Below, in pieces: positions 1 to 64,000 of a stretch of 64,000 nucleotides of DNA (position 1 is its first letter; each line of letters begins with the position of its first letter). The stretch is from Cinnamomum chago (Eukaryota > Streptophyta > Magnoliopsida > Laurales > Lauraceae): NCBI GenBank assembly GCA_038049695.1, contig CP142453.1, positions 132,668,001 to 132,732,000 of the forward strand, in the 5' to 3' direction. Below the pieces are notes generated by a model, which was not told where the DNA came from, made no database searches, and saw nothing but the letters and a program-made list of their open reading frames with translations. The translations under genes and the position numbers were made by a program.

Positions 1-697
1 GGGTTTTATCCCAATTGATGATATATATTTAGCATATGTGGATCGCCTACTTTGATAGTTTGTTTATGATTTGAATGCAATGTATCTCTTTCTATCAGAG
101 TGGTATGCATATCTTACAATCATGTTTATCGTTTACTCTCTTTAGTACTGCATATCTATGTGATTTATATATCTATCGTCTTGCCATCCGTTGTGTTGAT
201 GATGCTACTCTTGGTGCATAGGTACCGAGCTTTACTACCCCGAGGAGGAGGAGACGACGGAAGAAGTTCAAGCAGATCAGCCTGATGACTTCCTAGAGTA
301 TAGTACGGACGGCATTGTATAGCCGTGACGACCCTGTACACGAGAGCTTCACAATTATCCTCCTATCTTCATCTTTTGGTTTCTTTATACTTTTGTTTAG
401 GCCTAGTTTTAGTTGGCCTTTTTACTTGTAATTAATATGTTGTTAACAGTCTTAAACTTTAACCATAATTATGTTACTCAGTATATTGCTCTTAAACGAT
501 ACATCTTTAAGATACCTCTTGCATTATGAAGCTTCCGCTAATTGTTTATGTATTCGAGGAAATGTTAATACCTCACAGCGGTCTTCGATCCAGATGAGAC
601 ACGATTAGGGCAAGTGGAATGTGAGTATCATTGGAAAAAGTTTTAAATTGGCCCCAATCTCACGCATAACCCCGGTTTCACTTTTGGGGGCGTGACA
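1..697. mobile_element. Truncated LTR-like sequence at window edge
   Basis: The right end reads GGGGGCGTGACA; its reverse complement starts TGTCACGCCCCC, a common start for plant Ty3/gypsy LTRs. Inside, around 215-320, a stretch reads EEE-T-T-E-E-V-Q-A-D and then stops, which resembles the tail of a polyprotein. The other end lies outside the window, so neither a target duplication nor a partner LTR can be checked. The type of element is an inference. Confidence 0.35.
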
Positions 698-2280
698 CAT
701 GTGGTGTGGATGAAATGGGTGTGCCTATTTCTTTGAGTTGATGTAGGCATTGTTCTCTTGTGGGAGGCATAAGAGCATTTTGTTTTATTTTGCTTGTTGG
801 GCTGGGATGTTTTGTATAAGAAAGAACAGAATTATATGGTTTGGATCATTTGGAATATGACTGATCAGTTTGATTTTGTCATTTGTACTTATCTCGTTTG
901 TACTTAAGAAGTGCAGTTTTAAAGAAAAAAAATCAAATGTTGGCCTGATATGCTGTCTTTTTTTTTTATCCCAAATTGGATGCTTCTAGGTGTCTCTCTG
1001 CTAGATGGGTGAGTGGTACAGAGTCTGTGAGGCAACCTACATCTTGGGCAGCTGTGTGAGATAAGTAGCCCATGCCATTGGGTTGTCTCGCTAGCGTGTT
1101 CTTAACTTATTGATCAAACCTGGTATTCAGGAACATTGAGAAGAGTTGATGGGCTAGCTAGCCCAATTGGATGTTTATTTCTTCGCTGATTGGAAAATGG
1201 CAAACATTCCACAGTTGGTGACGTTTTGAATGGTTTGGTAAATGTTAAAAACCACCATGAACAAGTTTGGAGATGTAGCCTGTGTTATGTACCATTTAAC
1301 CCAACATTCAAATAACAGAAATTCCGCACCTTCAGATCCATTCGATAAAAACTATATTACTATCAACGGGTAGCTAATATAAACTTGGCGAGAAACCTGA
1401 CAATGATGGGTTGTGCCCCGGCATCCATAAGCCACTGTTTGGCCTTAGCAGAACCGAAACACATTTCTTGAATACAAACACATCATGAAGAATGCAAGGC
1501 AATTTTAACTTCACCATAGCGCAGCCAAACCTATCAATTCCTCAATATCCTTATATTAAGTTCCGTTATCCCTGAATGCACCTTGCATAAACAATGGCCC
1601 ATTAACAACACAAGCACAATTTTGTGAATAGATTCTAGCTGTTAAACTAAGTTTACAACTCAATCCATACCAAGGATTCACTAAATTCACAACTCAACTC
1701 CTTCAATTCATAAATCATTCCTCCTAAATGTGTTTGGAGATTTTAGCACATTGGATGGCCAAGATGATGCTTTAACCCTAACCTGTTGTCAAGATCAAAA
1801 TACCAATGTGGTTCAAAAATCAACAGAAAGAAAGTGGATGCGCTTAGCTCACAGAGACGCCTCAAATCTTTAATCTATTATTCTATGCCATGTACTCAAA
1901 CCTCATCAATGACCATGTTGCCAACTCAAGTCATGCATGCTCCAAACAAGCAAGCAAAGTCAAGGATCAGATCCCAGAAGCAACATGTAAACTTTGGAAA
2001 ATATAAGAAGGGAGTTTTTCAACTCAATTCACTCAATTCCAACACAAACCAAAGCAATGAATCAATTCAATTGCATAGTTACTTTGGAGAAAAAAAACTG
2101 GCAATTATGATCCAAAAGTTTGACATAAGGTATCAAAAAAATCTTTTCTTAACAGCATCCCTCTCCATATTATCAACCCAAAGAACACCTATAAGCACTC
2201 AAGTAAATTTCCTCCCAAAAAGCTGAAAAGGAGAGGAAGAAAATAAGTGCTAGATTAGTCATGGTGGCGGAGGTCCCGGC
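698..2280. other. Intergenic stretch, no gene seen
   Basis: No open frame with an ATG and protein-like composition was found. The stretch holds poly-T at 957-967, a short palindrome GGGCTAGCTAGCCC near 1150, and A-rich sequence toward 2220. If the minus-strand leader at 2883-3268 belongs to a real gene, part of this stretch could be its introns or 3' end, but no exon chain could be traced. Confidence 0.5.
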
Positions 2281-2337
2281 TCAAATAGAGGTGGTCAGCA
2301 GCTTGTAAATAGACCACAGCAGCAGAGGAACCATAAA
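2281..2337 (-). other. Possible second exon with 17-codon ORF
   Basis: On the minus strand a pyrimidine-rich tract ends in a CAG acceptor at 2338-2340, followed at once by TTTATGG and a short ORF (MVPLLLWSIYKLLTTSI, then TGA at 2281-2283). A second frame through the same stretch is also open (YGSSAAVVYLQAADHLYL and on). I do not recognise either peptide. It lies about 550 bp downstream of the candidate donor at 2882, so it could be the second exon of the same transcript. It could equally be chance. Confidence 0.2.
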
Positions 2338-2394
2338 CTGTCCAGATTAAAAAATAAAAAAAGAGCACACACTATGTCAAATTCACAATTTTAA

Positions 2395-2540
2395 CAAAAC
2401 CCAGAACCCAAAATCAACAGAAGAATATGAAATCTCAAAAAAATAAAAAAATAAAAAAAAATAAAAACAAACCCAAGAACCAGTATCATAAAAATAGCCA
2501 ATCTGAAAAGGGCAAAAAAAATTCTAAAAAAGGAGAAACA
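2395..2540. repeat. A-rich low-complexity tract
   Basis: Runs of A broken by single T or C bases (AAAAATAAAAAAATAAAA type) fill this stretch. On the minus strand they form the T-rich interior expected of a plant intron, which fits the leader at 2883-3268. Confidence 0.6.
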
Positions 2541-2882
2541 ACCCAGATGGTTCCATGAGCATAACAAGCATCGTCATCATCAACATATACCATCTCCAGA
2601 AAAAATCCTCAAAACCCATTTCCAAAGACCAAAAGAACGATCTCCAATACAATTTTAACAAAAACCAGAACCCAAAAAAGCCCTAGCCGGATTGTAAGAG
2701 AGAAAATGGGTTTGGATGGGGGCCTATTGGAAATCAGAAGCCATCCAAACCCTCCCTTTAACCCATCTCCAAGTCAGACTTCAGATCAATCACTTACAAT
2801 AGATTAAGAACAAAAAACCCAAAATACCATTTCTACTGGTTGCAGAGGGAGAAAATTGAAAAGCAGAGAGAGAGGGCCTAAC

Positions 2883-3268
2883 CTGGCGGGAGAGAGACGA
2901 GGACGATTGTATTTTGCAATCGCAGGATAGAGACGACGATTGGGATCGATCGTCTTTGGTCGCGAGAGAGAGGGTGCCAGTCGCGCGAGGATGACGATCG
3001 TTCCTGGCAGAATGGAGAGAGAGAGGAGAGAGCGCCAGTGATGGAAATGGGGGAATGGATGGAGAGAGAGAGAGAGAGAAGAGAGTCGGGGCCAAGTCGT
3101 TCTTGATTTTTTATTCTGGCCTCAGATGAAAAGCGGGAAATGAAAGGCTTTGGGCGGGCTCCACGCATGAGGCACTTGAAGCACTTAACATCAGTGTATC
3201 CAGCGCTCTCCACTCGTGTCCAGCTGAGGCTCTCCTCAACTCCTCCCCATAATATGTATATATATATA
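2883..3268 (-). promoter_or_regulatory. Candidate promoter and non-coding first exon
   Basis: Read on the minus strand, a TATA-rich block (TATATATATATA, 3253-3268) is followed by about 340 bp of CT-rich leader, including a (CT)n run near 3060-3080. The leader ends in CCCGCCAG followed by GTTAGGCCC, a plausible 5' splice donor (exon end 2883). CT-rich 5' leaders ending in a GT donor are typical of plant housekeeping promoters. Open frames cross the leader, but none starts at a convincing ATG. No complete downstream coding sequence was found, so this may be a relic or a captured promoter. Confidence 0.35.
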
Positions 3269-3299
3269 AGTCACGTTTAAATCTTTCTATCTCCCACAT

Positions 3300-3795
3300 C
3301 TTGATGGCGCCCCAGGTGGAGCCAACTACCTTCTCCCATTTACACAGTCTCCATATCTCTTAATTTATAAGAGTGTGAGAGCTATTTATTTTTCTTTCTA
3401 TAAATATTGTTATTTTTAGAAGATTTTCACATACGAGCATATTGCATGTTGTGTTCATGTTATCTAGGACAACGAACCCACTTAAATGCATTCTTATGAA
3501 TGCGTTAAGATAGATGGAGAGGTCTCTTTATGGATAAGAAAGATCTACCACATCAAATTATACCAGTCATTGACTTAACAGCCTCGAAGTTTAATTCAAC
3601 AGTAAATTGGATGTGGTGCCATATCAGGATGGATAAGAGTGTGAAACAAGCTACACTAATCAAAAGTGAGCCCAAATGGACCCAATAGAGCTAGTATGTA
3701 CATTCAGTCTGCCTGTAGGAGGAAATCCCCCTATTATCTAATATCTACACCCATGATAATTTTCTTTAAAACAATAGGAAAGCATCATATTTCAA
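3300..3795. other. Intergenic stretch, nothing recognised
   Basis: AT-rich sequence lies between the candidate promoter and the next TIR element. No ORF, tRNA-like boxes or terminal repeats were seen. Confidence 0.5.
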
Positions 3796-3796
3796 T

Positions 3797-4343
3797 GGGT
3801 GCTCATGGGCCAGTAGGGCTGGGCTGGAGCTTGTCCAAGCCCAACCCTTTTGTTTATTGGGCCTAAAAGTCAGGCTGATATCCGTCAAAGGGTATGAAAG
3901 CCAGCCTCGGACAAGCTGATTATCAGAATAATACACCACATTGTTATAAATATATCGGGCCCAGCTAGGTATTTGATCATATATAAATAGCGGTTTGGGC
4001 CTGGTCCATCTAACAATCAGGCCATAAATTAGGCATAGGTACAACCCAAGGCTTAAAAATTCCAAATCTTGCCCAATGTTACGAGTGTTCATGGGCCGGG
4101 TTAAGGCATATCCATTCTCGGCCTGGCTTTAGAAACACTGGCCCAGGCCCGGCCCGAGCGATAATAGTTAGGCCCGAGCCCACCCATATAATCAACCGGG
4201 CAAGGCTGAACTGAGCTTTTCATCACTTTTGTGGGCATTAGAGCACTAATTAAATTAAATTGCATGCATTTCTTACGCAAGTCAAGCTGGGTCGGGCTAT
4301 GGGCTTTCCATCACTTAACCCAAGCGTGGCTCATGAGCACCCC
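3797..4343. mobile_element. hAT-like non-autonomous element, GGTGCTCATGGGCC ends
   Basis: The left end GGTGCTCATGGGCC (about 3798) and the right end GGCTCATGAGCACC (4329-4342) form an imperfect terminal inverted repeat. The interior is full of GGCCCGAGCC-type motifs (4130-4210), usual for plant hAT-related repeats of this kind. A clear 8-bp target duplication could not be fixed, so the ends are approximate. A diverged piece of the same family lies at 41262-41405, and 26027-26417 has related ends. Confidence 0.45.
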
Positions 4344-4873
4344 TACTCAATGAGGATTGTGCTCAGGTTGGCCCGAAAAACGATCGCCCCTAATAATCCA
4401 TCAATAGAAGAGAAGAGTTGTGCATAAAATACCCTACAGCCACTCAAGGGTACCTTGATTTTGCGACTGTTGCTTTTCTGGCTACTCTGTTAAGGTTGAA
4501 GCCAGAGGATGCAAATCTTACATGTGGAAATTTTCTGAAAGTTCTGCACTTTCTACAGTATATCTATCCATTTTGATTACGAAGTGAAGCATTTTGGTAC
4601 AAAGTAGAAGTTGGTTTAATATGGCATGAGAGAAGATGTGTTGGGAGTTGGGACTACACATGAGTTCATCATCTTGATTTCCTCAAAACATTTGGCTATA
4701 CACCAGGGAAAAGGAATAATGCCTTGCATTGCACAAAAGGAATCACCTTTACCTTCTAAAGCACCAATATTATAATGAGTGAGACTAGTGAAAGATGAAA
4801 ATCAAAGGAGCAAGTGTTGAACAGCTTGGTAATCTATAATTGTTGTCATTTGCTACCTATATTTTACAGGTGG
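4344..4873. other. Intergenic stretch, nothing recognised
   Basis: No convincing ORF, RNA gene or terminal repeat was seen between the hAT-like element and the solo LTR. Confidence 0.5.
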
Positions 4874-7109
4874 GATTTTGTCACGACCCGGCCCCGAGAT
4901 CAGAGTCATTAGGGTTAACCCCCGGGTCGCGATGTAATCATACTTACTCCCGTAAACCCCGTTGAACCGAAGTTACAACGAAGTCTATAAGGGATCTTGC
5001 ATACGTACCTGTCAATGTACAGTGCGGAATATACAAATAATATACATTGACAACTAACTTAACAAAATGAATTTAATACTTTACTTTACATCGTTTCAGT
5101 TTTCCTATATCAACCACTGCATATATTACATACAATGCAGGGGACATCATATACAGTACCTACAATACCAAAATGATTATACAAAATAACTTATACAAAG
5201 TTTCCAAAAGATTTTCCATATATACGCTCTCTAATCATGTCCATTCGGCTAGGCCTCCTGTAGGTAACGGATGGGCCTCTTCCACTGTCTGGACGGTCGC
5301 TGAGGGACCGGCACGGGCAACTGAGCCTGTAATATCATCAGTAATACCGTGAACACGACGGTTCAACAAGGTATACATACATTTATGACATGTCCATAAT
5401 TACTAGCAATTTATTGTCTAACAGTGCTAAACAATTCATAATAACCATAAATAACAATAACAATAATATGGCAACTACACTAGCATTGGTTTCAACTCCA
5501 TTCTATTCATTTCATCTTCCAAAAGAAAGATATGCATATTCATTTATTCATTAGGTTCAACCTTTATTAATGGCTTTTCAGTGTATGACCTTTCAGTCAA
5601 TGACCTTTCGGTCCAAATAAGGTGGGATCTCCCAGTGTCTTGATCAGAGATCACTGGTGTCACCACGGGCTCCGGAACACCCCAATCTCATCTACTGCAG
5701 TAGGAATAGTCATTTCATTTCTCAATTCATTCAATTCAATTCAATAATGAGTTTAAGAAACCGCTAGGTAGTGCCAAACCCGTTAACCCTTCGTATCAAT
5801 CTCATTCTCACTCTAAAGCAAACCTCTATCCAATCCTCTAACCAACCATCGAGTGTAACTATGGTTATCAATGCAAAGTATTACTTTTGATGACATTACT
5901 TAATTGATTATGCATTCGAATAACCTTAGATAACACTTATGGAGGTATACATATCACTTAACTATACGAGAACTAGTGATGACCACATAAGCGATCTTAG
6001 ATCTCGAAATTTCCACTTTACTATTAATGACATTTCTGTTAGGTTCGCTCGAGCGAGTAAAGTTCGCTCGAGCGGACACTTTACAGAAGGATGGTCGCTC
6101 GACCGCACTTTAATGTTCGCTCGAGCGACCAGTCCAGGACGCGTTTTCCTGAAACAGAACCTCGGTCGCTCGAGCGACCCCCTGTTCGCTCGAGCGAACT
6201 GTCCAGAATTTGACTCCGAAATTCTGATTCTTTCTCTCTTCTTTCTCACTCACTTATCCCTTATTCCTCCACAACCTGCAAGCATAATGGGACCTCCTGT
6301 CCCCATCCACACACACCATCCATTTCAACTAATCTAACAATTCATACACAATCTAATTAGGGTTTTGAAACCCATAATGCACCCTAAACATCAATTCTTT
6401 CTATCAAAATCCACAAAACTACAAAACTACTTCAATAAGCATAAGCATATGTATCACTTGCCTTAATGGAAGCTTAGACTCCTTGTTTAGCTTGATTTGA
6501 GTTGGATTTTCCTCAAGGTGAAGCTTGACTTCCAAACATACTCCAAGAAGATGAAGAAGAAGATGAAGAAGAGGAAGATGATGGCTGCCCTCAACTTAAA
6601 TCACCTCACACCCACACTCGATGAAGGAATGGAGGAAGAAAGAAGAAGAAAAAGGAGTGAACTGCTGCTGCTGGAGATAAATGAACTCAATGGAGTTCCT
6701 CATCTCATCTTATAAGGGAAATTTGCATTTGACCCCCCATTTATTCTCTCATTTACAAATCAAGTCAATTAACGGTCTCTTTGATCCGTTAGTCATCGAA
6801 TCACTTCAAGTCTTTTATGAAAGTTAGCGTACTCGTCGAGATACACATGTTGGTATCAAGAGTTTCCGACTTCGACAAAATACGTATAAATCCATATTTA
6901 TACACAAGTCCTTCATTTGCTTGTTTAAGCTCCATTTCGATTCAATTTAGTTCTTAATCTTGTCTACATTTCACTAAGCCTACATTAGGCTACGCCAACT
7001 TCATTTGGTGATAAATCACCATTAAGTCATTTAATCCGGCTTAATTAGTCTTAAGTTCCATTAACTAGAGTTAATTAAGATTAGCTCGGGGACGGAGCCT
7101 AACAGATTT
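4874..7109. mobile_element. Solo LTR (4879-7104) with 5-bp target duplication
   Basis: The element begins TGTCACGACCCGGCCCCGAG at 4879 and ends CTCGGGGACGGAGCCTAACA at 7104. This is the canonical TG...CA form, and the ends share a short inverted CCCCGAG motif. The direct repeat GATTT occurs immediately before (4874-4878) and after (7105-7109), matching the 5-bp target duplication of Ty3/gypsy and Ty1/copia integrases. There is no internal coding region and no second LTR, so this is a solo LTR left by LTR-LTR recombination. At about 2.2 kb it is a long LTR. A TCG-rich palindrome cluster sits at 6043-6199. Confidence 0.8.
6043..6199. repeat. Cluster of six CTCGAG-centred palindromes
   Basis: Six copies of a 14-16 bp palindromic word occur within 157 bp of the solo LTR: 6043-6056, 6062-6075, 6093-6106, 6115-6130, 6164-6179 and 6184-6199. 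The best copies are perfect, for example GGTCGCTCGAGCGACC and GTTCGCTCGAGCGAAC. The copies differ at their edges but mostly keep the TCGCTCGAGCGA core. They may be binding sites or a cruciform-prone LTR feature; the function is unknown. Confidence 0.8.
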
Positions 7110-7240
7110 GCAAGAAGGCTGACTCAAGGGAAAATGAAAGAAATAACCACACACATGCACTCCCCCTCCCTGTTCAGATTGATGGGGAGCCATGGGATCC
7201 AGCAATATAATAAACCAGTATGGGTAAGTTGAACAAGTGC

Positions 7241-7262
7241 TATATATATATATATATATATA
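7241..7262. repeat. (TA)n microsatellite
   Basis: This is an uninterrupted TATATA run directly 5' of the copia fragment. A second (TA)n run lies near 7695-7715. Confidence 0.85.
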
Positions 7263-7533
7263 TGGGAAAGTTTCAACCTGAAGGCTTCATAATTGAAGGT
7301 CAGGAAGACATGGTCTGCAAACTTAAGAAATCAATATATGGACTGAAGCAAGCTTCGAGGCAATGGTATCTAAAGTTTCATGAAATCATTACTGCCTTCG
7401 ATTTCAAAGAAAACATAGTTGACCCTTGCATATATCTCAAGATCAGTGGGAGTAAGTTCATATTTTTGGTTCTGTATGTTGATGACATATTACTGGCTAA
7501 CAGCGACCTTGGTCTGTTACATGAGACAAAGGC
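7262..7533 (+). pseudogene. Ty1/copia reverse-transcriptase fragment
   Basis: The open frame shows the copia RT signature: F-Q-P-E-G-F, then VCKLKKSIYGLKQASRQWY, then DPCIYLK, then the catalytic LYVDDILLA with the YVDD box. In complete copia polyproteins these lie in the C-terminal third, followed by about 400 more residues with RNase H. Here the frame is cut off just after LLHETK by a small TIR element at 7534, and no gag, integrase or LTR belonging to it was found nearby. It is a short dead fragment. Confidence 0.85.
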
Positions 7534-7670
7534 CTCCCCATAGGGTGAGAGACACTTCCCATTTTTGCACATGAAGACAAGGAAGTGTACCTCACCCTAT
7601 GTACTTGAAAAGTAACTTTTGTACTTGAAAATGTCCAATTATAGAAGTGTCCCTCACCCTATGGTGAGGG
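7534..7670. mobile_element. 137-bp MITE with CATAGGGTGAG ends
   Basis: The left arm (CCTCCCCATAGGGTGAGAGA, 7534-7560) and right arm (7644-7670, reverse complement CCCTCACCATAGGGTGAGGG) form a terminal inverted repeat of about 27 bp. A second CCTCACCCTATG lies inside. The element truncates the copia fragment. No clear target duplication was found, so the superfamily is open. Confidence 0.55.
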
Positions 7671-7903
7671 ATTGATGCACTTGAAACCTCCCCTATATAT
7701 ATATATATATATATATAATAAACCAGTAGTGCTTCATATTTTATGTTTTGAAAAAGTGCAATCACATGGTATCTCTGTTACCAGTGAAACCGGTATTTTA
7801 CAGGAAAAACCAGTTATGAAATGGTTTTGTTTTCAAAACATGGGTAGTAACATGGTATTTTGTTCCATGTTCAAATTCAAAGTGGTGTGGTCTGTATACG
7901 CAG

Positions 7904-8438
7904 AGAAATTCTATTTTTACCGTGAGAATAACTGAGCTCACCCATTTTTTTTTAAAAAGAATCATTACCAAAATACCCATGTATGAAATGATGAAAATAC
8001 CCACAAGCTTCATTGGCTGTGAAACCACGTGCATATCTCATGTGCACCTGTATGCACGGGGTTTCACAATTGTGCGCCTCTTTATGTACACGGCCCACGC
8101 GAAGAAAGAGGAGAAGATGGTCACCGGTGATGGTGGGGCTGAAAGGAGAGCTCGCCAGAGAGAGAGATGGTCGCCGGTAATGGGGCTGCCGTCTAGGTTT
8201 GGTCGCAGCTGGTTGGAGGGGAAGAGAAGATCGAGGAGAAGAGAGGGGAGCTCGTCGGTAGCAAAAGGGAAGAGGAGAGGAGAGGAAAGGAAAGGAAAGG
8301 AGAGAAGATGAGAAGCGGGTGTTTTGGGTATTATTAAGGGTGGGCTCAACAAAAATGACTTCTTTTATTTTTTTAGGTGTGGTGAGCTAAGAAAGTGGGT
8401 GTGTTCGACAAACCATGTGAGTGCAAATAGAACTTCTG
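7904..8438. mobile_element. Mutator-like non-autonomous element
   Basis: The ends AGAAATTCTATTT (about 7904) and AAATAGAACTTCT (ending about 8437) are inverted copies, with CTCACCCA and TGGGTGTG-type motifs just inside. The flanks GTATACGCAG (7894-7903) and GTATATGTAG (8439-8448) agree at 8 of 10 bases, compatible with an aged 9-10 bp Mutator target duplication. The interior (8100-8320) is GA-rich and GC-richer than its surroundings. Open frames there look like low-complexity sequence rather than protein. Confidence 0.5.
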
Positions 8439-8448
8439 GTATATGTAG

Positions 8449-9820
8449 GATAGTTGTGGCCTTTTAACTATGGTATTCTTTTCCTCTTGAATCTGTACAA
8501 TAGAAGAAAAAAAAAAAAAAAAAGGTTGTCCATTGAAACTGTCCAGTTTTTTAATGGTATTAAACTCCTAGAACTTCTAAGCAATTGTCTTTATTAAAAG
8601 GGCAAGAAATTAAGGATTGAAGGTGAAGATCAGCAAGGGTCATCAAGTAATTAACCTCTCATTTGAAAGGAAATGTTTACTCACTCGTCACCATAGTTAA
8701 TTAAATATTAGGAAAGTAATGGTCCTATATTGATTTCCATGTTATGCTTAAAACTCTTTCTTATGAATTCCTAGGAATTCAATACAAAGTAGGCAAATGG
8801 AGGCCTCATATTTTTCAACACAACTGTTGCTGGCTAATGAATTTATTCATCTGTGCTTATTGGAGGCAAATGAGGGTATTGTTAATCTATGCATCTGTGC
8901 TTATTGGTCTACCTTTCTCTTGACTACTTCTCGACGATGAATTTCTTATGGGCATGAGAAGGGTGGAACCTGTAATCTTTTTACTCAGGCAAGTATCTTC
9001 ATCAGACATCTCCCCTCTAATTAGTAAATGTTTTAACTTACCCCCTTTTACTCTATGATCTCTTGGAAATTCATAATCGAGTAGACTGACAGGCCATCAG
9101 AAATCATACTTGTCCTAGCCAATTTTAGAATCCTTTTAAATATTCTGATCAAAACCTTCCACATGGTTTTTATGTGCAAACCACCCTAGGCTCACATATA
9201 TGATCAAGTTAGCCTCCTCATGCACTACCCTGTGAACTGACGCGAGCCTAAATTGACACTCATCCAACTATTAATTAGTCATAGTCTGATTGAAATCTGA
9301 AAAAAAAAAAAAATGTTTCAACTTGAGGGATATAGATCAATGAAATAGGATGATCTGATGCGCTTGATATCTTGCATATCTTTAAGGCTGATTTAAATGT
9401 TTTCATCCACCATCTTCATCTTCCCTATGGTTGGCATGGCCGCACCAGATTGGTTCCATAGGTTTCATCTTCCCCTTGCCTGGAATTGGATATCAGAGAA
9501 GACAACTTTCATTGTTCAGTTATGCATGTATTTGCAAACAAACAGTTTCCCAACAGTTCTAAGATTTATGAAGGAGTATTGTACTGAGTATGCATGCTTT
9601 CATGATGATAAAAGAGAACAAGCTTATAAAAAAGAAACAGGTTATCATATCTGTTTATTTCTACGTGATACAAACTGAAAGAAGTAAATTTACTCTTAAG
9701 GTTGCAACATAACTGAAAAAAAAAAAAAAAAACAGAGAGACTCGTTCCCATATCTAAAACTTTTCACTTATGTAGTATCCAAAGTACTTTCATCCCCATA
9801 TGAGAAAAAGGGGAGGCATT
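8449..9820. other. Intergenic stretch, nothing recognised
   Basis: AT-rich sequence with A-runs near 8503-8523, 9300-9313 and 9716-9732. No ORF with convincing protein composition. The part nearest 9820 probably includes the 3' UTR of the minus-strand gene at 9821-10138. Confidence 0.5.
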
Positions 9821-10138
9821 CTAAGCACCAGTCATGCATGAGAACATACTACGATTTCGATGGCTCCTAAAACCAACAACTTCCTTTGATAAACGAGCTT
9901 CTTCCTCCTTCCTCACCGGCGATAAGGACCTGACGGAGAATCTGTGATCGACCGACTTGCATCTCCGATGATCCATTCGTCCTTCATGGACCTTCTCAGG
10001 TGGCGGTGTCAGATATGCATGACTGTTGAACTCAGCCACCTGAAAGCTTTGCGCTGGGCCCTGTGACAAACACTTGTATTTCTTGCGAGTGTTGTTCCTC
10101 TTGATTGCCTTGTATACTAATGGTATCAGACCTTCCAT
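9821..10138 (-). CDS. Small conserved plant protein of unknown function (MEGLIPLVYK type)
   Basis: This is an intact 105-residue minus-strand frame from ATG at 10138 to TAG at 9821-9823. The start context ACAAATGG is good for plants. The protein begins MEGLIPLVYKAIKRNNTRKK, continues with YKCLSQGPAQSF, then a basic serine/arginine-rich middle (about residues 50-85), and ends RNRSMFSCMTGA. From memory, this N-terminus followed by a Y-x-C-L-S segment and an MFSC-x-TG end is a recurring layout of short plant proteins of unknown function; that recollection needs a search. Upstream of the ATG the minus strand reads TTTCTTGCTTTGTTAG then GCACATAACAA, a strong 3' splice acceptor, which suggests an intron in the 5' UTR. 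No membrane segment or signal peptide is visible. Confidence 0.7.
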   Translation of the reverse strand: MEGLIPLVYKAIKRNNTRKKYKCLSQGPAQSFQVAEFNSHAYLTPPPEKVHEGRMDHRRCKSVDHRFSVRSLSPVRKEEEARLSKEVVGFRSHRNRSMFSCMTGA

Positions 10139-13100
10139 TTGTTATGTGCCTAACAAAGCAAGAAAGAAAACAAGATACAGTGTTATCTTGGGTTTGATTG
10201 GTGTCATGGAGATTTATGCTCTGTTTATTTCTTTCAAGACACCATATCAGCTGACCTCACTTCACAAACTACCAAGATTTAAAAAAAAAAAAAAAATCCC
10301 ATTGCAAGTGCTCCTATTATAATTAATTGTAATATACTCATCTATCTTTCTTAATAATAATAATAGAGATTTGAAATGGTCTTTGTTGAAGAAGCTTTGA
10401 GATAAGGATATAATTAGGGATGTAAATGGGTCAGGTCAGTGGTCTAATAAGAATTTGAATCCCTTTACTGATTACAGACTCAAATCCCAACCTACATTCT
10501 TAAGCCATATTTATATCTCTTAAGCTACATTAGAAAGGGTCCATAATTTAGAACTATGTTTAGCTTTCTTGGGTTGGGTTGCATTCTAAATTTTAATACA
10601 TGGGCCTTGTAAAAGGTCTGCCCAATGAGTGATTCATTGTGGATGTTTTCTCAATTAGCCCAAAAGACAGGCCCATTTATCAAGTATTAAATTGAACAGG
10701 GACTACATTGACTAAGACTTTTAGCTTCTTTCTTTATCTCAAATTTTAAGATAAGTATATTAAATGATTTGAATTTGGTTTCTCAGGGGAAGCTCCACTT
10801 CAAAGACTATTTGACTCAAATACAAAATTGTCTAGATATCCCTGTAGTTATCTCTCACGTTGAATTGAAGATAATAAAAAAAACTCAAAGTTGTTAGATG
10901 GAAATTGGCAACTAAAAGAAGTCAGATGATTATCACAAAACCCAAACAGACGCCATATATCTTAATGTTATTAACCTATCAAACAGTGATTGTGACCCAT
11001 CCAATACTTACTATTTCAACAATCAATTAGATTAAATGGCTAAAAATGACCAATGAAATGACTTATCCAAAACCCTTTATCCGATGGGGCCATGGACATA
11101 AATAACTTTTTTGACAAAGCTAGAAAATCTTTCATTAATGGTGACAAGGTATTGCCCAAATAGCTTGTAAGGTTGGTGTTCCATTTGTTTAAAAAATGCT
11201 AAAATATTGTATCCTCCTGCAGATATTGTATGACAGCATTACGAAGTCTTACACCATACTCGAGGACCTTGTCAAGAAAAGTATTCAAATATCAACTTTC
11301 TAATTTCATATATATAAATGATACTATAAAGTCTCACGCCATACTAGCAATGCCTATCCCTTTTGCTTTAGAAAGAACTTCTGAGTTTATTTATGATGTT
11401 AAGTGGGGTGGAATTAAATAAAATTAAGGGTTGAAGACCAAAGTGTTAAATGATTATAAAAACACCCTTTTTTTGGACCCAAAAGTAAAAAATCTACTCT
11501 CTCAACCCACTAAATGATAAAAAAAAGTCATGATTTGGAGAAGAGTGGCATTTTATCATCTAATGTTGTTATTCTTTACCCTTTCATATTTGGCTTTCTC
11601 TTGATTTGATCTTTAATTTTGTTTCATTATATCCCTTATGCAAACAAACATGCCCTTACACCCGTTTAGATGCAAAAAAGTCAGGTGAAAAATTCACAGA
11701 GAAAACCATTCATAGCATAAATTTGAACTGTGGACAATTTTCTAATTCTCTTCTTTTATCCACATCCAAATGACCATTTAAAAAGTAGTCGAGTCCAAGC
11801 CGACTCAAAATCAGTCCCTACTGAGTCAAGCCACCCTCTGAGAGTTCTACTAGGAAAAGGCCAAAACTAATACATTTTCCCTTTATTTACTTTTTTTTAA
11901 ACTCCCTAATTTACTTGTTATGAGATGATGGTGGAAGCTATTGGATCCATCTGCACTAATCTTGGAATATCAAAATTACATTCTCAAGAAGATTTAAGCA
12001 TTCAAAGATCGGAGGTAATGTTCATCTCATTGGATGGAAAAAAAAAAAAAAAGATGCAACTATTAAAAAAGAGAAAGAGGATTAGAGGGAGAAGAGAGAG
12101 TTTTTTTGTTATCTCATTATCTATGTGTACAAATACAAAGAGAGAAGCCTATTTATAGGCAAAGTAACCTCATGAGAGAGGAACCCTAATTATAGCCCTA
12201 ACTCATCTTAAGATCCATATCTCATAACAGCAACCACCTATTATTACTTTTTGTCCCTCTAAATAATCAAAATTAACATGGCTTAAACTTATAGGACATC
12301 ATTTTTCTTTTTTAACTTTTCGATCAATTCTCACTATTTTTCTTTGATCTCGAGGGCTCCAGGGTGTGACTCGGTCCAACTCGGCCAAGTTCAATACCAC
12401 TTGACCAAGTCGACTCCATTCGAGGGTAACCAAGTCACCCTCGAGTCTGATGTGTAAAACCTGATTTAAACAAATCTTTCTTTACCTAAAGGAATTTGTG
12501 TGACTTTCATTCGTCTATTGAGATTTGAGAGCCTTATCTCCTTCATTTCCACATTGGCAAATGGCAAGCGTTTGGTATTTCTATTCACTTGGTACTTGGT
12601 AGTGACATGAGGATTAGGACTTAGGGGAGTCAGATGGCATACTTTGCTGGGTGGGGATCTTTGGAAAGTAGTGTGGTTTTAGGTATTGTTTTCTACCTAA
12701 TCCTAGTTTTCTATAGTGTGTTAGGTGCCAAGATATGCAACTGATATCCCTTGCACAAGGGAACTTAGAATATTATAATCAGTACACAACTCTCCTCCAC
12801 AAAAGGTGAAGATATAGTGTTGACAACTAACAACCTCTAATGAGGAGGTTTGCCATGTCATAATACATCTCCTTCCACACAACACAAGGCCTATGATTTG
12901 GTCATCGGCCGGCTGATGGTATGACTTGGTCCTACTAAGGGTTGACCATAAATAAATGGTAGATTTTATCCTCCATGTTTGTGATTCTTATTTGGACTGT
13001 ATGGCAAAACATTTTATTCGGGTTATTAATGAGTTGGGTCATACTTCAAACAAGACAAGACCCTACCAAAAAAAACATAATCTTGATTTGAGTTCATGAG

Positions 13101-13307
13101 GGTGGCAGCATGTCAAGTTTTATAAGGGTCATGGGAAACCCAGTAAACAGATGTGTTTCACCCCACATGTAACACCAAATATGTGATACCAAATCTTAAC
13201 TAAGACAAGTAGAGCATGTGTCAGATCTATTTCAAAATATGGGTCATGTTCAGCCAGGACCACGGTGGTCCTGGACCTGACTTGATCCAGACCATATTGA
13301 TGTGTCT
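10139..13307. other. Intergenic stretch, upstream region and scattered repeat debris
   Basis: The first few hundred bases should contain the 5' UTR intron and promoter of the 9821-10138 gene; no first exon could be fixed. A hAT-like end (TAGGGATGTAAATGGGTC) starts near 10413 without a clear partner. Two stretches near 11785-11850 and 12355-12450 share GACTCGG / CCAACTCGG-type words and may be old repeat pieces. A run of A lies at 12039-12052. No coding region was recognised. Confidence 0.45.
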
Positions 13308-13315
13308 ACACTATA

Positions 13316-13690
13316 TAGGGATGTAAACGGGTCTCGATTCTCCGATTATCCGAAGAATCCGACCAGTTAAAAACCGGCTCTAGCTCCTTATTTAGGCCCC
13401 GATAAATAAATGGGTCAATGTCCAATTCCACCTTAGTTCGGACCCGTGGACTCAAGACCCGATATATTACTTCAATTTTTTTAAAAATCTCCTAAAAACC
13501 ATATTTTTTTAATATCATTCTTTACCTTGACCCAGACCTGGATCCAGACCAATCCCATATATGATTCTAGTTTTTGTTCCAGAGCCAAGAAACTAGTTCC
13601 GGGTTCGGATCTGGTTCCACCTTCTACTTAATGGTTTTGGTTCCGGATCCACCATGGACCCGGACCGGAACTGACCCGTTTATAACCCTA
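13316..13690. mobile_element. hAT-like non-autonomous element, 375 bp
   Basis: The left end TAGGGATGTAAACGGGTC and the right end GACCCGTTTATAACCCTA are imperfect inverted repeats of the common plant hAT type. They are flanked by ACACTATA (13308-13315) and ACACTACA (13691-13698), an 8-bp target duplication with one mismatch. The interior has many GGACCCGGACC-type motifs and no transposase. Confidence 0.8.
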
Positions 13691-13698
13691 ACACTACA

Positions 13699-16365
13699 GT
13701 TGTACCTGGAGCCAGATTCTACTGCAATGGACCCGACTCCAAGCTCAAGTCCTTTATTATCAACCTGGCCCAACTGGTCTGCTCCATTGACACTTCTGCC
13801 CTGCTACGAAGACAGAGCAATGGCAATCAATAGGATGAAATGATTCTAGAAAATGTGAATGTGGATTCAAAGTCTCATGGGTGGAAATGAGAAGATCCAA
13901 TAACTTGGGCATTTATGCTTGTCTTCCCCATGACCTTTAAGTGCTCCACAAGCCAAGTGTGCCTACAGCTTGCTAATCCCTACAAACCATTGGATATTCC
14001 TTTCCGATTCTTTCTTTTGTTTAAGAAGAAAATTCCTTCCCCTTGCAAAAATTTGGTCATCAAGGTTGGGACTCGCAGTGTGGTGAGAAATACGGGTGCA
14101 TGTAACATGATCTTTTGGTGCATCATTTCCCTGGCATTGGGTGTGTCCAGAGGATGGGTATGACTATTGTGAGAGACAGATTGTGTGTGAGATCTCTACA
14201 ATGTAGTGCCTTTTCTTTTTCCAATAATCCGGAGTATCTCCCGGCCAGTCCAACGCAAGATCCTTTGGCACCATGTACTGGGTAAACGAAGAAAGCCCGA
14301 CCTAATAATATGCGTTTCTATTCGGATGGATCATAAAGTAAACCGCACTAGCTAGTGCACATCATACATTAGTGAGCAGGTGCTCGCCTGTGCTCACAAG
14401 AAGATTTGCCTATATATAATATAACAAAGGTTTGTCTGTATGTAAGCTCAAATGATGTCATAATCTAAATTTTTATATCAAGTTTACAGTTTTTATTATG
14501 GTACTACCAGAGTCCTTCATATCATTTATAGTGCATTTGTGCGATGAGGAGCATCCAATGGAAAGAAAATTGTTTTGATTTTCCACATAGTCTACTGTTC
14601 CATTGTTTGGTGATACATTTATCTTTCAGTAAAAAAAGGAACCAGTTTTCCCCGATAAAATGTATTTTGATTTCCTATGATATGAGTAGGGATGCAGGAT
14701 TCTATGATATGAGTAGGGATTCAGGATTCTTCTCGAAATAAAAACCCACAAAGCTCAAAATCCTCAAATTGCACAAACAGGTCCTTAAGTTCTATTTGTT
14801 TGAGGAATAACCGAGAACAGAAAGGAATTTTGCAAGCCGGTCAGAAAAGTGGAAATAACACATGGACTGTATAATTCATTACAATATCAAATCGTTACAA
14901 CTTTTATCTACAAATGAAGCAAAACTCAAGTAGAAGAGTTTCAATCTAAAATTCTTTCTGGGAAACATTAAATTGGAAGAGCTCATAACCAAAAAGAAAC
15001 TTCTCAAGCCAAAACTTGGAGCCAAAACAACTAGTACCCCATCAAGCAAGATGGTGAGTGGATCTACTCATAAGTTCTAGGCATGGATAAGAAATAAAAA
15101 TTAAAAAAAACGATCTGACCAAACCTGACAAATTCATGATGTTGAATATGAAGAAAGAAGGAGACTCATCATATGGAACAGAAGACTAACATTGTTAAGA
15201 ACTGCATCTTACCCCAATAGTAAGACTACTCAGGGTTCAAACCTAAACAGTCACCTTGCCTCAACCGATGTCTAATTCCCCTCACCGAACAGATGAACTA
15301 GGGTCGCTTGGGACCGGCATTTACCCAACTACATGAAGGACCTACCTGACAAAACTACCCACTTACCCTGATTTTTACTCGTTTGGTATTTGAGTGTGGA
15401 TTTTGGATTTCCACTTATGAACCCATCAAGTAAGTGGGCCGCATATGTAACATGATTTGTGCTTGTTATGAACCCATAAGGGTATTAAATGGCAAAAAGA
15501 ATTCTTCCATCTGGAATACTAGCATAAGAATCTAGCAACATACTTCCCCAAGAAATGAACCAATAGTACAAGGTATGCTTGGATCATTAGGAATTTAGCA
15601 TTCAAAATTATATATGTTACTGTTACAATCCGTGTGACCAGTTCCAATTTAATATTATACTACTTTTTCAAGGAACAATATTCAGAGCCCAATCTGTATA
15701 TTGATGGCATATGATGAATTGACATGATCAATTAAGTAGCTGATATGGATGGTGGAAAAAAAAAAATTTGATTGAATTCACCTATAAACGGTATTGATTA
15801 TATAATTGGGCACGAGAGCACAGGGAAACAACATTTCCCAAAACAGGGGAAACAATAAATCAAAGGGTGTAGTAGTAGAACAAGGCAACTTCAAAAGTAT
15901 TTTAATGGATTAAATGAACTCACTCCCATCAGTTTTTCTCCCCAAAATACGGATTATAATAAGCCAACTTATCATGTCAGTAACACTCATTCAAGTAGGA
16001 TTGAAGATGGCAAGTATGGTAAATATACATGAGATGCACACAAATTGATGATTTTGAGCATTCATTGCCTTACAATTCGTTTGCAAATGCAATGTGTGGC
16101 TTAGAATTATAAAAAGAACTATAAAACAAAAGGAAGGGATATTTTCAAATAAGTATACAAGTTTTTATCAGGTTCCTAAAAAATGTAGAATATCATGAAA
16201 TAATTATTTCAAATTAGAAACAATTTTAAGGGGATTTTTTTTTGGTAAAATCCCCCAAAAAAATCTCCATTAAGAGTCCTGCCCTGCCACAAAGACAGCA
16301 ATGCCAACCAACATAATGAGAGGAGATCACATTCCTTGTCCACCTTTACCACAGGCCCTCAGATG
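13699..16365. other. Intergenic stretch, nothing coding recognised
   Basis: A 27-bp tandem duplication lies at about 14678-14731 (TATGATATGAGTAGGGAT repeated once). A perfect palindrome GCACTAGCTAGTGC lies near 14347, with an imperfect one (GTGAGCAGGTGCTCGCC) next to it. AGGGTTCAAACC near 15232 resembles a tRNA B box, but no A box at the right distance was seen. No ORF looked protein-like. Confidence 0.45.
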
Positions 16366-16507
16366 CTATGATGCACGGATAATTCAAAATGGACAATGTA
16401 TCGTGTCGTATCGTATTCGATACTTCACTTTTTATGTATAAAATCTGTATCACAACCGTGTCTATAGCGTGTACTTGCCGTATCCATGTCGTATCTATGC
16501 ATCATAG
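16366..16507. mobile_element. 142-bp hAT-type MITE, CTATGATGCA ends
   Basis: The ends are CTATGATGCACGGATA and TATCTATGCATCATAG. The flanks CTCAGATG (16358-16365) and CTCAGAAG (16508-16515) form an 8-bp target duplication with one mismatch. The interior contains TATCGTGTCGTATCGTAT and similar words. A second copy with a perfect duplication is at 38533-38656, which confirms the ends. Confidence 0.8.
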
Positions 16508-16794
16508 CTCAGAAGTTCCTTACATTTTCAACTAAGGATGGAACATCCTAGTGCAGCGAGAGCCAACATGGGAGTAAGTAACATGGCCTCTTGGTGGGTG
16601 AGGTTTTGGACAGGGAGATGCGTGCAACAGGTTATTTAAGAAACCTGTTGGAAGAAGGTAAAAAATGCTGTCTACTTCCTATCAGGTTTACCAATATAAT
16701 AGAGAGAAGCAAATAAAATTTTACTGCAGTTTTAAATCTAGTTGCAATCATCATCCTCTTCTTTGATAAATACAAAATAAAAGGCATAGATCCA

Positions 16795-17805
16795 GACCCT
16801 CTTGGGCGGCAGCAAAGGCTCCTCTTCGGGACCTCCTGATCTTCGGCCCCTCTTGAGCTGGGGCAGTGGCAGACTCTTCGGCCCCTCCTGAGCTGAGGAG
16901 GCAGCAGGTCTTCCCCCCCTCTTGATCTTCAGGCCCTCATAAGCCGCAATGGCAGCAGCCAATATTCGGGCCCCTCTTGATCTTCAAGAGGTCATCACCT
17001 GAGGCAGCGGCTCGTTCTTGGAGCCCTCATGAGCCGTGGCAGCAGCAGCTCTTCAGTCGCTCCCCTTTTGATCCGCCACCTCTTCAGGACCTCTTGAGCT
17101 GCAAGGTGCCTCTTCAGCCCCTCTTGAGCTGCTGAAGTGGCAGCTCTTCAGCACCTCTTGATCTTCAGGCCCTCTTGAGTTGCCATCCTGATCTTCAGGC
17201 CCTAGTGAGGGCGGCTCTTCGGCCCCTCCTGATCTTCAGGCCCCTCTGAGCGGCGGCTCTTCGGCCCCTCCTGACCTTAAGGCCCTAGTAAGCGGCAGCT
17301 CTTCAACGAGCAGTGCCTCTTTGGCCCATCCTGATCTTCAGGCCCTAGCGAGCGGCGGCTCTTCGGCCCCTCCTGATCCTCAGGCCCTAGCGAGCAGCCC
17401 TCCCGACCTTCAGGCCCTAGCCCCACAGTGAGCAGCAGTCCTCTTCGGCCCCCCTCATGACCTTCAGGCCCTTACGAGCAGCGGTCCTCTTCGGCCCCCC
17501 TCATGACCTTCAGGCCCTAGCGAGCAGCGGTCCTCTTCGGCCCCTCACGATCTTAAGGCCCTAGCGAGCAGCGGTCCTCTTCGGCCCCTCATGACCTTCC
17601 CCTCATGACGGTCAGGCCCCAATGAGGTGCGGTGCTCCTCGGCCCCTCCCGATCTTCAGGCCCTAGCGAGGTGCGGTGCTCTTCGGCCCCTCCCGATCTT
17701 CAGGCCCTAGCGAGGTGCGGTGCTCTTCGGCCCCTCCTGATCTTCAGGCCCTAGCGAGGTGCGGTGCTCTTTGGCCCCTCCTGATCTTCAGGCCCTGGTT
17801 AGCAA
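16795..17805. repeat. GC-rich 44-bp minisatellite
   Basis: About 1 kb of tandem repeat with a core of GGCCCCTCCTGATCTTCAGG followed by CCCTAGCGAG and GTGCGGTGCTCTTC. At the right end (about 17640-17790) the unit is 44 bp and nearly uniform; toward the left it becomes shorter, variable and degenerate. As 44 is not a multiple of three and the units drift, this is not a coding repeat. It is far more GC-rich than the flanking DNA. Confidence 0.9.
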
Positions 17806-18600
17806 TGTAGATAGAGAGGTTTACTATGCCACTCAATTTCCATACATTTTTTAAAAATTTCTCTTAGAAACAATGAAGTCGGAGGTAAAATATAAAACGT
17901 CAAAATAGCATCAAGATAATTAAAATAGAACGAATAAATATTCAAATGAAAATAAAAAATAAAAAATCAAATCAATCAAGATTGGGAATTTGAGTTTAGT
18001 TTAAGATTCTCTACTCAGTGTTTTTTTTCCTCCAGATTTCATTGCTAACAGGGAACAAACAAAACTGGGACAAACAACAAGCAGAGACTACAACACCACA
18101 GCCTAACATCAGGCTAATAGACAAAAGCTTGACAACAACAAAAGACCATGCAAACATGACAATAAACACTCACAAACATATAGACCACACAGGGAACATC
18201 AAAACATAACAACACAAATACAACACCAACCACATCCTAACATTCAAACCTCCCTTAATAAACTTTTATTTAAATTGAATTGTTTTAGTTTCTTTTTCTT
18301 TTTTATTCTTTTTTTTTTGTTAGAAGTTTAAGTAATAATAGGAAGGGAAGATGTGGACATCCAATTCTTAGATCTGATCTTCATCTTCTTGCTTCCTTTA
18401 TATCTTCTTTATTCAGATTTATTTCTTCAGATTTCATCACCATCAAACCCCAACCCAATCACCATATCAACTACCAAACCAAAAAAGTAAAATACAAAAG
18501 CCAATCAGTCTCAGCCAAACCATTCATTTCTAATAAAATCAGCCTTGTGAATTCATAAAAATTAAAATAAAGACTCTAAGATTTACCCCAACCCTAGCAA
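17806..18600. other. Intergenic or intronic stretch
   Basis: It includes a T-poor, AC-rich stretch at about 18040-18240 of unknown origin. The part from about 18370 to 18550 resembles 23404-23520, the sequence downstream (on the minus strand) of the paralogous first exon at 23886, so it is probably intron of the same duplicated unit. Confidence 0.4.
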
Positions 18601-18636
18601 TCATCAATAATGGAATTGAGAAATCAAGATCCTTAC

Positions 18637-19030
18637 CCAAGGAGCTGCTCCATCATGTGAACCTTCAATGAGATCTGCAGGTAGCAGTATGTGAAGAAGA
18701 AGAACATACACAAAAAAAGCACATAGTTTCCCAGGTTTTTTATTTTGTTTGATAGATGAGATGGGTGAGAATCTGCCTGCCCAGGGATCGGCCGATCCCT
18801 GGGCAGCTGAGATGAGATCCCCCTTTGCCCTTGATAGTTTTCTAGGGTTTGGAGGAGAAAGAGGGTTGTGAAACAAGGGCGTTTGGACTCTTATAGCGTG
18901 GCTTGTGCTCTTCATCCCAATGGAGAAATTTGGACCGTTGGATCTTTCACCAATCGACGGCTGAGAGAGATGACTTTTAGTGGAAGCAAACAGCACAGTT
19001 GGGGCCCTTAATCTGATGGTTACAGTCAAC
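18637..19030 (-). promoter_or_regulatory. Leader and first-exon region paralogous to 23.9-24.1 kb
   Basis: On the minus strand this region ends in GCAGCTCCTTGG followed by GTAAGGATCTTGATTTC. The exon at 23886 is followed by GTAAGGATCTCGACTTC, the same splice context. Shared words upstream (GATGGAGAAAT-type, CCCTAGAAAA, CTTCTTCTTCTTCA) show the two regions are duplicates. The ATG of the 23.9-kb exon is not kept. An ATG-started frame runs from the GGGATGAAGAGC motif (about 18915) to the donor in phase, but it is not supported by the paralogue. Treat it as a decayed first-exon region. Confidence 0.4.
18777..18806. repeat. Perfect 30-bp palindrome
   Basis: CTGCCCAGGGATCGG is followed immediately by its exact reverse complement with no spacer. 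It lies in the leader region and has no counterpart in the paralogous leader near 24.0 kb. Confidence 0.9.
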
Positions 19031-22000
19031 TAATCCATGTTAGGGTTTACGGGATTTCGGGTCATGTTCGCAGGATAGAAATGGGCCTCAGACAGATTAG
19101 TTTTAAAGGCTTTGTTGATCAATTATTTCAGGCCCACTTAGGTCTGTTGTAGACATTTAAACATGTTATGGGTCAGGCATTAGGCGTGAAATGTATATAG
19201 ATTGAGCCTGATATAGAGCCCTGATCTTCTTTTGAGCCTGATCTGTATTGATTTTTCTTGCACTTTTCAAGGCCTTACCTTGGAGGTGCCTTGGGCCATA
19301 GTGCAAAATCATGCACTCTTTTCCCTCTTCAGGCACGCAACTGCAAGATCTATTGTTACACTGAACATGTGCATAGTTTTGTTTTTTCCTCTTTTGGGTG
19401 ATGTATCTTGATTTTGTGCTACTTGCTTTTGGGCTATAAATTGGACCTGATTATGAATTCTTTCTGGCCCAGTTAATAGTGCCTAACATAGGGGCAGAAT
19501 TCTTTCATTAATTGTTCTTTCTTTTGGTTTAGTTTTATTTCAGAACTAATGCCTATGTTGGACTCACACATACGCACGATTTGGATATGTTTTGTGTCAT
19601 GGACGAGATCAAACTTTGACCAATTTGGGGCCTCATGTGGCCTCAGATTGTTAGGAATTGGCCTTTTCTAAGCAATCAATGAGCCTATTTTGGTTCAAGC
19701 ACTGGACCCATGGTGAACCTCACTTTAATCTCTTGATCTAATTTTGGGCCAATATATTCTCATCTATGGATTACTTTATGGACCCCAAAATATGCGGAAT
19801 ATGATTACCCTAGAAAAATAATTTGTAAGCAATTATTTGCCACATTTTGAAACGTTCAAAGCCATTCAAAATTGATCCTTTTTAATTACCTTTGGATCAT
19901 ATGAATGCAGATCAACGGTTGGACCCAATTCGATCTCCACATCTAATCGTTGATTGAAACTCTATCTCTAATAAGAGAAAATGAACTGTGTTTATTATAT
20001 TGCAAATTTCAAATGACAGTTGATGAATTGTCTTTAGGAAATCACTTTTATTCCAAAATTATAATGATAAAATCTTAAACCTTTAATATAAGCATAATAT
20101 GGGCCTGGATCCTCAGGCCTGAGTCTGGCAATATAAGAGATCCGACTCTAAATCAGATTCCAGCCCATTGGACAATTGAATGAGTCGTGCATTTGATGTG
20201 CAGCGTTGATAAAGATGTGTGTGTTGGATTTGGTATGGAACGGTGGTGTTTGGGTTGAAGGATTGAAAGAAAAGTGGTGAGATGAATGGAGATTTGAGTT
20301 GGTTGTATGGGCTAGGTAGGAAAGACATATAGGACTATTTGTTCCAGAATGGGTTGATGAGGGTATATCATATATGGATATGTAACATGTGTGAGGCCTG
20401 ATTGGGGTCAACCCCACCTAAATTGGTGTAGACCTGTCTATTTTCAGGCTATGTGGCCTCAAAACTAAATAATAAATATAACCCAGGCTTCACTTTTTAG
20501 TTTATAGAAAAGTATCCCTTTCCTTGTGACTTTCTATGCGCCCCCCCTCCCCACCCACCCCCCCAAAGTAAACACTCGGCGCAGTACTCTTGGCAGTGCC
20601 AAAGCAGCAGCAGCTTCTTAAAGTCATGTAAATCAGTAGGATTATGCATGTCCACCTTACCCAGCTCGTATAAGTGCAGGCTAATATTTTCTGAACTATA
20701 TATACTGCGGGTTAAGCGAGTCAAGACTGGGTCAGAAACAAGTCAGGTCAGGTCTTGAACCCTAACTCAGCTCCCACCCGCTCCACATTTGCACAGTCGT
20801 TCTGAATATATTAACCTCAAAGACTTCCCTTTTATCTAATGCAGCTTTCAGATTCAATGGGCCAAAGACAACGTCAACATTTTATCGATTAGAGTTAAAA
20901 GCTTAATGCAAGGGCGAAACTAGCCTGGGGGTGCGCACTATGTAAAAGAAAATTCTTTTTTTTTTTTTTTGTTGGGTGGTGTATTTTGGTTATGAAAGAA
21001 CCGTAAAATTTGCTTTAAGCCCCTAACACCTTTTTTCGTGGCCCACAAGTTTAATGGCTTCATATTCAAAAAAATATTCAGCCCTCAATCCAACGGTTCG
21101 GTCCATTCGGATGTGTGTCAATCCTTAGGATCAATGGCTATCGGGAGTTCCCTATTGGTTGCTAGGTTTGGATGGGTTGCTTAGTGAGCTCCCCGATAAA
21201 GTTCTCATATATCTCACCTGAATATTTCAGGATAAATAAATAATGTAAAACTGAACTAAGAGGATGATTTTTCATATCCTCATGGAAAACAGAAAACCAA
21301 TGAGGAAAACCTATCTTTGGTTGCCAAACATGACCATTGTTTTGTTTTCTAATTATATCTTAACTAACATTTGAAAATTCCGGATTCTTGTGAATCCTTT
21401 AACTTCCATATGGAGCTTGGGACAACATTTAGAGCTCAACTAGTAAGCGGTTGAGGCCAACCTAAACCTGAGCTGACCCAACTCATCTCCACATAGAAGG
21501 AAAAACATACGCCATGGGCTCTACCTTGGCTGTTATGTCCTTGTAAAATGTAATAGCAGAAAATGAAGAAGGCAGGCAGTCTGAGAGTTCCTTCACCTCC
21601 ACTCTATTTGCTAGTAATCTTAACAATTCAGCGGGTCAGAATCAGAATCCCCACTTTTATAGGGATGGGACTTGGGAGCTCTAACATTCCTCTACTTGCA
21701 GGAGAATATTTTCCCTATACCTTGTGCACTTTCATTTATTTCCTTTAGATCAAAGGGCTAACAACATTTGTTGAAACAGATTTTCCATAAATAGCCAAGC
21801 AACTGACAATTTTTTTTTTTTTATGATGGGGTTTTTGGGAGACACCTGAAACGATTCACAAGTTTGAATGTTACAAACCCTTCCATTGGACTTCAATCGC
21901 TTTCTTAAGGATGCACTAAGAATTTAAAGACTTGACATAAATCAAAGGCATATTGAGTTCATTTTGTCAAGGTTGCCCTTAGACAGGTATATCATCAAAT

Positions 22001-22262
22001 CATACTCACATTGAACCCACCATCAATCCAAATAAGATGCATTCAATCAGGTTGCAATTAAGAAGGACATGCATCTAGGGACTATTTTCTCTATGAGTGT
22101 CAGTCAAACTTAAAAATTTCAGGATCTATGTGTGAATATCATAGAATGAGGGGGGGAAATAAACAAAACAACCACCCGCAGTATATCATTCTGAGATGAG
22201 TTGCATCTAACCTCTTCACTTCTTCAGAGAATGCAGCAGCATAGCATCATAGTATCCATCAC
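19031..22262. other. Intergenic stretch, no gene recognised
   Basis: It holds a poly-C/CCCACCC tract at about 20537-20566, T-runs at 20957-20970 and 21809-21822, and a GGGCGAAACTAGCCTGGGGG motif near 20908 that looks like one end of a TIR element whose partner was not found. Several open frames of 60-90 codons occur, but none shows signs of coding selection. Confidence 0.45.
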
Positions 22263-22970
22263 TCAGGCATCCTTAAACTTTCTAATCCATTCATTAACAG
22301 TGAGTTGGCCCAAAGTATGCAGAAAATCCCTCTCTTCGTCGGTGAAACCCTCATCGTCTAATCCATTCATCTCAGTCTCTTCAACAAGGCCCAAAAACTT
22401 TCTAGTTTCTATAGCAATGAAAATTTCAAAAGCCCAAATAAGACTCCTCTCTGTTTCGGTCAATACCTCATTCCCTGATCGGTTGATCCCAATCTCTCCA
22501 ACATTTTTAATTACTTTAACAATGAATTGGTGTAGAGCATCAGTAAAACTCCTCGCTGCCTCAGCAAAAGCCTCATTCCATGATCGGTCGATCTCAGTCT
22601 GCAAAATTCTCTTTTCAATTTTTTCAATCCCTTTAGCAATGATTTGGTGCACAGCATGAATAATACTCCCCTCTACCTCAGATAAATCCTCATCTGCTGA
22701 TCGGTCAATCTCAGCCTCTTCAACATGGCCTAAAAGTGTTTCAATTTCTTCAGCAATTAATTGGCGCAAAGTACGAATACAGTTCCTCAGTGTGTTGGAC
22801 ACATGCTCGTCCGCTAATAGGTTCATCTCAGTGTCATTAACAAGGCCCAACAGCCTTAAATCTTCCAACACCGTACCAGAAGACACAACATCAGAATAGC
22901 AGCAATGTAAAAATGAAATACAAAGAATAAACATACAAATGAAGAAAAATATAATCAAATGATTTTTCAT
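22263..22970 (-). CDS. Predicted secreted protein with five ~39-residue helical repeats, unknown family
   Basis: This is an intact 235-codon frame from ATG at 22970 to TGA at 22263-22265; an upstream TTG in frame is not needed. The N-terminus (MKNHLIIFFFICMFILC and on to HCCYSD, about residues 1-27) is a good signal peptide or membrane anchor. The rest is five tandem repeats, each anchored on T/A-E-I/M-D/N-R-S, then an acidic D/N-E, then E-R-S and a hydrophobic A-L-H-Q-F-I helix, then L-G-x-V-E-E. At DNA level the anchors lie near 22358, 22476, 22581, 22698 and 22815, giving spacings of about 39, 35, 39 and 39 codons. All length changes between repeats are multiples of three and no stop interrupts, although the repeats have diverged strongly; this suggests past selection on the protein. 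No catalytic motif is visible and I do not recognise the family. The likely role, an extracellular or membrane-tethered helical protein, is inference only. Confidence 0.65.
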   Translation of the reverse strand: MKNHLIIFFFICMFILCISFLHCCYSDVVSSGTVLEDLRLLGLVNDTEMNLLADEHVSNTLRNCIRTLRQLIAEEIETLLGHVEEAEIDRSADEDLSEVEGSIIHAVHQIIAKGIEKIEKRILQTEIDRSWNEAFAEAARSFTDALHQFIVKVIKNVGEIGINRSGNEVLTETERSLIWAFEIFIAIETRKFLGLVEETEMNGLDDEGFTDEERDFLHTLGQLTVNEWIRKFKDA

Positions 22971-23409
22971 ATTTAGGGGTCTTTTAAACAAGTTATATTA
23001 ATTTCCAAAAATAAATGCTATCAACAAGGAAAATTTAAGACGCATTTGTGCACATACTCAAGTCCTTTAAACAAATCAAGCATGAGTAAGGACCCTAGTT
23101 CTCAAGTTTCAGTCTACTTGTTTTGAAGATAGACATGCCCAAAATGTTCCTACTAAAGCACATTAGAACCTAAATTGATTAGAAAACATGAGAAAATCGT
23201 TAAAAAAAAATACCCATGTCTCAACGGAAGATCAAATCTAAAACAAACCATCAAAAATTCAATATTCATGCAATAAATGAAAATGTTTGTATTCACAGTC
23301 CAGTGTTTAAGACATCAACCAATTTGTAATGGGCGCATACCAAACCAACATCCCCAAAAGATTAATCAATCTAGAGAGAGAGGATCTAACCCAATCCTAC
23401 AACAAGAAG

Positions 23410-23440
<31 letters not shown>

Positions 23441-23885
23441 CTTTCAGATTTGTCTCTTCAGTTTTCATCACCAACAAACCTCAACCCCATCACCAAACGA
23501 TCCATGCCAAAACCTAACTAATCCCTTAGTCTCTACCCCATCACCTCAGTTGAAACAAAAAAGACTTCCAAAACCCTACTCTTCAAATCACCACCATTCA
23601 TACCCATCTTTGGAACCATTCATCATCTGACACATCTACTTGCAAAAAGTCAAAAAAAAAAAAACCCTCTCATCTCTATCATCCCTTTCAAACTCTAACC
23701 CCATATCCTTTTTTTTCAATCAATCCCTTCAAACCCTAAACCCCAAACCCATCTCATAATCTCTTCCCCTTTGTTTCCTAATCCTTTCCTTTGTTTTATA
23801 TGATCATCCTTCTTTGAGGGTTAAAAAAAGACCTAACCCTAGCAAGCAAGGAAGAAGAAGGGAAACAAGAAGTCGAGATCCTTAC
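22971..23885 (-). other. Upstream region of repeat-protein gene; possible intron
   Basis: No further coding exon was recognised. The minus strand is T-rich and intron-like, and the donor of the first exon at 23886 opens into it. Whether that exon belongs to the repeat-protein gene is not decidable here, because the repeat protein has its own ATG and signal peptide. It includes a (CTT)n microsatellite at about 23411-23443. Confidence 0.4.
23411..23443. repeat. (CTT)n microsatellite
   Basis: About eleven uninterrupted CTT units. A shorter CTTCTTC run sits at the equivalent place near 18380 in the paralogous region. Confidence 0.9.
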
Positions 23886-23940
23886 TTGAGAGTCGGTTTC
23901 CAAGATTCGGAACTGTAGCTGAAGAAGAAGAAGATGCCAT
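23886..23940 (-). CDS. Candidate first coding exon, 18 codons plus one base
   Basis: On the minus strand, ATG at 23940 (context CCAATGGC) starts MASSSSSATVPNLGNRLS and runs to a GTAAGG donor just below 23886. Upstream lies a pyrimidine- and ACCCT-containing leader (CCCTAGAAAAC). Serine-rich starts of this kind are common at plant exon 1 and in plastid transit peptides. No second exon was found. The region is paralogous to 18637-19030, where this ATG is lost. Confidence 0.4.
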
Positions 23941-24193
23941 TGGATCGGATTCTCCACGGCAGGGATTTGACTTTTGTTTTCTAGGGTTTTGAAGGCTTAA
24001 AGGAGGGAGAGAAAGGCGGGAACACTGATTAGGTATGGAGACAGGTTTCGTATGCTGTATCTCGTGATCCCAATCTGAGGATGGAGAAATCTGGACAGTT
24101 TGATCTGCACAATGATCATGACAGAGAGGGTTTGAGTGGGCACCACCCGCTTCCTAGGCCTCCATAGCTCCACTGTGGGTACCGTGGGCCCCA

Positions 24194-24627
24194 CATAATG
24201 ATAATCTGGACCATCCCAAAAAAATACCCGTGATATACCTTAAATTTAAATTCAATAGGAGTGGATCCCACCATAAAGTTAGAACATATGATTTGGATGT
24301 TAATGTGCTTGTATTAATTACGTCTCACTCATGTGCTCAATCAGATGGTAAGATCCACTCTTATTAAGCTGATTTTTGAGAATATATCATTGTACCACAC
24401 AAAATTATTGGCATCCGCTCTTGTAATATATCCACATATTTCAATTCAATAAAAGTGAGCTCCATCATAAAGTTGAACACATGGTTTGGATGCAAATGTG
24501 GCCATGTTAGTTGCGTATCACTCACATGCTCAATTGAATGGTGGGATCTACTATTATTAAGCTTGATTTTGGAAATATATTATTAGGTGGGAGACATTTA
24601 TTTCGGATGGTTTGGATTATCATTATG
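24194..24627. mobile_element. TIR element with an internal tandem dimer
   Basis: CATAATGATAATCTGGACC at 24194-24216 is matched by its inverted copy at 24605-24627 (GG-TTTGGATTATCATTATG). The interior is two diverged copies of a unit of about 180-190 bp: 24240-24395 and 24430-24600 share CACCATAAAGTT / CATCATAAAGTT, CACATGCTCAAT and TTATTAAGCT. No transposase is present and the target duplication is unclear. Confidence 0.6.
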
Positions 24628-24757
24628 TACACCCCCACAATTGAGTTATGGGGACCCATTATACGGGAAGCATGCGATAGCTTTGGGTTCTAAACTTGGG
24701 CCGTACCACTAGGAGAAGCCCATCCGTACACACACGCTAATAACTAGGAAAAGGGAA

Positions 24758-24875
24758 GGAAAATTCTATATGCACCCACCTATTTTGCTGAGCACACCCA
24801 CATTCTTTCCTTATGTGTAATTTTTTTTAAAGGTGGGTGTGCTAAGCAAAAATAGGGGTGCATATAGAATTTCCC
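24758..24875. mobile_element. 118-bp hairpin MITE
   Basis: The left arm from 24758 (AAATTCTATATGCACCCACC...GCTGAGCACACCCA) and the right arm 24832-24875 are inverted copies of about 44 bp. Only some 30 bp lie between them, so the element folds into a nearly complete hairpin. The flanks AAAAGGGA and ATAAGGGA suggest an 8-9 bp target duplication. The AAATTCTATxTGCAC end resembles the 7904-8438 element and may be the same superfamily. Confidence 0.7.
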
Positions 24876-24899
24876 ATAAGGGAATTGTGGGTCTTTTCA

Positions 24900-25958
24900 A
24901 GGGCGGACTTACATTGTATTGACCTGGGCGGTCGCCCCATGTCAAAATTGTAATTTATATAGATTTCAATAGTGTCTTGGTGCAGGGGCGAGCAATTTGG
25001 GGCACGATTAAGGCAGTCGCCCCATGTCAAAATTGAAATTACCAGAGAGTTGAATGGGACCTTGGAGCATGCCCCACATGTCTAAACTTGTTGCATATGT
25101 CTAAAGATAGCTCCACAAATGTAAAGCTTCGTTGGTAAAAAAAAAAGGAGAAAAAGAAAAGAAAAGAAGATGTGTTGCGGCAATACATAGCTCTCCCTCT
25201 TTTTTCACCTTTTCTTTTGAAATCTCTTCGCGTCAATTGTCGATCGAGCTCCTCGTCGCCGTTTCCTATGTACTTTATAGGCTACTACATCGTTATCTAC
25301 CAAACATATCTAGTATAATCCTTCATAATCACTCTATACCTAAATCAAAACGTTTAATTTTCAAATCCTAATTCCAAAAACTAAACCCCCAAGTCCTAAT
25401 CCATATCCTAAGCCTTAAACTACCAAATCTAAGCGTATCTACAAAAACCCAAAGATAACCAAATTCATTTTTGTTTTCATGTCTTCTTACCCCACTATGA
25501 TCCAAAGATAGAATTTCACTCCCATCATCCAAAGATTGGAGGCCTTGAAAAAGTGAAAAGCGAATTGATGAGTGTCCTCAAAATGTTCTTATATTTAGTT
25601 TTTCTCATACACCCACTCACTTTGAATTTGCAGTGACCCACATTGGGCATTGATTTTGACATAGAAATTTAGTGAAACATGATAATGTGAGTTTGAGTAT
25701 CTGAGATTAGGTTAGAATTATTTTTTATCCGTCTAATACTTCTTAGTACTTCTAGTTAACAACCTCTTCATTGCCCAATCTTCATTAACTTGATGTATCT
25801 ATTTGAGTTCTATGAGTTGGACATTTTCTAAAGAAAAACATATAAGTGTTATTTGGTAATGTAAAAAAAGTCAGGCAAACGTCAAGAAATTTTTTTTTCA
25901 AATGTAAATTCTAGTAAAATTTTATCCCCACTCAAGCAAAAATCCTGGGTCCGCCACT
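24900..25958. mobile_element. 1.06-kb TIR element with 11-bp target duplication
   Basis: The element starts AGGGCGGAC and ends GTCCGCCACT. GGGTCTTTTCA occurs directly before (24889-24899) and after (25959-25969), an exact 11-bp direct repeat. A 9-11 bp duplication is typical of Mutator-like transposition. The interior repeats GGTCGCCCCATGTCAAAATTG-type sequence twice (about 24930 and 25013). No transposase was found. It lies only 24 bp from the hairpin MITE. Confidence 0.75.
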
Positions 25959-26026
25959 GGGTCTTTTCATGTAATAGATGGATTGCATATTGGCACCATG
26001 TGATGATTGCTATCAGCTGGTTAGCC

Positions 26027-26417
26027 TAGGGTTGTTCATGGGCTGGGCTCAGTAGGTCAAGAAATATCCGGGGCTGGCCCGCTTAAAAACTAAAACTCCA
26101 AGCCCAACCCAGGCCAGAACTAGCTGGCCTGAGCCCAGCCCACCTAAAGATCAGTAAACCTGAGCCCGTCAGAATTATATTATAAAATAAAATAAAAAAT
26201 GCTCTTCAATTAAGGCAAAGCCACAGCTCAGGTGGTTTTCCTGTGATTCTCCCATTGGGGCATTGCGGGTTCGATTCCAAGCCCGGCCCATCTATTAAGC
26301 CGGGAAAAAATAAATAGCCCAAGCCCACCCCTAGTACTGAAAATCAAGACCCAAGCCTGGTTTAAAGTGGGTGGGCCTAGCTCGGGCTCAGGCTGGCCCG
26401 ATCCATGAACTCCCCTA
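26027..26417. mobile_element. hAT-like element with GTTCATGGGC ends
   Basis: The left end TAGGGTTGTTCATGGGCTGG and the right end GATCCATGAACTCCCCTA are imperfect inverted repeats, with GGCCCGATCC / GGGCTGGCC motifs inside, like 3797-4343. An 8-bp target duplication was not identified. A SINE-like sequence is nested at 26201-26304. Confidence 0.45.
26201..26304 (+). mobile_element. tRNA-derived SINE candidate
   Basis: An A-box-like AGCTCAGGTGG (26225-26235) and an exact B box GGTTCGATTCC (26268-26278) are spaced as in a tRNA promoter. The sequence between does not fold into a normal tRNA cloverleaf as far as can be judged by eye. The segment is bounded by AAAAAAT on both sides (26194-26200 and 26305-26311), compatible with a target duplication or an A-tail. 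It sits inside the hAT-like element. A tRNA pseudogene is the alternative. Confidence 0.45.
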
Positions 26418-26975
26418 GAACCTCTAAAGTTTAAATGGGGCATTAATTTAATCGTTTTAGTCATTAGAGCAAGTCCATATGGGGCACATTGGACTTATAG
26501 GACCAGTAGACAGGCCTATGTAAGATTAGTAATGAGGGGAGGGGAGCTTTTTACAATATTCTAAGCTTTTAATTAGAGAAAAATGCTAAAATTTCTCTCT
26601 CCACCACGGCCAAATTAGGGGTTTTGAGGTTGGGGTGTTTTTTTTTTTTTTTCCAATTATTAGATAGGATTAAGGACTAAGGAGTCAAATCTTATGGGCT
26701 GTCTGAATAGCAATTGAAATACTCTATTCAGTATTATTCATTAGGATTCTATGTTGCAATGCTTGCTATAGTTGATTTGGTTGTCAGCCAAGGATCAGTA
26801 TGCATTAGGATTCTCTGTTGCAATAGAAATGATTCTATTTATTCTTAATTAGTGTTATTTTTCTCTTCTGCATTTTTTTTTTCTGTTTTTTCGTTCTTTC
26901 TCCATCTCTCTCTGTGCAATGCCGTGGTATATACATGTGATGGTAGAATTCTGTGACAGTTTATGTTAGATATCA

Positions 26976-27268
26976 TCAATTGACAACAATTATACTATAT
27001 TAAGCTCAGGGGTTTTGGTTTCAATTATGACCGTCGTTTATAATTTTGACCGACGGTTATGTAACTACTCATGCAACTACCTTTTAATTTTTCTATCAAT
27101 CCACTCATGTTTAAGTTGTTCCCATGTAACTATTCCCTTTTTCCTCCAATTTCTCTATTTCTATTTAATCCAACTTACTCTATTGAAAGAGATATTTTTT
27201 TTTAATATGTGATTATTTATTTTTGCAATGTGGGGAGATACCGTGCTGAGCACGGGTTATTGGGCTAG
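26976..27268 (+). mobile_element. Short non-autonomous Helitron candidate
   Basis: The 3' end shows the Helitron signature: a hairpin CCGTGC-TGA-GCACGG (27241-27255), nine bases, then CTAG followed by T (27265-27269). The upstream limit is set at A|TCAATTG, followed by TATACTATATTAAG, a word often near Helitron 5' ends; the 5' limit is less certain than the 3' end. No Rep/helicase is present, as expected for a 0.3-kb element. Confidence 0.5.
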
Positions 27269-27594
27269 TGGTCATTTATTGCAAAACAATTACTGGTGTT
27301 TATTTCTAAATGATTTTCATGACTCTATGCAAAAGTTCAGATTAATTGATGTTTATATAACTCACAAAGTAGTTAAATGGATAAGTGGAAGAATTAGCGG
27401 GCTTGATGATGTGCATTTTGATGGGTTTGCAAACCGTGTGGTTGGACAATGTGTTTCATGAACTTGTGGTTAACCATGGCTACGACACCTGAAATGGTAC
27501 AGACGAAAGGAATCCACTGTGACCATTAACTTGTATTGTTGTTAATAGTTGGTAATTCCCATACACATGGACTTGTGTGTTCAGAGGGCCATCT

Positions 27595-30115
27595 CTTTTT
27601 TTTTAGAAACTCATCTCATCAATAGTTCAAAAGGCCATCTACTCACTCGCCATTTGGCTACCTCATAACTCCAGCAATGATTAATAAATGAAAGATAGCC
27701 AGATTTACCACAAAGGAAGAGTGAAAATTCACACCAGTTTACAGAAGTGCACCCTGCCCAGTTCTCTCATTTTTACTGTGTCCAATGTATAAGACCCAAT
27801 CCAGCCGGACAAAAACCACCATTTGTATCAAAAACCATCTAGATTTATACCAAACATCCCGATCTTGTTCAATCAAATTCGTATTGTACCAGTTGTATGT
27901 GGAGCTTTGTCATGTAGGTACACATCTGAGCATCGGCAAAAGGTTTGCTGAAGAATTATCTCATATAACCAACAAACCTAAAATTTAAAGGTCTCAACAT
28001 AAAAGGCCATTTAACATAGAAAATACATTCTAACATAGGAAGCCATCAACTCTCCTAAATCACATTCACAGTAACCAATTTTCTTCATTTGAAATCATCC
28101 TAATTGAATTTACACAACTCATTACAACATAGATGCCACAAAAATTTACATAACTCATTACAACATAGATGCCACAAAAATTTACATAACTCATTATCAT
28201 AGAGCATCATCCTCCATCATAAACATTATAAAAAACGCTTGGAGAAAATCCATCCTAGACATTAACATATCCCAAAGCCACACCCCAAAACATTCATGTG
28301 CAACTATCTTCTCAACTAAAGAATGCAGGCCATGATTTCGCGTTAAACCAACCATCATTTCATGGCGAGAATTCCAAACAAATGAAAATCTAATGTCTAA
28401 TTGTTGTTGCCTTAACTAAAAGTAGATTTTGAACATGCATGCTAGTTGCAAGTTTATTAGATTATCAAGGATTATGTTCTCTCTTTACCAAAAGAAAAAA
28501 GGAGGGGATTATGTTCTCTAGTAGACTATAATTCCATTATTTGTTATTCAAAACAGGTAAAAGAGCAGAGGTGGGGGATCATACTTTATACAAGGTTCAT
28601 TTGGCTCCGCAGACAACACACTGCATTAGTTCAATATAACTCAATTGGGCTTTAAAACAAGTGAAGACACCAGATTTGATACAAGGCCAACAAATGGAAA
28701 TATAAAAATGGAAGGAAATCAAATCCGATATGTTCTATTCAAGGTATTTACTAATCGAAAAAACAAAGCTGTTGACGTCAAAATATGAAACAACCAAACA
28801 GATTAACAAAAATAAAAATAATAAAAACACCTTTACAACAAGAGAAACGTCACAAACAAATCCTACAAAAGTTCACCATAAGAAATAAGATAAGATCATA
28901 AAGAGTCCAGTGATACCTTTATTCCCAAGTTCATGCAATGGCATAAAGACACAAGGCTCAAGACTCACATTGAGAGTTCGAGTACGCCCTTGCACGACAT
29001 AAAGAGCTTTATAAGATGAGAAAAGCCTCTTTAACATTAAAATCATTTGTTAGAAAAGAGAAACCGGCAAATCATTCTTCATCTCAGATACGATAGGGTT
29101 GTACCACGACATGATAACAAGCTTTCCATAAATTTCGATATGGATATTCCAATTTAACTACAATTGCAAAGGAAAATAGATATTAAAAATGTCATCTTCT
29201 GTCAAAAGACTTACAACAGAGTTAGCAACTATCGTCAAGGATCCCAAAGAGAGAACATAAATAGAACAGATTAGATTATTAAATAATACAAAATAATAAT
29301 AATAATAAAAAAAAAAAAAAAAAAAAGAGTGGAGACTGGTCATGGTGTGAGGCAGGCACAACCACCTACAAAATACTGGTATTCTGGAAGCGAGTGAATG
29401 ATCATCCGATCCCCACCAATTCAAATTCCACAAACGGCATATTCTTCCTTCCGAATGCCTTACACATAGCTTTATCCCTATCGGAGAGAGTGGGAATATA
29501 GTATATGAGATTTCCTTTACAGCTCATTTCGCTGGCACTAACAGAAATTGAACTACCATGACTCAAGAACAGCATACGATCACCCAAGTTTTCCACCTTC
29601 ATCCACTCCATCTCAGTCAAGTCGGCTCGAAAGACATCACAATTGAGATTGCAGCCACCATTCCCCATCATTCTCACAATCAATATCTCTCCACAAGATT
29701 CCACCAGAACAAATACATGATTCTCTAGAGTCGGTAGTAACTGAGTATTATTCCTAAGTTTCAATTTCATCATCACAGTAGCAGAATCATCTGGAAAGAG
29801 AGGGTCGATGACTGCAAGATTCCAATCCTCATAACTTAGCGAATGCAACTTTCATTTTTTTCCTTTATTAATTGATAATGTATACAACTTTCCTTCAAAG
29901 AAGATTGTATTTGACACCACAGTTTCCCTCCATTGGTGTTTATAAAATTGTCGCTCACAACATCGATATAGTAGGAATGTATTGTTTGATTTCCTGACAA
30001 AGATAACTCCATTAGGATCAAATGGAGTCGAAAAGAAAAGGCAATCAAGATAGCGAACGCGCAGTTCTAACCATGGGAGGACAACACGTTCCTCATTCTT
30101 CACGAGTAGGGATTT
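27595..30115 (-). repeat. Duplicated F-box segment, copy 1
   Basis: This matches 47755-50328 in the same orientation, about 20.2 kb away. It starts at GGCCATCTCTTTTTTT, covers about 1.7 kb downstream (3') of the F-box gene, and ends inside the F-box coding sequence. Identity looks high by eye, with small indels (for example around 27640 and 28500). A weaker third version of the 3' flank begins near 43.9 kb. Confidence 0.85.
29340..30115 (-). pseudogene. F-box/DUF295 pseudogene, 5'-truncated (copy 1)
   Basis: It aligns to the C-terminal two thirds of the intact F-box protein at 49550-50635. Three lesions are visible. First, the F-box and N-terminus are missing: homology stops at 30115, where foreign sequence and then the palindrome begin. 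Second, a CGA arginine codon has become TGA at 29852-29854. Third, a one-base deletion near 29417 (CCACCCAA to CCACCAA) shifts the frame so that the protein ends E-L-V-G-I-G. The remaining parts still read well (YLDCLFF, FVLVESCGEILIVRM), so decay is recent. Confidence 0.85.
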
Positions 30116-30198
30116 AAAAATGATAAGTGGGTCCTACTTAGATTTTGGCTCAAAGTTGACAAATATAGTGTAGCTCTTAGCCATTTTTACAAGAAGTT
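30116..30198. other. Unique junction sequence
   Basis: These ~83 bp separate the truncated F-box copy from the left palindrome arm. They match neither the intact F-box locus nor, clearly, the PIF/Harbinger interior present beyond the right arm. They mark the rearrangement breakpoint. Confidence 0.6.
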
Positions 30199-30592
30199 CT
30201 GCAAAGCACAATTTTAGCATAGCATTATCCCAGCACAAAATGGGGATCAAGATAGGAACGATGCCAAATAGGCCCTTAATGACCATAAGAGGTTTCCTTA
30301 GTTTTGTGAGAACGTTGATAGCTTAAACAAATGTTTTTCCAATTTATGCCCAAGAAGACTTAATGAAGAAGGATCTGGTGATAAAGATGGTCATCTACAA
30401 TATGCAGTCAACAATGAAGATGCAAGTAGCAACATAAATGCAACGATGATGTCAATGGTAAGCCAAGCATTAAAGAATCTATAACGAGCATCATTGAGAG
30501 TTGAGACTGGCCACAATGAAGACCAAGTGGTTGATGATGACATCAATAAGAATGCTTGAGTTGAGTCGAGGTTCCCAATTTCTACAGGAAAA

Positions 30593-30910
30593 ATGGAAGT
30601 TGCTAAATTTTGTGATCCAATATCTGTCATGGATTGGTACTCCATAACAGATGATAGGCGCGTCCAATTTGCAAAGGTGAAGGTGTTTAGGCCATATCCG
30701 TATTTAGTAAAAAGTTTGAAAGAACAAATGGAATGGGTTCCTTGTCTCATTCGCACTTGGGATAACATGAAGATGCGCCTTCATGAGAAGTACCTCTCAT
30801 CTGATTATGAGACCACCACTTTTTACCAGCTTGTTGCCTTGTGCTAATGACTCTCACCAATGAACTCTTTCCATTGAAGAATACACGGAGAAGTTCAATG
30901 ATTTGAAAAT
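30593..30910 (+). pseudogene. Ty3/gypsy gag relic (left arm)
   Basis: The frame from 30593 reads MEVAKFCDPISVMDWYS, then D-D-R-R-V-Q-F-A-K-V-K, RTWDNMKMRLHEKYL and DYETTTFYQL. After a stop and frameshift come S-I-E-E-Y-T-E-K-F-N-D-L. This order (W-x-D, then RTWxxMKxxLxxKYLxxDY, then S-I-E-E-Y-T-E-x-F) is the plant gypsy gag domain (Retrotrans_gag). No protease, RT or LTR follows. Copies are at 33629-33946 and 59415-59732. Confidence 0.7.
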
Positions 30911-31408
30911 CTAGAGTTGTGTAAATGAGGATGGGTGATAAACTCTCCCCAAATTCAAAAATGTGCTGCAAGTTGAAATTTGACAAAAGATGACATTGTT
31001 GAGGGCAGAACATTTGGAGAGCGCTTACTAATTCTTCAGACCCATATACATCAATCAAACCCCTTGCACTCATTAACCCTTAGACCCCCTTGCATCAATG
31101 GTTGTGATTCTCTAATTAGATTTTTTTTTCTAATAACTCCAATTAGAATGATATCATCGCCCCCGCTTTTCCCCTCCACCCCCTTCTCCCTTCCAATGAT
31201 ATTACTGTCCCTCCATGACTGGCATGCATTCAAGTGAGTCCCATATTTTTAAACATTGAGAGAGTACCTCTTGGGTGAAATCTTTAGCTCATATGATATA
31301 TATGGGTGCACTACAATATTATGCGACTTAAAGAAACAATACCAGATATTAGCTTTCATTAAATGAATTGATGGAACCAATCACTAACTAATCTTTCACA
31401 TGTTTCAG

Positions 31409-32254
31409 ACTTGAAGTCAGCAACGAGATTCGGGTATGGGAATGCTATCAATTAACTAGTAATCTAGTTGTTTGATAACTATTCTTTCTATAAATCTAAT
31501 ATTGTAATTTTTTGTTGTTATTGATAGCAACAAGCAGGTGAATACTATGCAAGACTAAGACAAACTGACTTTCCAGATGTCAGTAGTGACTTAGCACTAG
31601 CTGCTATAGTATATATCGCTGCTCTTAGTCGGAGATCAGCATACACGTTTAAGGGTAAGTTATAAGTCATATGGAGCATTTTATTTTATTATTTTTTTGT
31701 CGTCATCAAGTTAACTAACACACTTAAATTTTTTTTTTTTAAACAACCGGAGCTAAAAATATCGGAGATGAAGGATTCAATGTTTTTCGCTATGAAGACC
31801 GATATTGTTGAACATCTTCAGGGACATGGGTACCCTGACCTTCGACAGGAAAAGATCCAACCAGCACAGCTAGTGGTGAGTTTTGCAACAAAAAAAAATC
31901 AATAATTTCACTTTTACAATCATGTAGATATTTCAATAATATTTTTTTTTATAGGAACGATACCGTAGACAACTCAATATGCCTGATGCTGATAAGGATA
32001 GAATACTTCAGGCAATATGGCATATTGAGAATTCAGACGATCCGGCCCTCGCACTCTCGTAAGTTATAGACAATATTTTATTGAATATTTGGTTCTCACA
32101 TGTTATTCGAAACCTAACACTTCAAATTCAAATTTTACTGTGTTTTTTTTTGGCAGACAGCATGCTGATACTGTGGTTGCAGCATGGATCCTGCTGGCAC
32201 AGGCAGGAAATCATCCACCCATCACAATGGCAATGGTTTCAGCTGTTACGAGTG
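31409..32254 (+). pseudogene. TFIIB-family gene fragment with introns (left arm)
   Basis: Five exon-like blocks with GT-AG borders are seen: 31409-31433, 31528-31654, 31753-31875, 31955-32058 and 32157-32254. Joined, the last three read through in one frame. The blocks give RQTDFPDVSSDLALAAIVYI, then MKTDIVEHLQGHGYPDLRQ, IQPAQLVERYRRQLNMPDAD, and TVVAAWILLAQAGNHPPIT followed by A-V-T-S. This follows the two cyclin-like repeats of TFIIB/BRF-type factors: Q-P-x-x-x-x-R-R/F, then A-A-x-x-I/L-L-A-Q, then the x-V-T-S-V helix-turn-helix. The splice from block 2 to block 3 is out of phase by one base. The gene is cut at 32254, within the last repeat, by the palindrome centre. N-terminal exons (zinc ribbon) were not found. 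Kept introns mean the copy was made from DNA, not from mRNA. Confidence 0.65.
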
Positions 32255-32283
32255 TTCTACAATGGCAATGGTTTACGAGTGTT
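32255..32283. repeat. Palindrome spacer with templated filler
   Basis: The 29 bp between the arms are built from nearby sequence: TTCTACAATGGCAATGGTTT repeats ACAATGGCAATGGTTT from 32225-32239, and ACGAGTGTT repeats 32248-32256. Such short templated insertions are typical of template switching or microhomology-mediated end joining. Confidence 0.85.
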
Positions 32284-33130
32284 CACTCGTAACAGCTGAA
32301 ACCATTGCCATTGTGATGGGTGGATGATTTCCTGCCTGTGCCAGCAGGATCAATGCTGCAACCACAGTATCAGCATGCTGTCTGCAAAAAAAAACCACAG
32401 TAAAATTTGAATTTGAAGTGTTAGGTTTCGAATAACATGTGAGAACCAAATATTCAATAAAATATTGTCTATAACTTACGAGAGTGCGAGGGCCGGATCG
32501 TCTGAATTCTCAATATGCCATATTGCCTGAAGTATTCTATCCCTATCAGCATCAGGCATATTGAGTTGTTTACGGTATCGTTCCTATAAAAAAAAATATT
32601 ATTGAAATATCTACATGATTGTAAAAGTGAAATTATTGATTTTTTTTTGTTGCAAAACTCACCACTAGCTGTGCTGGTTGGATCTGTTCCTGTCGAAGGT
32701 CAAGGTACCCATGTCCCTGAAGATGTTCAACAATATCGGTCTTCATAGCGAAAAACGTTGAATCCTTCATCTCCGATATTTTCAGCTCCGGTTGTTTAAA
32801 AAAAAAAAAAATTAAGTGTGTTAGTTAACTTGATGACGACAAAAAAATAATAAAATAAAATGCTCCATATGACTTATAACTTACCCTTAAACGTGTATGC
32901 TGATCCCCGACTAAGAGCAGCGATATATACTATAGCAGCTAGTGTTAAGTCACTACCGACATCTGGAAAGTCAGTTTGTCTTAGTCTTGCATAGTATTCA
33001 CCTGCTTGTTGCTATCAATAACAACAAAAAATTAAAATATTAGATTTATAAAAAGAATAGTTATCAAACAACTAGATTACTAGTTAATTGATAGCATTCC
33101 CATACCCGAATCTCGTTGCTGACTTCAAGT
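32284..33130 (-). pseudogene. TFIIB-family gene fragment with introns (right arm)
   Basis: This is the mirror of the left-arm fragment, on the minus strand: exons 33106-33130, 32885-33011, 32663-32785, 32480-32583 and 32284-32381. Coding differences from the left arm include P to L and K to Q changes in block 3 (HLQGHGY-L-DLRQEQ). The 3' part of the gene is missing because the palindrome centre cuts it; the distal copy at 57520-59042 shows what should follow. Confidence 0.65.
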
Positions 33131-33628
33131 CTGAAACATGTGAAAGATTAGTTAGTGATTGGTTCCATCAATTCATTTAATGAAAGCTAATATCTGGTAT
33201 TGTTTCTTTAAGTCGCATAATATTGTAGTGCACCCATATATATCATATGAGCTAAAGATTTCACCCAAGAGGTACTCTCTCAATGTTTAAAAATATGGGA
33301 CTCACTTGAATGCATGCCAGTCATGGAGGGACAGTAATATCATTGGAAGGGAGACGGGGGTGGAGGGGAAAAGCAGGGGCGATGATATCATTCTAATTGG
33401 AGTTATTAGAAAAAAAATCTAATTAGAGAATTACAACCATTGATGCAAGGGGGTCTAAGGGTTAATGAGTGCAAGGGGTTTGATTGGTGTATATGGGTCT
33501 GAAGAATTAGTAAGCGCTCTCCAAATGTTCTGCCCTCAACAATGTCATCTTTTGTCAAATTTCAACTTGCAGCACATTTTTTAATTTGGGGGGGGGTTTA
33601 TCACCCATCCTCATTTACACAACTCTAG

Positions 33629-33946
33629 ATTTTCAAATCATTGAACTTCTCCGTGTATTCTTCAATGGAAAGAGTTCATTGGTGAGAGTCATTAGCACAA
33701 GGCAACAAGCTGGTAAAAAGTGGTGGTCTCATAATCAGATGAGAGGTACTTCTCATGAAGGCGCATCTTCATGTTATCCCAAGTGCGAATGAGACAAGGA
33801 ACCCATTCCATTTGTTCTTTCAAACTTTTTACTAAATACGAATATGGCCTAAACACCTTCACCTTTGCAAATTGGACGCGCCTATCATCTTTTATGGAGT
33901 ACCAATCCATGACAGATATCGGATCACAAAATTCAGCAACTTCCAT
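33629..33946 (-). pseudogene. Ty3/gypsy gag relic (right arm)
   Basis: Mirror copy of 30593-30910, reading MEVAEFCDPISVMDWYS, then I-K-D-D-R-R. The three substitutions relative to the left arm (E for K, K for T, S for P) are shared with the distal copy at 59415-59732, so the right arm and the distal copy are closest relatives. It has the same premature stop after L-V-A-L-C. Confidence 0.7.
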
Positions 33947-34260
33947 TTTTCCTGTAGAAATTGGGAACCTCGACTCAACTCAAGCATTCTTATTGATGTC
34001 ATCATCAACCACTTGGTCTTCATTGTGGCCAGTCTCAACTCTCAATGATGCTCGTTATAGATTCTTTAATGCTTGGCTTACCATTGACATCATCGTTGCA
34101 TTTATGTTGCTACTTGCATCTTCATTGTTGACTGCATATTGTAGATGAACATCTTTATCACCAGATCCTTCTTCATTAAGTCTTCTTGGGCATAAATTGG
34201 ACAAACATTTGTTTAAGCTATCAACATTCTCACAAAACTAAGGAAACCTCTTATGGTCAT

Positions 34261-35307
34261 TAAGGGCCTATTTGGCATCGTTCCTATCTTGATCCCCATT
34301 TTGTGCTGAGATAATGCGCTAAAATTGTGCTTTGCAGTACATGTTTGACAACGTATTATTAAACTGCTCCACTGAGAATATGCTTTGTGGAGCTTGTTTG
34401 ATAACATCACAACAGTTTTATTCTAATGAACATAATCTAATGAAATCCCATTGCAACATAAATTAATTCTAGACATAATCATAACCACCACAAAAACTTA
34501 AAAATCAATCAATTGAAGAGTCACATCCATGACAGTACCAACATACAGTGAGATTCCAACCGGTCCAAACCCAAATTAATAAGGAAATAAGACATCCAGT
34601 TAAAAATAAGATTTTAAAGTTCTGCAACTCAACTTCATTTCCATCACTTTGCTTATATTTAACTCCACGTGCAATATGAATACAGAGGAGTTTAGAAATA
34701 ACTTTTGACAGGATATGCAGTAACAAGATTTCTTTATGGAAGGGAAGAAATTAAGAACCATGTACAAATAAACATCCGAACAAGCTCGAGTTGTAGATCC
34801 AGATGGCCCCTCTAGACCTCACCTCTCATATCTAACACAGACAATAAAAAATCAGAAAGAAATCACCTCATTATTTTCTAACATCATCCATCACCTAGTT
34901 TTTACTAATCAATATCAAGCGGATTCTTCAAGAGAGAGAGAGAGAGAGAGAGAGAATTGTAGCAAGGATTGGTGGGTTGAGGCCGGGGAAGAGAGAGATT
35001 TGCAGCAAGGTGGGTCATGAGAGAGAGAGAGAGGTCCTTGGAGAGAAATACACGCTTGAGAAGATTCAGAGACTGACATGGGGGTAGATCTGGAGACAGA
35101 CGCGTGATTGTGCCTGTGGGTTGGTTCTAAAAAAAACGAAGATTTTTTGTTTCGGATTTTCTACACCAGCAGGTCAAGATCCTGGGGGATTGTTCCAGCA
35201 GGAGTAGAATTCGGAACACTGGTTAACATTACCAAAAACGGTTTCCATCATCTTGACTCATGGGAACGTGAGAACGTCCGGATAGCATAATGCCAAACGG
35301 GGCCTAA
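34261..35307. mobile_element. PIF/Harbinger-like non-autonomous element, proximal
   Basis: The element (34264-35304) starts GGGCCTATTTGGCAT and ends ATGCCAAACGGGGCC, and is flanked by TAA on both sides (34261-34263 and 35305-35307), the PIF/Harbinger target duplication. The interior holds a (GA)n tract near 34930-34952 and no transposase. The left palindrome arm ends inside a partial copy of this element (TIR at about 30259-30276). The same element at 60050-61078 dates its insertion before the 6-kb duplication. Confidence 0.7.
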
Positions 35308-37578
35308 GCTTCCTCATATAACGATTCCCACTTTGAGTCATCGTGGAGATTAAACCAAAGATGGGACAACACTCATATAAGCTTCCTCATATAGTTGTTA
35401 TTAAAAGACTGATGTGACAACACTCAAATGAGGGACTGATACATGTAACGGTTTAGGGAAACAAGTATAACTCAGTGGAAATACAAATAGGACCAGATGA
35501 AAATTAAATAATGTGTCATATGTTGCTGTCACAGCCAGGAAAAACACTGCTATATGCTGCTGTATTGATGGGCACAGATTTGGGACTCATCTTGGGACTG
35601 TTTGAGGTTCAATAAGCTGCTGAATGGGTGTTGGTTGGTTCTAGTATAAAGGCTGTTAGGGTTGGGTTTACGAAGAGAGGGATTTGGAATTGAAAGTGGA
35701 TAGTTTTGGGACTGTTTGCTATGGGACATCAACTAAAATGTTGCTGTTTGGTTTTAAACAGCTGCTAGTTGAGTCATAAATCAAACATTAAAGCAAGATG
35801 GGGCTGCAGTAATTTGGGGAAATAAGCTTGGGTGGTGTATGAATGGATGGACTTGGACCACGAGTGGGACTTTTTGCGTAATTTTATGGGTCAGTCTTGG
35901 AATGGCAAGTTGTTGTTTCTGTTGGACAAAATCTGCACAATGCAATGGGCTGATTTTAGGTCAGTGGGAGAGTGTAGCTTCTGGGTGGCTGACAAGTGTT
36001 TTATGTAGGTTGAATCCTGATAATGGTCAAATCCACAATAAGAGCGGTAGCAGCAGTTGATCAAAAGAACTAAAACAACAACAAGAACTTGAATGCAGTT
36101 GAAAACAGCAAATTGAGTGAAATAGAAAACTAACCTTTTTGTAAGAGGACCAATTTTTTTTTCGGGAAGTTTATTTTTTTTGGGCTAAAAGTGAATGAAA
36201 CAAAGAGGAATCCTAATCTAAGACAGCGGAGTAAAAAATAAGACAATCGAAACGTGGATTGAAATTGCAGTATCAGTCGCTGTCGCGGTCGACCTTGGAA
36301 ACCCATACTACGTACATCACGGTCCATCAAGACGTGAATTTTTTTCGAACCCAAAAAAACTTCAAAAAATATCTAAAAAGCCAGAATATTGGAAAATGCT
36401 TGGAAACAATGTCTTTTTTCATTGGTGCCCACTATAGACCAAAATATCGGTCCCTTAAGTTGTAACATCTTGTAACGTTGTTTAATCTCTAACCGTTACA
36501 TATGTTAAGTTTTAGTGTTTAAGCTTTGGGCCTATTCTTACAATTTATAAATCTACTATTGTAGCCTATATTTAAAGTTTAAAGCACTTGAAATATTCAT
36601 CACCCTTATTTTAGTGGACACCACCCGGGGGACTAGTCATATTGGGTGTTGGGTCAAAGACCACAGGGATACCCACATCATAAAAAATGGGACTTAGGCC
36701 CATTGTTCAATTGACAACTATAGAACATTTTTCTAATATCATAATATCCATGTTTTTATAAATGACCAATTAGAAAAGCCCTGATTTTAATAAATGAGCA
36801 ATATTAGCATGTGGTACAATTAAAAAAAAAAGAGTCTGGATCTATGTTTTTTTGAAGAAAAATGCTGCCATATTATAGTTAAGCCCTAAAAACACACACA
36901 CTCATATATATACATATATATATAGAGAGAGAGATGCATACCTTTCGTAATTTAATCCTATAAATTGTTGTAATATTTGATCTGGATTTCCCTCTTCCTG
37001 TTTGGCATCATTTGATAGGATCAGCACACAATTTCTTTGAAATGAAAATTAAAGAAATCTGTTTTGACACACATTTCAAGTTGGACAATTCCCAATAAAA
37101 AAAGAAGGAAAAAGAAAAAGAAGAAACAATTAATGAACATGGTTTGTCGGAAGGAAATTGTAGAAAGGATTGTTTATCTTTTCTTTTTTTTTTTGCTCAT
37201 TTGAAAAAATTGGGGGTAAAAAAACTGTATAAGTTGGATGTACCTGCATTAAGTTTAATCCTGTTTTATTTTATTTTATCCGCCTTTCTTCTTTTCTTTC
37301 TTATTAATGTAATTTTTTCCATTTCTCTCAGTAATTTTGTTTTCAAAGTATATGTCGAACTGCATAGGCTTTATTACTAGTTTTGTATTTACTCTGTGCC
37401 TTTATTTATGAACTCAAACATACGCAATTTGAACTATTTTTATTTCTTAGTTGTTTCTTTGTCTTTCTTTTTTATTCTTTTACTTTCCATAGAGGTGTTT
37501 AAATCTATTACTTGCACTAGTTTCCTTTTCATTTGTACTGATTTTGTTTTGATGAATTGTTGTTTTTTGACAAATAGG
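35308..37578. other. Duplicated non-coding block
   Basis: This is identical or nearly so to 61082-63336. Small open frames on both strands have the same translation in both copies, but that reflects the youth of the duplication and not selection. It includes (TA)n/(GA)n near 36903-36936 and T-rich sequence at 37170-37300 leading into the LINE relic. Confidence 0.5.
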
Positions 37579-39700
37579 ATTGTTAATTTGCTAGGGCACG
37601 TAATCTTGCTCAATGCCCTAACCAACACGCAAAGTAGGAAAGGATATAGTGCTCTGTTTGCTAGAGTACAAGTGGAGATTGATTTTAGGAAGCGCTTGCT
37701 CAACGAATTGTAACTTCAGATGCCAAAAGGATGTAGATTCCAGTCGTTTTGTTGTAAGAACCTTCCTGCTCTTTTTTCAAAATTATGGACATGCTTATAT
37801 ACAACTGCCTCCATGAATATGTTGCAATTTTCTTGTTCAACAGTTAGTTGCTGGAAGGGAAAAACAAGGAAACCATCTAAGGTTTCTAGGCCGACTGTGT
37901 CGGATTCTGTTTTGGAACTCACTCCCAGAGAACAATTGCAAACAGGAATATCCTGTTTTTCATCTCCTCAAGAGCAATGGTTAGAAGTGTGACATAGGCA
38001 ACAAAATCGTTATGTTTCCCTTTGCAATACAAGGAGGTGTGGGCCAAAGTGAAAACACAAACGTGATGGTTGGTTCCTGAATCCCCATCATAAACAAAAA
38101 TTGTCCAACAGATTTGTCTATCTTCAGGAACGTTGGCGCTGATCACCTACTGTTAAGGTGATGGAATCAGGCTGTGCACAACCATCTCCTCATAAAATTG
38201 AGGTCTCTGTCCAAGACAGCGGGTCGAATCCAAAATGGAGCTGTTCCATCCATGTCGCAATCTGTCATATCTACGAGATCTTGTGATGGCAGAGATACAT
38301 CAAATGTACTATTGCCAGCTGTGATTTGGGAAATGCAATCTGCCACTCAATCTAGCTCAGTTCGAGATTTCAAGATGCCTAGAAAGAGTCTCAGAGTACA
38401 TTGACTAAGGTCAGGTTGTCCAGAGGGACACACAAGGAGTTCACAGTTATCCATAAACTTTAGAACCACGTGTTAGATGCCCCAGATTTGATATAGCCGA
38501 GTGCATCGCCATCTTTCCCAAACTACCCCAGGCTATTATGCATGGATACTTTCAAAATGGGCAATTTATCGTGTCATATCGTATTTAATACTTCACTTTT
38601 TGTGTAAAATATGTGTCCCTGCCGTATCCATTCCATGCATTATCTGGGCATCATAGACCCCAGGTGTAATCGACCTATTGCGCCATCATTTCCAGGACCT
38701 ATCAGCCCACCTTCGTTATTCCAACCACGGAACTGGCATCCTAAGCGCGAACAATCATACAACTATAATGGTGCAGAAGGAAGTCAGTCCCTCAATTACT
38801 CAATTCTCTTCACACATCCTCTTACTCCAAAGTTTTCAGGAGCCCTGAAAATATCGACAACTAATGCAACTATGGCATTGTCGACCAACCAACGCATCAC
38901 ACATGAAATGCCAACCTCCCACATCTCATAACCTTTGTTGGAGGGTGGCCTCTCCTGCTTCCAAACCTGCCCATATGGGGGGACAGAGCTGAACCCCATA
39001 CCTTGCTCCTTCCCTCTACACCAACTAGTATGGCCACCTTTCTCGTTTCCGATTTTCCCACTTACCCATTTCCATATCCAACTAAGTTCTACCTGTGCAT
39101 CTTTCAACCTTTACGTAGACCCGGTCCAACCTTCTGCCTCTACTGGAATACCAGGCCCCAGTGAAGGGTCCTCCCTAATTTGTGTTGGGACAACAGGGAA
39201 TTCCATCCATGTTTTCTCAGCGGGTTTTCTCAGCGGACACACTCCTTCTCCCTAGGACCGAACGGCCCTCCAGAAGGTCAGCCTTCAATTGACATCACAT
39301 CATAAAGTCCAGAACTCTGATACGTGAATTTCTGGATCACACTCTACACAACAACTCGGTTACTTCTAGGTTCCTTGGCAACAAACTTCAATCCAATACC
39401 AGGTTCAAATTTTGGTTGGGTCCAAAGCTAACTTGCCATCACCTTCGGAGTAGTGGATATCCCATCCCTCCAGCCAACTGCATAGAGATTTATTCCTTGA
39501 GTAAGGTACATCTCTCGCCGTGTTTTTTAATTAAGTCCTGATGAAAAAGACAATTTTGAGTTGGAACATGCATGGGACCTCTATGAAACTGATCAAGAAC
39601 ATCCCTTCTGGTTGATCATGGAATACAAACCACAAGCAAATTATTCTCTGGACGTTGAAGAGGTGAGGGCATCATCTATAAACTGGGACCTACCTGAATT
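37579..39700 (+). pseudogene. LINE relic: DUF4283/CCHC-type ORF1 and start of ORF2
   Basis: The stretch 37579-37712 reads NLLGHVILLNALTNTQSRKG, then A-L-F-A-R-V-Q-V-E-I-D. This follows the plant pattern G-x-x-L-x-L-D-x-x-T, then A-R-V-x-V-E-I-D of DUF4283/zinc-knuckle proteins in LINE ORF1. A stop (TAA, 37711-37713) replaces the serine of the distal copy. A degenerate F-C-C-K...G-H zinc-knuckle-like stretch follows. Near 39541 M-K-K-T-I-L-S-W-N-M-H-G resembles the start of a LINE endonuclease, then stops. The element is broken by frameshifts and by a MITE at 38533-38656. Confidence 0.45.
38533..38656. mobile_element. 124-bp hAT-type MITE, second CTATGATGCA copy
   Basis: The ends CTATTATGCATGGATA and TATCTGGGCATCATAG match the family of 16366-16507, and the interior shares TCGTATTTAATACTTCAC-type sequence. 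ACCCCAGG flanks it exactly on both sides (38525-38532 and 38657-38664). It interrupts the LINE relic. Confidence 0.85.
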
Positions 39701-40279
39701 TCACGGCTTCAACTGTGGGACCTCACCCGTTTGTATGTGGGAAGGTCAGCAGGAGAAAATCACCCTAGACCACATATTGTTCACAGGGCATTTGTTTTTT
39801 TTTTTTTTTTCTTTTTTTGGGACCTACAAGTCTACCTATCTACATGCTCTAGCTCAAAGCAACAAACTGCCTTTTCCATGAAGGGTAGAGCGATATATAG
39901 TAATGTCAAACTGTATATGCCTCTCCTAATTAGTACATGTAGCGACAGTTATGGGACTCTGTTAATCTCAGGAAGAACATACTTCTTCCAGGGACCTTTG
40001 GATCTTGTTTGGAGAGTCTAATAGTGTTTTGGGTCATGGAGGAAAAATATGGCAGTTGCAGTTCAGACTCCTTTCATGCTGCCTCAAACAATTTTAGATT
40101 CCTCACATCTCACTGACATTGTGAGTCCTCCATACACATGAAATAATATCAATCAATTTCCATATAAAATGCTGGCAGGACGGAATAGATGTCTGGCAAA
40201 TGACTGTTGGATTAGATTAACCAAGAAAAAAAAGTTAGGCAATTTCGATTTGGAAATATGTGGATCTGGTTTGTATTAC
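39701..40279. other. Intergenic stretch
   Basis: A run of T at 39795-39816 and short open frames without protein character. On the minus strand the last ~70 bp would be intron next to the exon at 40280-40447. Confidence 0.45.
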
Positions 40280-40447
40280 CTGATCAGCTTCCTGTTCTTG
40301 AGCTCCTCCTTCCACGGCAGCGGCTTGTTCTTGAGCTCCTCCTTCCACGGCAGCGGCTTGTTCTTGAGCTCCTTCTTCCACGGCAGCGGCAGCTGGAGGA
40401 GGAAGGTCAGTGGGAGGAGGAAGGTGGGGGTCTGAAGCATCTGCCAT
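40280..40447 (-). CDS. Candidate first coding exon with 11-residue repeats
   Basis: On the minus strand, ATG at 40447 (context CAAATGGC) opens a 56-codon exon: MADASDPHLPPPTDLPPP, then three copies of A-A-A-V-E-G-G-A-Q-E-Q (33-bp units), then E-A-D-Q. It ends in CAG followed by GTAATA, a plausible donor in phase 0. The leader upstream contains a 55-bp tandem duplication. Repeats that keep frame, a clean start and a donor suggest a real first exon of a gene whose other exons are lost or unrecognised. The protein family is unknown. Confidence 0.4.
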
Positions 40448-40448
40448 T

Positions 40449-40560
40449 TGAGAAGTTCTCAAGGTTTTGGAAGGGTTTGGAAAGGGTTTTGGAGAGCTGA
40501 AAAGGAGAAGTTCTCAGGGTTTTGGAAGGGTTTGGAAAGGGTTTTGGATAGCTGAAAACG
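40449..40560. repeat. 55-bp tandem duplication in leader
   Basis: GAGAAGTTCTCAAGGTTTTG through GAGAGCTGAAAAG is followed by a second copy with three or four changes. It sits immediately upstream of the ATG at 40447 and would lie in the 5' UTR of that exon. Confidence 0.85.
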
Positions 40561-41940
40561 AAATGGGTTTTTTTAGGTGTATATGAGAATGGATGGATGA
40601 AGGGTTTATAACAGTTAAACCCAAGTCCATCTAAATACTGAACTTTATAAACCATCCAGCTGTTTGGGACCCATTTACCCGGACTTGCTTGGGCCAGTTC
40701 TTTCGGGTAAATGGATAGTAATTGACATCCTTTTTAGAATCTAGGGAATGAAGGCAGATTGCTAAGATACACATACAATAATAGGATAACAAATGGGTAA
40801 TCCAACCTATCATCTCAACCACTTTGATTATCATCTAACACCTGAGTCCAAATCCTCTTGGCCGAAAGAAATCCTGAGTTATGCCAAATTGCCAATTTAT
40901 TGAAAATAAATGCCGGTCCTATGCACAGGGTATTGCCAAAAATTTACCTCAATTAGAGTCGGTCTAACCATTAGAAGACCGTTTAACCAAAAAAAAGTAA
41001 AGGCAATAAAAAAGAAAAAACACACACAGAGGGTATGTTTCTCTTCTTTCTTTCTTTTTTTTTCCTTGTAAAATAGACAATAGTGTCTTAATCATTTTTC
41101 TAATAAACTTTCAATCTTACAGTGTGGGACCAACTCCCATTGGGAGTTAGGATTTTAAAACACCCCAATACCCCATACATTAGAAGGGAGCTTATTTTCA
41201 GCCTGATTGACTTCTCACCATATGGGCCCAATTATGAAGTTCCACTCCACTCAATTTATTTAGGCCTATTCAAGCCCAGAACAACTCGGCTTTAGAAACA
41301 CTGGCTCATGACCAGCCCAATTCCAACACGGGCGATAAAAGTTAGACCCAAGCCCGCCCATTTAATCAATCGGGCCGGGCCGAAATATGGGTGATACCCC
41401 TAGGGACATTAATTTCTACAACTTCTCGTAAAGGGCTGTTTCCGATTTTTTTTTTTTTTTTCTGTTTAATGAATTTCTCCCTCAAAGGGCAAGAAAAGTC
41501 TGACAGTACCCACTTCCTATTTTTCTTCACTAATTCAACCCAATTCACTGACTGTTTAAAAGGGTCCCTTGAGTCATCATAGTCTAATTCAAAAATCACA
41601 TGCTAAACCACCCTTTCAATGCCATGGAAAGATGGAAAGAGAGTGCACGTTCTTGTGCCTGTTGGCCTCTCTTGATGCTATAATGCTCTTCCCATCTACA
41701 CATTTCCCCAATGAAAATAACCCCCCTTCACCTACCTAGTAAAATAAGAGGAGAAATCAATTGGGGAGGTTGGTTTTGGATAAGAGATCTCTTTCCTTGG
41801 GTACATAAACATTAAATTGGCTTCTCAAAGTCTCTAACCTTATGTAAAGTATTCAATCTAGCATCACATGCTTTCTTTCTTTTCCCCTCCCTTGGATGCT
41901 GAACAAACCATGGCTCAAAAACAGAAAAGAGATCATCAAA
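40561..41940. other. Intergenic stretch with hAT-like debris at 41262-41405
   Basis: The stretch 41262-41405 (GGCTTTAGAAACACTGGC, CCCGCCCATTTAATCAAT) is a diverged piece of the element at 3797-4343 (compare about 4121-4205). A T-run lies at 41446-41461. Nothing coding was recognised. Confidence 0.5.
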
Positions 41941-42809
41941 GGACCTATTTGGATAAATAAGGAGTGAAGTAAAATGAAGTGGATTTCACATGTAGAGTGG
42001 AGTGAAGAGAAGTAGGTTGAAGTTAAAGTAGAGTACTTCACTTCACTCTATTTGGATACTTATTTTGAAGTTAAGGTTTGAAATAGAATGCACTTTTACT
42101 CAAGGAAATGGAAGTATTTAGAGTTGAAGTGAAATGAAGTATATGTGGCTCACAACATTACTTAATCTATCGGGCCAAGACTCATCCAAATGGGGTAGAG
42201 TTGAAATTTTAGACTGTTATGGCATATTTAACTCCACTCTACTCTATTTTTTGCCTATCCAAACAGTATTAGGAAAATAAAGAACCCAGAAGAAGGTGGC
42301 AACTAAAATCAACACAAACCGTAATCCATAAGAAATTTAATAAAAACCACCTACAAATTAATTCAAGATCAATGAAAGAAACAATTTTTAGCTGAAAAGG
42401 CACAAAGAAATCATAAAATTAAAGAAATAAAAGGACCCAAAAGAAGGGGTAAAGTAAAATCAGTATAATCCATTTAGGACCTGTTTGGATAAATGAGGAG
42501 TGGAGTAAAATGAAGTGGATTTCACATGTAAAGTGGAGTGAAGAGAAGTAGGCTAAAGTTAAAGTAGAGTACTTCACTTCACTCCATTTGGATACTTATT
42601 TTGAAGTTAAGGTTTGAAGTAGAATGCACTTTTACTCAAGGAAATTAAAGTATTTAGAGTTGAAGTGAAATGAAGTACATGTAGCTCACAACATTACTTC
42701 ATCTATCGAGCCAAGACTCATCCAAACGGAATAGAGTTGAAATTTTAGATTGTTATGGCCCATTTAACTTCACTCTACTCTATTTTTTGCCTATCCAAAC
42801 AAGCCCTAA
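41941..42809. repeat. Tandem duplication of a 330-bp TIR element with flank
   Basis: Two copies, 41941-42272 and 42480-42809, start GGACCTATTTGGATAAATRA / GGACCTGTTTGGATAAAT and end with TGCCTATCCAAACA. The ends are inverted-repeat-like (GGGCTTGTTTGGATAG). The sequence between them (AATAAAGAACCCAGAAGAAG) is itself repeated before the second copy (AATAAAAGGACCCAAAAGAA). The unit of about 540 bp was therefore duplicated in tandem after insertion. Confidence 0.75.
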
Positions 42810-43059
42810 GAAAGTAAAGAAAACCAAGGAGAACCAACAGATGATTGATTGTACATCTGGAAAACCCAAGATTTGCATGAGAAGGGAGAAGCTTGAAGAA
42901 AAGAAGGGAGTCTTGCGTTGTCGTTGCAGTTGTTGTAGCTTCTTCAGCCAGAGCACATATTCTTAGGGTTTTGGAGCGAAAAAAAAAAGGTGAAAAACGT
43001 TGGGAATTTTGCAAATAAGAAAACATTAGAGATTTTGCAAGAAGCTGGTTTGATACCTA

Positions 43060-43434
43060 ACCCATCTGAGGTGTAGAGAAATTGAATAAGTACGACATTT
43101 GTTCCCTTTTATTTAAGGGTAATAATAGATTTGTCAACATAGAGTGTGTGTGAGTAAACCACAACTCAAGTATCGTGGAAAGAATTCGAGAAGACTAGGG
43201 AAAGGAATGAGATCATCATCAGAGGCCTCCTGAGACTTCCTCCCAATGGAAGCTGCATCAATTTCAACAGCCTCATATTTCTCCTCCTCTCCTTTCTCCC
43301 TTTTTTCTAAATTGATACCAAACTTGGAATTATCTTATACCCTTTAATATTATATATTATATTATTTTATTATACCCTTTAATAAAAGGGAACAAATATC
43401 TGCTTATTCAATTTCTCTACACCTCAAATGGGAC
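43060..43434. mobile_element. TIR element holding exon-like sequence
   Basis: GAGGTGTAGAGAAATTGAAT (about 43069) has an inverted match ending near 43427; arms of about 55-60 bp extend through GTTCCCTTTTATT on both sides. The interior minus strand has an open frame of about 60 codons (roughly 43135-43330): F-G-I-N-L-E-K-R-E-K-G-E-E-E, then YEAVEIDAASIGRKSQEAS, then D-D-D-L-I-P-F-P-S. Its composition looks protein-like rather than random. This could be a captured exon (Pack-TYPE element). No target duplication was found. Confidence 0.45.
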
Positions 43435-43440
43435 CCAATT

Positions 43441-43595
43441 GCATATATATATATATATATAATTTCTCTATAACCCCTTGTAAAAGGGAAGCGATGTCCT
43501 GCTTATGGACTTTGTCTACACACCCATTACGACCCACATTTGCATGGAATGTTGATATCGATATTGATATATATACCTATATATATATATATATA
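43441..43595. repeat. (TA)n microsatellites
   Basis: TATATA runs lie at about 43443-43462 and 43566-43596, separated by sequence resembling part of the preceding element's end (TTTCTCTATAACC). Confidence 0.7.
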
Positions 43596-43659
43596 ATGTC
43601 CTGGTGTACCAAACACACTACACACTACATACAAGGTTGTCATCCTTAATAGCAGACCT

Positions 43660-43930
43660 ATACATATTCTTTGCCACATGTATGCAACCATATGTCATAG
43701 CCAAACCTTAAAAACAGGGGAATCCAGGCATCTAACAATCATGTAGGCCATATTACTCACTAGTATACAAACAAAGTTCATGTAGCCAACACTGAGTGTG
43801 AGTTGCATGAGATATATGGGACTGATTAAAAACCGTAGCCTAGATAATGTCTATAGAGTATAGAAAACAAGAAAAAAGGGATAACTGGTATATATCTGTC
43901 ATCTTCCACATTCATAAATGACCTGTATAG
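43660..43930. repeat. Dispersed repeat, copy of 53279-53545
   Basis: ATACATATTCTTTGCCACAT through CATTCATAAATGACC matches 53279-53545 in the same orientation with scattered differences. It lies just downstream (minus strand) of the third F-box copy, while the other copy lies about 2.6 kb upstream of the intact F-box gene. It is probably part of the units that were duplicated. Confidence 0.75.
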
Positions 43931-44990
43931 ACCCATGAAGACTTCAGATGGGTTCTATTCTACTGAGCCCCGATACGGTTTGGTTGAGAATTGGGGCTTT
44001 CAAAGATCAAATGGACAGACATTTTGAGGACATGAATAAGCCAAAGGCTACTAAAAGAATATGTAGAAGGTTACTAATTAGAACAGGAGAAAAAAGGAAA
44101 GATGGATTAATACAAGGTTCACTTGGATCTGCAAACAACCCACATGTGCATTTAGTTCAATACACCTCCTTCATAGACTTTACCATAGATGGCAGCATTT
44201 AAGCTTTACAGAAATGAAGACCATGTTTAAGGACGCCAACAAATGGATATGTCAAAACGGAAAGAAATAAAATGGACTTGTTCCATTCAGTATAGTTGTG
44301 GATCGAGGAAATAAAGGCTCTAAAACAAACATAGAAAACCACCATACAAGATTTGCTTGTGAGAGAGAGAGAAAAAAAAAAAAACCCTTTACAAGAAGGG
44401 GGAAAAATACAAACAAATGCTACAAAAGTTCAACCATAAAGAATAAGAGTACAGTGCTTACATTTACTCCCAGGTTCAAGCAACAGTAACAACACACGGG
44501 AGTCAAGACTCCCATCGAATGCCCCAATAGACCGACCCTCGTTCAACATAAAGGGCTTTATAAAAGATGAGAAAAGTCTCTCCCAAATTAAAATCATATG
44601 TTAGAAAGGAGAAACCATCAAATCCTTTTTCTAGCTATCTTAGACACTAAAGAGTTGTACGACAGAATGATGACGAGGTTCACATAAAATAACCACATGG
44701 ATGTTCTAATTTAACCAGAATTACAAAGGCAAATAGATGTTACAAATACAAACGCCATAGAGAAAGCACTTATCATTGTTGATCCAAAACAGAAACATAA
44801 ATAGAACACAGTATATTATTTTAAAAAGAAAGGGAAAAAATTGAAGTTGAGACTTAGGTAGTCATGGTGTGAGCCGGGCACACCCAGCCACAAAATCCAA
44901 CGACAACTCTGGAATCGAGTGAAATGTCATCCTGTAACATCCCACCCTTCACACATGCATGATATTGTCCGCTTTAGCCCGCCTGCATGC

Positions 44991-45056
44991 GCGAGGACTT
45001 CCCAGGAGGTCACCCATCCTAGTACTGCTCCCGCCCGAGCACGCTTAACCTCGGAG
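44991..45056 (-). other. 5S rRNA-derived block in 3' LTR of Cassandra
   Basis: The minus strand reads ACTCCGAGGTTAAGCGTGCT, CGGGCG, AGTACTAGGATGGGTGACCT, CCTGGGAAGTCCTCG. This is the 3' half of plant 5S rRNA, including the internal control region used by TFIIIA/RNA polymerase III. It is not a complete 5S gene, because the first ~50 nt are absent. Confidence 0.95.
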
Positions 45057-45398
45057 TTTTTACGTTTTTCCGGGGCCGCACGGTTTTAAAAGGCCTCATG
45101 CAAGGTAAGGGTGTAAACTTTACATATAACCCCATTCACTTTCCTCTCTATAGTCGATGTGGGACTCCGGGGCATCACATTCCACCCCCCTTAGGGCTGC
45201 ACGTCCCTGTGCAGTAGCCTGTCAGTCCCTGTAGCCTGCCAGCCCTCTTGGCCCGCCCACATGGAGACCCGCCCACTTGCACCAGACCACGGCAGGGGAC
45301 CCACACTCGAACTAGTCGAGAGTCGGCTCTGATACCATTTGTAACGCCCCACCCTTCACACATGAATGATATTGTCCGCTTTAGCCCGCGTGCACGCA

Positions 45399-45463
45399 CG
45401 AGGACTTCCCAGGAGGTCACCCATCCTAGTACTGCTCCCGCCCGAGCACGCTTAACCTCGGAG
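45399..45463 (-). other. 5S rRNA-derived block in 5' LTR of Cassandra
   Basis: Same 5S-like block as in the other LTR, here in the promoter-bearing 5' LTR of the minus-strand element. It is expected to provide the RNA polymerase III internal promoter. The two LTRs differ at only a few positions, so the insertion is fairly young. Confidence 0.9.
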
Positions 45464-46639
45464 TTTTTACTTTTTTCCGGGGCCGCACGGTTTTAAAAGG
45501 CCTCATGCAAGGTAAGGGTGTAAACTTTACATATAACCTCATTCACTTTCCTCTCTATAGTCGATGTGGGACTCCGAGGCGTCACACATCCCATCCCTAC
45601 CCAATTTAAATTCCACATAGGGAGGATTAAACCCATAGAATTCCTTACTCACAATTTAAACCTCTAGGCCAAAGTGGCAATATAGTAGACCTGATTTCCT
45701 TTGCAACTCATTTCACTAGCACCAACAGAAACTGAACTACCATGACTCAAGAACAATACTCGATCACCCAAGTTCTCCACTTTCGTCCACTCCATCTTGG
45801 CCAAGTTGGCTCGAAAAACATCACAACCGAGGCCACAGACACGATTCCACCTCATTCTCACGATCAGTATCTCTCCACAAGATTCCACCAAATAAATATA
45901 TGAAGCCCTAGCGTTGGTGATAACTGGGTATTCTTCCTCAATTTCAATTTCATCCCCTTAATAGCAAAATTATATGGAAAAAGGGGGTCGACGACTGCAA
46001 GACTCCAATCCTCATTCAGACTCCAATTTTCATCATTCAACACATGCCACTTTCCTTTTTTTCCTTCTTTAATTTAAATGTATGCAACTTTCCTTCAAAG
46101 AAAATGTTATTAGACATGACAGTTTCCTTCCACTGATGTTCATGAAACTATTGGTCACAACGTCGATAAAGAAGGAATGTATTGTTTGATTTTCTAACGA
46201 AGATAACTCCATCACGGTCAGATGGAGTCAGGAAGCGAAGGCAATCAAGATAGTGGACGCTCGGTTCTCCCCTTGGAAGATAAATATATTCCTTATCCTT
46301 CATGAGTAAGGAGTGCCATATATTATAACTATTAGTGGGTACGAACAACATCCAACCCTGGGAAGATGAAATGCAGGATGGCACATCGAGTTCGTGCACT
46401 GGCGTCTTATATGTTCTCTTTTCAAAGATACTGAAGATTTCAACAAAACCTTTTTTCTTAAAGGCTCTATAAAAGATAAAGAAGGGAGAACAGGACATTG
46501 TCGTTTGGCTATCCACCATGTGCAGTAAATGGAGCAAAAAAGAAGACGTCCAGGTATGGTTAGGTGCTTCAAGATCAGTTCAAGAAGACACTGGGGAAAA
46601 TCTGACCAGCTACTAGTCTTTTCCATGCCAAACAGTGCA

Positions 46640-47754
46640 CGCAGTGGAAATTGTAGGGCCAGGATTTACTCACAGTGAGGGCAAGCGATAGTCGATCAAA
46701 AACATCAATAACTACATTTCCACAGTGAGGGCAAGTGATGGTTGATCGATAACATCATAAACTGCATTGCCACGTTCTTTTCCTATTAACAATGACTAGA
46801 AGAAGAAAAAAAAAAGGGATTTGTTAACTTTAAGGCAATTAAAGACACTAATAAAAATAACAAGTTGCATGCATGTAAATGCTCTACACCAATCACTTAC
46901 AATAGAGAATTATCACTAAAAAGACAGTCCTCAATCTCAACAGATAATTTTCTATATTGTTTGCAACCTGTTTAAATCTATAAGTAATATATGATCGCAT
47001 CAACATTGATGCTATTAAGATTATTTTTCAGGAATCCAATGACAAACTAAAATGGAGCTACAGGTTTCGAGTAAACTACAAGAAGCTAACATGAACCAAC
47101 AAATAAAAATAAGCCGCGGTCGATACTTTTGTTAAATGTTAAGCAAGAAATTAAAAAGAAAATAAAAAAATACTAAAATTAGGGGTGTAAACTGGTCGGG
47201 TCGAGTCAAAACGGGTCAGGTTGACTAGGGTTCAGTCAGCAATTCTAAAGCATGAATATGACTGTCATTGTACGCAGTCCACATACCAACCTAATTGTCA
47301 CTAGTTGAATTTCAACCAGCTTCCACAGTTCATGTATATGGTTCTATGTAATGGGAACAACCGGGTTTGATAGATGAACCTCCACAGGCCCTATTGCCCA
47401 ACTATATGATTTATATTCTTCAATATTTGTGCAAGTTCTTTACCAAAAAAATATATATTTGTGCAAGTAGGGTTTATGTAATCATGAAGTAAATGCAATG
47501 CTTAATCTTTTGACACAGACGCTAACCTAAACAAGCCTAGACCATCCATAGAAAACATCTTCATACACGGCACAATAAAAAATTCAAGACTAAATTAACT
47601 GATAAACACATCAATAAAAATAGGGCTTTCAAACATCAAATCGACTGAAAAATGTTAAACATCACCTTCTGTAACCTAATTCATCAATTTGTACTAGGGG
47701 TGTAAGTGTGTAACAGTTCGGTTAACCATAGTTTTTGGAAAAACTGTTAACAGG
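46640..47754. repeat. 5' flank of F-box copy 3, related to 50680-51260
   Basis: It shares with the upstream flank of the intact gene the words GGGCAAGCGAT, CAATCACTTA, AAATGGAG and GAAGCTAAC, and a hAT-like end (GGGGTGTAAACTGGTCGGGT at 47184; GGGGGTAAATTGATCGAGTC at 51153). From about 47240 to 47750 it is unrelated intergenic sequence, ending in another hAT-like end (TAGGGGTGTAAGTGTGTAAC, about 47696) cut off at the start of the next duplicated segment. Confidence 0.6.
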
Positions 47755-50328
47755 GCCATCTCTTTTTTTAGAAACTCATCACATCAATAGTTAAAAAGGC
47801 CATCTACTTAATAGATTAAATTCATCCACTCACTCGCCATTTGGCTACCTCATAACTCCATTCATACACCAATGATTAATAAATGAAAGATAGCCAGACC
47901 AAGTAGATTTACCAAAGGAAGAGTGAAAATTCACACCAGTTTAGTGTTGCGCACCCTGTCAAGTTCTCTCATTTTCACTGTGTCCAATGTATAAGACCCA
48001 ATCCAGCCGGACTAAAACCAACATTTGTATCAAAAACCATCTTGATTTATACCAAACATCTTGATCTTGTTCAATCAAATTCATATTGTACCAGTTGTAT
48101 GTGGAACTTTGTCATGTAGGTACACATCTGAGCATCAAGACAAAAGGTTGGCTGCAGAATCATCTCATATAACATTATAAAGAGCATCTCATCGACAAGG
48201 GACAAATGGGTCATGCCAACAAACCTAAAATTTAAAGGTCTTAACATAAAAGGTCATTCAACATAGAAAATACATTCTAACACAGAAGCCATCAACTCTC
48301 GTAAATCACATTCACAGTCACCAATTTTCTTTATTTTAAATCATCTTAATTGAATTTACACGACTCATTACAACATAGATGCCACAAAAATTTACATAAC
48401 TCATTATCACAAAGCATCATCCTCCATCATAAACATTATAAAAAACACTTGGAGAAAATCCATCCTAGACATTAACATATCCCAAAGCCACACCCCAAAA
48501 CAATCATGTGCAACTATCCTCTCAACCAAAGAATGCAAGCAATAATTTCGCGTTAAACCAGCCATCATTTCATGGTGAAAATCCCAAACAAATGAAAATC
48601 TAATGTCTAATATTGTTGTTGCCTTAACTAAAAGTAGATTTTGAACATGCATGCTAGTTGCAAGTTTATTAGATTATCAAGGATTATGTTCTCTCTTTAC
48701 CAAAAAAAAGAAAAGGATTATGTTCTCTAGTAGACTATCTCTTCTTCAAAATAGTAATTATTTGTTATTCAAAAAAGGTAAAAGAGCAGAGGTGCGGGAT
48801 CATACTTTATACAAGATTCATTTGGCTCTGCAGACAACACACTGCATTAGTACAATATAACTCATTTGATCTTTAAAATAATTAAAGACACCTGGTTTGA
48901 TACAAGGCCAACAAATGGAAATATAAAGATGGAAGGAAATCAAATCCAACATGTTCGATTCATGGTATTTACTAATCGAAAAAAAAAAACTTTTGACGCC
49001 AAAATATGAAACAACCAAACAGATTTACAAAAAAAAATAAAAAAAAATAAAAACACCTTTACAACAAGAGAAACGTCACAAACAAATCCTACAAAAGTTC
49101 ACCATAAGAAATAAGATAAGATCATAAAGAGTCCAGTGATACCTTTATTCCCAAGTTCATGCAATGGCATAAAGACACAAGGCTCAAGACTCTCATTGAG
49201 AGTTCGAGTATGCCCTTATACAACATAAAGAGCTTTATAAGATGAGAAAAGCCTCTTTAACATTAAAATCATTTGTTAGAAAAGAGAAACCGGTAAATCA
49301 TTCTTCATCTCAGATACGATAGGGTTGTACCACGACATGATAACAAGGTTTCCATAAATTTCGATATGGATATTCCAATTTAACTACAATTGCAAAGTAA
49401 AATACATATTAAAAATGTCATCTTCTGTCAAAAGACTTACAACAGAGATAGCAACTATCGTCAAGGATCCCAAAGAAAGAACATAAATAGAACAGATTAG
49501 AATATTAAATAATACTAAATATAATAATAATAAAAAGAGTTGAGACTGGTCATGGTGTGAGCCAGGCACAACCACCTACAAAATACTGGTATTCTGGAAG
49601 CGAGTGAATGATCATCCGATCCCCACCCAATTCAAATTCCACAAACGGCATATTCTTCCTTCCGAATGCCTTACACATAGCTTTATCCCTATCGGAGAGA
49701 GTGGGAATATAGTATATGCGATTTCCTTTATAGCTCATTTCGCTGGCACTAACAGAAATTGAACTACCACGACTCAAAAACAGCATACGATCACCCAAGT
49801 TTTCCACCTTCATCCACTCCATCTCAGTCAAGTCGGCTCGAAAGACATCACAATTGAGATTGCAGCCACCATTCCCCATCATTCTCACAATCAATATCTC
49901 TCCACAAGAATCCACCAGAACAAATACATGATTCTCTAGAGTCGGTAGTAACTGAGTATTATTCCTAAGTTTCAATTTCATCATCACAGTACAAGAATCA
50001 TTTGGAAAGAGAGGGTCGATGACTGCAAGATTCCAATCCTCATCACTTAGCGAATGCAACTTTCGTTTTTTTCCTTTATTAATTGATAATGTATACAACT
50101 TTCCTTCAAAGAAGATGGTATTTGACACCACAATTTCCCTCCATTGGTGTTTATAAAATTGTCGCTCACAACATCGATATAGTAGGAATGTATTGTTTGA
50201 TTTCCTGACAAAGATAACTCCATCAAGATCAAATGGAGTCGAAAAGAAAAGGCAATCAAGATAGCGAACACGCAGTTCTAACCGTGGGAGGACAACACGT
50301 TCCTCATTCTTCACGAGTAGGGATTTAA
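47755..50328 (-). repeat. Duplicated F-box segment, copy 2
   Basis: Counterpart of 27595-30115, same orientation. Homology begins at GGCCATCTCTTTTTTTAGAA and covers about 1.8 kb of 3' flank plus the coding sequence down to 50328. Beyond that the intact gene continues while copy 1 is broken. Confidence 0.85.
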
Positions 50329-50635
50329 AACACGTATTATGGGGTTGGTAAAGCATCCAACCATGGGAAGATGAAATGCAAACAGACCCAGCATCGTGTT
50401 CGTGTACTAGCGTTTTGTATCTTCTCTTGTCGGGAAGACTGAAGATTTCGACAATCTCTTTTCGGGTAACGAATGTGTAAAAGACAATGAAGGGGAGTAC
50501 GCGACATTGTCTCTTGGCTATACACCATGAGCGGCAAACGGAGCCAAAAAGAAGATGATCAGGCATACTTAGGCGCTGCAAGATCAGTTCAAGTAGACAT
50601 TGGGGAAGATCTGACCAACAAATAGTTCCTTCCAT
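49550..50635 (-). CDS. F-box protein with DUF295/KIB-type C-terminal domain
   Basis: This is an intact 361-codon single-exon frame. It starts at ATG 50635 (MEGTICWSDLPQCLLELILQ); an upstream in-frame TTG is not a plant start, and the same ATG is kept in copy 3. It ends at TGA 49550-49552. Residues about 7-45 form the F-box (W-S-D-L-P-Q-C-L-L-E-L-I, then D-H-L-L-F-G-S-V-C-R-S-W), which would bind SKP1 in an SCF ubiquitin ligase. Residues about 85-355 form the DUF295-type beta-propeller-like region: SSHGWMLY, VIFVRKSNNTFLLYRC, VFVLVDSCGEILIVRM, DRMLFLSRGSSISVSASE, N-R-I-Y-Y-I and a final C-A-W-L-T-P. Length and layout are normal for the family. The substrate cannot be inferred. A possible non-coding 5' exon lies at 51975-52290. 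This is the only one of three copies without lesions. Confidence 0.85.
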   Translation of the reverse strand: MEGTICWSDLPQCLLELILQRLSMPDHLLFGSVCRSWCIAKRQCRVLPFIVFYTFVTRKEIVEIFSLPDKRRYKTLVHEHDAGSVCISSSHGWMLYQPHNTCFKSLLVKNEERVVLPRLELRVRYLDCLFFSTPFDLDGVIFVRKSNNTFLLYRCCERQFYKHQWREIVVSNTIFFEGKLYTLSINKGKKRKLHSLSDEDWNLAVIDPLFPNDSCTVMMKLKLRNNTQLLPTLENHVFVLVDSCGEILIVRMMGNGGCNLNCDVFRADLTEMEWMKVENLGDRMLFLSRGSSISVSASEMSYKGNRIYYIPTLSDRDKAMCKAFGRKNMPFVEFELGGDRMIIHSLPEYQYFVGGCAWLTP

Positions 50636-51974
50636 GCCAAACAGCACACGCAGCTGCAACGGTAGTGCCAAGATTTCCTCACAGTGGGGGCAAGCGATGA
50701 TCGATCGATCGATAACGTCAGTAACTGCATTGCCACATTTCCTTTCCTATTAACAATGATCAAGTAATTTATTTATTTTTTTATGAAGGCTATCAACTGA
50801 CTTTCATTAACGCAATTAAAAATACTAATAAACATAACAAGCCGTATGCATGTAAATTCTCTACATCAATCACTTATAAAAGAGAATTATCAATAAAAAG
50901 TGATTTCTCAATTCCAATATATAATTTTCCAAATTGTTCACGACAGGTCTTCATATATGAGCATTGCATGATTACATCAAGATTGATGCCATTAAAATTG
51001 TTTTTGAAGAATCCAAAGACAAAGTAAAATGGAGTTACAGTATAAGAGTAACCTAAAGAAGCTAACAGTAACCAACAAATCAAAAGAAGCTGCAGTTGAC
51101 ACTTTTTTTTAAGAATATAATTAAAAAGAAAAAATATTAATACTAAAACCAGGGGGTAAATTGATCGAGTCGAGTCAAAATGGGTCAAGCTGACTAGGGT
51201 CGGCAATCCCAACAGTAGACACGGGATTTTCATTTGAGAGGGGCAGATGATGGTCAATTGAAAATGTCAAAAATTATTTTGCTGTATTTTCTTCACAAGA
51301 ACAATAGCAAAAGAGAAAATGTCTTGCACTAAAAATTCCTAAAGAAATCGGCTTTTTTCTTTCTTTTTTTTTCAAATACTTGGCATGAAAATCAAATTAG
51401 ACTCAAGAAATTACCACATCAATTAGCAACCACACTACAACAATAATCATTATCGTGTCCTTCGATTCCTTCCTTAACCTCTAAAGAGTTCCTCTATCAT
51501 ACAAAGCTAAATGGGACAACTTATATTCATAAATGAAAACTGGCAATACAATCAAAAACATCAAATGTGGTACAAGAAGAAAATCAGGTAAAAAAATCTA
51601 AAAAGTAATTAAGAAATATAAATATGTGAAACCAATTAAATAAAATAAAAGAAAGAGAACTCAATACCAAACTAGCTGTTCCAATAGAAATAAATTAATG
51701 GCAGAACAACCATTGGATTAAATCATTATAAAAATGCATTATCTAAAATTGTTGAACTTTGAGGCCTTAAATTTGAAGATTAAGATAAAGCAATTAGAGT
51801 AATATATTGCTAATCGCCACTCCATTTCCACAATACTCTCTTCTCATTGACCATAGATTCAAGTGAAACATACAAACAAGCAAATGAATGAGAGAGAGAG
51901 AGAGAGAGAATATACCGGGCAAAAGCAGAGGACCTGCTACTTGTTGGGTAGAAACCAGAAATGAAGGAACCTAC
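50636..51974 (-). other. Upstream region of F-box gene; possible leader intron
   Basis: The first 600 bp resemble the flank of copy 3. CCGTTGCAG at about 50652-50660 (minus strand) is a possible acceptor just before the coding start. A (GA)n tract lies at 51892-51908. From 51260 to 51890 nothing was recognised. Confidence 0.4.
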
Positions 51975-52290
51975 TTGAATAGCAACGAATGAGGTGTGTT
52001 TTGGGCATTCTTGCTTGGAGTCACTAGAGAAGAAATGAGAAGGAACCTTGGGAGGGCTTGTGAGAATAAAACAGAGAATGGGGTTTTGGATTTTATAAAA
52101 GATGGATAGAAGTCTTCAGGAAGAGTATTTAAGAGCTGGAGATCTTGAGAGTGAGAGCTTCTAGAAAGGATTTGGGCGTAGGAATTTCGTTCGGGAGAAG
52201 GGTTTTCAGGAAAGGGAGTGGGGCCATCGTTTTTCCATAATTGGACCACAGGTCTGGTGCCCAATACCCCATTGGACATTTTCTAGATCC
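51975..52290 (-). promoter_or_regulatory. Candidate 5' leader exon of the F-box gene
   Basis: The minus strand is pyrimidine-rich with a leader-like composition, contains TTTTATAAAATCC near 52100, and has a small ATG frame (M-P-K-T-H-L-I-R-C-Y-S, 52008 downward) that meets a GTAGGT donor below 51975. Joined to the acceptor near 50652, that frame would not match the F-box frame, so it would be an upstream ORF. The link to the F-box gene is inferred from orientation and spacing only. Confidence 0.3.
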
Positions 52291-53278
52291 TAACTGGGTC
52301 GACTGCCCCAGATGGTAACGTGGGTCCACCCCTGAGCAATCCTAAAGCGCGAAACAAGTAAGGGAGAAAACTGATCAGGTCAAGCCAAAACAAGCTAGGC
52401 TGACTCATAGAAGGGGAAAAAAGCATTCCTAAAACGGGTCAGGTTGAAGAAGAGGAAATTTATGAGATAGGTTGATGAAGAAGATATTTTAAGAAGGTTT
52501 CAAGAAGAAAAAAGAAAGAGAAGGTACAAGAAATCCTCAGATGAATTGAAGAATAAATTTCTGAGATGCGTTAGGTTAATGAACAAGAAGAAATAGGCTA
52601 AGCGGGTTCGGCGAGCCTCTCTCGAGTAAGGATCAGGTGCGCGGATTCAACGTGCTGATGCAGTAAGGAAGTCGGGCCCTGGGCCTCTTTTGGAATTCCG
52701 TACTGGATCACGTGCACATCTCCCTGTGGGGTCCACATAGGGCCCCACGTGGGGATCTCGTGTTGGGGTATTTGGACATCTGTGTAATAAGCCCTACCTC
52801 CACGCCAAAAATGATATCCATTAATTTTCTTTTTTCTTTTTTCCATCAGATTATAAGAAACCATATCCCAGTGTCCTTGATAAAATATGTAGGGAGAAAG
52901 GGAGGGATGTAGAGAAAGGGATTCTCAGAGGTGGGTAGAGAGAGGGAGAGAGACGAGGAATACACTGAGACATTTCAATAGGAGTCCCTTCACACGGTTC
53001 CACCTTATTGTTCCGAAAATCTTGATCCGGGCAGGCCATGTGTTTTCGCTAATCATTCCATGAAATAATGACTTGGAACAACAGATAAACAAATCCAAAC
53101 ACGCTTTTTCCTTCTTAGTCCCAAGGGAAGGCGAGAACCCCGTTGTGAGTTCAGTATTCATAAACAATCCCTAAACAAGTTGTTTAAGGGTCGGCCATTC
53201 ATATAAATTGTCGCTCTTTGGATAGTGTAGCCGTGTAGGTCGTCCTTAATCCAATCATCATGTCAAGCAGTTACCAAT
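52291..53278. other. Intergenic stretch with a short internal duplication
   Basis: TTTTTTCCATCAGATTATA at about 52838-52857 recurs as TTTTTTTTCCATCAGATTAC near 53592, with the following CCTTGATAAAA also shared, indicating a small local duplication. No gene was recognised. Confidence 0.45.
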
Positions 53279-53545
53279 TTCCATACATATTCTTTGCCAC
53301 ATGTAACGCAACCATATGTTATGGCCGAACCTTAAAAAACAGGGCAGTCCAGGGATCTAACAATCATGTAGACCATATTACTCACTGGTATACAAACAGA
53401 GTTCAAGTAGCCAACATATCCCATGAGATGCATGGGAATGATTAAAAACCCTAGCCTAGATAATGTCTGTAGTCTGTAGAAAACAAGAGAAAAGGGATAA
53501 CAACTGGTGGACAGTATTGTCATCTTCTACATTCATAAATGACCA
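53279..53545. repeat. Dispersed repeat, copy of 43660-43930
   Basis: Same-orientation match described at 43660-43930. Its presence without an F-box coding sequence next to it suggests an incomplete or rearranged unit. Confidence 0.75.
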
Positions 53546-54520
53546 GCAAACAAGATTAATCCCCAGGGATGGCATGAGGAAAGGAAGTATGGTCTTTTTT
53601 TTCCATCAGATTACAGGAACTCGTATCCCACTTTCCTTGATAAAAATATTTAGGACAGAATCAATCAATGCATAGTTAAATTAGTGCATGGAAAAGAGCC
53701 AAAAGATCGTCATATACCTTGCCGCTTGATTAGGATCAGGGGGCTCTGCGTGGGGATTATGAGGGGGACGACGAGAACCCTAAAAGCCCAAAAGCCGCTT
53801 CTCCTTCTGTTCCTCTCTTCCTTTTTCTTATTCCAGCCTTATATTTGCCCTAGGATTCTCACCGTCGTATAGGATAGAGTTTCTCCGGGGTTTACCCGAT
53901 TTTCCGCTCGAATGGATTTATCCTGCCAGAAGATTGCAAATCTTATGATAGCAAAAGTAAAATAAAAATTAGGGGTTTAAATCTTGTTCAAGTTTGGAAT
54001 CCTAATAAGAAAATACATCTATTGTAGCCATAGGTGTAGGGGGTGTCTTTCTCTGCCCTCTTGGTCCCAGCCTCCTCCAGGGCCTGACGCCTCGGTATAA
54101 AAAAAAGGTTCAGCTACCATGGTGAGCCCCTCTATCGTCTAGATATGGTGGGGCCTGTACTTTTAAAATCTGAGCCGATCATCAGCATATGACTCATAAT
54201 ATTCTTTGTATTTGAGTTTTCAAGGAAAATTTCAGTGGCCTACCATTAGATTGATCACACTTACACAAGTAACTGACTTCATTTCTATCTATTCTAGAGA
54301 AAAAAGTAAGGCAAGTCCATCATATATTTCAAATAGATTCAAATCAGATGAGGCCACGTTACATAATTAAATAATGATTTATATGTTGATCAGTACAATG
54401 GGTCACAGGGCTGATAATTGGTTTAGATTTTAAAAAAGGTTGGTGGACCCCACCATGTGTTGAAGATGGGGCGCTGCATTGTAACCGGCTCGATGTTGGA
54501 CTACAGTGCAAATGCGCTAC
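53546..54520. other. Intergenic stretch, nothing firm
   Basis: An ATG frame at 53759-53872 (M-R-G-T-T-R-T-L-K, then LLLLFLSSFFLFQPYIC) looks like a signal peptide but stops after 37 codons with no visible donor. It is not called as a gene. Confidence 0.4.
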
Positions 54521-54989
54521 ATCTTAATTAGGGTTGCAAATGGATAATCGATTATTTTATTATCCGGAAGTTTCGACCCATAAAAAAGCGAGTTTAGAGC
54601 CTATTACGTTCCGATTTGTAAATGAGTCCGATTCTGAAACCCAATTTACGTTCCGGTTAATAAACGGGTCCTGTTCTGGGTCTATATGGATTCCAACTTG
54701 GGACCTAACGTATGGGTATTTGATATTGCAGACTATAGCTCAAAATCAACTATTTTTCTTGACATTTTATTGATCCACTATTATAAGTTGAATGATATAT
54801 TTAATAAAAAATAATGAGGAATTAGAATCGATTTTATAATTAAATTTTAGTTGTCTAGGTGGACCCGATTTTGAAACCAACAAAACAGGTTCTAAGTCAA
54901 AACCGAACTCAAATCCGTTATTTATAAATACATCCAGGTCCATTATGGTTCTAACCTGGAACCGTTTGATTTGCAATCATAATCTTAAT
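54521..54989. mobile_element. hAT-like non-autonomous element with perfect 8-bp duplication
   Basis: The element (54529-54981) begins TAGGGTTGCAAATGGATAAT and ends with an imperfect inverted match (GATTTGCAATCATA). ATCTTAAT flanks it exactly on both sides (54521-54528 and 54982-54989). The interior has GGGTCC / GGACCC motifs and no transposase. Confidence 0.8.
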
Positions 54990-55175
54990 CTAGCACGTGC
55001 ACCACCAACAATGAAGATACGAATAGATAAACTCTCATAATCCCAGCGAGCACAAATTTTTCTTTTTTTTTTCTCTCATTCCAAATTTGGCTCGCAAGCT
55101 TTATGTCTGTCTCTCTTTATTTCTCTCCCCTTTTAGCTTCTCTTCAAAGAGTAAGATGTGAGTGTCCCACTAAGT

Positions 55176-55460
55176 GATGTACCAGTAGGGCCCGCGGCCT
55201 GCCTAAGTATAGGATTAAGGCAGGCTCATCTAAATAACAAAATAAACATATCTAAATAACCACGAGGCACCCCAATTAGATGTAACAGTGGGGCCCACCT
55301 AAATATAGGATTAAGGGTAGGCTCATCTAAATAACAAAATAAACCTATCTAAAAATCTTTGCACCCCAATTAGATGTAACAGCAGTGCCCACCTAAATAT
55401 AGTTACACAGGCTCTTCTAAATAACAAAACAAACCTATTTAAAAACTACGTGGCATCCCA
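55176..55460. repeat. Three diverged tandem copies of a ~100-bp unit
   Basis: Units start near 55176, 55283 and 55377 with GTAACAGTGGGGCCCACCTA-type sequence. Each continues with CTAAATATAGGATTAAG, TCATCTAAATAACAAAATAA and CCCCAATTAGATG. Spacings are about 107 and 94 bp. Confidence 0.8.
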
Positions 55461-56276
55461 ATTAGATCAAGTTAATCTATTTATCTACATAAGACCAATA
55501 CTTAAACCATCTACCAATCAAGCGGGTCACATGAGAAGGGAAGTTTGATGGATTGAATATACAGGTGAGCCTCACTTTGATTTGAAGAAGAAATAAGTGA
55601 GGTGAATAAATTGATTGGATATGTAGGGACCCATTAAATGCATAGGATATTTATCCAGTACTCTAGGTAGATGGGTATAAGGGTGGATGGACATGTTTCA
55701 TCTTTTAATCCCACATAAATGGTTGAATTGGTTAGATCCAGTGAGTTTGAAGCAGGCAGATATGTTGGCCGAAATGGGTGGATGGTTACTTTTTTCATAT
55801 GTGATTTGACTATATCCAATGAACTATGTGGGGCCCATTAGATTTAAAGATTTACAATCCAACAAATTATATATAACCACCATGTCGAACAAACTACATT
55901 CTATCTGACCATCCACCCATTCCCCATCAAGCCTACCTAGTTATCTCAAACTCATTGTTACATTTAAATGGGACCCACTGTATCCCAACCTATGTGGGAC
56001 CATCATATTCCATTCATCCACCATTTTTGCATGGAACCCGCTTGACGGTAGATGATCACATATTTCACCGAACGGGTCCGTCTTACTTTTGATCTAATAA
56101 TCTTCGGTCCCATATAAGATGTGTGGATGTGTTTTACTTGCAGTGCCGGTGCGCCAGTGCCACTAATTCTATAATAATATCTCAAATGGGCCCATTTGAC
56201 GCGCAGTGCTGTGGAACGTGTGGGGATGCAAGGGCAGATTTGGAATGCATTAAAAAATCGTACAGAGTGAAGGGAA
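55461..56276. other. Intergenic stretch, nothing recognised
   Basis: It has many TGGGACCCA / GGGGCCCA-type words typical of plant intergenic repeats, but no defined ends and no coding frame of note. Confidence 0.45.
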
Positions 56277-56855
56277 AAAAACATAGAATGTGGCTACCTA
56301 CACACTACAAATGACTCTCTACACACTACATTTAAAAAAAAAAAAAACAAAATAAAAGAATTCCTAAACTACCCTCGCCATCTCCTTCCTTCTCTCTCCC
56401 TTCTCCTCGTTGTCCACCGCCCACCCTCTCCCCTTCCTCTCCTCTCCCTCTTCCTCATCATCTTCCTCTCCTTCTCCCTCTCTATTTCCCTATCTTTCCC
56501 TCTCCCTGCTCGTCGTCGCCCGCCCACTCTCCTTCTCCCTCTTCCTCTCCTTCTCCCTCTCTATTTCCCTCTCCCCGCTCATCGCCGACCGCCGACCGCC
56601 GCCCAGTCACCCTCTCCCCTTCCTCTCTCCCTCTCACGGTGGACAAGCAAATGGAGAAGAATCAAATGCTTTGGATGTAAAAAATAAATAAAATTTACCA
56701 TTGAAATCAGCAAATCCGATTCGTTCGGCCCCGTGTCGCCGAACGAATGTAGACAATGGGTAGTTTAGGAATTTTTTATTTTTGTTTTTTTTATTTTAAA
56801 ATGCAGTGTGTAGAGAGCAAAATGCAGTGTGCAGGTAGCAGCTCTCAAAAACATA
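56277..56855. mobile_element. Mutator-like element with ~100-bp TIRs
   Basis: The element (56286-56846) is flanked by AAAAACATA on both sides (56277-56285 and 56847-56855), an exact 9-bp duplication. The ends GCTACCTACACACTAC and GCTACCTGCACACTGC (inverted) continue as matching inverted repeats through TCTCTACACACT and AATTCCTAAACTACCC for about 100 bp. Long TIRs plus a 9-bp duplication are the mark of Mutator-like elements. The interior (56375-56640) is CT-rich with CGCCGACCGCCGCC, unlike the AT-rich flanks, and may be captured promoter or leader DNA. Confidence 0.8.
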
Positions 56856-56885
56856 TGGTTGCTTCCGATGAGATCACACCACCAT

Positions 56886-57095
56886 TTTCTTTACAGAAAA
56901 CAAATACACTCTTTCTTCTTTCCCCATCCATATCCATGAGAGATCTGCTCTTGCAGCCAATGACTCCAACAGACTCTCCTAACTTTCTTTACAGAAAACA
57001 AATACACTCTTTCTTCTTTCCCCATCCATATCCATGAGAGATCTGCTCTTGCAGCCAATGACTCCCAACAGTCTCTCCTACCCTCCACTCCCCCG
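56886..57095. repeat. 108-bp tandem duplication
   Basis: TTCTTTACAGAAAACAAATA through CAGCCAATGACTCC occurs twice, 108 bp apart, with only one or two differences. The unit is 36 codons long, so it lengthens open frames on both strands without interrupting them. No gene is called there. Confidence 0.9.
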
Positions 57096-57519
57096 TCAAA
57101 TTTCATACCCTCCACTCCCCTGTCAAATTTCACTCTTTCAATATAGAATGAAGGCCACTTTCCCATCCAAGAGAGATTCACTCCCAATCCCCTGTCAAAT
57201 TCCACGATGAAATACAGAATAAGGCCAACAAGTTGCTCAATTACAGAATACAAGCAAGTCTATGTTTTTATTTTCTTTTTCTGCAATAATCCTTTCTTCA
57301 TGTATCTTCTCTTGATCACATGTATCTCCTCTTGTATGTCCGCACAAAAGAATCCCATATTAATCAGAGGTATACGGTTTTTATCTATCAATAAGAAAAA
57401 ACTTTCAAACAGGATCAAGATGTAAAAAAAAAAAACCACCTCTTCAACTAGCCAACCAGACTCTCTCATGGATCTCCTGCTGCAAACAGAATATATTGTT
57501 AAGCTAATGACTATTGAAA
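57096..57519. other. Intergenic stretch, nothing recognised
   Basis: Short frames and an A-run (57424-57436). It adjoins the 3' end of the distal TFIIB-like copy (minus strand) and may contain its downstream sequence. Confidence 0.4.
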
Positions 57520-59042
57520 TCAGTAATTAGGATAATAATAAAAAAGAGAAGAAAGTAAAGTTGGAAAAAGCTGATTCGCATGATTCTGGAGTCTGTTCAT
57601 CAACTTCCGGATGGTCTTCCTACCAACACTCGTAACAGCCACTGTGATGGGTGGATGATTTCCTGCCTGTGCCATCAGGATCAATGCAGCAACCACAGTA
57701 TCGCATGCTGTCTGCAAAAAAAAAAAAAAAAAGAGTAAAATTTGAACTTGGAGTGTTATGTTTCAAATAACATGTGAGAACCAAATATTCAATAAAATAT
57801 TCTCTATTAACTTACGAGTGTGAGGATCGGATCATCTGAATTTTCAATATGCCATATTGCCTGACGTATTCTATTCATATCAGCGTCATGCATATTGAGT
57901 TGTCTACAGTACCGTTCCTGTAAAAAAAAATATTATTGAAATATCTGCATGATTGTAAAAATGAAATTATTTTCTTTTTTTGTTGGAAAACTCACCACTA
58001 GCTGTGCTGGTTGGATCTTTTCCTGTCGAAGATCAGGGTACCCATGTCCCTGAAGATGTTCAACAACTGGGAAGCACGGACACCTCTCCGAGACGTATCG
58101 GACACGGACACGCTCAAACGTGTCGGACACGCAAAAAAGAGTGTCCAGTTTATTTTTTAATTTTTTATATCTCGGACACGCTAGGGACACATTCTGGACA
58201 CGTCCGGACACGCTGGGCCTCTTTTTAATTGAAAAAAAAATAGAATAAAAGGGTCATCCTTAAAAAAAGAAAAGCAAAGGGGGCTATTTGTAAAAGAAAA
58301 TTGACGATGCTCCCTTTTTCTTTGTATGAACTTTATGGAACTACGGATATTTCATGTTTAATGATTATTAATTATGTTTCAATTTTGTATTGCTATTTGA
58401 TAATTTGATTTGTTTGTTAGTTGGTACAGTGGTACTTGATTTTTTATTTATTTGATTGCTAAATTGATTACAAAGTTAAAATGATAGTATGTTTTAGTAT
58501 ATTATTTGATATATTATTACTATTGATATTATTATTATTATTAACGTGTCCCCGACATGTCTGTGTCCTACTTTTTTAAGAAATGTCGGGTTGGCGTGTC
58601 CGTGTCGTGTCCCGTGTCCGTGCTTCTTAGTTCAACAATATTGGTCTTCATAGCGAAAAACGTTGAATCCTTCATCTCCGATATTTTCAGCTCTGGTTGT
58701 TTAAAAAAAATAAAATTAAAGTGTGTTAGTTAACTCGATGACGATTGACGACAAAAAAATAATAAAATAAAATACTCCATATAACTTATAACTTACCCTT
58801 AAACGTGTATGCTGATCCCCAACTAAGAGCAGCGATATATACTATAGCAGCTAGTGCTAAGTCACTACTGACATCTGGAAAGTCGGTTTGTCTTAGTCTT
58901 GCATAGTAGTCACCTACTTGTTGCTATCAATAACAAAAAAAAATTACAAAATTAGAGTTATAAAAAGAATAGTTATCAAACAACTAGATTACTAGTTAAT
59001 TGATAGCATTCCCATACCCGAATCTCGTTGCTGACTTCAAGT
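57520..59042 (-). pseudogene. TFIIB-family gene fragment, distal copy
   Basis: Minus-strand exons are 59018-59042, 58797-58923, 58690-57996 (split by a 564-bp hAT element), 57917-57816 and 57711-57520. The last exon is longer than in the palindrome: after GNHPPITVAVTSVGRKTIRK it continues L-M-N-R-L-Q-N-H-A-N-Q-L-F-P-T-L-L before TAG/TGA-type termination near 57520. This supplies the recognition-helix part of the second cyclin-like repeat, as in TFIIB. Exon 4 lacks two bases at its end and exon 5 lacks one base near its start relative to the palindrome copies; together these restore the reading frame. The hAT insertion and the absence of N-terminal exons make this a pseudogene as it stands. 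Confidence 0.65.
58059..58638. mobile_element. hAT-like element inside TFIIB-like exon 3
   Basis: The element (58067-58630, 564 bp) has ends CTGGGAAGCACGGACAC and GTGTCCGTGCTTCTTAG. It is flanked exactly by TTCAACAA (58059-58066 and 58631-58638), an 8-bp duplication, and the empty site is seen in both palindrome arms. Both ends are rich in GGACACG / CGTGTCC words, and the middle is AT-rich with no transposase. Its absence from the proximal block dates the insertion after the duplication. Confidence 0.9.
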
Positions 59043-59414
59043 CTGAAACATGTGAAAGATTAGTTAGTGATTGATGCTATCAATTCATTTAATGAAAGCT
59101 AATATCTGGTATTGTTTTTTTAAATCGCATAATATTGTAGCGCACCCATATATATCATATGAGCTAAAGATTTCACCCAAGAGGTACTCTCTCAATGTTC
59201 TCAATGTTTAAAAATATGGGACTCACTTGAATGCATGCCAGTCATGGAGGGACAGTAATATCATTGGAAGGGAGAAGGGGGTGGAGGGGAAAAGCGGTAA
59301 GCGCTCTCCAAATGTTCTGCCCTCGACAATGTCATCTTTTGTCAAATTTCAACTTGCAGCACATTTTTGAATTTGGGGGGAGTTTATCACCCATCCTCAT
59401 TTACGCGACTCTAG

Positions 59415-59732
59415 GTTTCCAAATCATTGAACTTCTCCGTGTATTCTTCAATGGAAAGAGTTCATTGGTGAGAGTCATTAGCACAAGGCAACAAGCTGGT
59501 AAAAAGTGGTGGTCTCATAATCAGATAAGAGGTACTTCTCATGAAGGCGCATCTTCATGTTATCCCAAGTGCGAATGAGACAAGGAACCCATTCCATTTG
59601 TTCTTTCAAACTTTTTACTAAATACGAATATGGCCTAAACACCTTCACCGTCGCAAATTGGACGCGCCTATCATCTTTTATGGAGTACCAATCCATGACA
59701 GATATCAGATCACAAAATTCAGCAACTTCCAT
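59415..59732 (-). pseudogene. Ty3/gypsy gag relic (distal copy)
   Basis: Same relic as 33629-33946, reading MEVAEFCDLISVMDWYS, then I-K-D-D-R-R-V-Q-F-A-T. It has the same stop after L-V-A-L-C and the same downstream S-I-E-E-Y-T-E-K-F in another frame, so the lesion predates all three copies. Confidence 0.7.
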
Positions 59733-60046
59733 TTTTCCTGTAGAAATTGGGAACCTCGACTCAACTCAAGCATTCTTATTGATGTCATCATCAACCACTT
59801 GGTCTTCATTGTGGCCAGTCTCAACTCTCAATGATGCTCGTTATAGATTCTTTAATGCTTGGCTTACCATTGACATCATCGTTGCATTTATGTTGCTACT
59901 TGCATCTTCATTGTTGACTGCATATTGTAGATGACCATCTTTATCACCAGATCCTTCTTCATTAAGTCTTCTTGGGCATAAATTGGACAAACATTTGTTT
60001 AAGCTATCAACGTTCTCACAAAACTAAGGAAACCTCTTATGGTCAT

Positions 60047-61081
60047 TAAGGGCCTATTTGGCATCGTTCCTATCTTGATCCCCATTTTGTGCTGAGATAA
60101 TGCGCTAAAATTGTGCTTTGCAGAACCTGCTTGACAACGTATTATTAAACTGCTCCACTGAGAATATGCTTTGTGGAGCTTGTTTGGTAACATCATAACA
60201 GTTTTATTCTAATGAACATAATCTAATGAAATCCCATTGCAACATAAATTAATTCTAGACATAATCATAACCACCACAAAAACTTAAAAATCAATCAATT
60301 GAAGAGTCACATCCATGACAGTACCAACATACAGTGATTCCAACCGGTCCAAACCCAAATTAATAAGGAAATAAGACATCCAGTTAAAAATAAGATTTTA
60401 AAGTTCTGCAACTCAACTTCATTTCCATCACTTTGCTTATATTTAACTCCACGTGCAATATGAATACAGAGGAGTTTAGAAATAACTTTTGACAGGATAT
60501 GCAGTAACAAGATTTCTTTATGGAAGGGAAGAAATTAAGAACCATGTACAAATAAACATCCGAACAAGCTCGAGTTGTAGATCCAGATAGCCCCTCTAGA
60601 CCTCACCTCTCATATCTAACACAGACAATAAAAAATCAGAAAGAAATCACCTCATTATTTTCTAACATCATCCATCACCTAGTTTTTACTAAAGAATATC
60701 AAGCGGATTCTTCAAGAGAGAGAGAGAGTTGTAGCAAGGATTGGTGGGGTGAGGCTGGGGAAGAGAGAGATTTGCAGCAAGGTGGGTCATGAGAGAGAGA
60801 GAGAGGTCCTTGGAGAGAAATACACGCTTGAGAAGATTCAGAGACTGACGTGGGGGAAGATCTGGAGACAGACGCGTGATTGTGCCTGTGGGTTGGTTCT
60901 AAAAAAAAAACGAAGATTTTTTGTTCCGGATTTTCTACGCCAGCAGGTCAAGATCCTGGGGGATTGTTCCAGCAGGAGTAGAATTCGGAACGCTGGTTAA
61001 CATTACCAAAAACGGTTTCCATCATCTTGACTCATGGGAACGTGAGAACGTCCGGATAGCATAATGCCAAACGGGGCCTAA
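60047..61081. mobile_element. PIF/Harbinger-like element, distal copy
   Basis: Copy of 34264-35304 (here 60050-61078) with the same GGGCCTATTTGGCAT / ATGCCAAACGGGGCC ends and TAA flanks. The internal (GA)n tract is shorter here than in the proximal copy. Confidence 0.7.
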
Positions 61082-63336
61082 GCTTCCTCATATAACGATT
61101 CCCACTTTGAGTCATCGTGGAGATTAAACCAAAGATGGGACAACACTCATATAAGCTTCCTCATATAGTTGTTATTAAAAGACTGATGTGACAACACTCA
61201 AATGAGGGACTGATACATGTAACGGTTTAGGGAAACAAGTATAACTCAGTGGAAATACAAATAGGACCAGATGAAAATTAAATAATGTGTCATATGTTGC
61301 AGTCACAGCCAGGAAAAACACTGCTATATGCTGCTGTATTGATGGGCACAGATTTGGGACTCATCTTGGGACTGTTTGAGGTTCAATAAGCTGCTGAATG
61401 GGTGTTGGTTGGTTCTAGTATAAAGGCTGTTAGGGTTGGGTTTACGAAGAGAGGGATTTGGAATTGAAAGTGGATAGTTTTGGGACTGTTTGCTATGGGA
61501 CATCAACTAAAATGTTGCTGTTTGGTTTTAAACAGCTGCTAGTTGAATCATAAATCAAACATTAAAGCAAGATGGGGCCGCAGTAATTTGGGGAAATAAG
61601 CTTGGGTGGTGTATGAATGGATGGACTTGGACCACGAGTGGGACTTTTTGCGTAATTTTATGGGTCAGTCTTGGAATGGCAAGTTGTTGTTTCTGTTGGA
61701 CAAAATCTGCACAATGCAATGGGCTGATTTTAGGTCAGTGGGAGAGTGTAGCTTCTGGGTGGCTGACAAGTGTTTTATGTAGGTTGAATCCTGATAATGG
61801 TCAAATCCACAATAAGAGCGGTAGCAGCAGTTGATCAAAAGAACTAAGACAACAACAAGAACTTGAATGCAGTTGAAAACAGCAAATTGAGTGAAATAGA
61901 AAACTAACCTTTTTGTAAGAGGACCAATTTTTTTTTCGGGAAGTTTATTTTTTTTGGGCTAAAAGTGAATGAAACAAAGAGGAATCCTAATCTAAGACAG
62001 CGGAGTAAAAAATAAGACAATCGAAACGTGGATTGAAATTGCAGTATCAGTCGCTGTCGCGGTCGACCTTGGAAACCCATACTACGTACATCACGGTCCA
62101 TCAAGACGTGAATTTTTTTCGAACCCAAAAAAACTTCAAAAAATATCTAAAAAGCCAGAATATTGGAAAATGCTTGGAAACAATGTCTTTTTTCATTGGT
62201 GCCCACTATAGACCAAAATATCGGTCCCTTAAGTTGTAACATCTTGTATCGTTGTTTAATCTCTAACCGTTACATATGTTAAGTTTTAGTGTTTAAGCTT
62301 TGGGCCTATTCTTACAATTTATAAATCTACTATTGTAGCCTATATTTAAAGTTTAAAGCACTTGAAATATTCATCACCCTTATTTTAGTGGACACCACCC
62401 GGGGGACTAGTCATATTGGGTGTTGGGTCAAAGACCACAGGGATACCCACATCATAAAAAATGGGACTTAGGCCCATTGTTCAATTGACAACTATAGAAC
62501 ATTTTTTTAATATCATAATATCCATGTTTTATAAATGACCAATTAGAAAAGCCCTGATTTTAATAAATGAGCAATATTAGCATGTGGTACAATTAAAAAA
62601 AAAGAGTCTGGATCTATGTTTTTTTGAAGAAAAATGCTGCCATATTATAGTTAATCCCTAAAAACACGCACACTCATATATATATACATATATATAGATA
62701 GAGAGAGATGCATACCTTTCGTAATTTAATCCTATGAATTGTTGTAATATTTGATCTGGATTTCCCTCTTCCTGTTTGGCATCATTTGATAGGATCAGCA
62801 CACAATTTCTTTGAAATGAAAATTAAAGAAATCTGTTTTGACACACATTTCAAGTTGGACAATTCCCAATAAAAAAAGAAGAAACAATTAATGAACATGG
62901 TTTGTCGGAAGGAAATTGTAGAAAGGATTGTTTATCTTTTCTTTTTTTTTTTGCTCATTTGAAAAAATTGGGGGTAAAAAAACTGTATAAGTTGGATGTA
63001 CCTGCATTAAGTTTAATCCTGTTTTATTTTATTTTATCCGCCTTTCTTCTTTTCTTTCTTATTAATGTAATTTTTTCCATTTCTCTCAGTAATTTTGTTT
63101 TCAAAGTATATGTCGAACTGCATAGGCTTTATTACTAGTTTTGTATTTACTCTGTGCCTTTATTTATGAACTCAAACATACGCAATTTGAACTATTTTTA
63201 TTTCTTAGTTGTTTCTTTGTCTTTCTTTTTTATTCTTTTACTTTCCATAGAGGTGTTTATATCTATTACTTGCACTAGTTTCCTTTTCATTTGTACTGAT
63301 TTTGTTTTGATGAATTGTTTTTTTTTGACAAATAGG
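61082..63336. other. Duplicated non-coding block, distal copy
   Basis: Counterpart of 35308-37578, nearly identical. No gene was recognised. Small differences lie mainly in A/T and (TA)n runs, such as the stretch near 62680-62710 and a missing AAAGAAGG-type segment near 62878. Confidence 0.5.
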
Positions 63337-64000
63337 ATTGTTAATTTGCTAGGGCACGTAATCTGGCTCGATTTCCTAACCAACACGCAAGGTAGGAAAG
63401 GATATAGTGCTGTGTTTGCTAGAGTACAAGTGGAGATTGATTCTAGCAAGCTCTTGCTCAACGAATTGTCACTCCAGATGCCAAAAGGATGTAGATTCCA
63501 GTCGTTTTGTTGTAAGAACCTTGCTGCTTTTTTTCAAAATTATGGACATGCTCATATACAGCTGCCTCCATGAATATGTTGCAATTTTCTTGTTCAACAG
63601 TTAGTTGCAGGAAGGGAAAAACAAGGAAACCATCTAAGGTTTCTAGGCCGACTTTGTCGGACTCTGTTTTGGAACTCACTCCAAGAGAACAATAGCAAAC
63701 ATGAATATCCTGTTTTTCATCTCCTCAAGAGCAATGGTTAGAAGTGTGACATAGGCAACAAAATCATAATGTTGCCTTTTGCATTACAAGGAGGTGTTGG
63801 CCAAAGTGAAAACACAAACTTGAAGGTTGGTTCTGTGAATCCCCATCATAAACCAAAATTGTCCAACAGATTCGTCGATCTTCAGGAACGTTGGCACGAA
63901 TCACCTACTGTTGAAAATGGTGATCGAATCAGGCTGTGCACAACCATCTCCTCATAAAATTGAGGTCTCAGTCCAAGACAGCGGGTCGAATCCAAAATGG
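63337..64000 (+). pseudogene. LINE ORF1 (DUF4283-type) relic, distal copy, cut by window end
   Basis: Reads NLLGHVIWLDFLTNTQGRKG, then A-V-F-A-R-V-Q-V-E-I-D-S-S-K-L-L, then NELSLQMPKGCRFQSFCCK and a G-H-A-H motif. This copy keeps the G-H-x-I-x-L-D pattern and a serine where the proximal copy has a stop, so it is closer to the original protein. It loses frame soon after. The rest lies beyond 64000. Confidence 0.5.

Follow-up and report, generated by a model that had tools for sequence, protein, structure and literature searches.

A 4.1-kb palindrome among broken genes in Cinnamomum chago, probably formed by fold-back copying inside a tandem duplicate

The palindrome of 4.1 kb described here, with arms of about 2.06 kb, is real, and it probably arose, together with a deletion, when a broken chromosome end within one member of a tandem duplication folded back on itself and was copied. 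Directly visible at the locus are a single, unduplicated copy of the arm sequence in the sister duplicate, 7.3 kb missing from the rearranged duplicate, two truncated genes, and a slipped copy of the arm end at the centre of the palindrome.

The stretch of DNA that was analysed (the window) covers 64 kb (C3:132668001-132732000) of an assembly of 1.06 Gb in 14 contigs and lies ~1.6 Mb from the end of its 134-Mb contig. The palindrome sits inside block 1 (~27578-40263) of a tandem duplication; block 2 occupies ~47745-66070, and its last 2 kb, outside the window, were read in extended sequence. KIB1-4 F-box proteins are a plant family, and an F-box/KIB1-4 gene is found at the left of both blocks. 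An Rfam scan of the window returned two marginal 5S rRNA-like matches and, at gathering scores, none inside the arms; ARAGORN found no tRNA. Block 1 is composed of the following parts, numbered from the first letter of the window.

27578-30119, minus strand: left part of block 1, an F-box/KIB1-4 remnant whose homology to block 2 stops at 30119 (self-BLAST, Pfam, alignment)
30120-30195, no strand: filler of 76 bp that connects the cut F-box gene to the left arm (junction sequence)
30196-32254, plus strand: left arm, the inverted copy, with TFIIB-like exons on this strand (self-BLAST, arm alignment; start approximate)
32255-32283, no strand: spacer of 29 bp, in which 5 nt are followed by the 30-nt arm end repeated with 8 nt missing (22 nt, 32260-32281) and then by 2 nt (sequence)
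32284-34340, minus strand: right arm with the same exons on this strand, collinear with block 2 and hence taken as the original (alignments)
34341-40263, no strand: right part of block 1, collinear with 60127-66070 of block 2, the end of which is outside the window (alignment)

When the window was compared with its own reverse complement by BLAST, 30199-34340 matched itself at 97.8% over 4151 columns, a count in which each arm enters twice. Aligned with each other, the arms differ by 31 substitutions in 2055 columns (a divergence of 1.5%) and by 4 indels of 1 to 3 bases, and their longest perfect run is 303 bp; both the length and the identity are far above chance. The preliminary description, which had proposed a self dot-plot and an alignment of the arms, was right about a near-perfect palindrome of two ~2.06-kb arms and about the 29 bp that separate them.

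At the outer end of the left arm, the F-box gene of block 1 is cut at 30119 and is followed by the filler, for which there is no convincing source within the window, and then by the inverted 2.06-kb copy. The corresponding parts of block 2 are listed below.

49550-50746, minus strand: open frame with F-box/KIB1-4 matches, 398 aa from stop to stop, the counterpart of the cut gene (ORF list, Pfam)
50331-57623, no strand: ~7.3 kb, including the rest of both genes, missing between the matching points of block 1 (alignment)
57638-64000, minus strand: sequence matching the right arm and the right flank, present once and unduplicated, in which the gene frame runs on leftward past the palindrome breakpoint (alignment, ORFs)
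58066-58630, no strand: insert of ~565 bp in an exon of block 2, with a 9-bp direct repeat and inverted ends (by eye), not present in the arms

The tandem-duplicated surroundings and the single third copy had not been mentioned in the preliminary description. In Pfam searches, the 398-aa frame matches KIB1-4 with an E value of 4e-29 and F-box with an E value of 4.6e-6. An older F-box relative with 76% DNA identity (self-BLAST) is located at 45587-46724, and a further partial relative at 70472-71713, in sequence beyond the window. At the other breakpoint, a TFIIB-like open frame of block 2 (57520-57762) reads past the palindrome end. Because the gene frames continue in block 2 across the breakpoints, the simplest reading is that block 2 has the old arrangement and that block 1 is derived. 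The gene copy in block 2 is broken too, by the ~565-bp insert, which may be Mutator-like, and by small deletions: its gene part differs from the arms by small gaps of 1, 2, and 12 bases. Block 2 also has no counterpart for 135 bp of the arms.

In a three-way comparison of the arms with block 2 (1905 columns), 57 changes split both arms from block 2, 13 are private to the left arm and 15 to the right, and at 1 column no two of the sequences agree; the arms therefore parted after their ancestor had split from block 2. The right arm runs into its flank, and its homology to block 2 is unbroken through 34340, so that the left arm is the added copy. The divergence between the two blocks forms a mosaic, with a range of 0 to 8.0% per 250-bp bin, which excludes the last bin, as it is empty, and the first F-box bin, most of which is unaligned. 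It amounts to 3.6 to 7.2% per 250 bp in the gene part (32284-33283; BLAST identities of 90 to 94% with gaps counted), to 0 to 2.1% per 250 bp over 33760-37510, in the right arm and flank, and to 4.0 to 7.4% over 37510-38238. Gene conversion is a likely cause of this unevenness, and for that reason no dates are given.

The centre of the palindrome, in plus-strand order, starts with the 30-nt arm end; after 5 nt this end recurs without 8 of its bases, and a further 2 nt lead to its full reverse complement. Both arms stop at the same base within the gene. The inversion junction has no classical unduplicated spacer, and its 29 bp are mostly a slipped copy of the arm end, which may be read as an aborted first copy followed by a second priming.

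The proposed sequence of events would start with a tandem duplication that gave two blocks, each with an F-box/KIB1-4 gene and a fragment of a TFIIB-like gene as well as several kb of other DNA. A chromosome break would then have occurred inside the TFIIB-like gene of block 1, and the broken end would have folded back, or switched template, onto itself; following a first attempt that slipped and was aborted, it would have made an inverted copy of ~2.06 kb of its own sequence. The new end would have been joined, via the 76-bp filler, to a break within the F-box gene, with loss of the intervening 7.3 kb, and the arms of the resulting inverted duplication with deletion would since have accumulated their differences. 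From the sequence we infer the break, the fold-back, and the end joining. The model is supported by block 2, which keeps both genes across both breakpoints; the palindrome contains the inverted copy of the sequence beside one breakpoint, and sequence beyond it, the ~7.3 kb retained in block 2, has been lost from block 1.

Comparable rearrangements are known from human and yeast genomes. Human inverted duplications beside deletions show fold-back junctions, some of them with small insertions copied from nearby (PMC3907307), and hairpin-primed fold-back, with foldback inversions as its products, is described in yeast (PMC7467729, PMC10622511). The palindrome shares with the cases described in these sources an inverted copy joined to a deletion and short local insertions at the junction. 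It is unlike them in being small and interstitial and in lying in a plant genome beside an unrearranged tandem copy. Several of these differences count against the fold-back model. The human cases described have unduplicated spacers of 766 to 70,466 bp, compared to 29 bp here (PMC3907307). The large-loop class of yeast fold-backs, as defined in PMC7467729, includes loops of 15 nt or more, with a median of 36 nt when Mre11 and Sae2 are present, whereas the short-loop class is suppressed by Mre11/Sae2; the 29-nt loop of the palindrome would belong to the large class, in favour of the model, but its innermost 2-nt loop would belong to the short one, which again speaks against it. Further, the human and yeast studies cover chromosome-scale events and the palindrome is an interstitial copy of 2 kb, and the mosaic divergence leaves room for gene conversion, which may blur the order of events. 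As a structure, the palindrome belongs to known kinds and is a well-resolved inverted duplication with deletion among broken genes.

Two features of the left arm, both mirrored in the right arm, had been interpreted in the preliminary description.

31528-31654, 31751-31875, 31955-32058, and 32157-32254 (to the centre), plus strand: TFIIB-like exons of the left arm
30560-30847, plus strand: open stretch previously called gag, mirrored at 33692-33979 (minus strand)

The exon-like stretches are there. The first three are open in one frame once joined and are directly followed by GT donors, and AG precedes three of the four. The two bases before 31751 are GG, compared to AG in block 2; the exon from 31751 itself starts with AG, and a splice shifted by two bases, which would alter the frame, is conceivable. 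The family name of these intron-containing exons fared less well. Against PF00382 (cut-off, 23.6 bits), the spliced peptide of the left arm scores 13.3 bits (residues 22-44) and that of the right arm 14.4 bits (residues 24-44), and two shorter typed pieces had no Pfam match at E values up to 10. A composite peptide that includes the block-2 exon reaches 24.4 bits over a different stretch (residues 77-167), matching up to profile position 92 of 92. TFIIB-like identity is therefore possible but thin, as the arms alone stay below the cut-off and only the composite with block 2 exceeds it. Pfam also matched the composite to Rrf2 (20 bits, below the cut-off of 30) and gave two further matches with E values above 0.1. 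A search for protein homologues of the typed composite peptide gave 332 candidates, none with an E value up to 1, and a search of solved structures gave one weak match, to a designed protein (E value, 0.72). As for the gypsy gag relic claimed for each arm, the stretch, a putative gag resemblance, encodes a 95-aa frame with no Pfam match at E values up to 10 (right-arm frame) or up to 1 (both arms), which leaves the name without Pfam support.

Compatible with a fold-back origin, though doubtful, is the reading of the palindrome as a natural hairpin-RNA locus, in which read-through double-stranded RNA would be diced to small RNAs acting on related copies. The arms are long and near identical and able to pair: of the 2040 21-mers in the left arm, 1450 recur unchanged in the right arm, and block 2 shares 214 of the 835 taken from the gene part. 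Of the very long hairpin predicted earlier for a transcript crossing the centre, the capacity for pairing is thus confirmed, whereas the transcript itself is only a prediction. The targets are a different matter. A heuristic genome-wide DNA search of the 1.06-Gb assembly with the gene part (2 candidates scored) found 4 pieces, none of them outside the two arms and the block-2 copy, and a heuristic protein search of the same single assembly (12 candidates scored) gave 14 matches, 13 of them in these three copies. The fourteenth, on C1 (E value, 0.41; 32% identity), was discarded as a TFIIB relative, since scans of two of its frames and of a typed join gave no TFIIB match. There are, then, three copies of the gene part, all broken, the one in block 2 included, and no intact match was found in the one assembly; silencing of a parental gene is therefore left without an identified target, and the suggestion that small interfering RNAs (siRNAs) from the arms target the parental gene together with its further copies is unsupported as stated. 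A silencer of a basal transcription factor has no support, and a hairpin RNA is possible in mechanism.

Substitution context also weighs against a hairpin-RNA locus. Arm-private C-to-T changes lean toward CG/CHG sites (7 of 342, versus 4 of 1084 at CHH; P = 0.006; counts small), but the unpolarised CG/CHH ratio of C/T change between the arms, 4.2, is near that of neighbouring unduplicated DNA compared with block 2 (3.8 for 34341-40263 and 2.7 for the F-box part). A palindrome-specific methylation signal was considered, and none is clear: the bias in control DNA is similar, though that of the right arm against block 2 (6.4) is somewhat stronger, with small counts.

The Arabidopsis PAI inverted repeat resembles the palindrome in having inverted gene copies with little DNA between them; it comprises full genes and has unlinked targets, whereas here there is a gene fragment and no target was found. 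The hairpin-RNA reading is favoured by comparable inverted repeats that make siRNAs, among them CHS I of soybean (PMC3804491) and an inverted duplication in Arabidopsis (PMC350667). Like the palindrome, CHS I is a naturally occurring inverted repeat that derives from gene sequence and has related copies nearby, and it is reported to act on targets that are 82% identical, through mismatched siRNAs (PMC3804491). CHS I, as described in that source, has CHS genes, expressed targets, and measured siRNAs, in contrast to the broken fragments seen here, for which no target was found. Inverted duplication of pseudogene-derived sequence is also a proposed origin of plant miRNA genes (PMC3237417); unlike those, as described there, the palindrome still has near-identical arms of 2 kb, with no Rfam match at gathering scores. 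A literature search on TFIIB inverted-repeat or siRNA pseudogenes in plants retrieved only a general review of non-coding RNAs.

Slightly less probable than a hairpin-RNA locus is a different origin, in which two independent inverted copies, made by duplication and inversion, later came together when the intervening DNA was deleted. Tandem duplications abound in the area and the divergence is mosaic, which favours such a history, but a random deletion of the spacer would not be expected to leave arms that end at the same base and a slipped copy of the arm end between them. Chimeric long reads are known to yield long palindromes, which would favour an assembly or read artefact (a palindromic chimera or a false duplication). 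Such an artefact is very unlikely, given the 13 and 15 private substitutions of the arms relative to block 2 and the asymmetric outer junction with its filler and cut F-box gene; the locus also sits inside a 134-Mb contig. The long inverted arms and a dispersed repeat in the first 302 bp of the arm (36 of the 40 genome matches listed fall within positions 2-93) might suggest a Foldback or Mutator-like transposon with long terminal inverted repeats. This reading is hardly credible and was rejected: among the 40 listed matches 3 cover the whole 302 bp, all in this window (both counts are lower bounds), block-2 homology crosses 34340 and leaves the right arm without an outer end, no flanking direct repeat was seen by eye, and neither defined outer ends, a target-site duplication, nor other copies were found.

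With the fold-back origin as the preferred reading, the locus shows how such palindromes can arise, and a span of 40 kb includes the breakpoints, the filler, the slipped copy at the centre, and the sister block without the rearrangement. The palindrome might also be a young hairpin-RNA locus that came from one repair event and has just one near-identical partner, the unduplicated copy in the sister block ~25 kb away; we regard this as unlikely. If true, it would allow the birth of a silencing locus to be compared side by side with its unrearranged ancestor, and, if the palindrome is transcribed, it would show such a locus at its very beginning, when it has as yet no functional target.

Several repeats, database matches and open stretches in the window are listed here with coordinates and, where assigned, strand.

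7214-7540, plus strand: reverse transcriptase fragment (PF07727, E 2.8e-22)
17183-17796: diverged direct repeats, clustered, identity roughly 73-92% (self-BLAST)
22266-22997, minus strand: open frame of 244 aa; inspection by eye shows internal repeats and, close to the start, a hydrophobic stretch
30200-30291: dispersed repeat with genome matches, within the first 302 bp of the left palindrome arm
41940-42284 and 42476-42821: direct repeats of ~345 bp, 92% identity (self-BLAST)
44981-45093 and 45387-45525, minus strand: marginal 5S rRNA-like matches (Rfam scan of the window)
58066-58630: insert with a 9-bp direct repeat and inverted ends, inside an exon of the single copy, the unduplicated block-2 counterpart of the right palindrome arm and its flank

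The PF07727 fragment is of copia type, and the insert resembles a Mutator-type MITE. A Pfam search with the 244-aa frame gave nothing above the cut-off. The 5S rRNA-like matches, which score 38.4 and 38.6 bits against a cut-off of 38, overlap direct repeats at 44933-45179 and 45340-45586 (96% identity by self-BLAST). When the first 302 bp of the left arm were used as the genome query, the dispersed repeat took 36 of the 40 matches listed.

Between the two tandem blocks (33510-38238 versus 59297-64000), divergence is a mosaic, with values of 0-7.4% in 250-bp bins, a pattern that suggests gene conversion.
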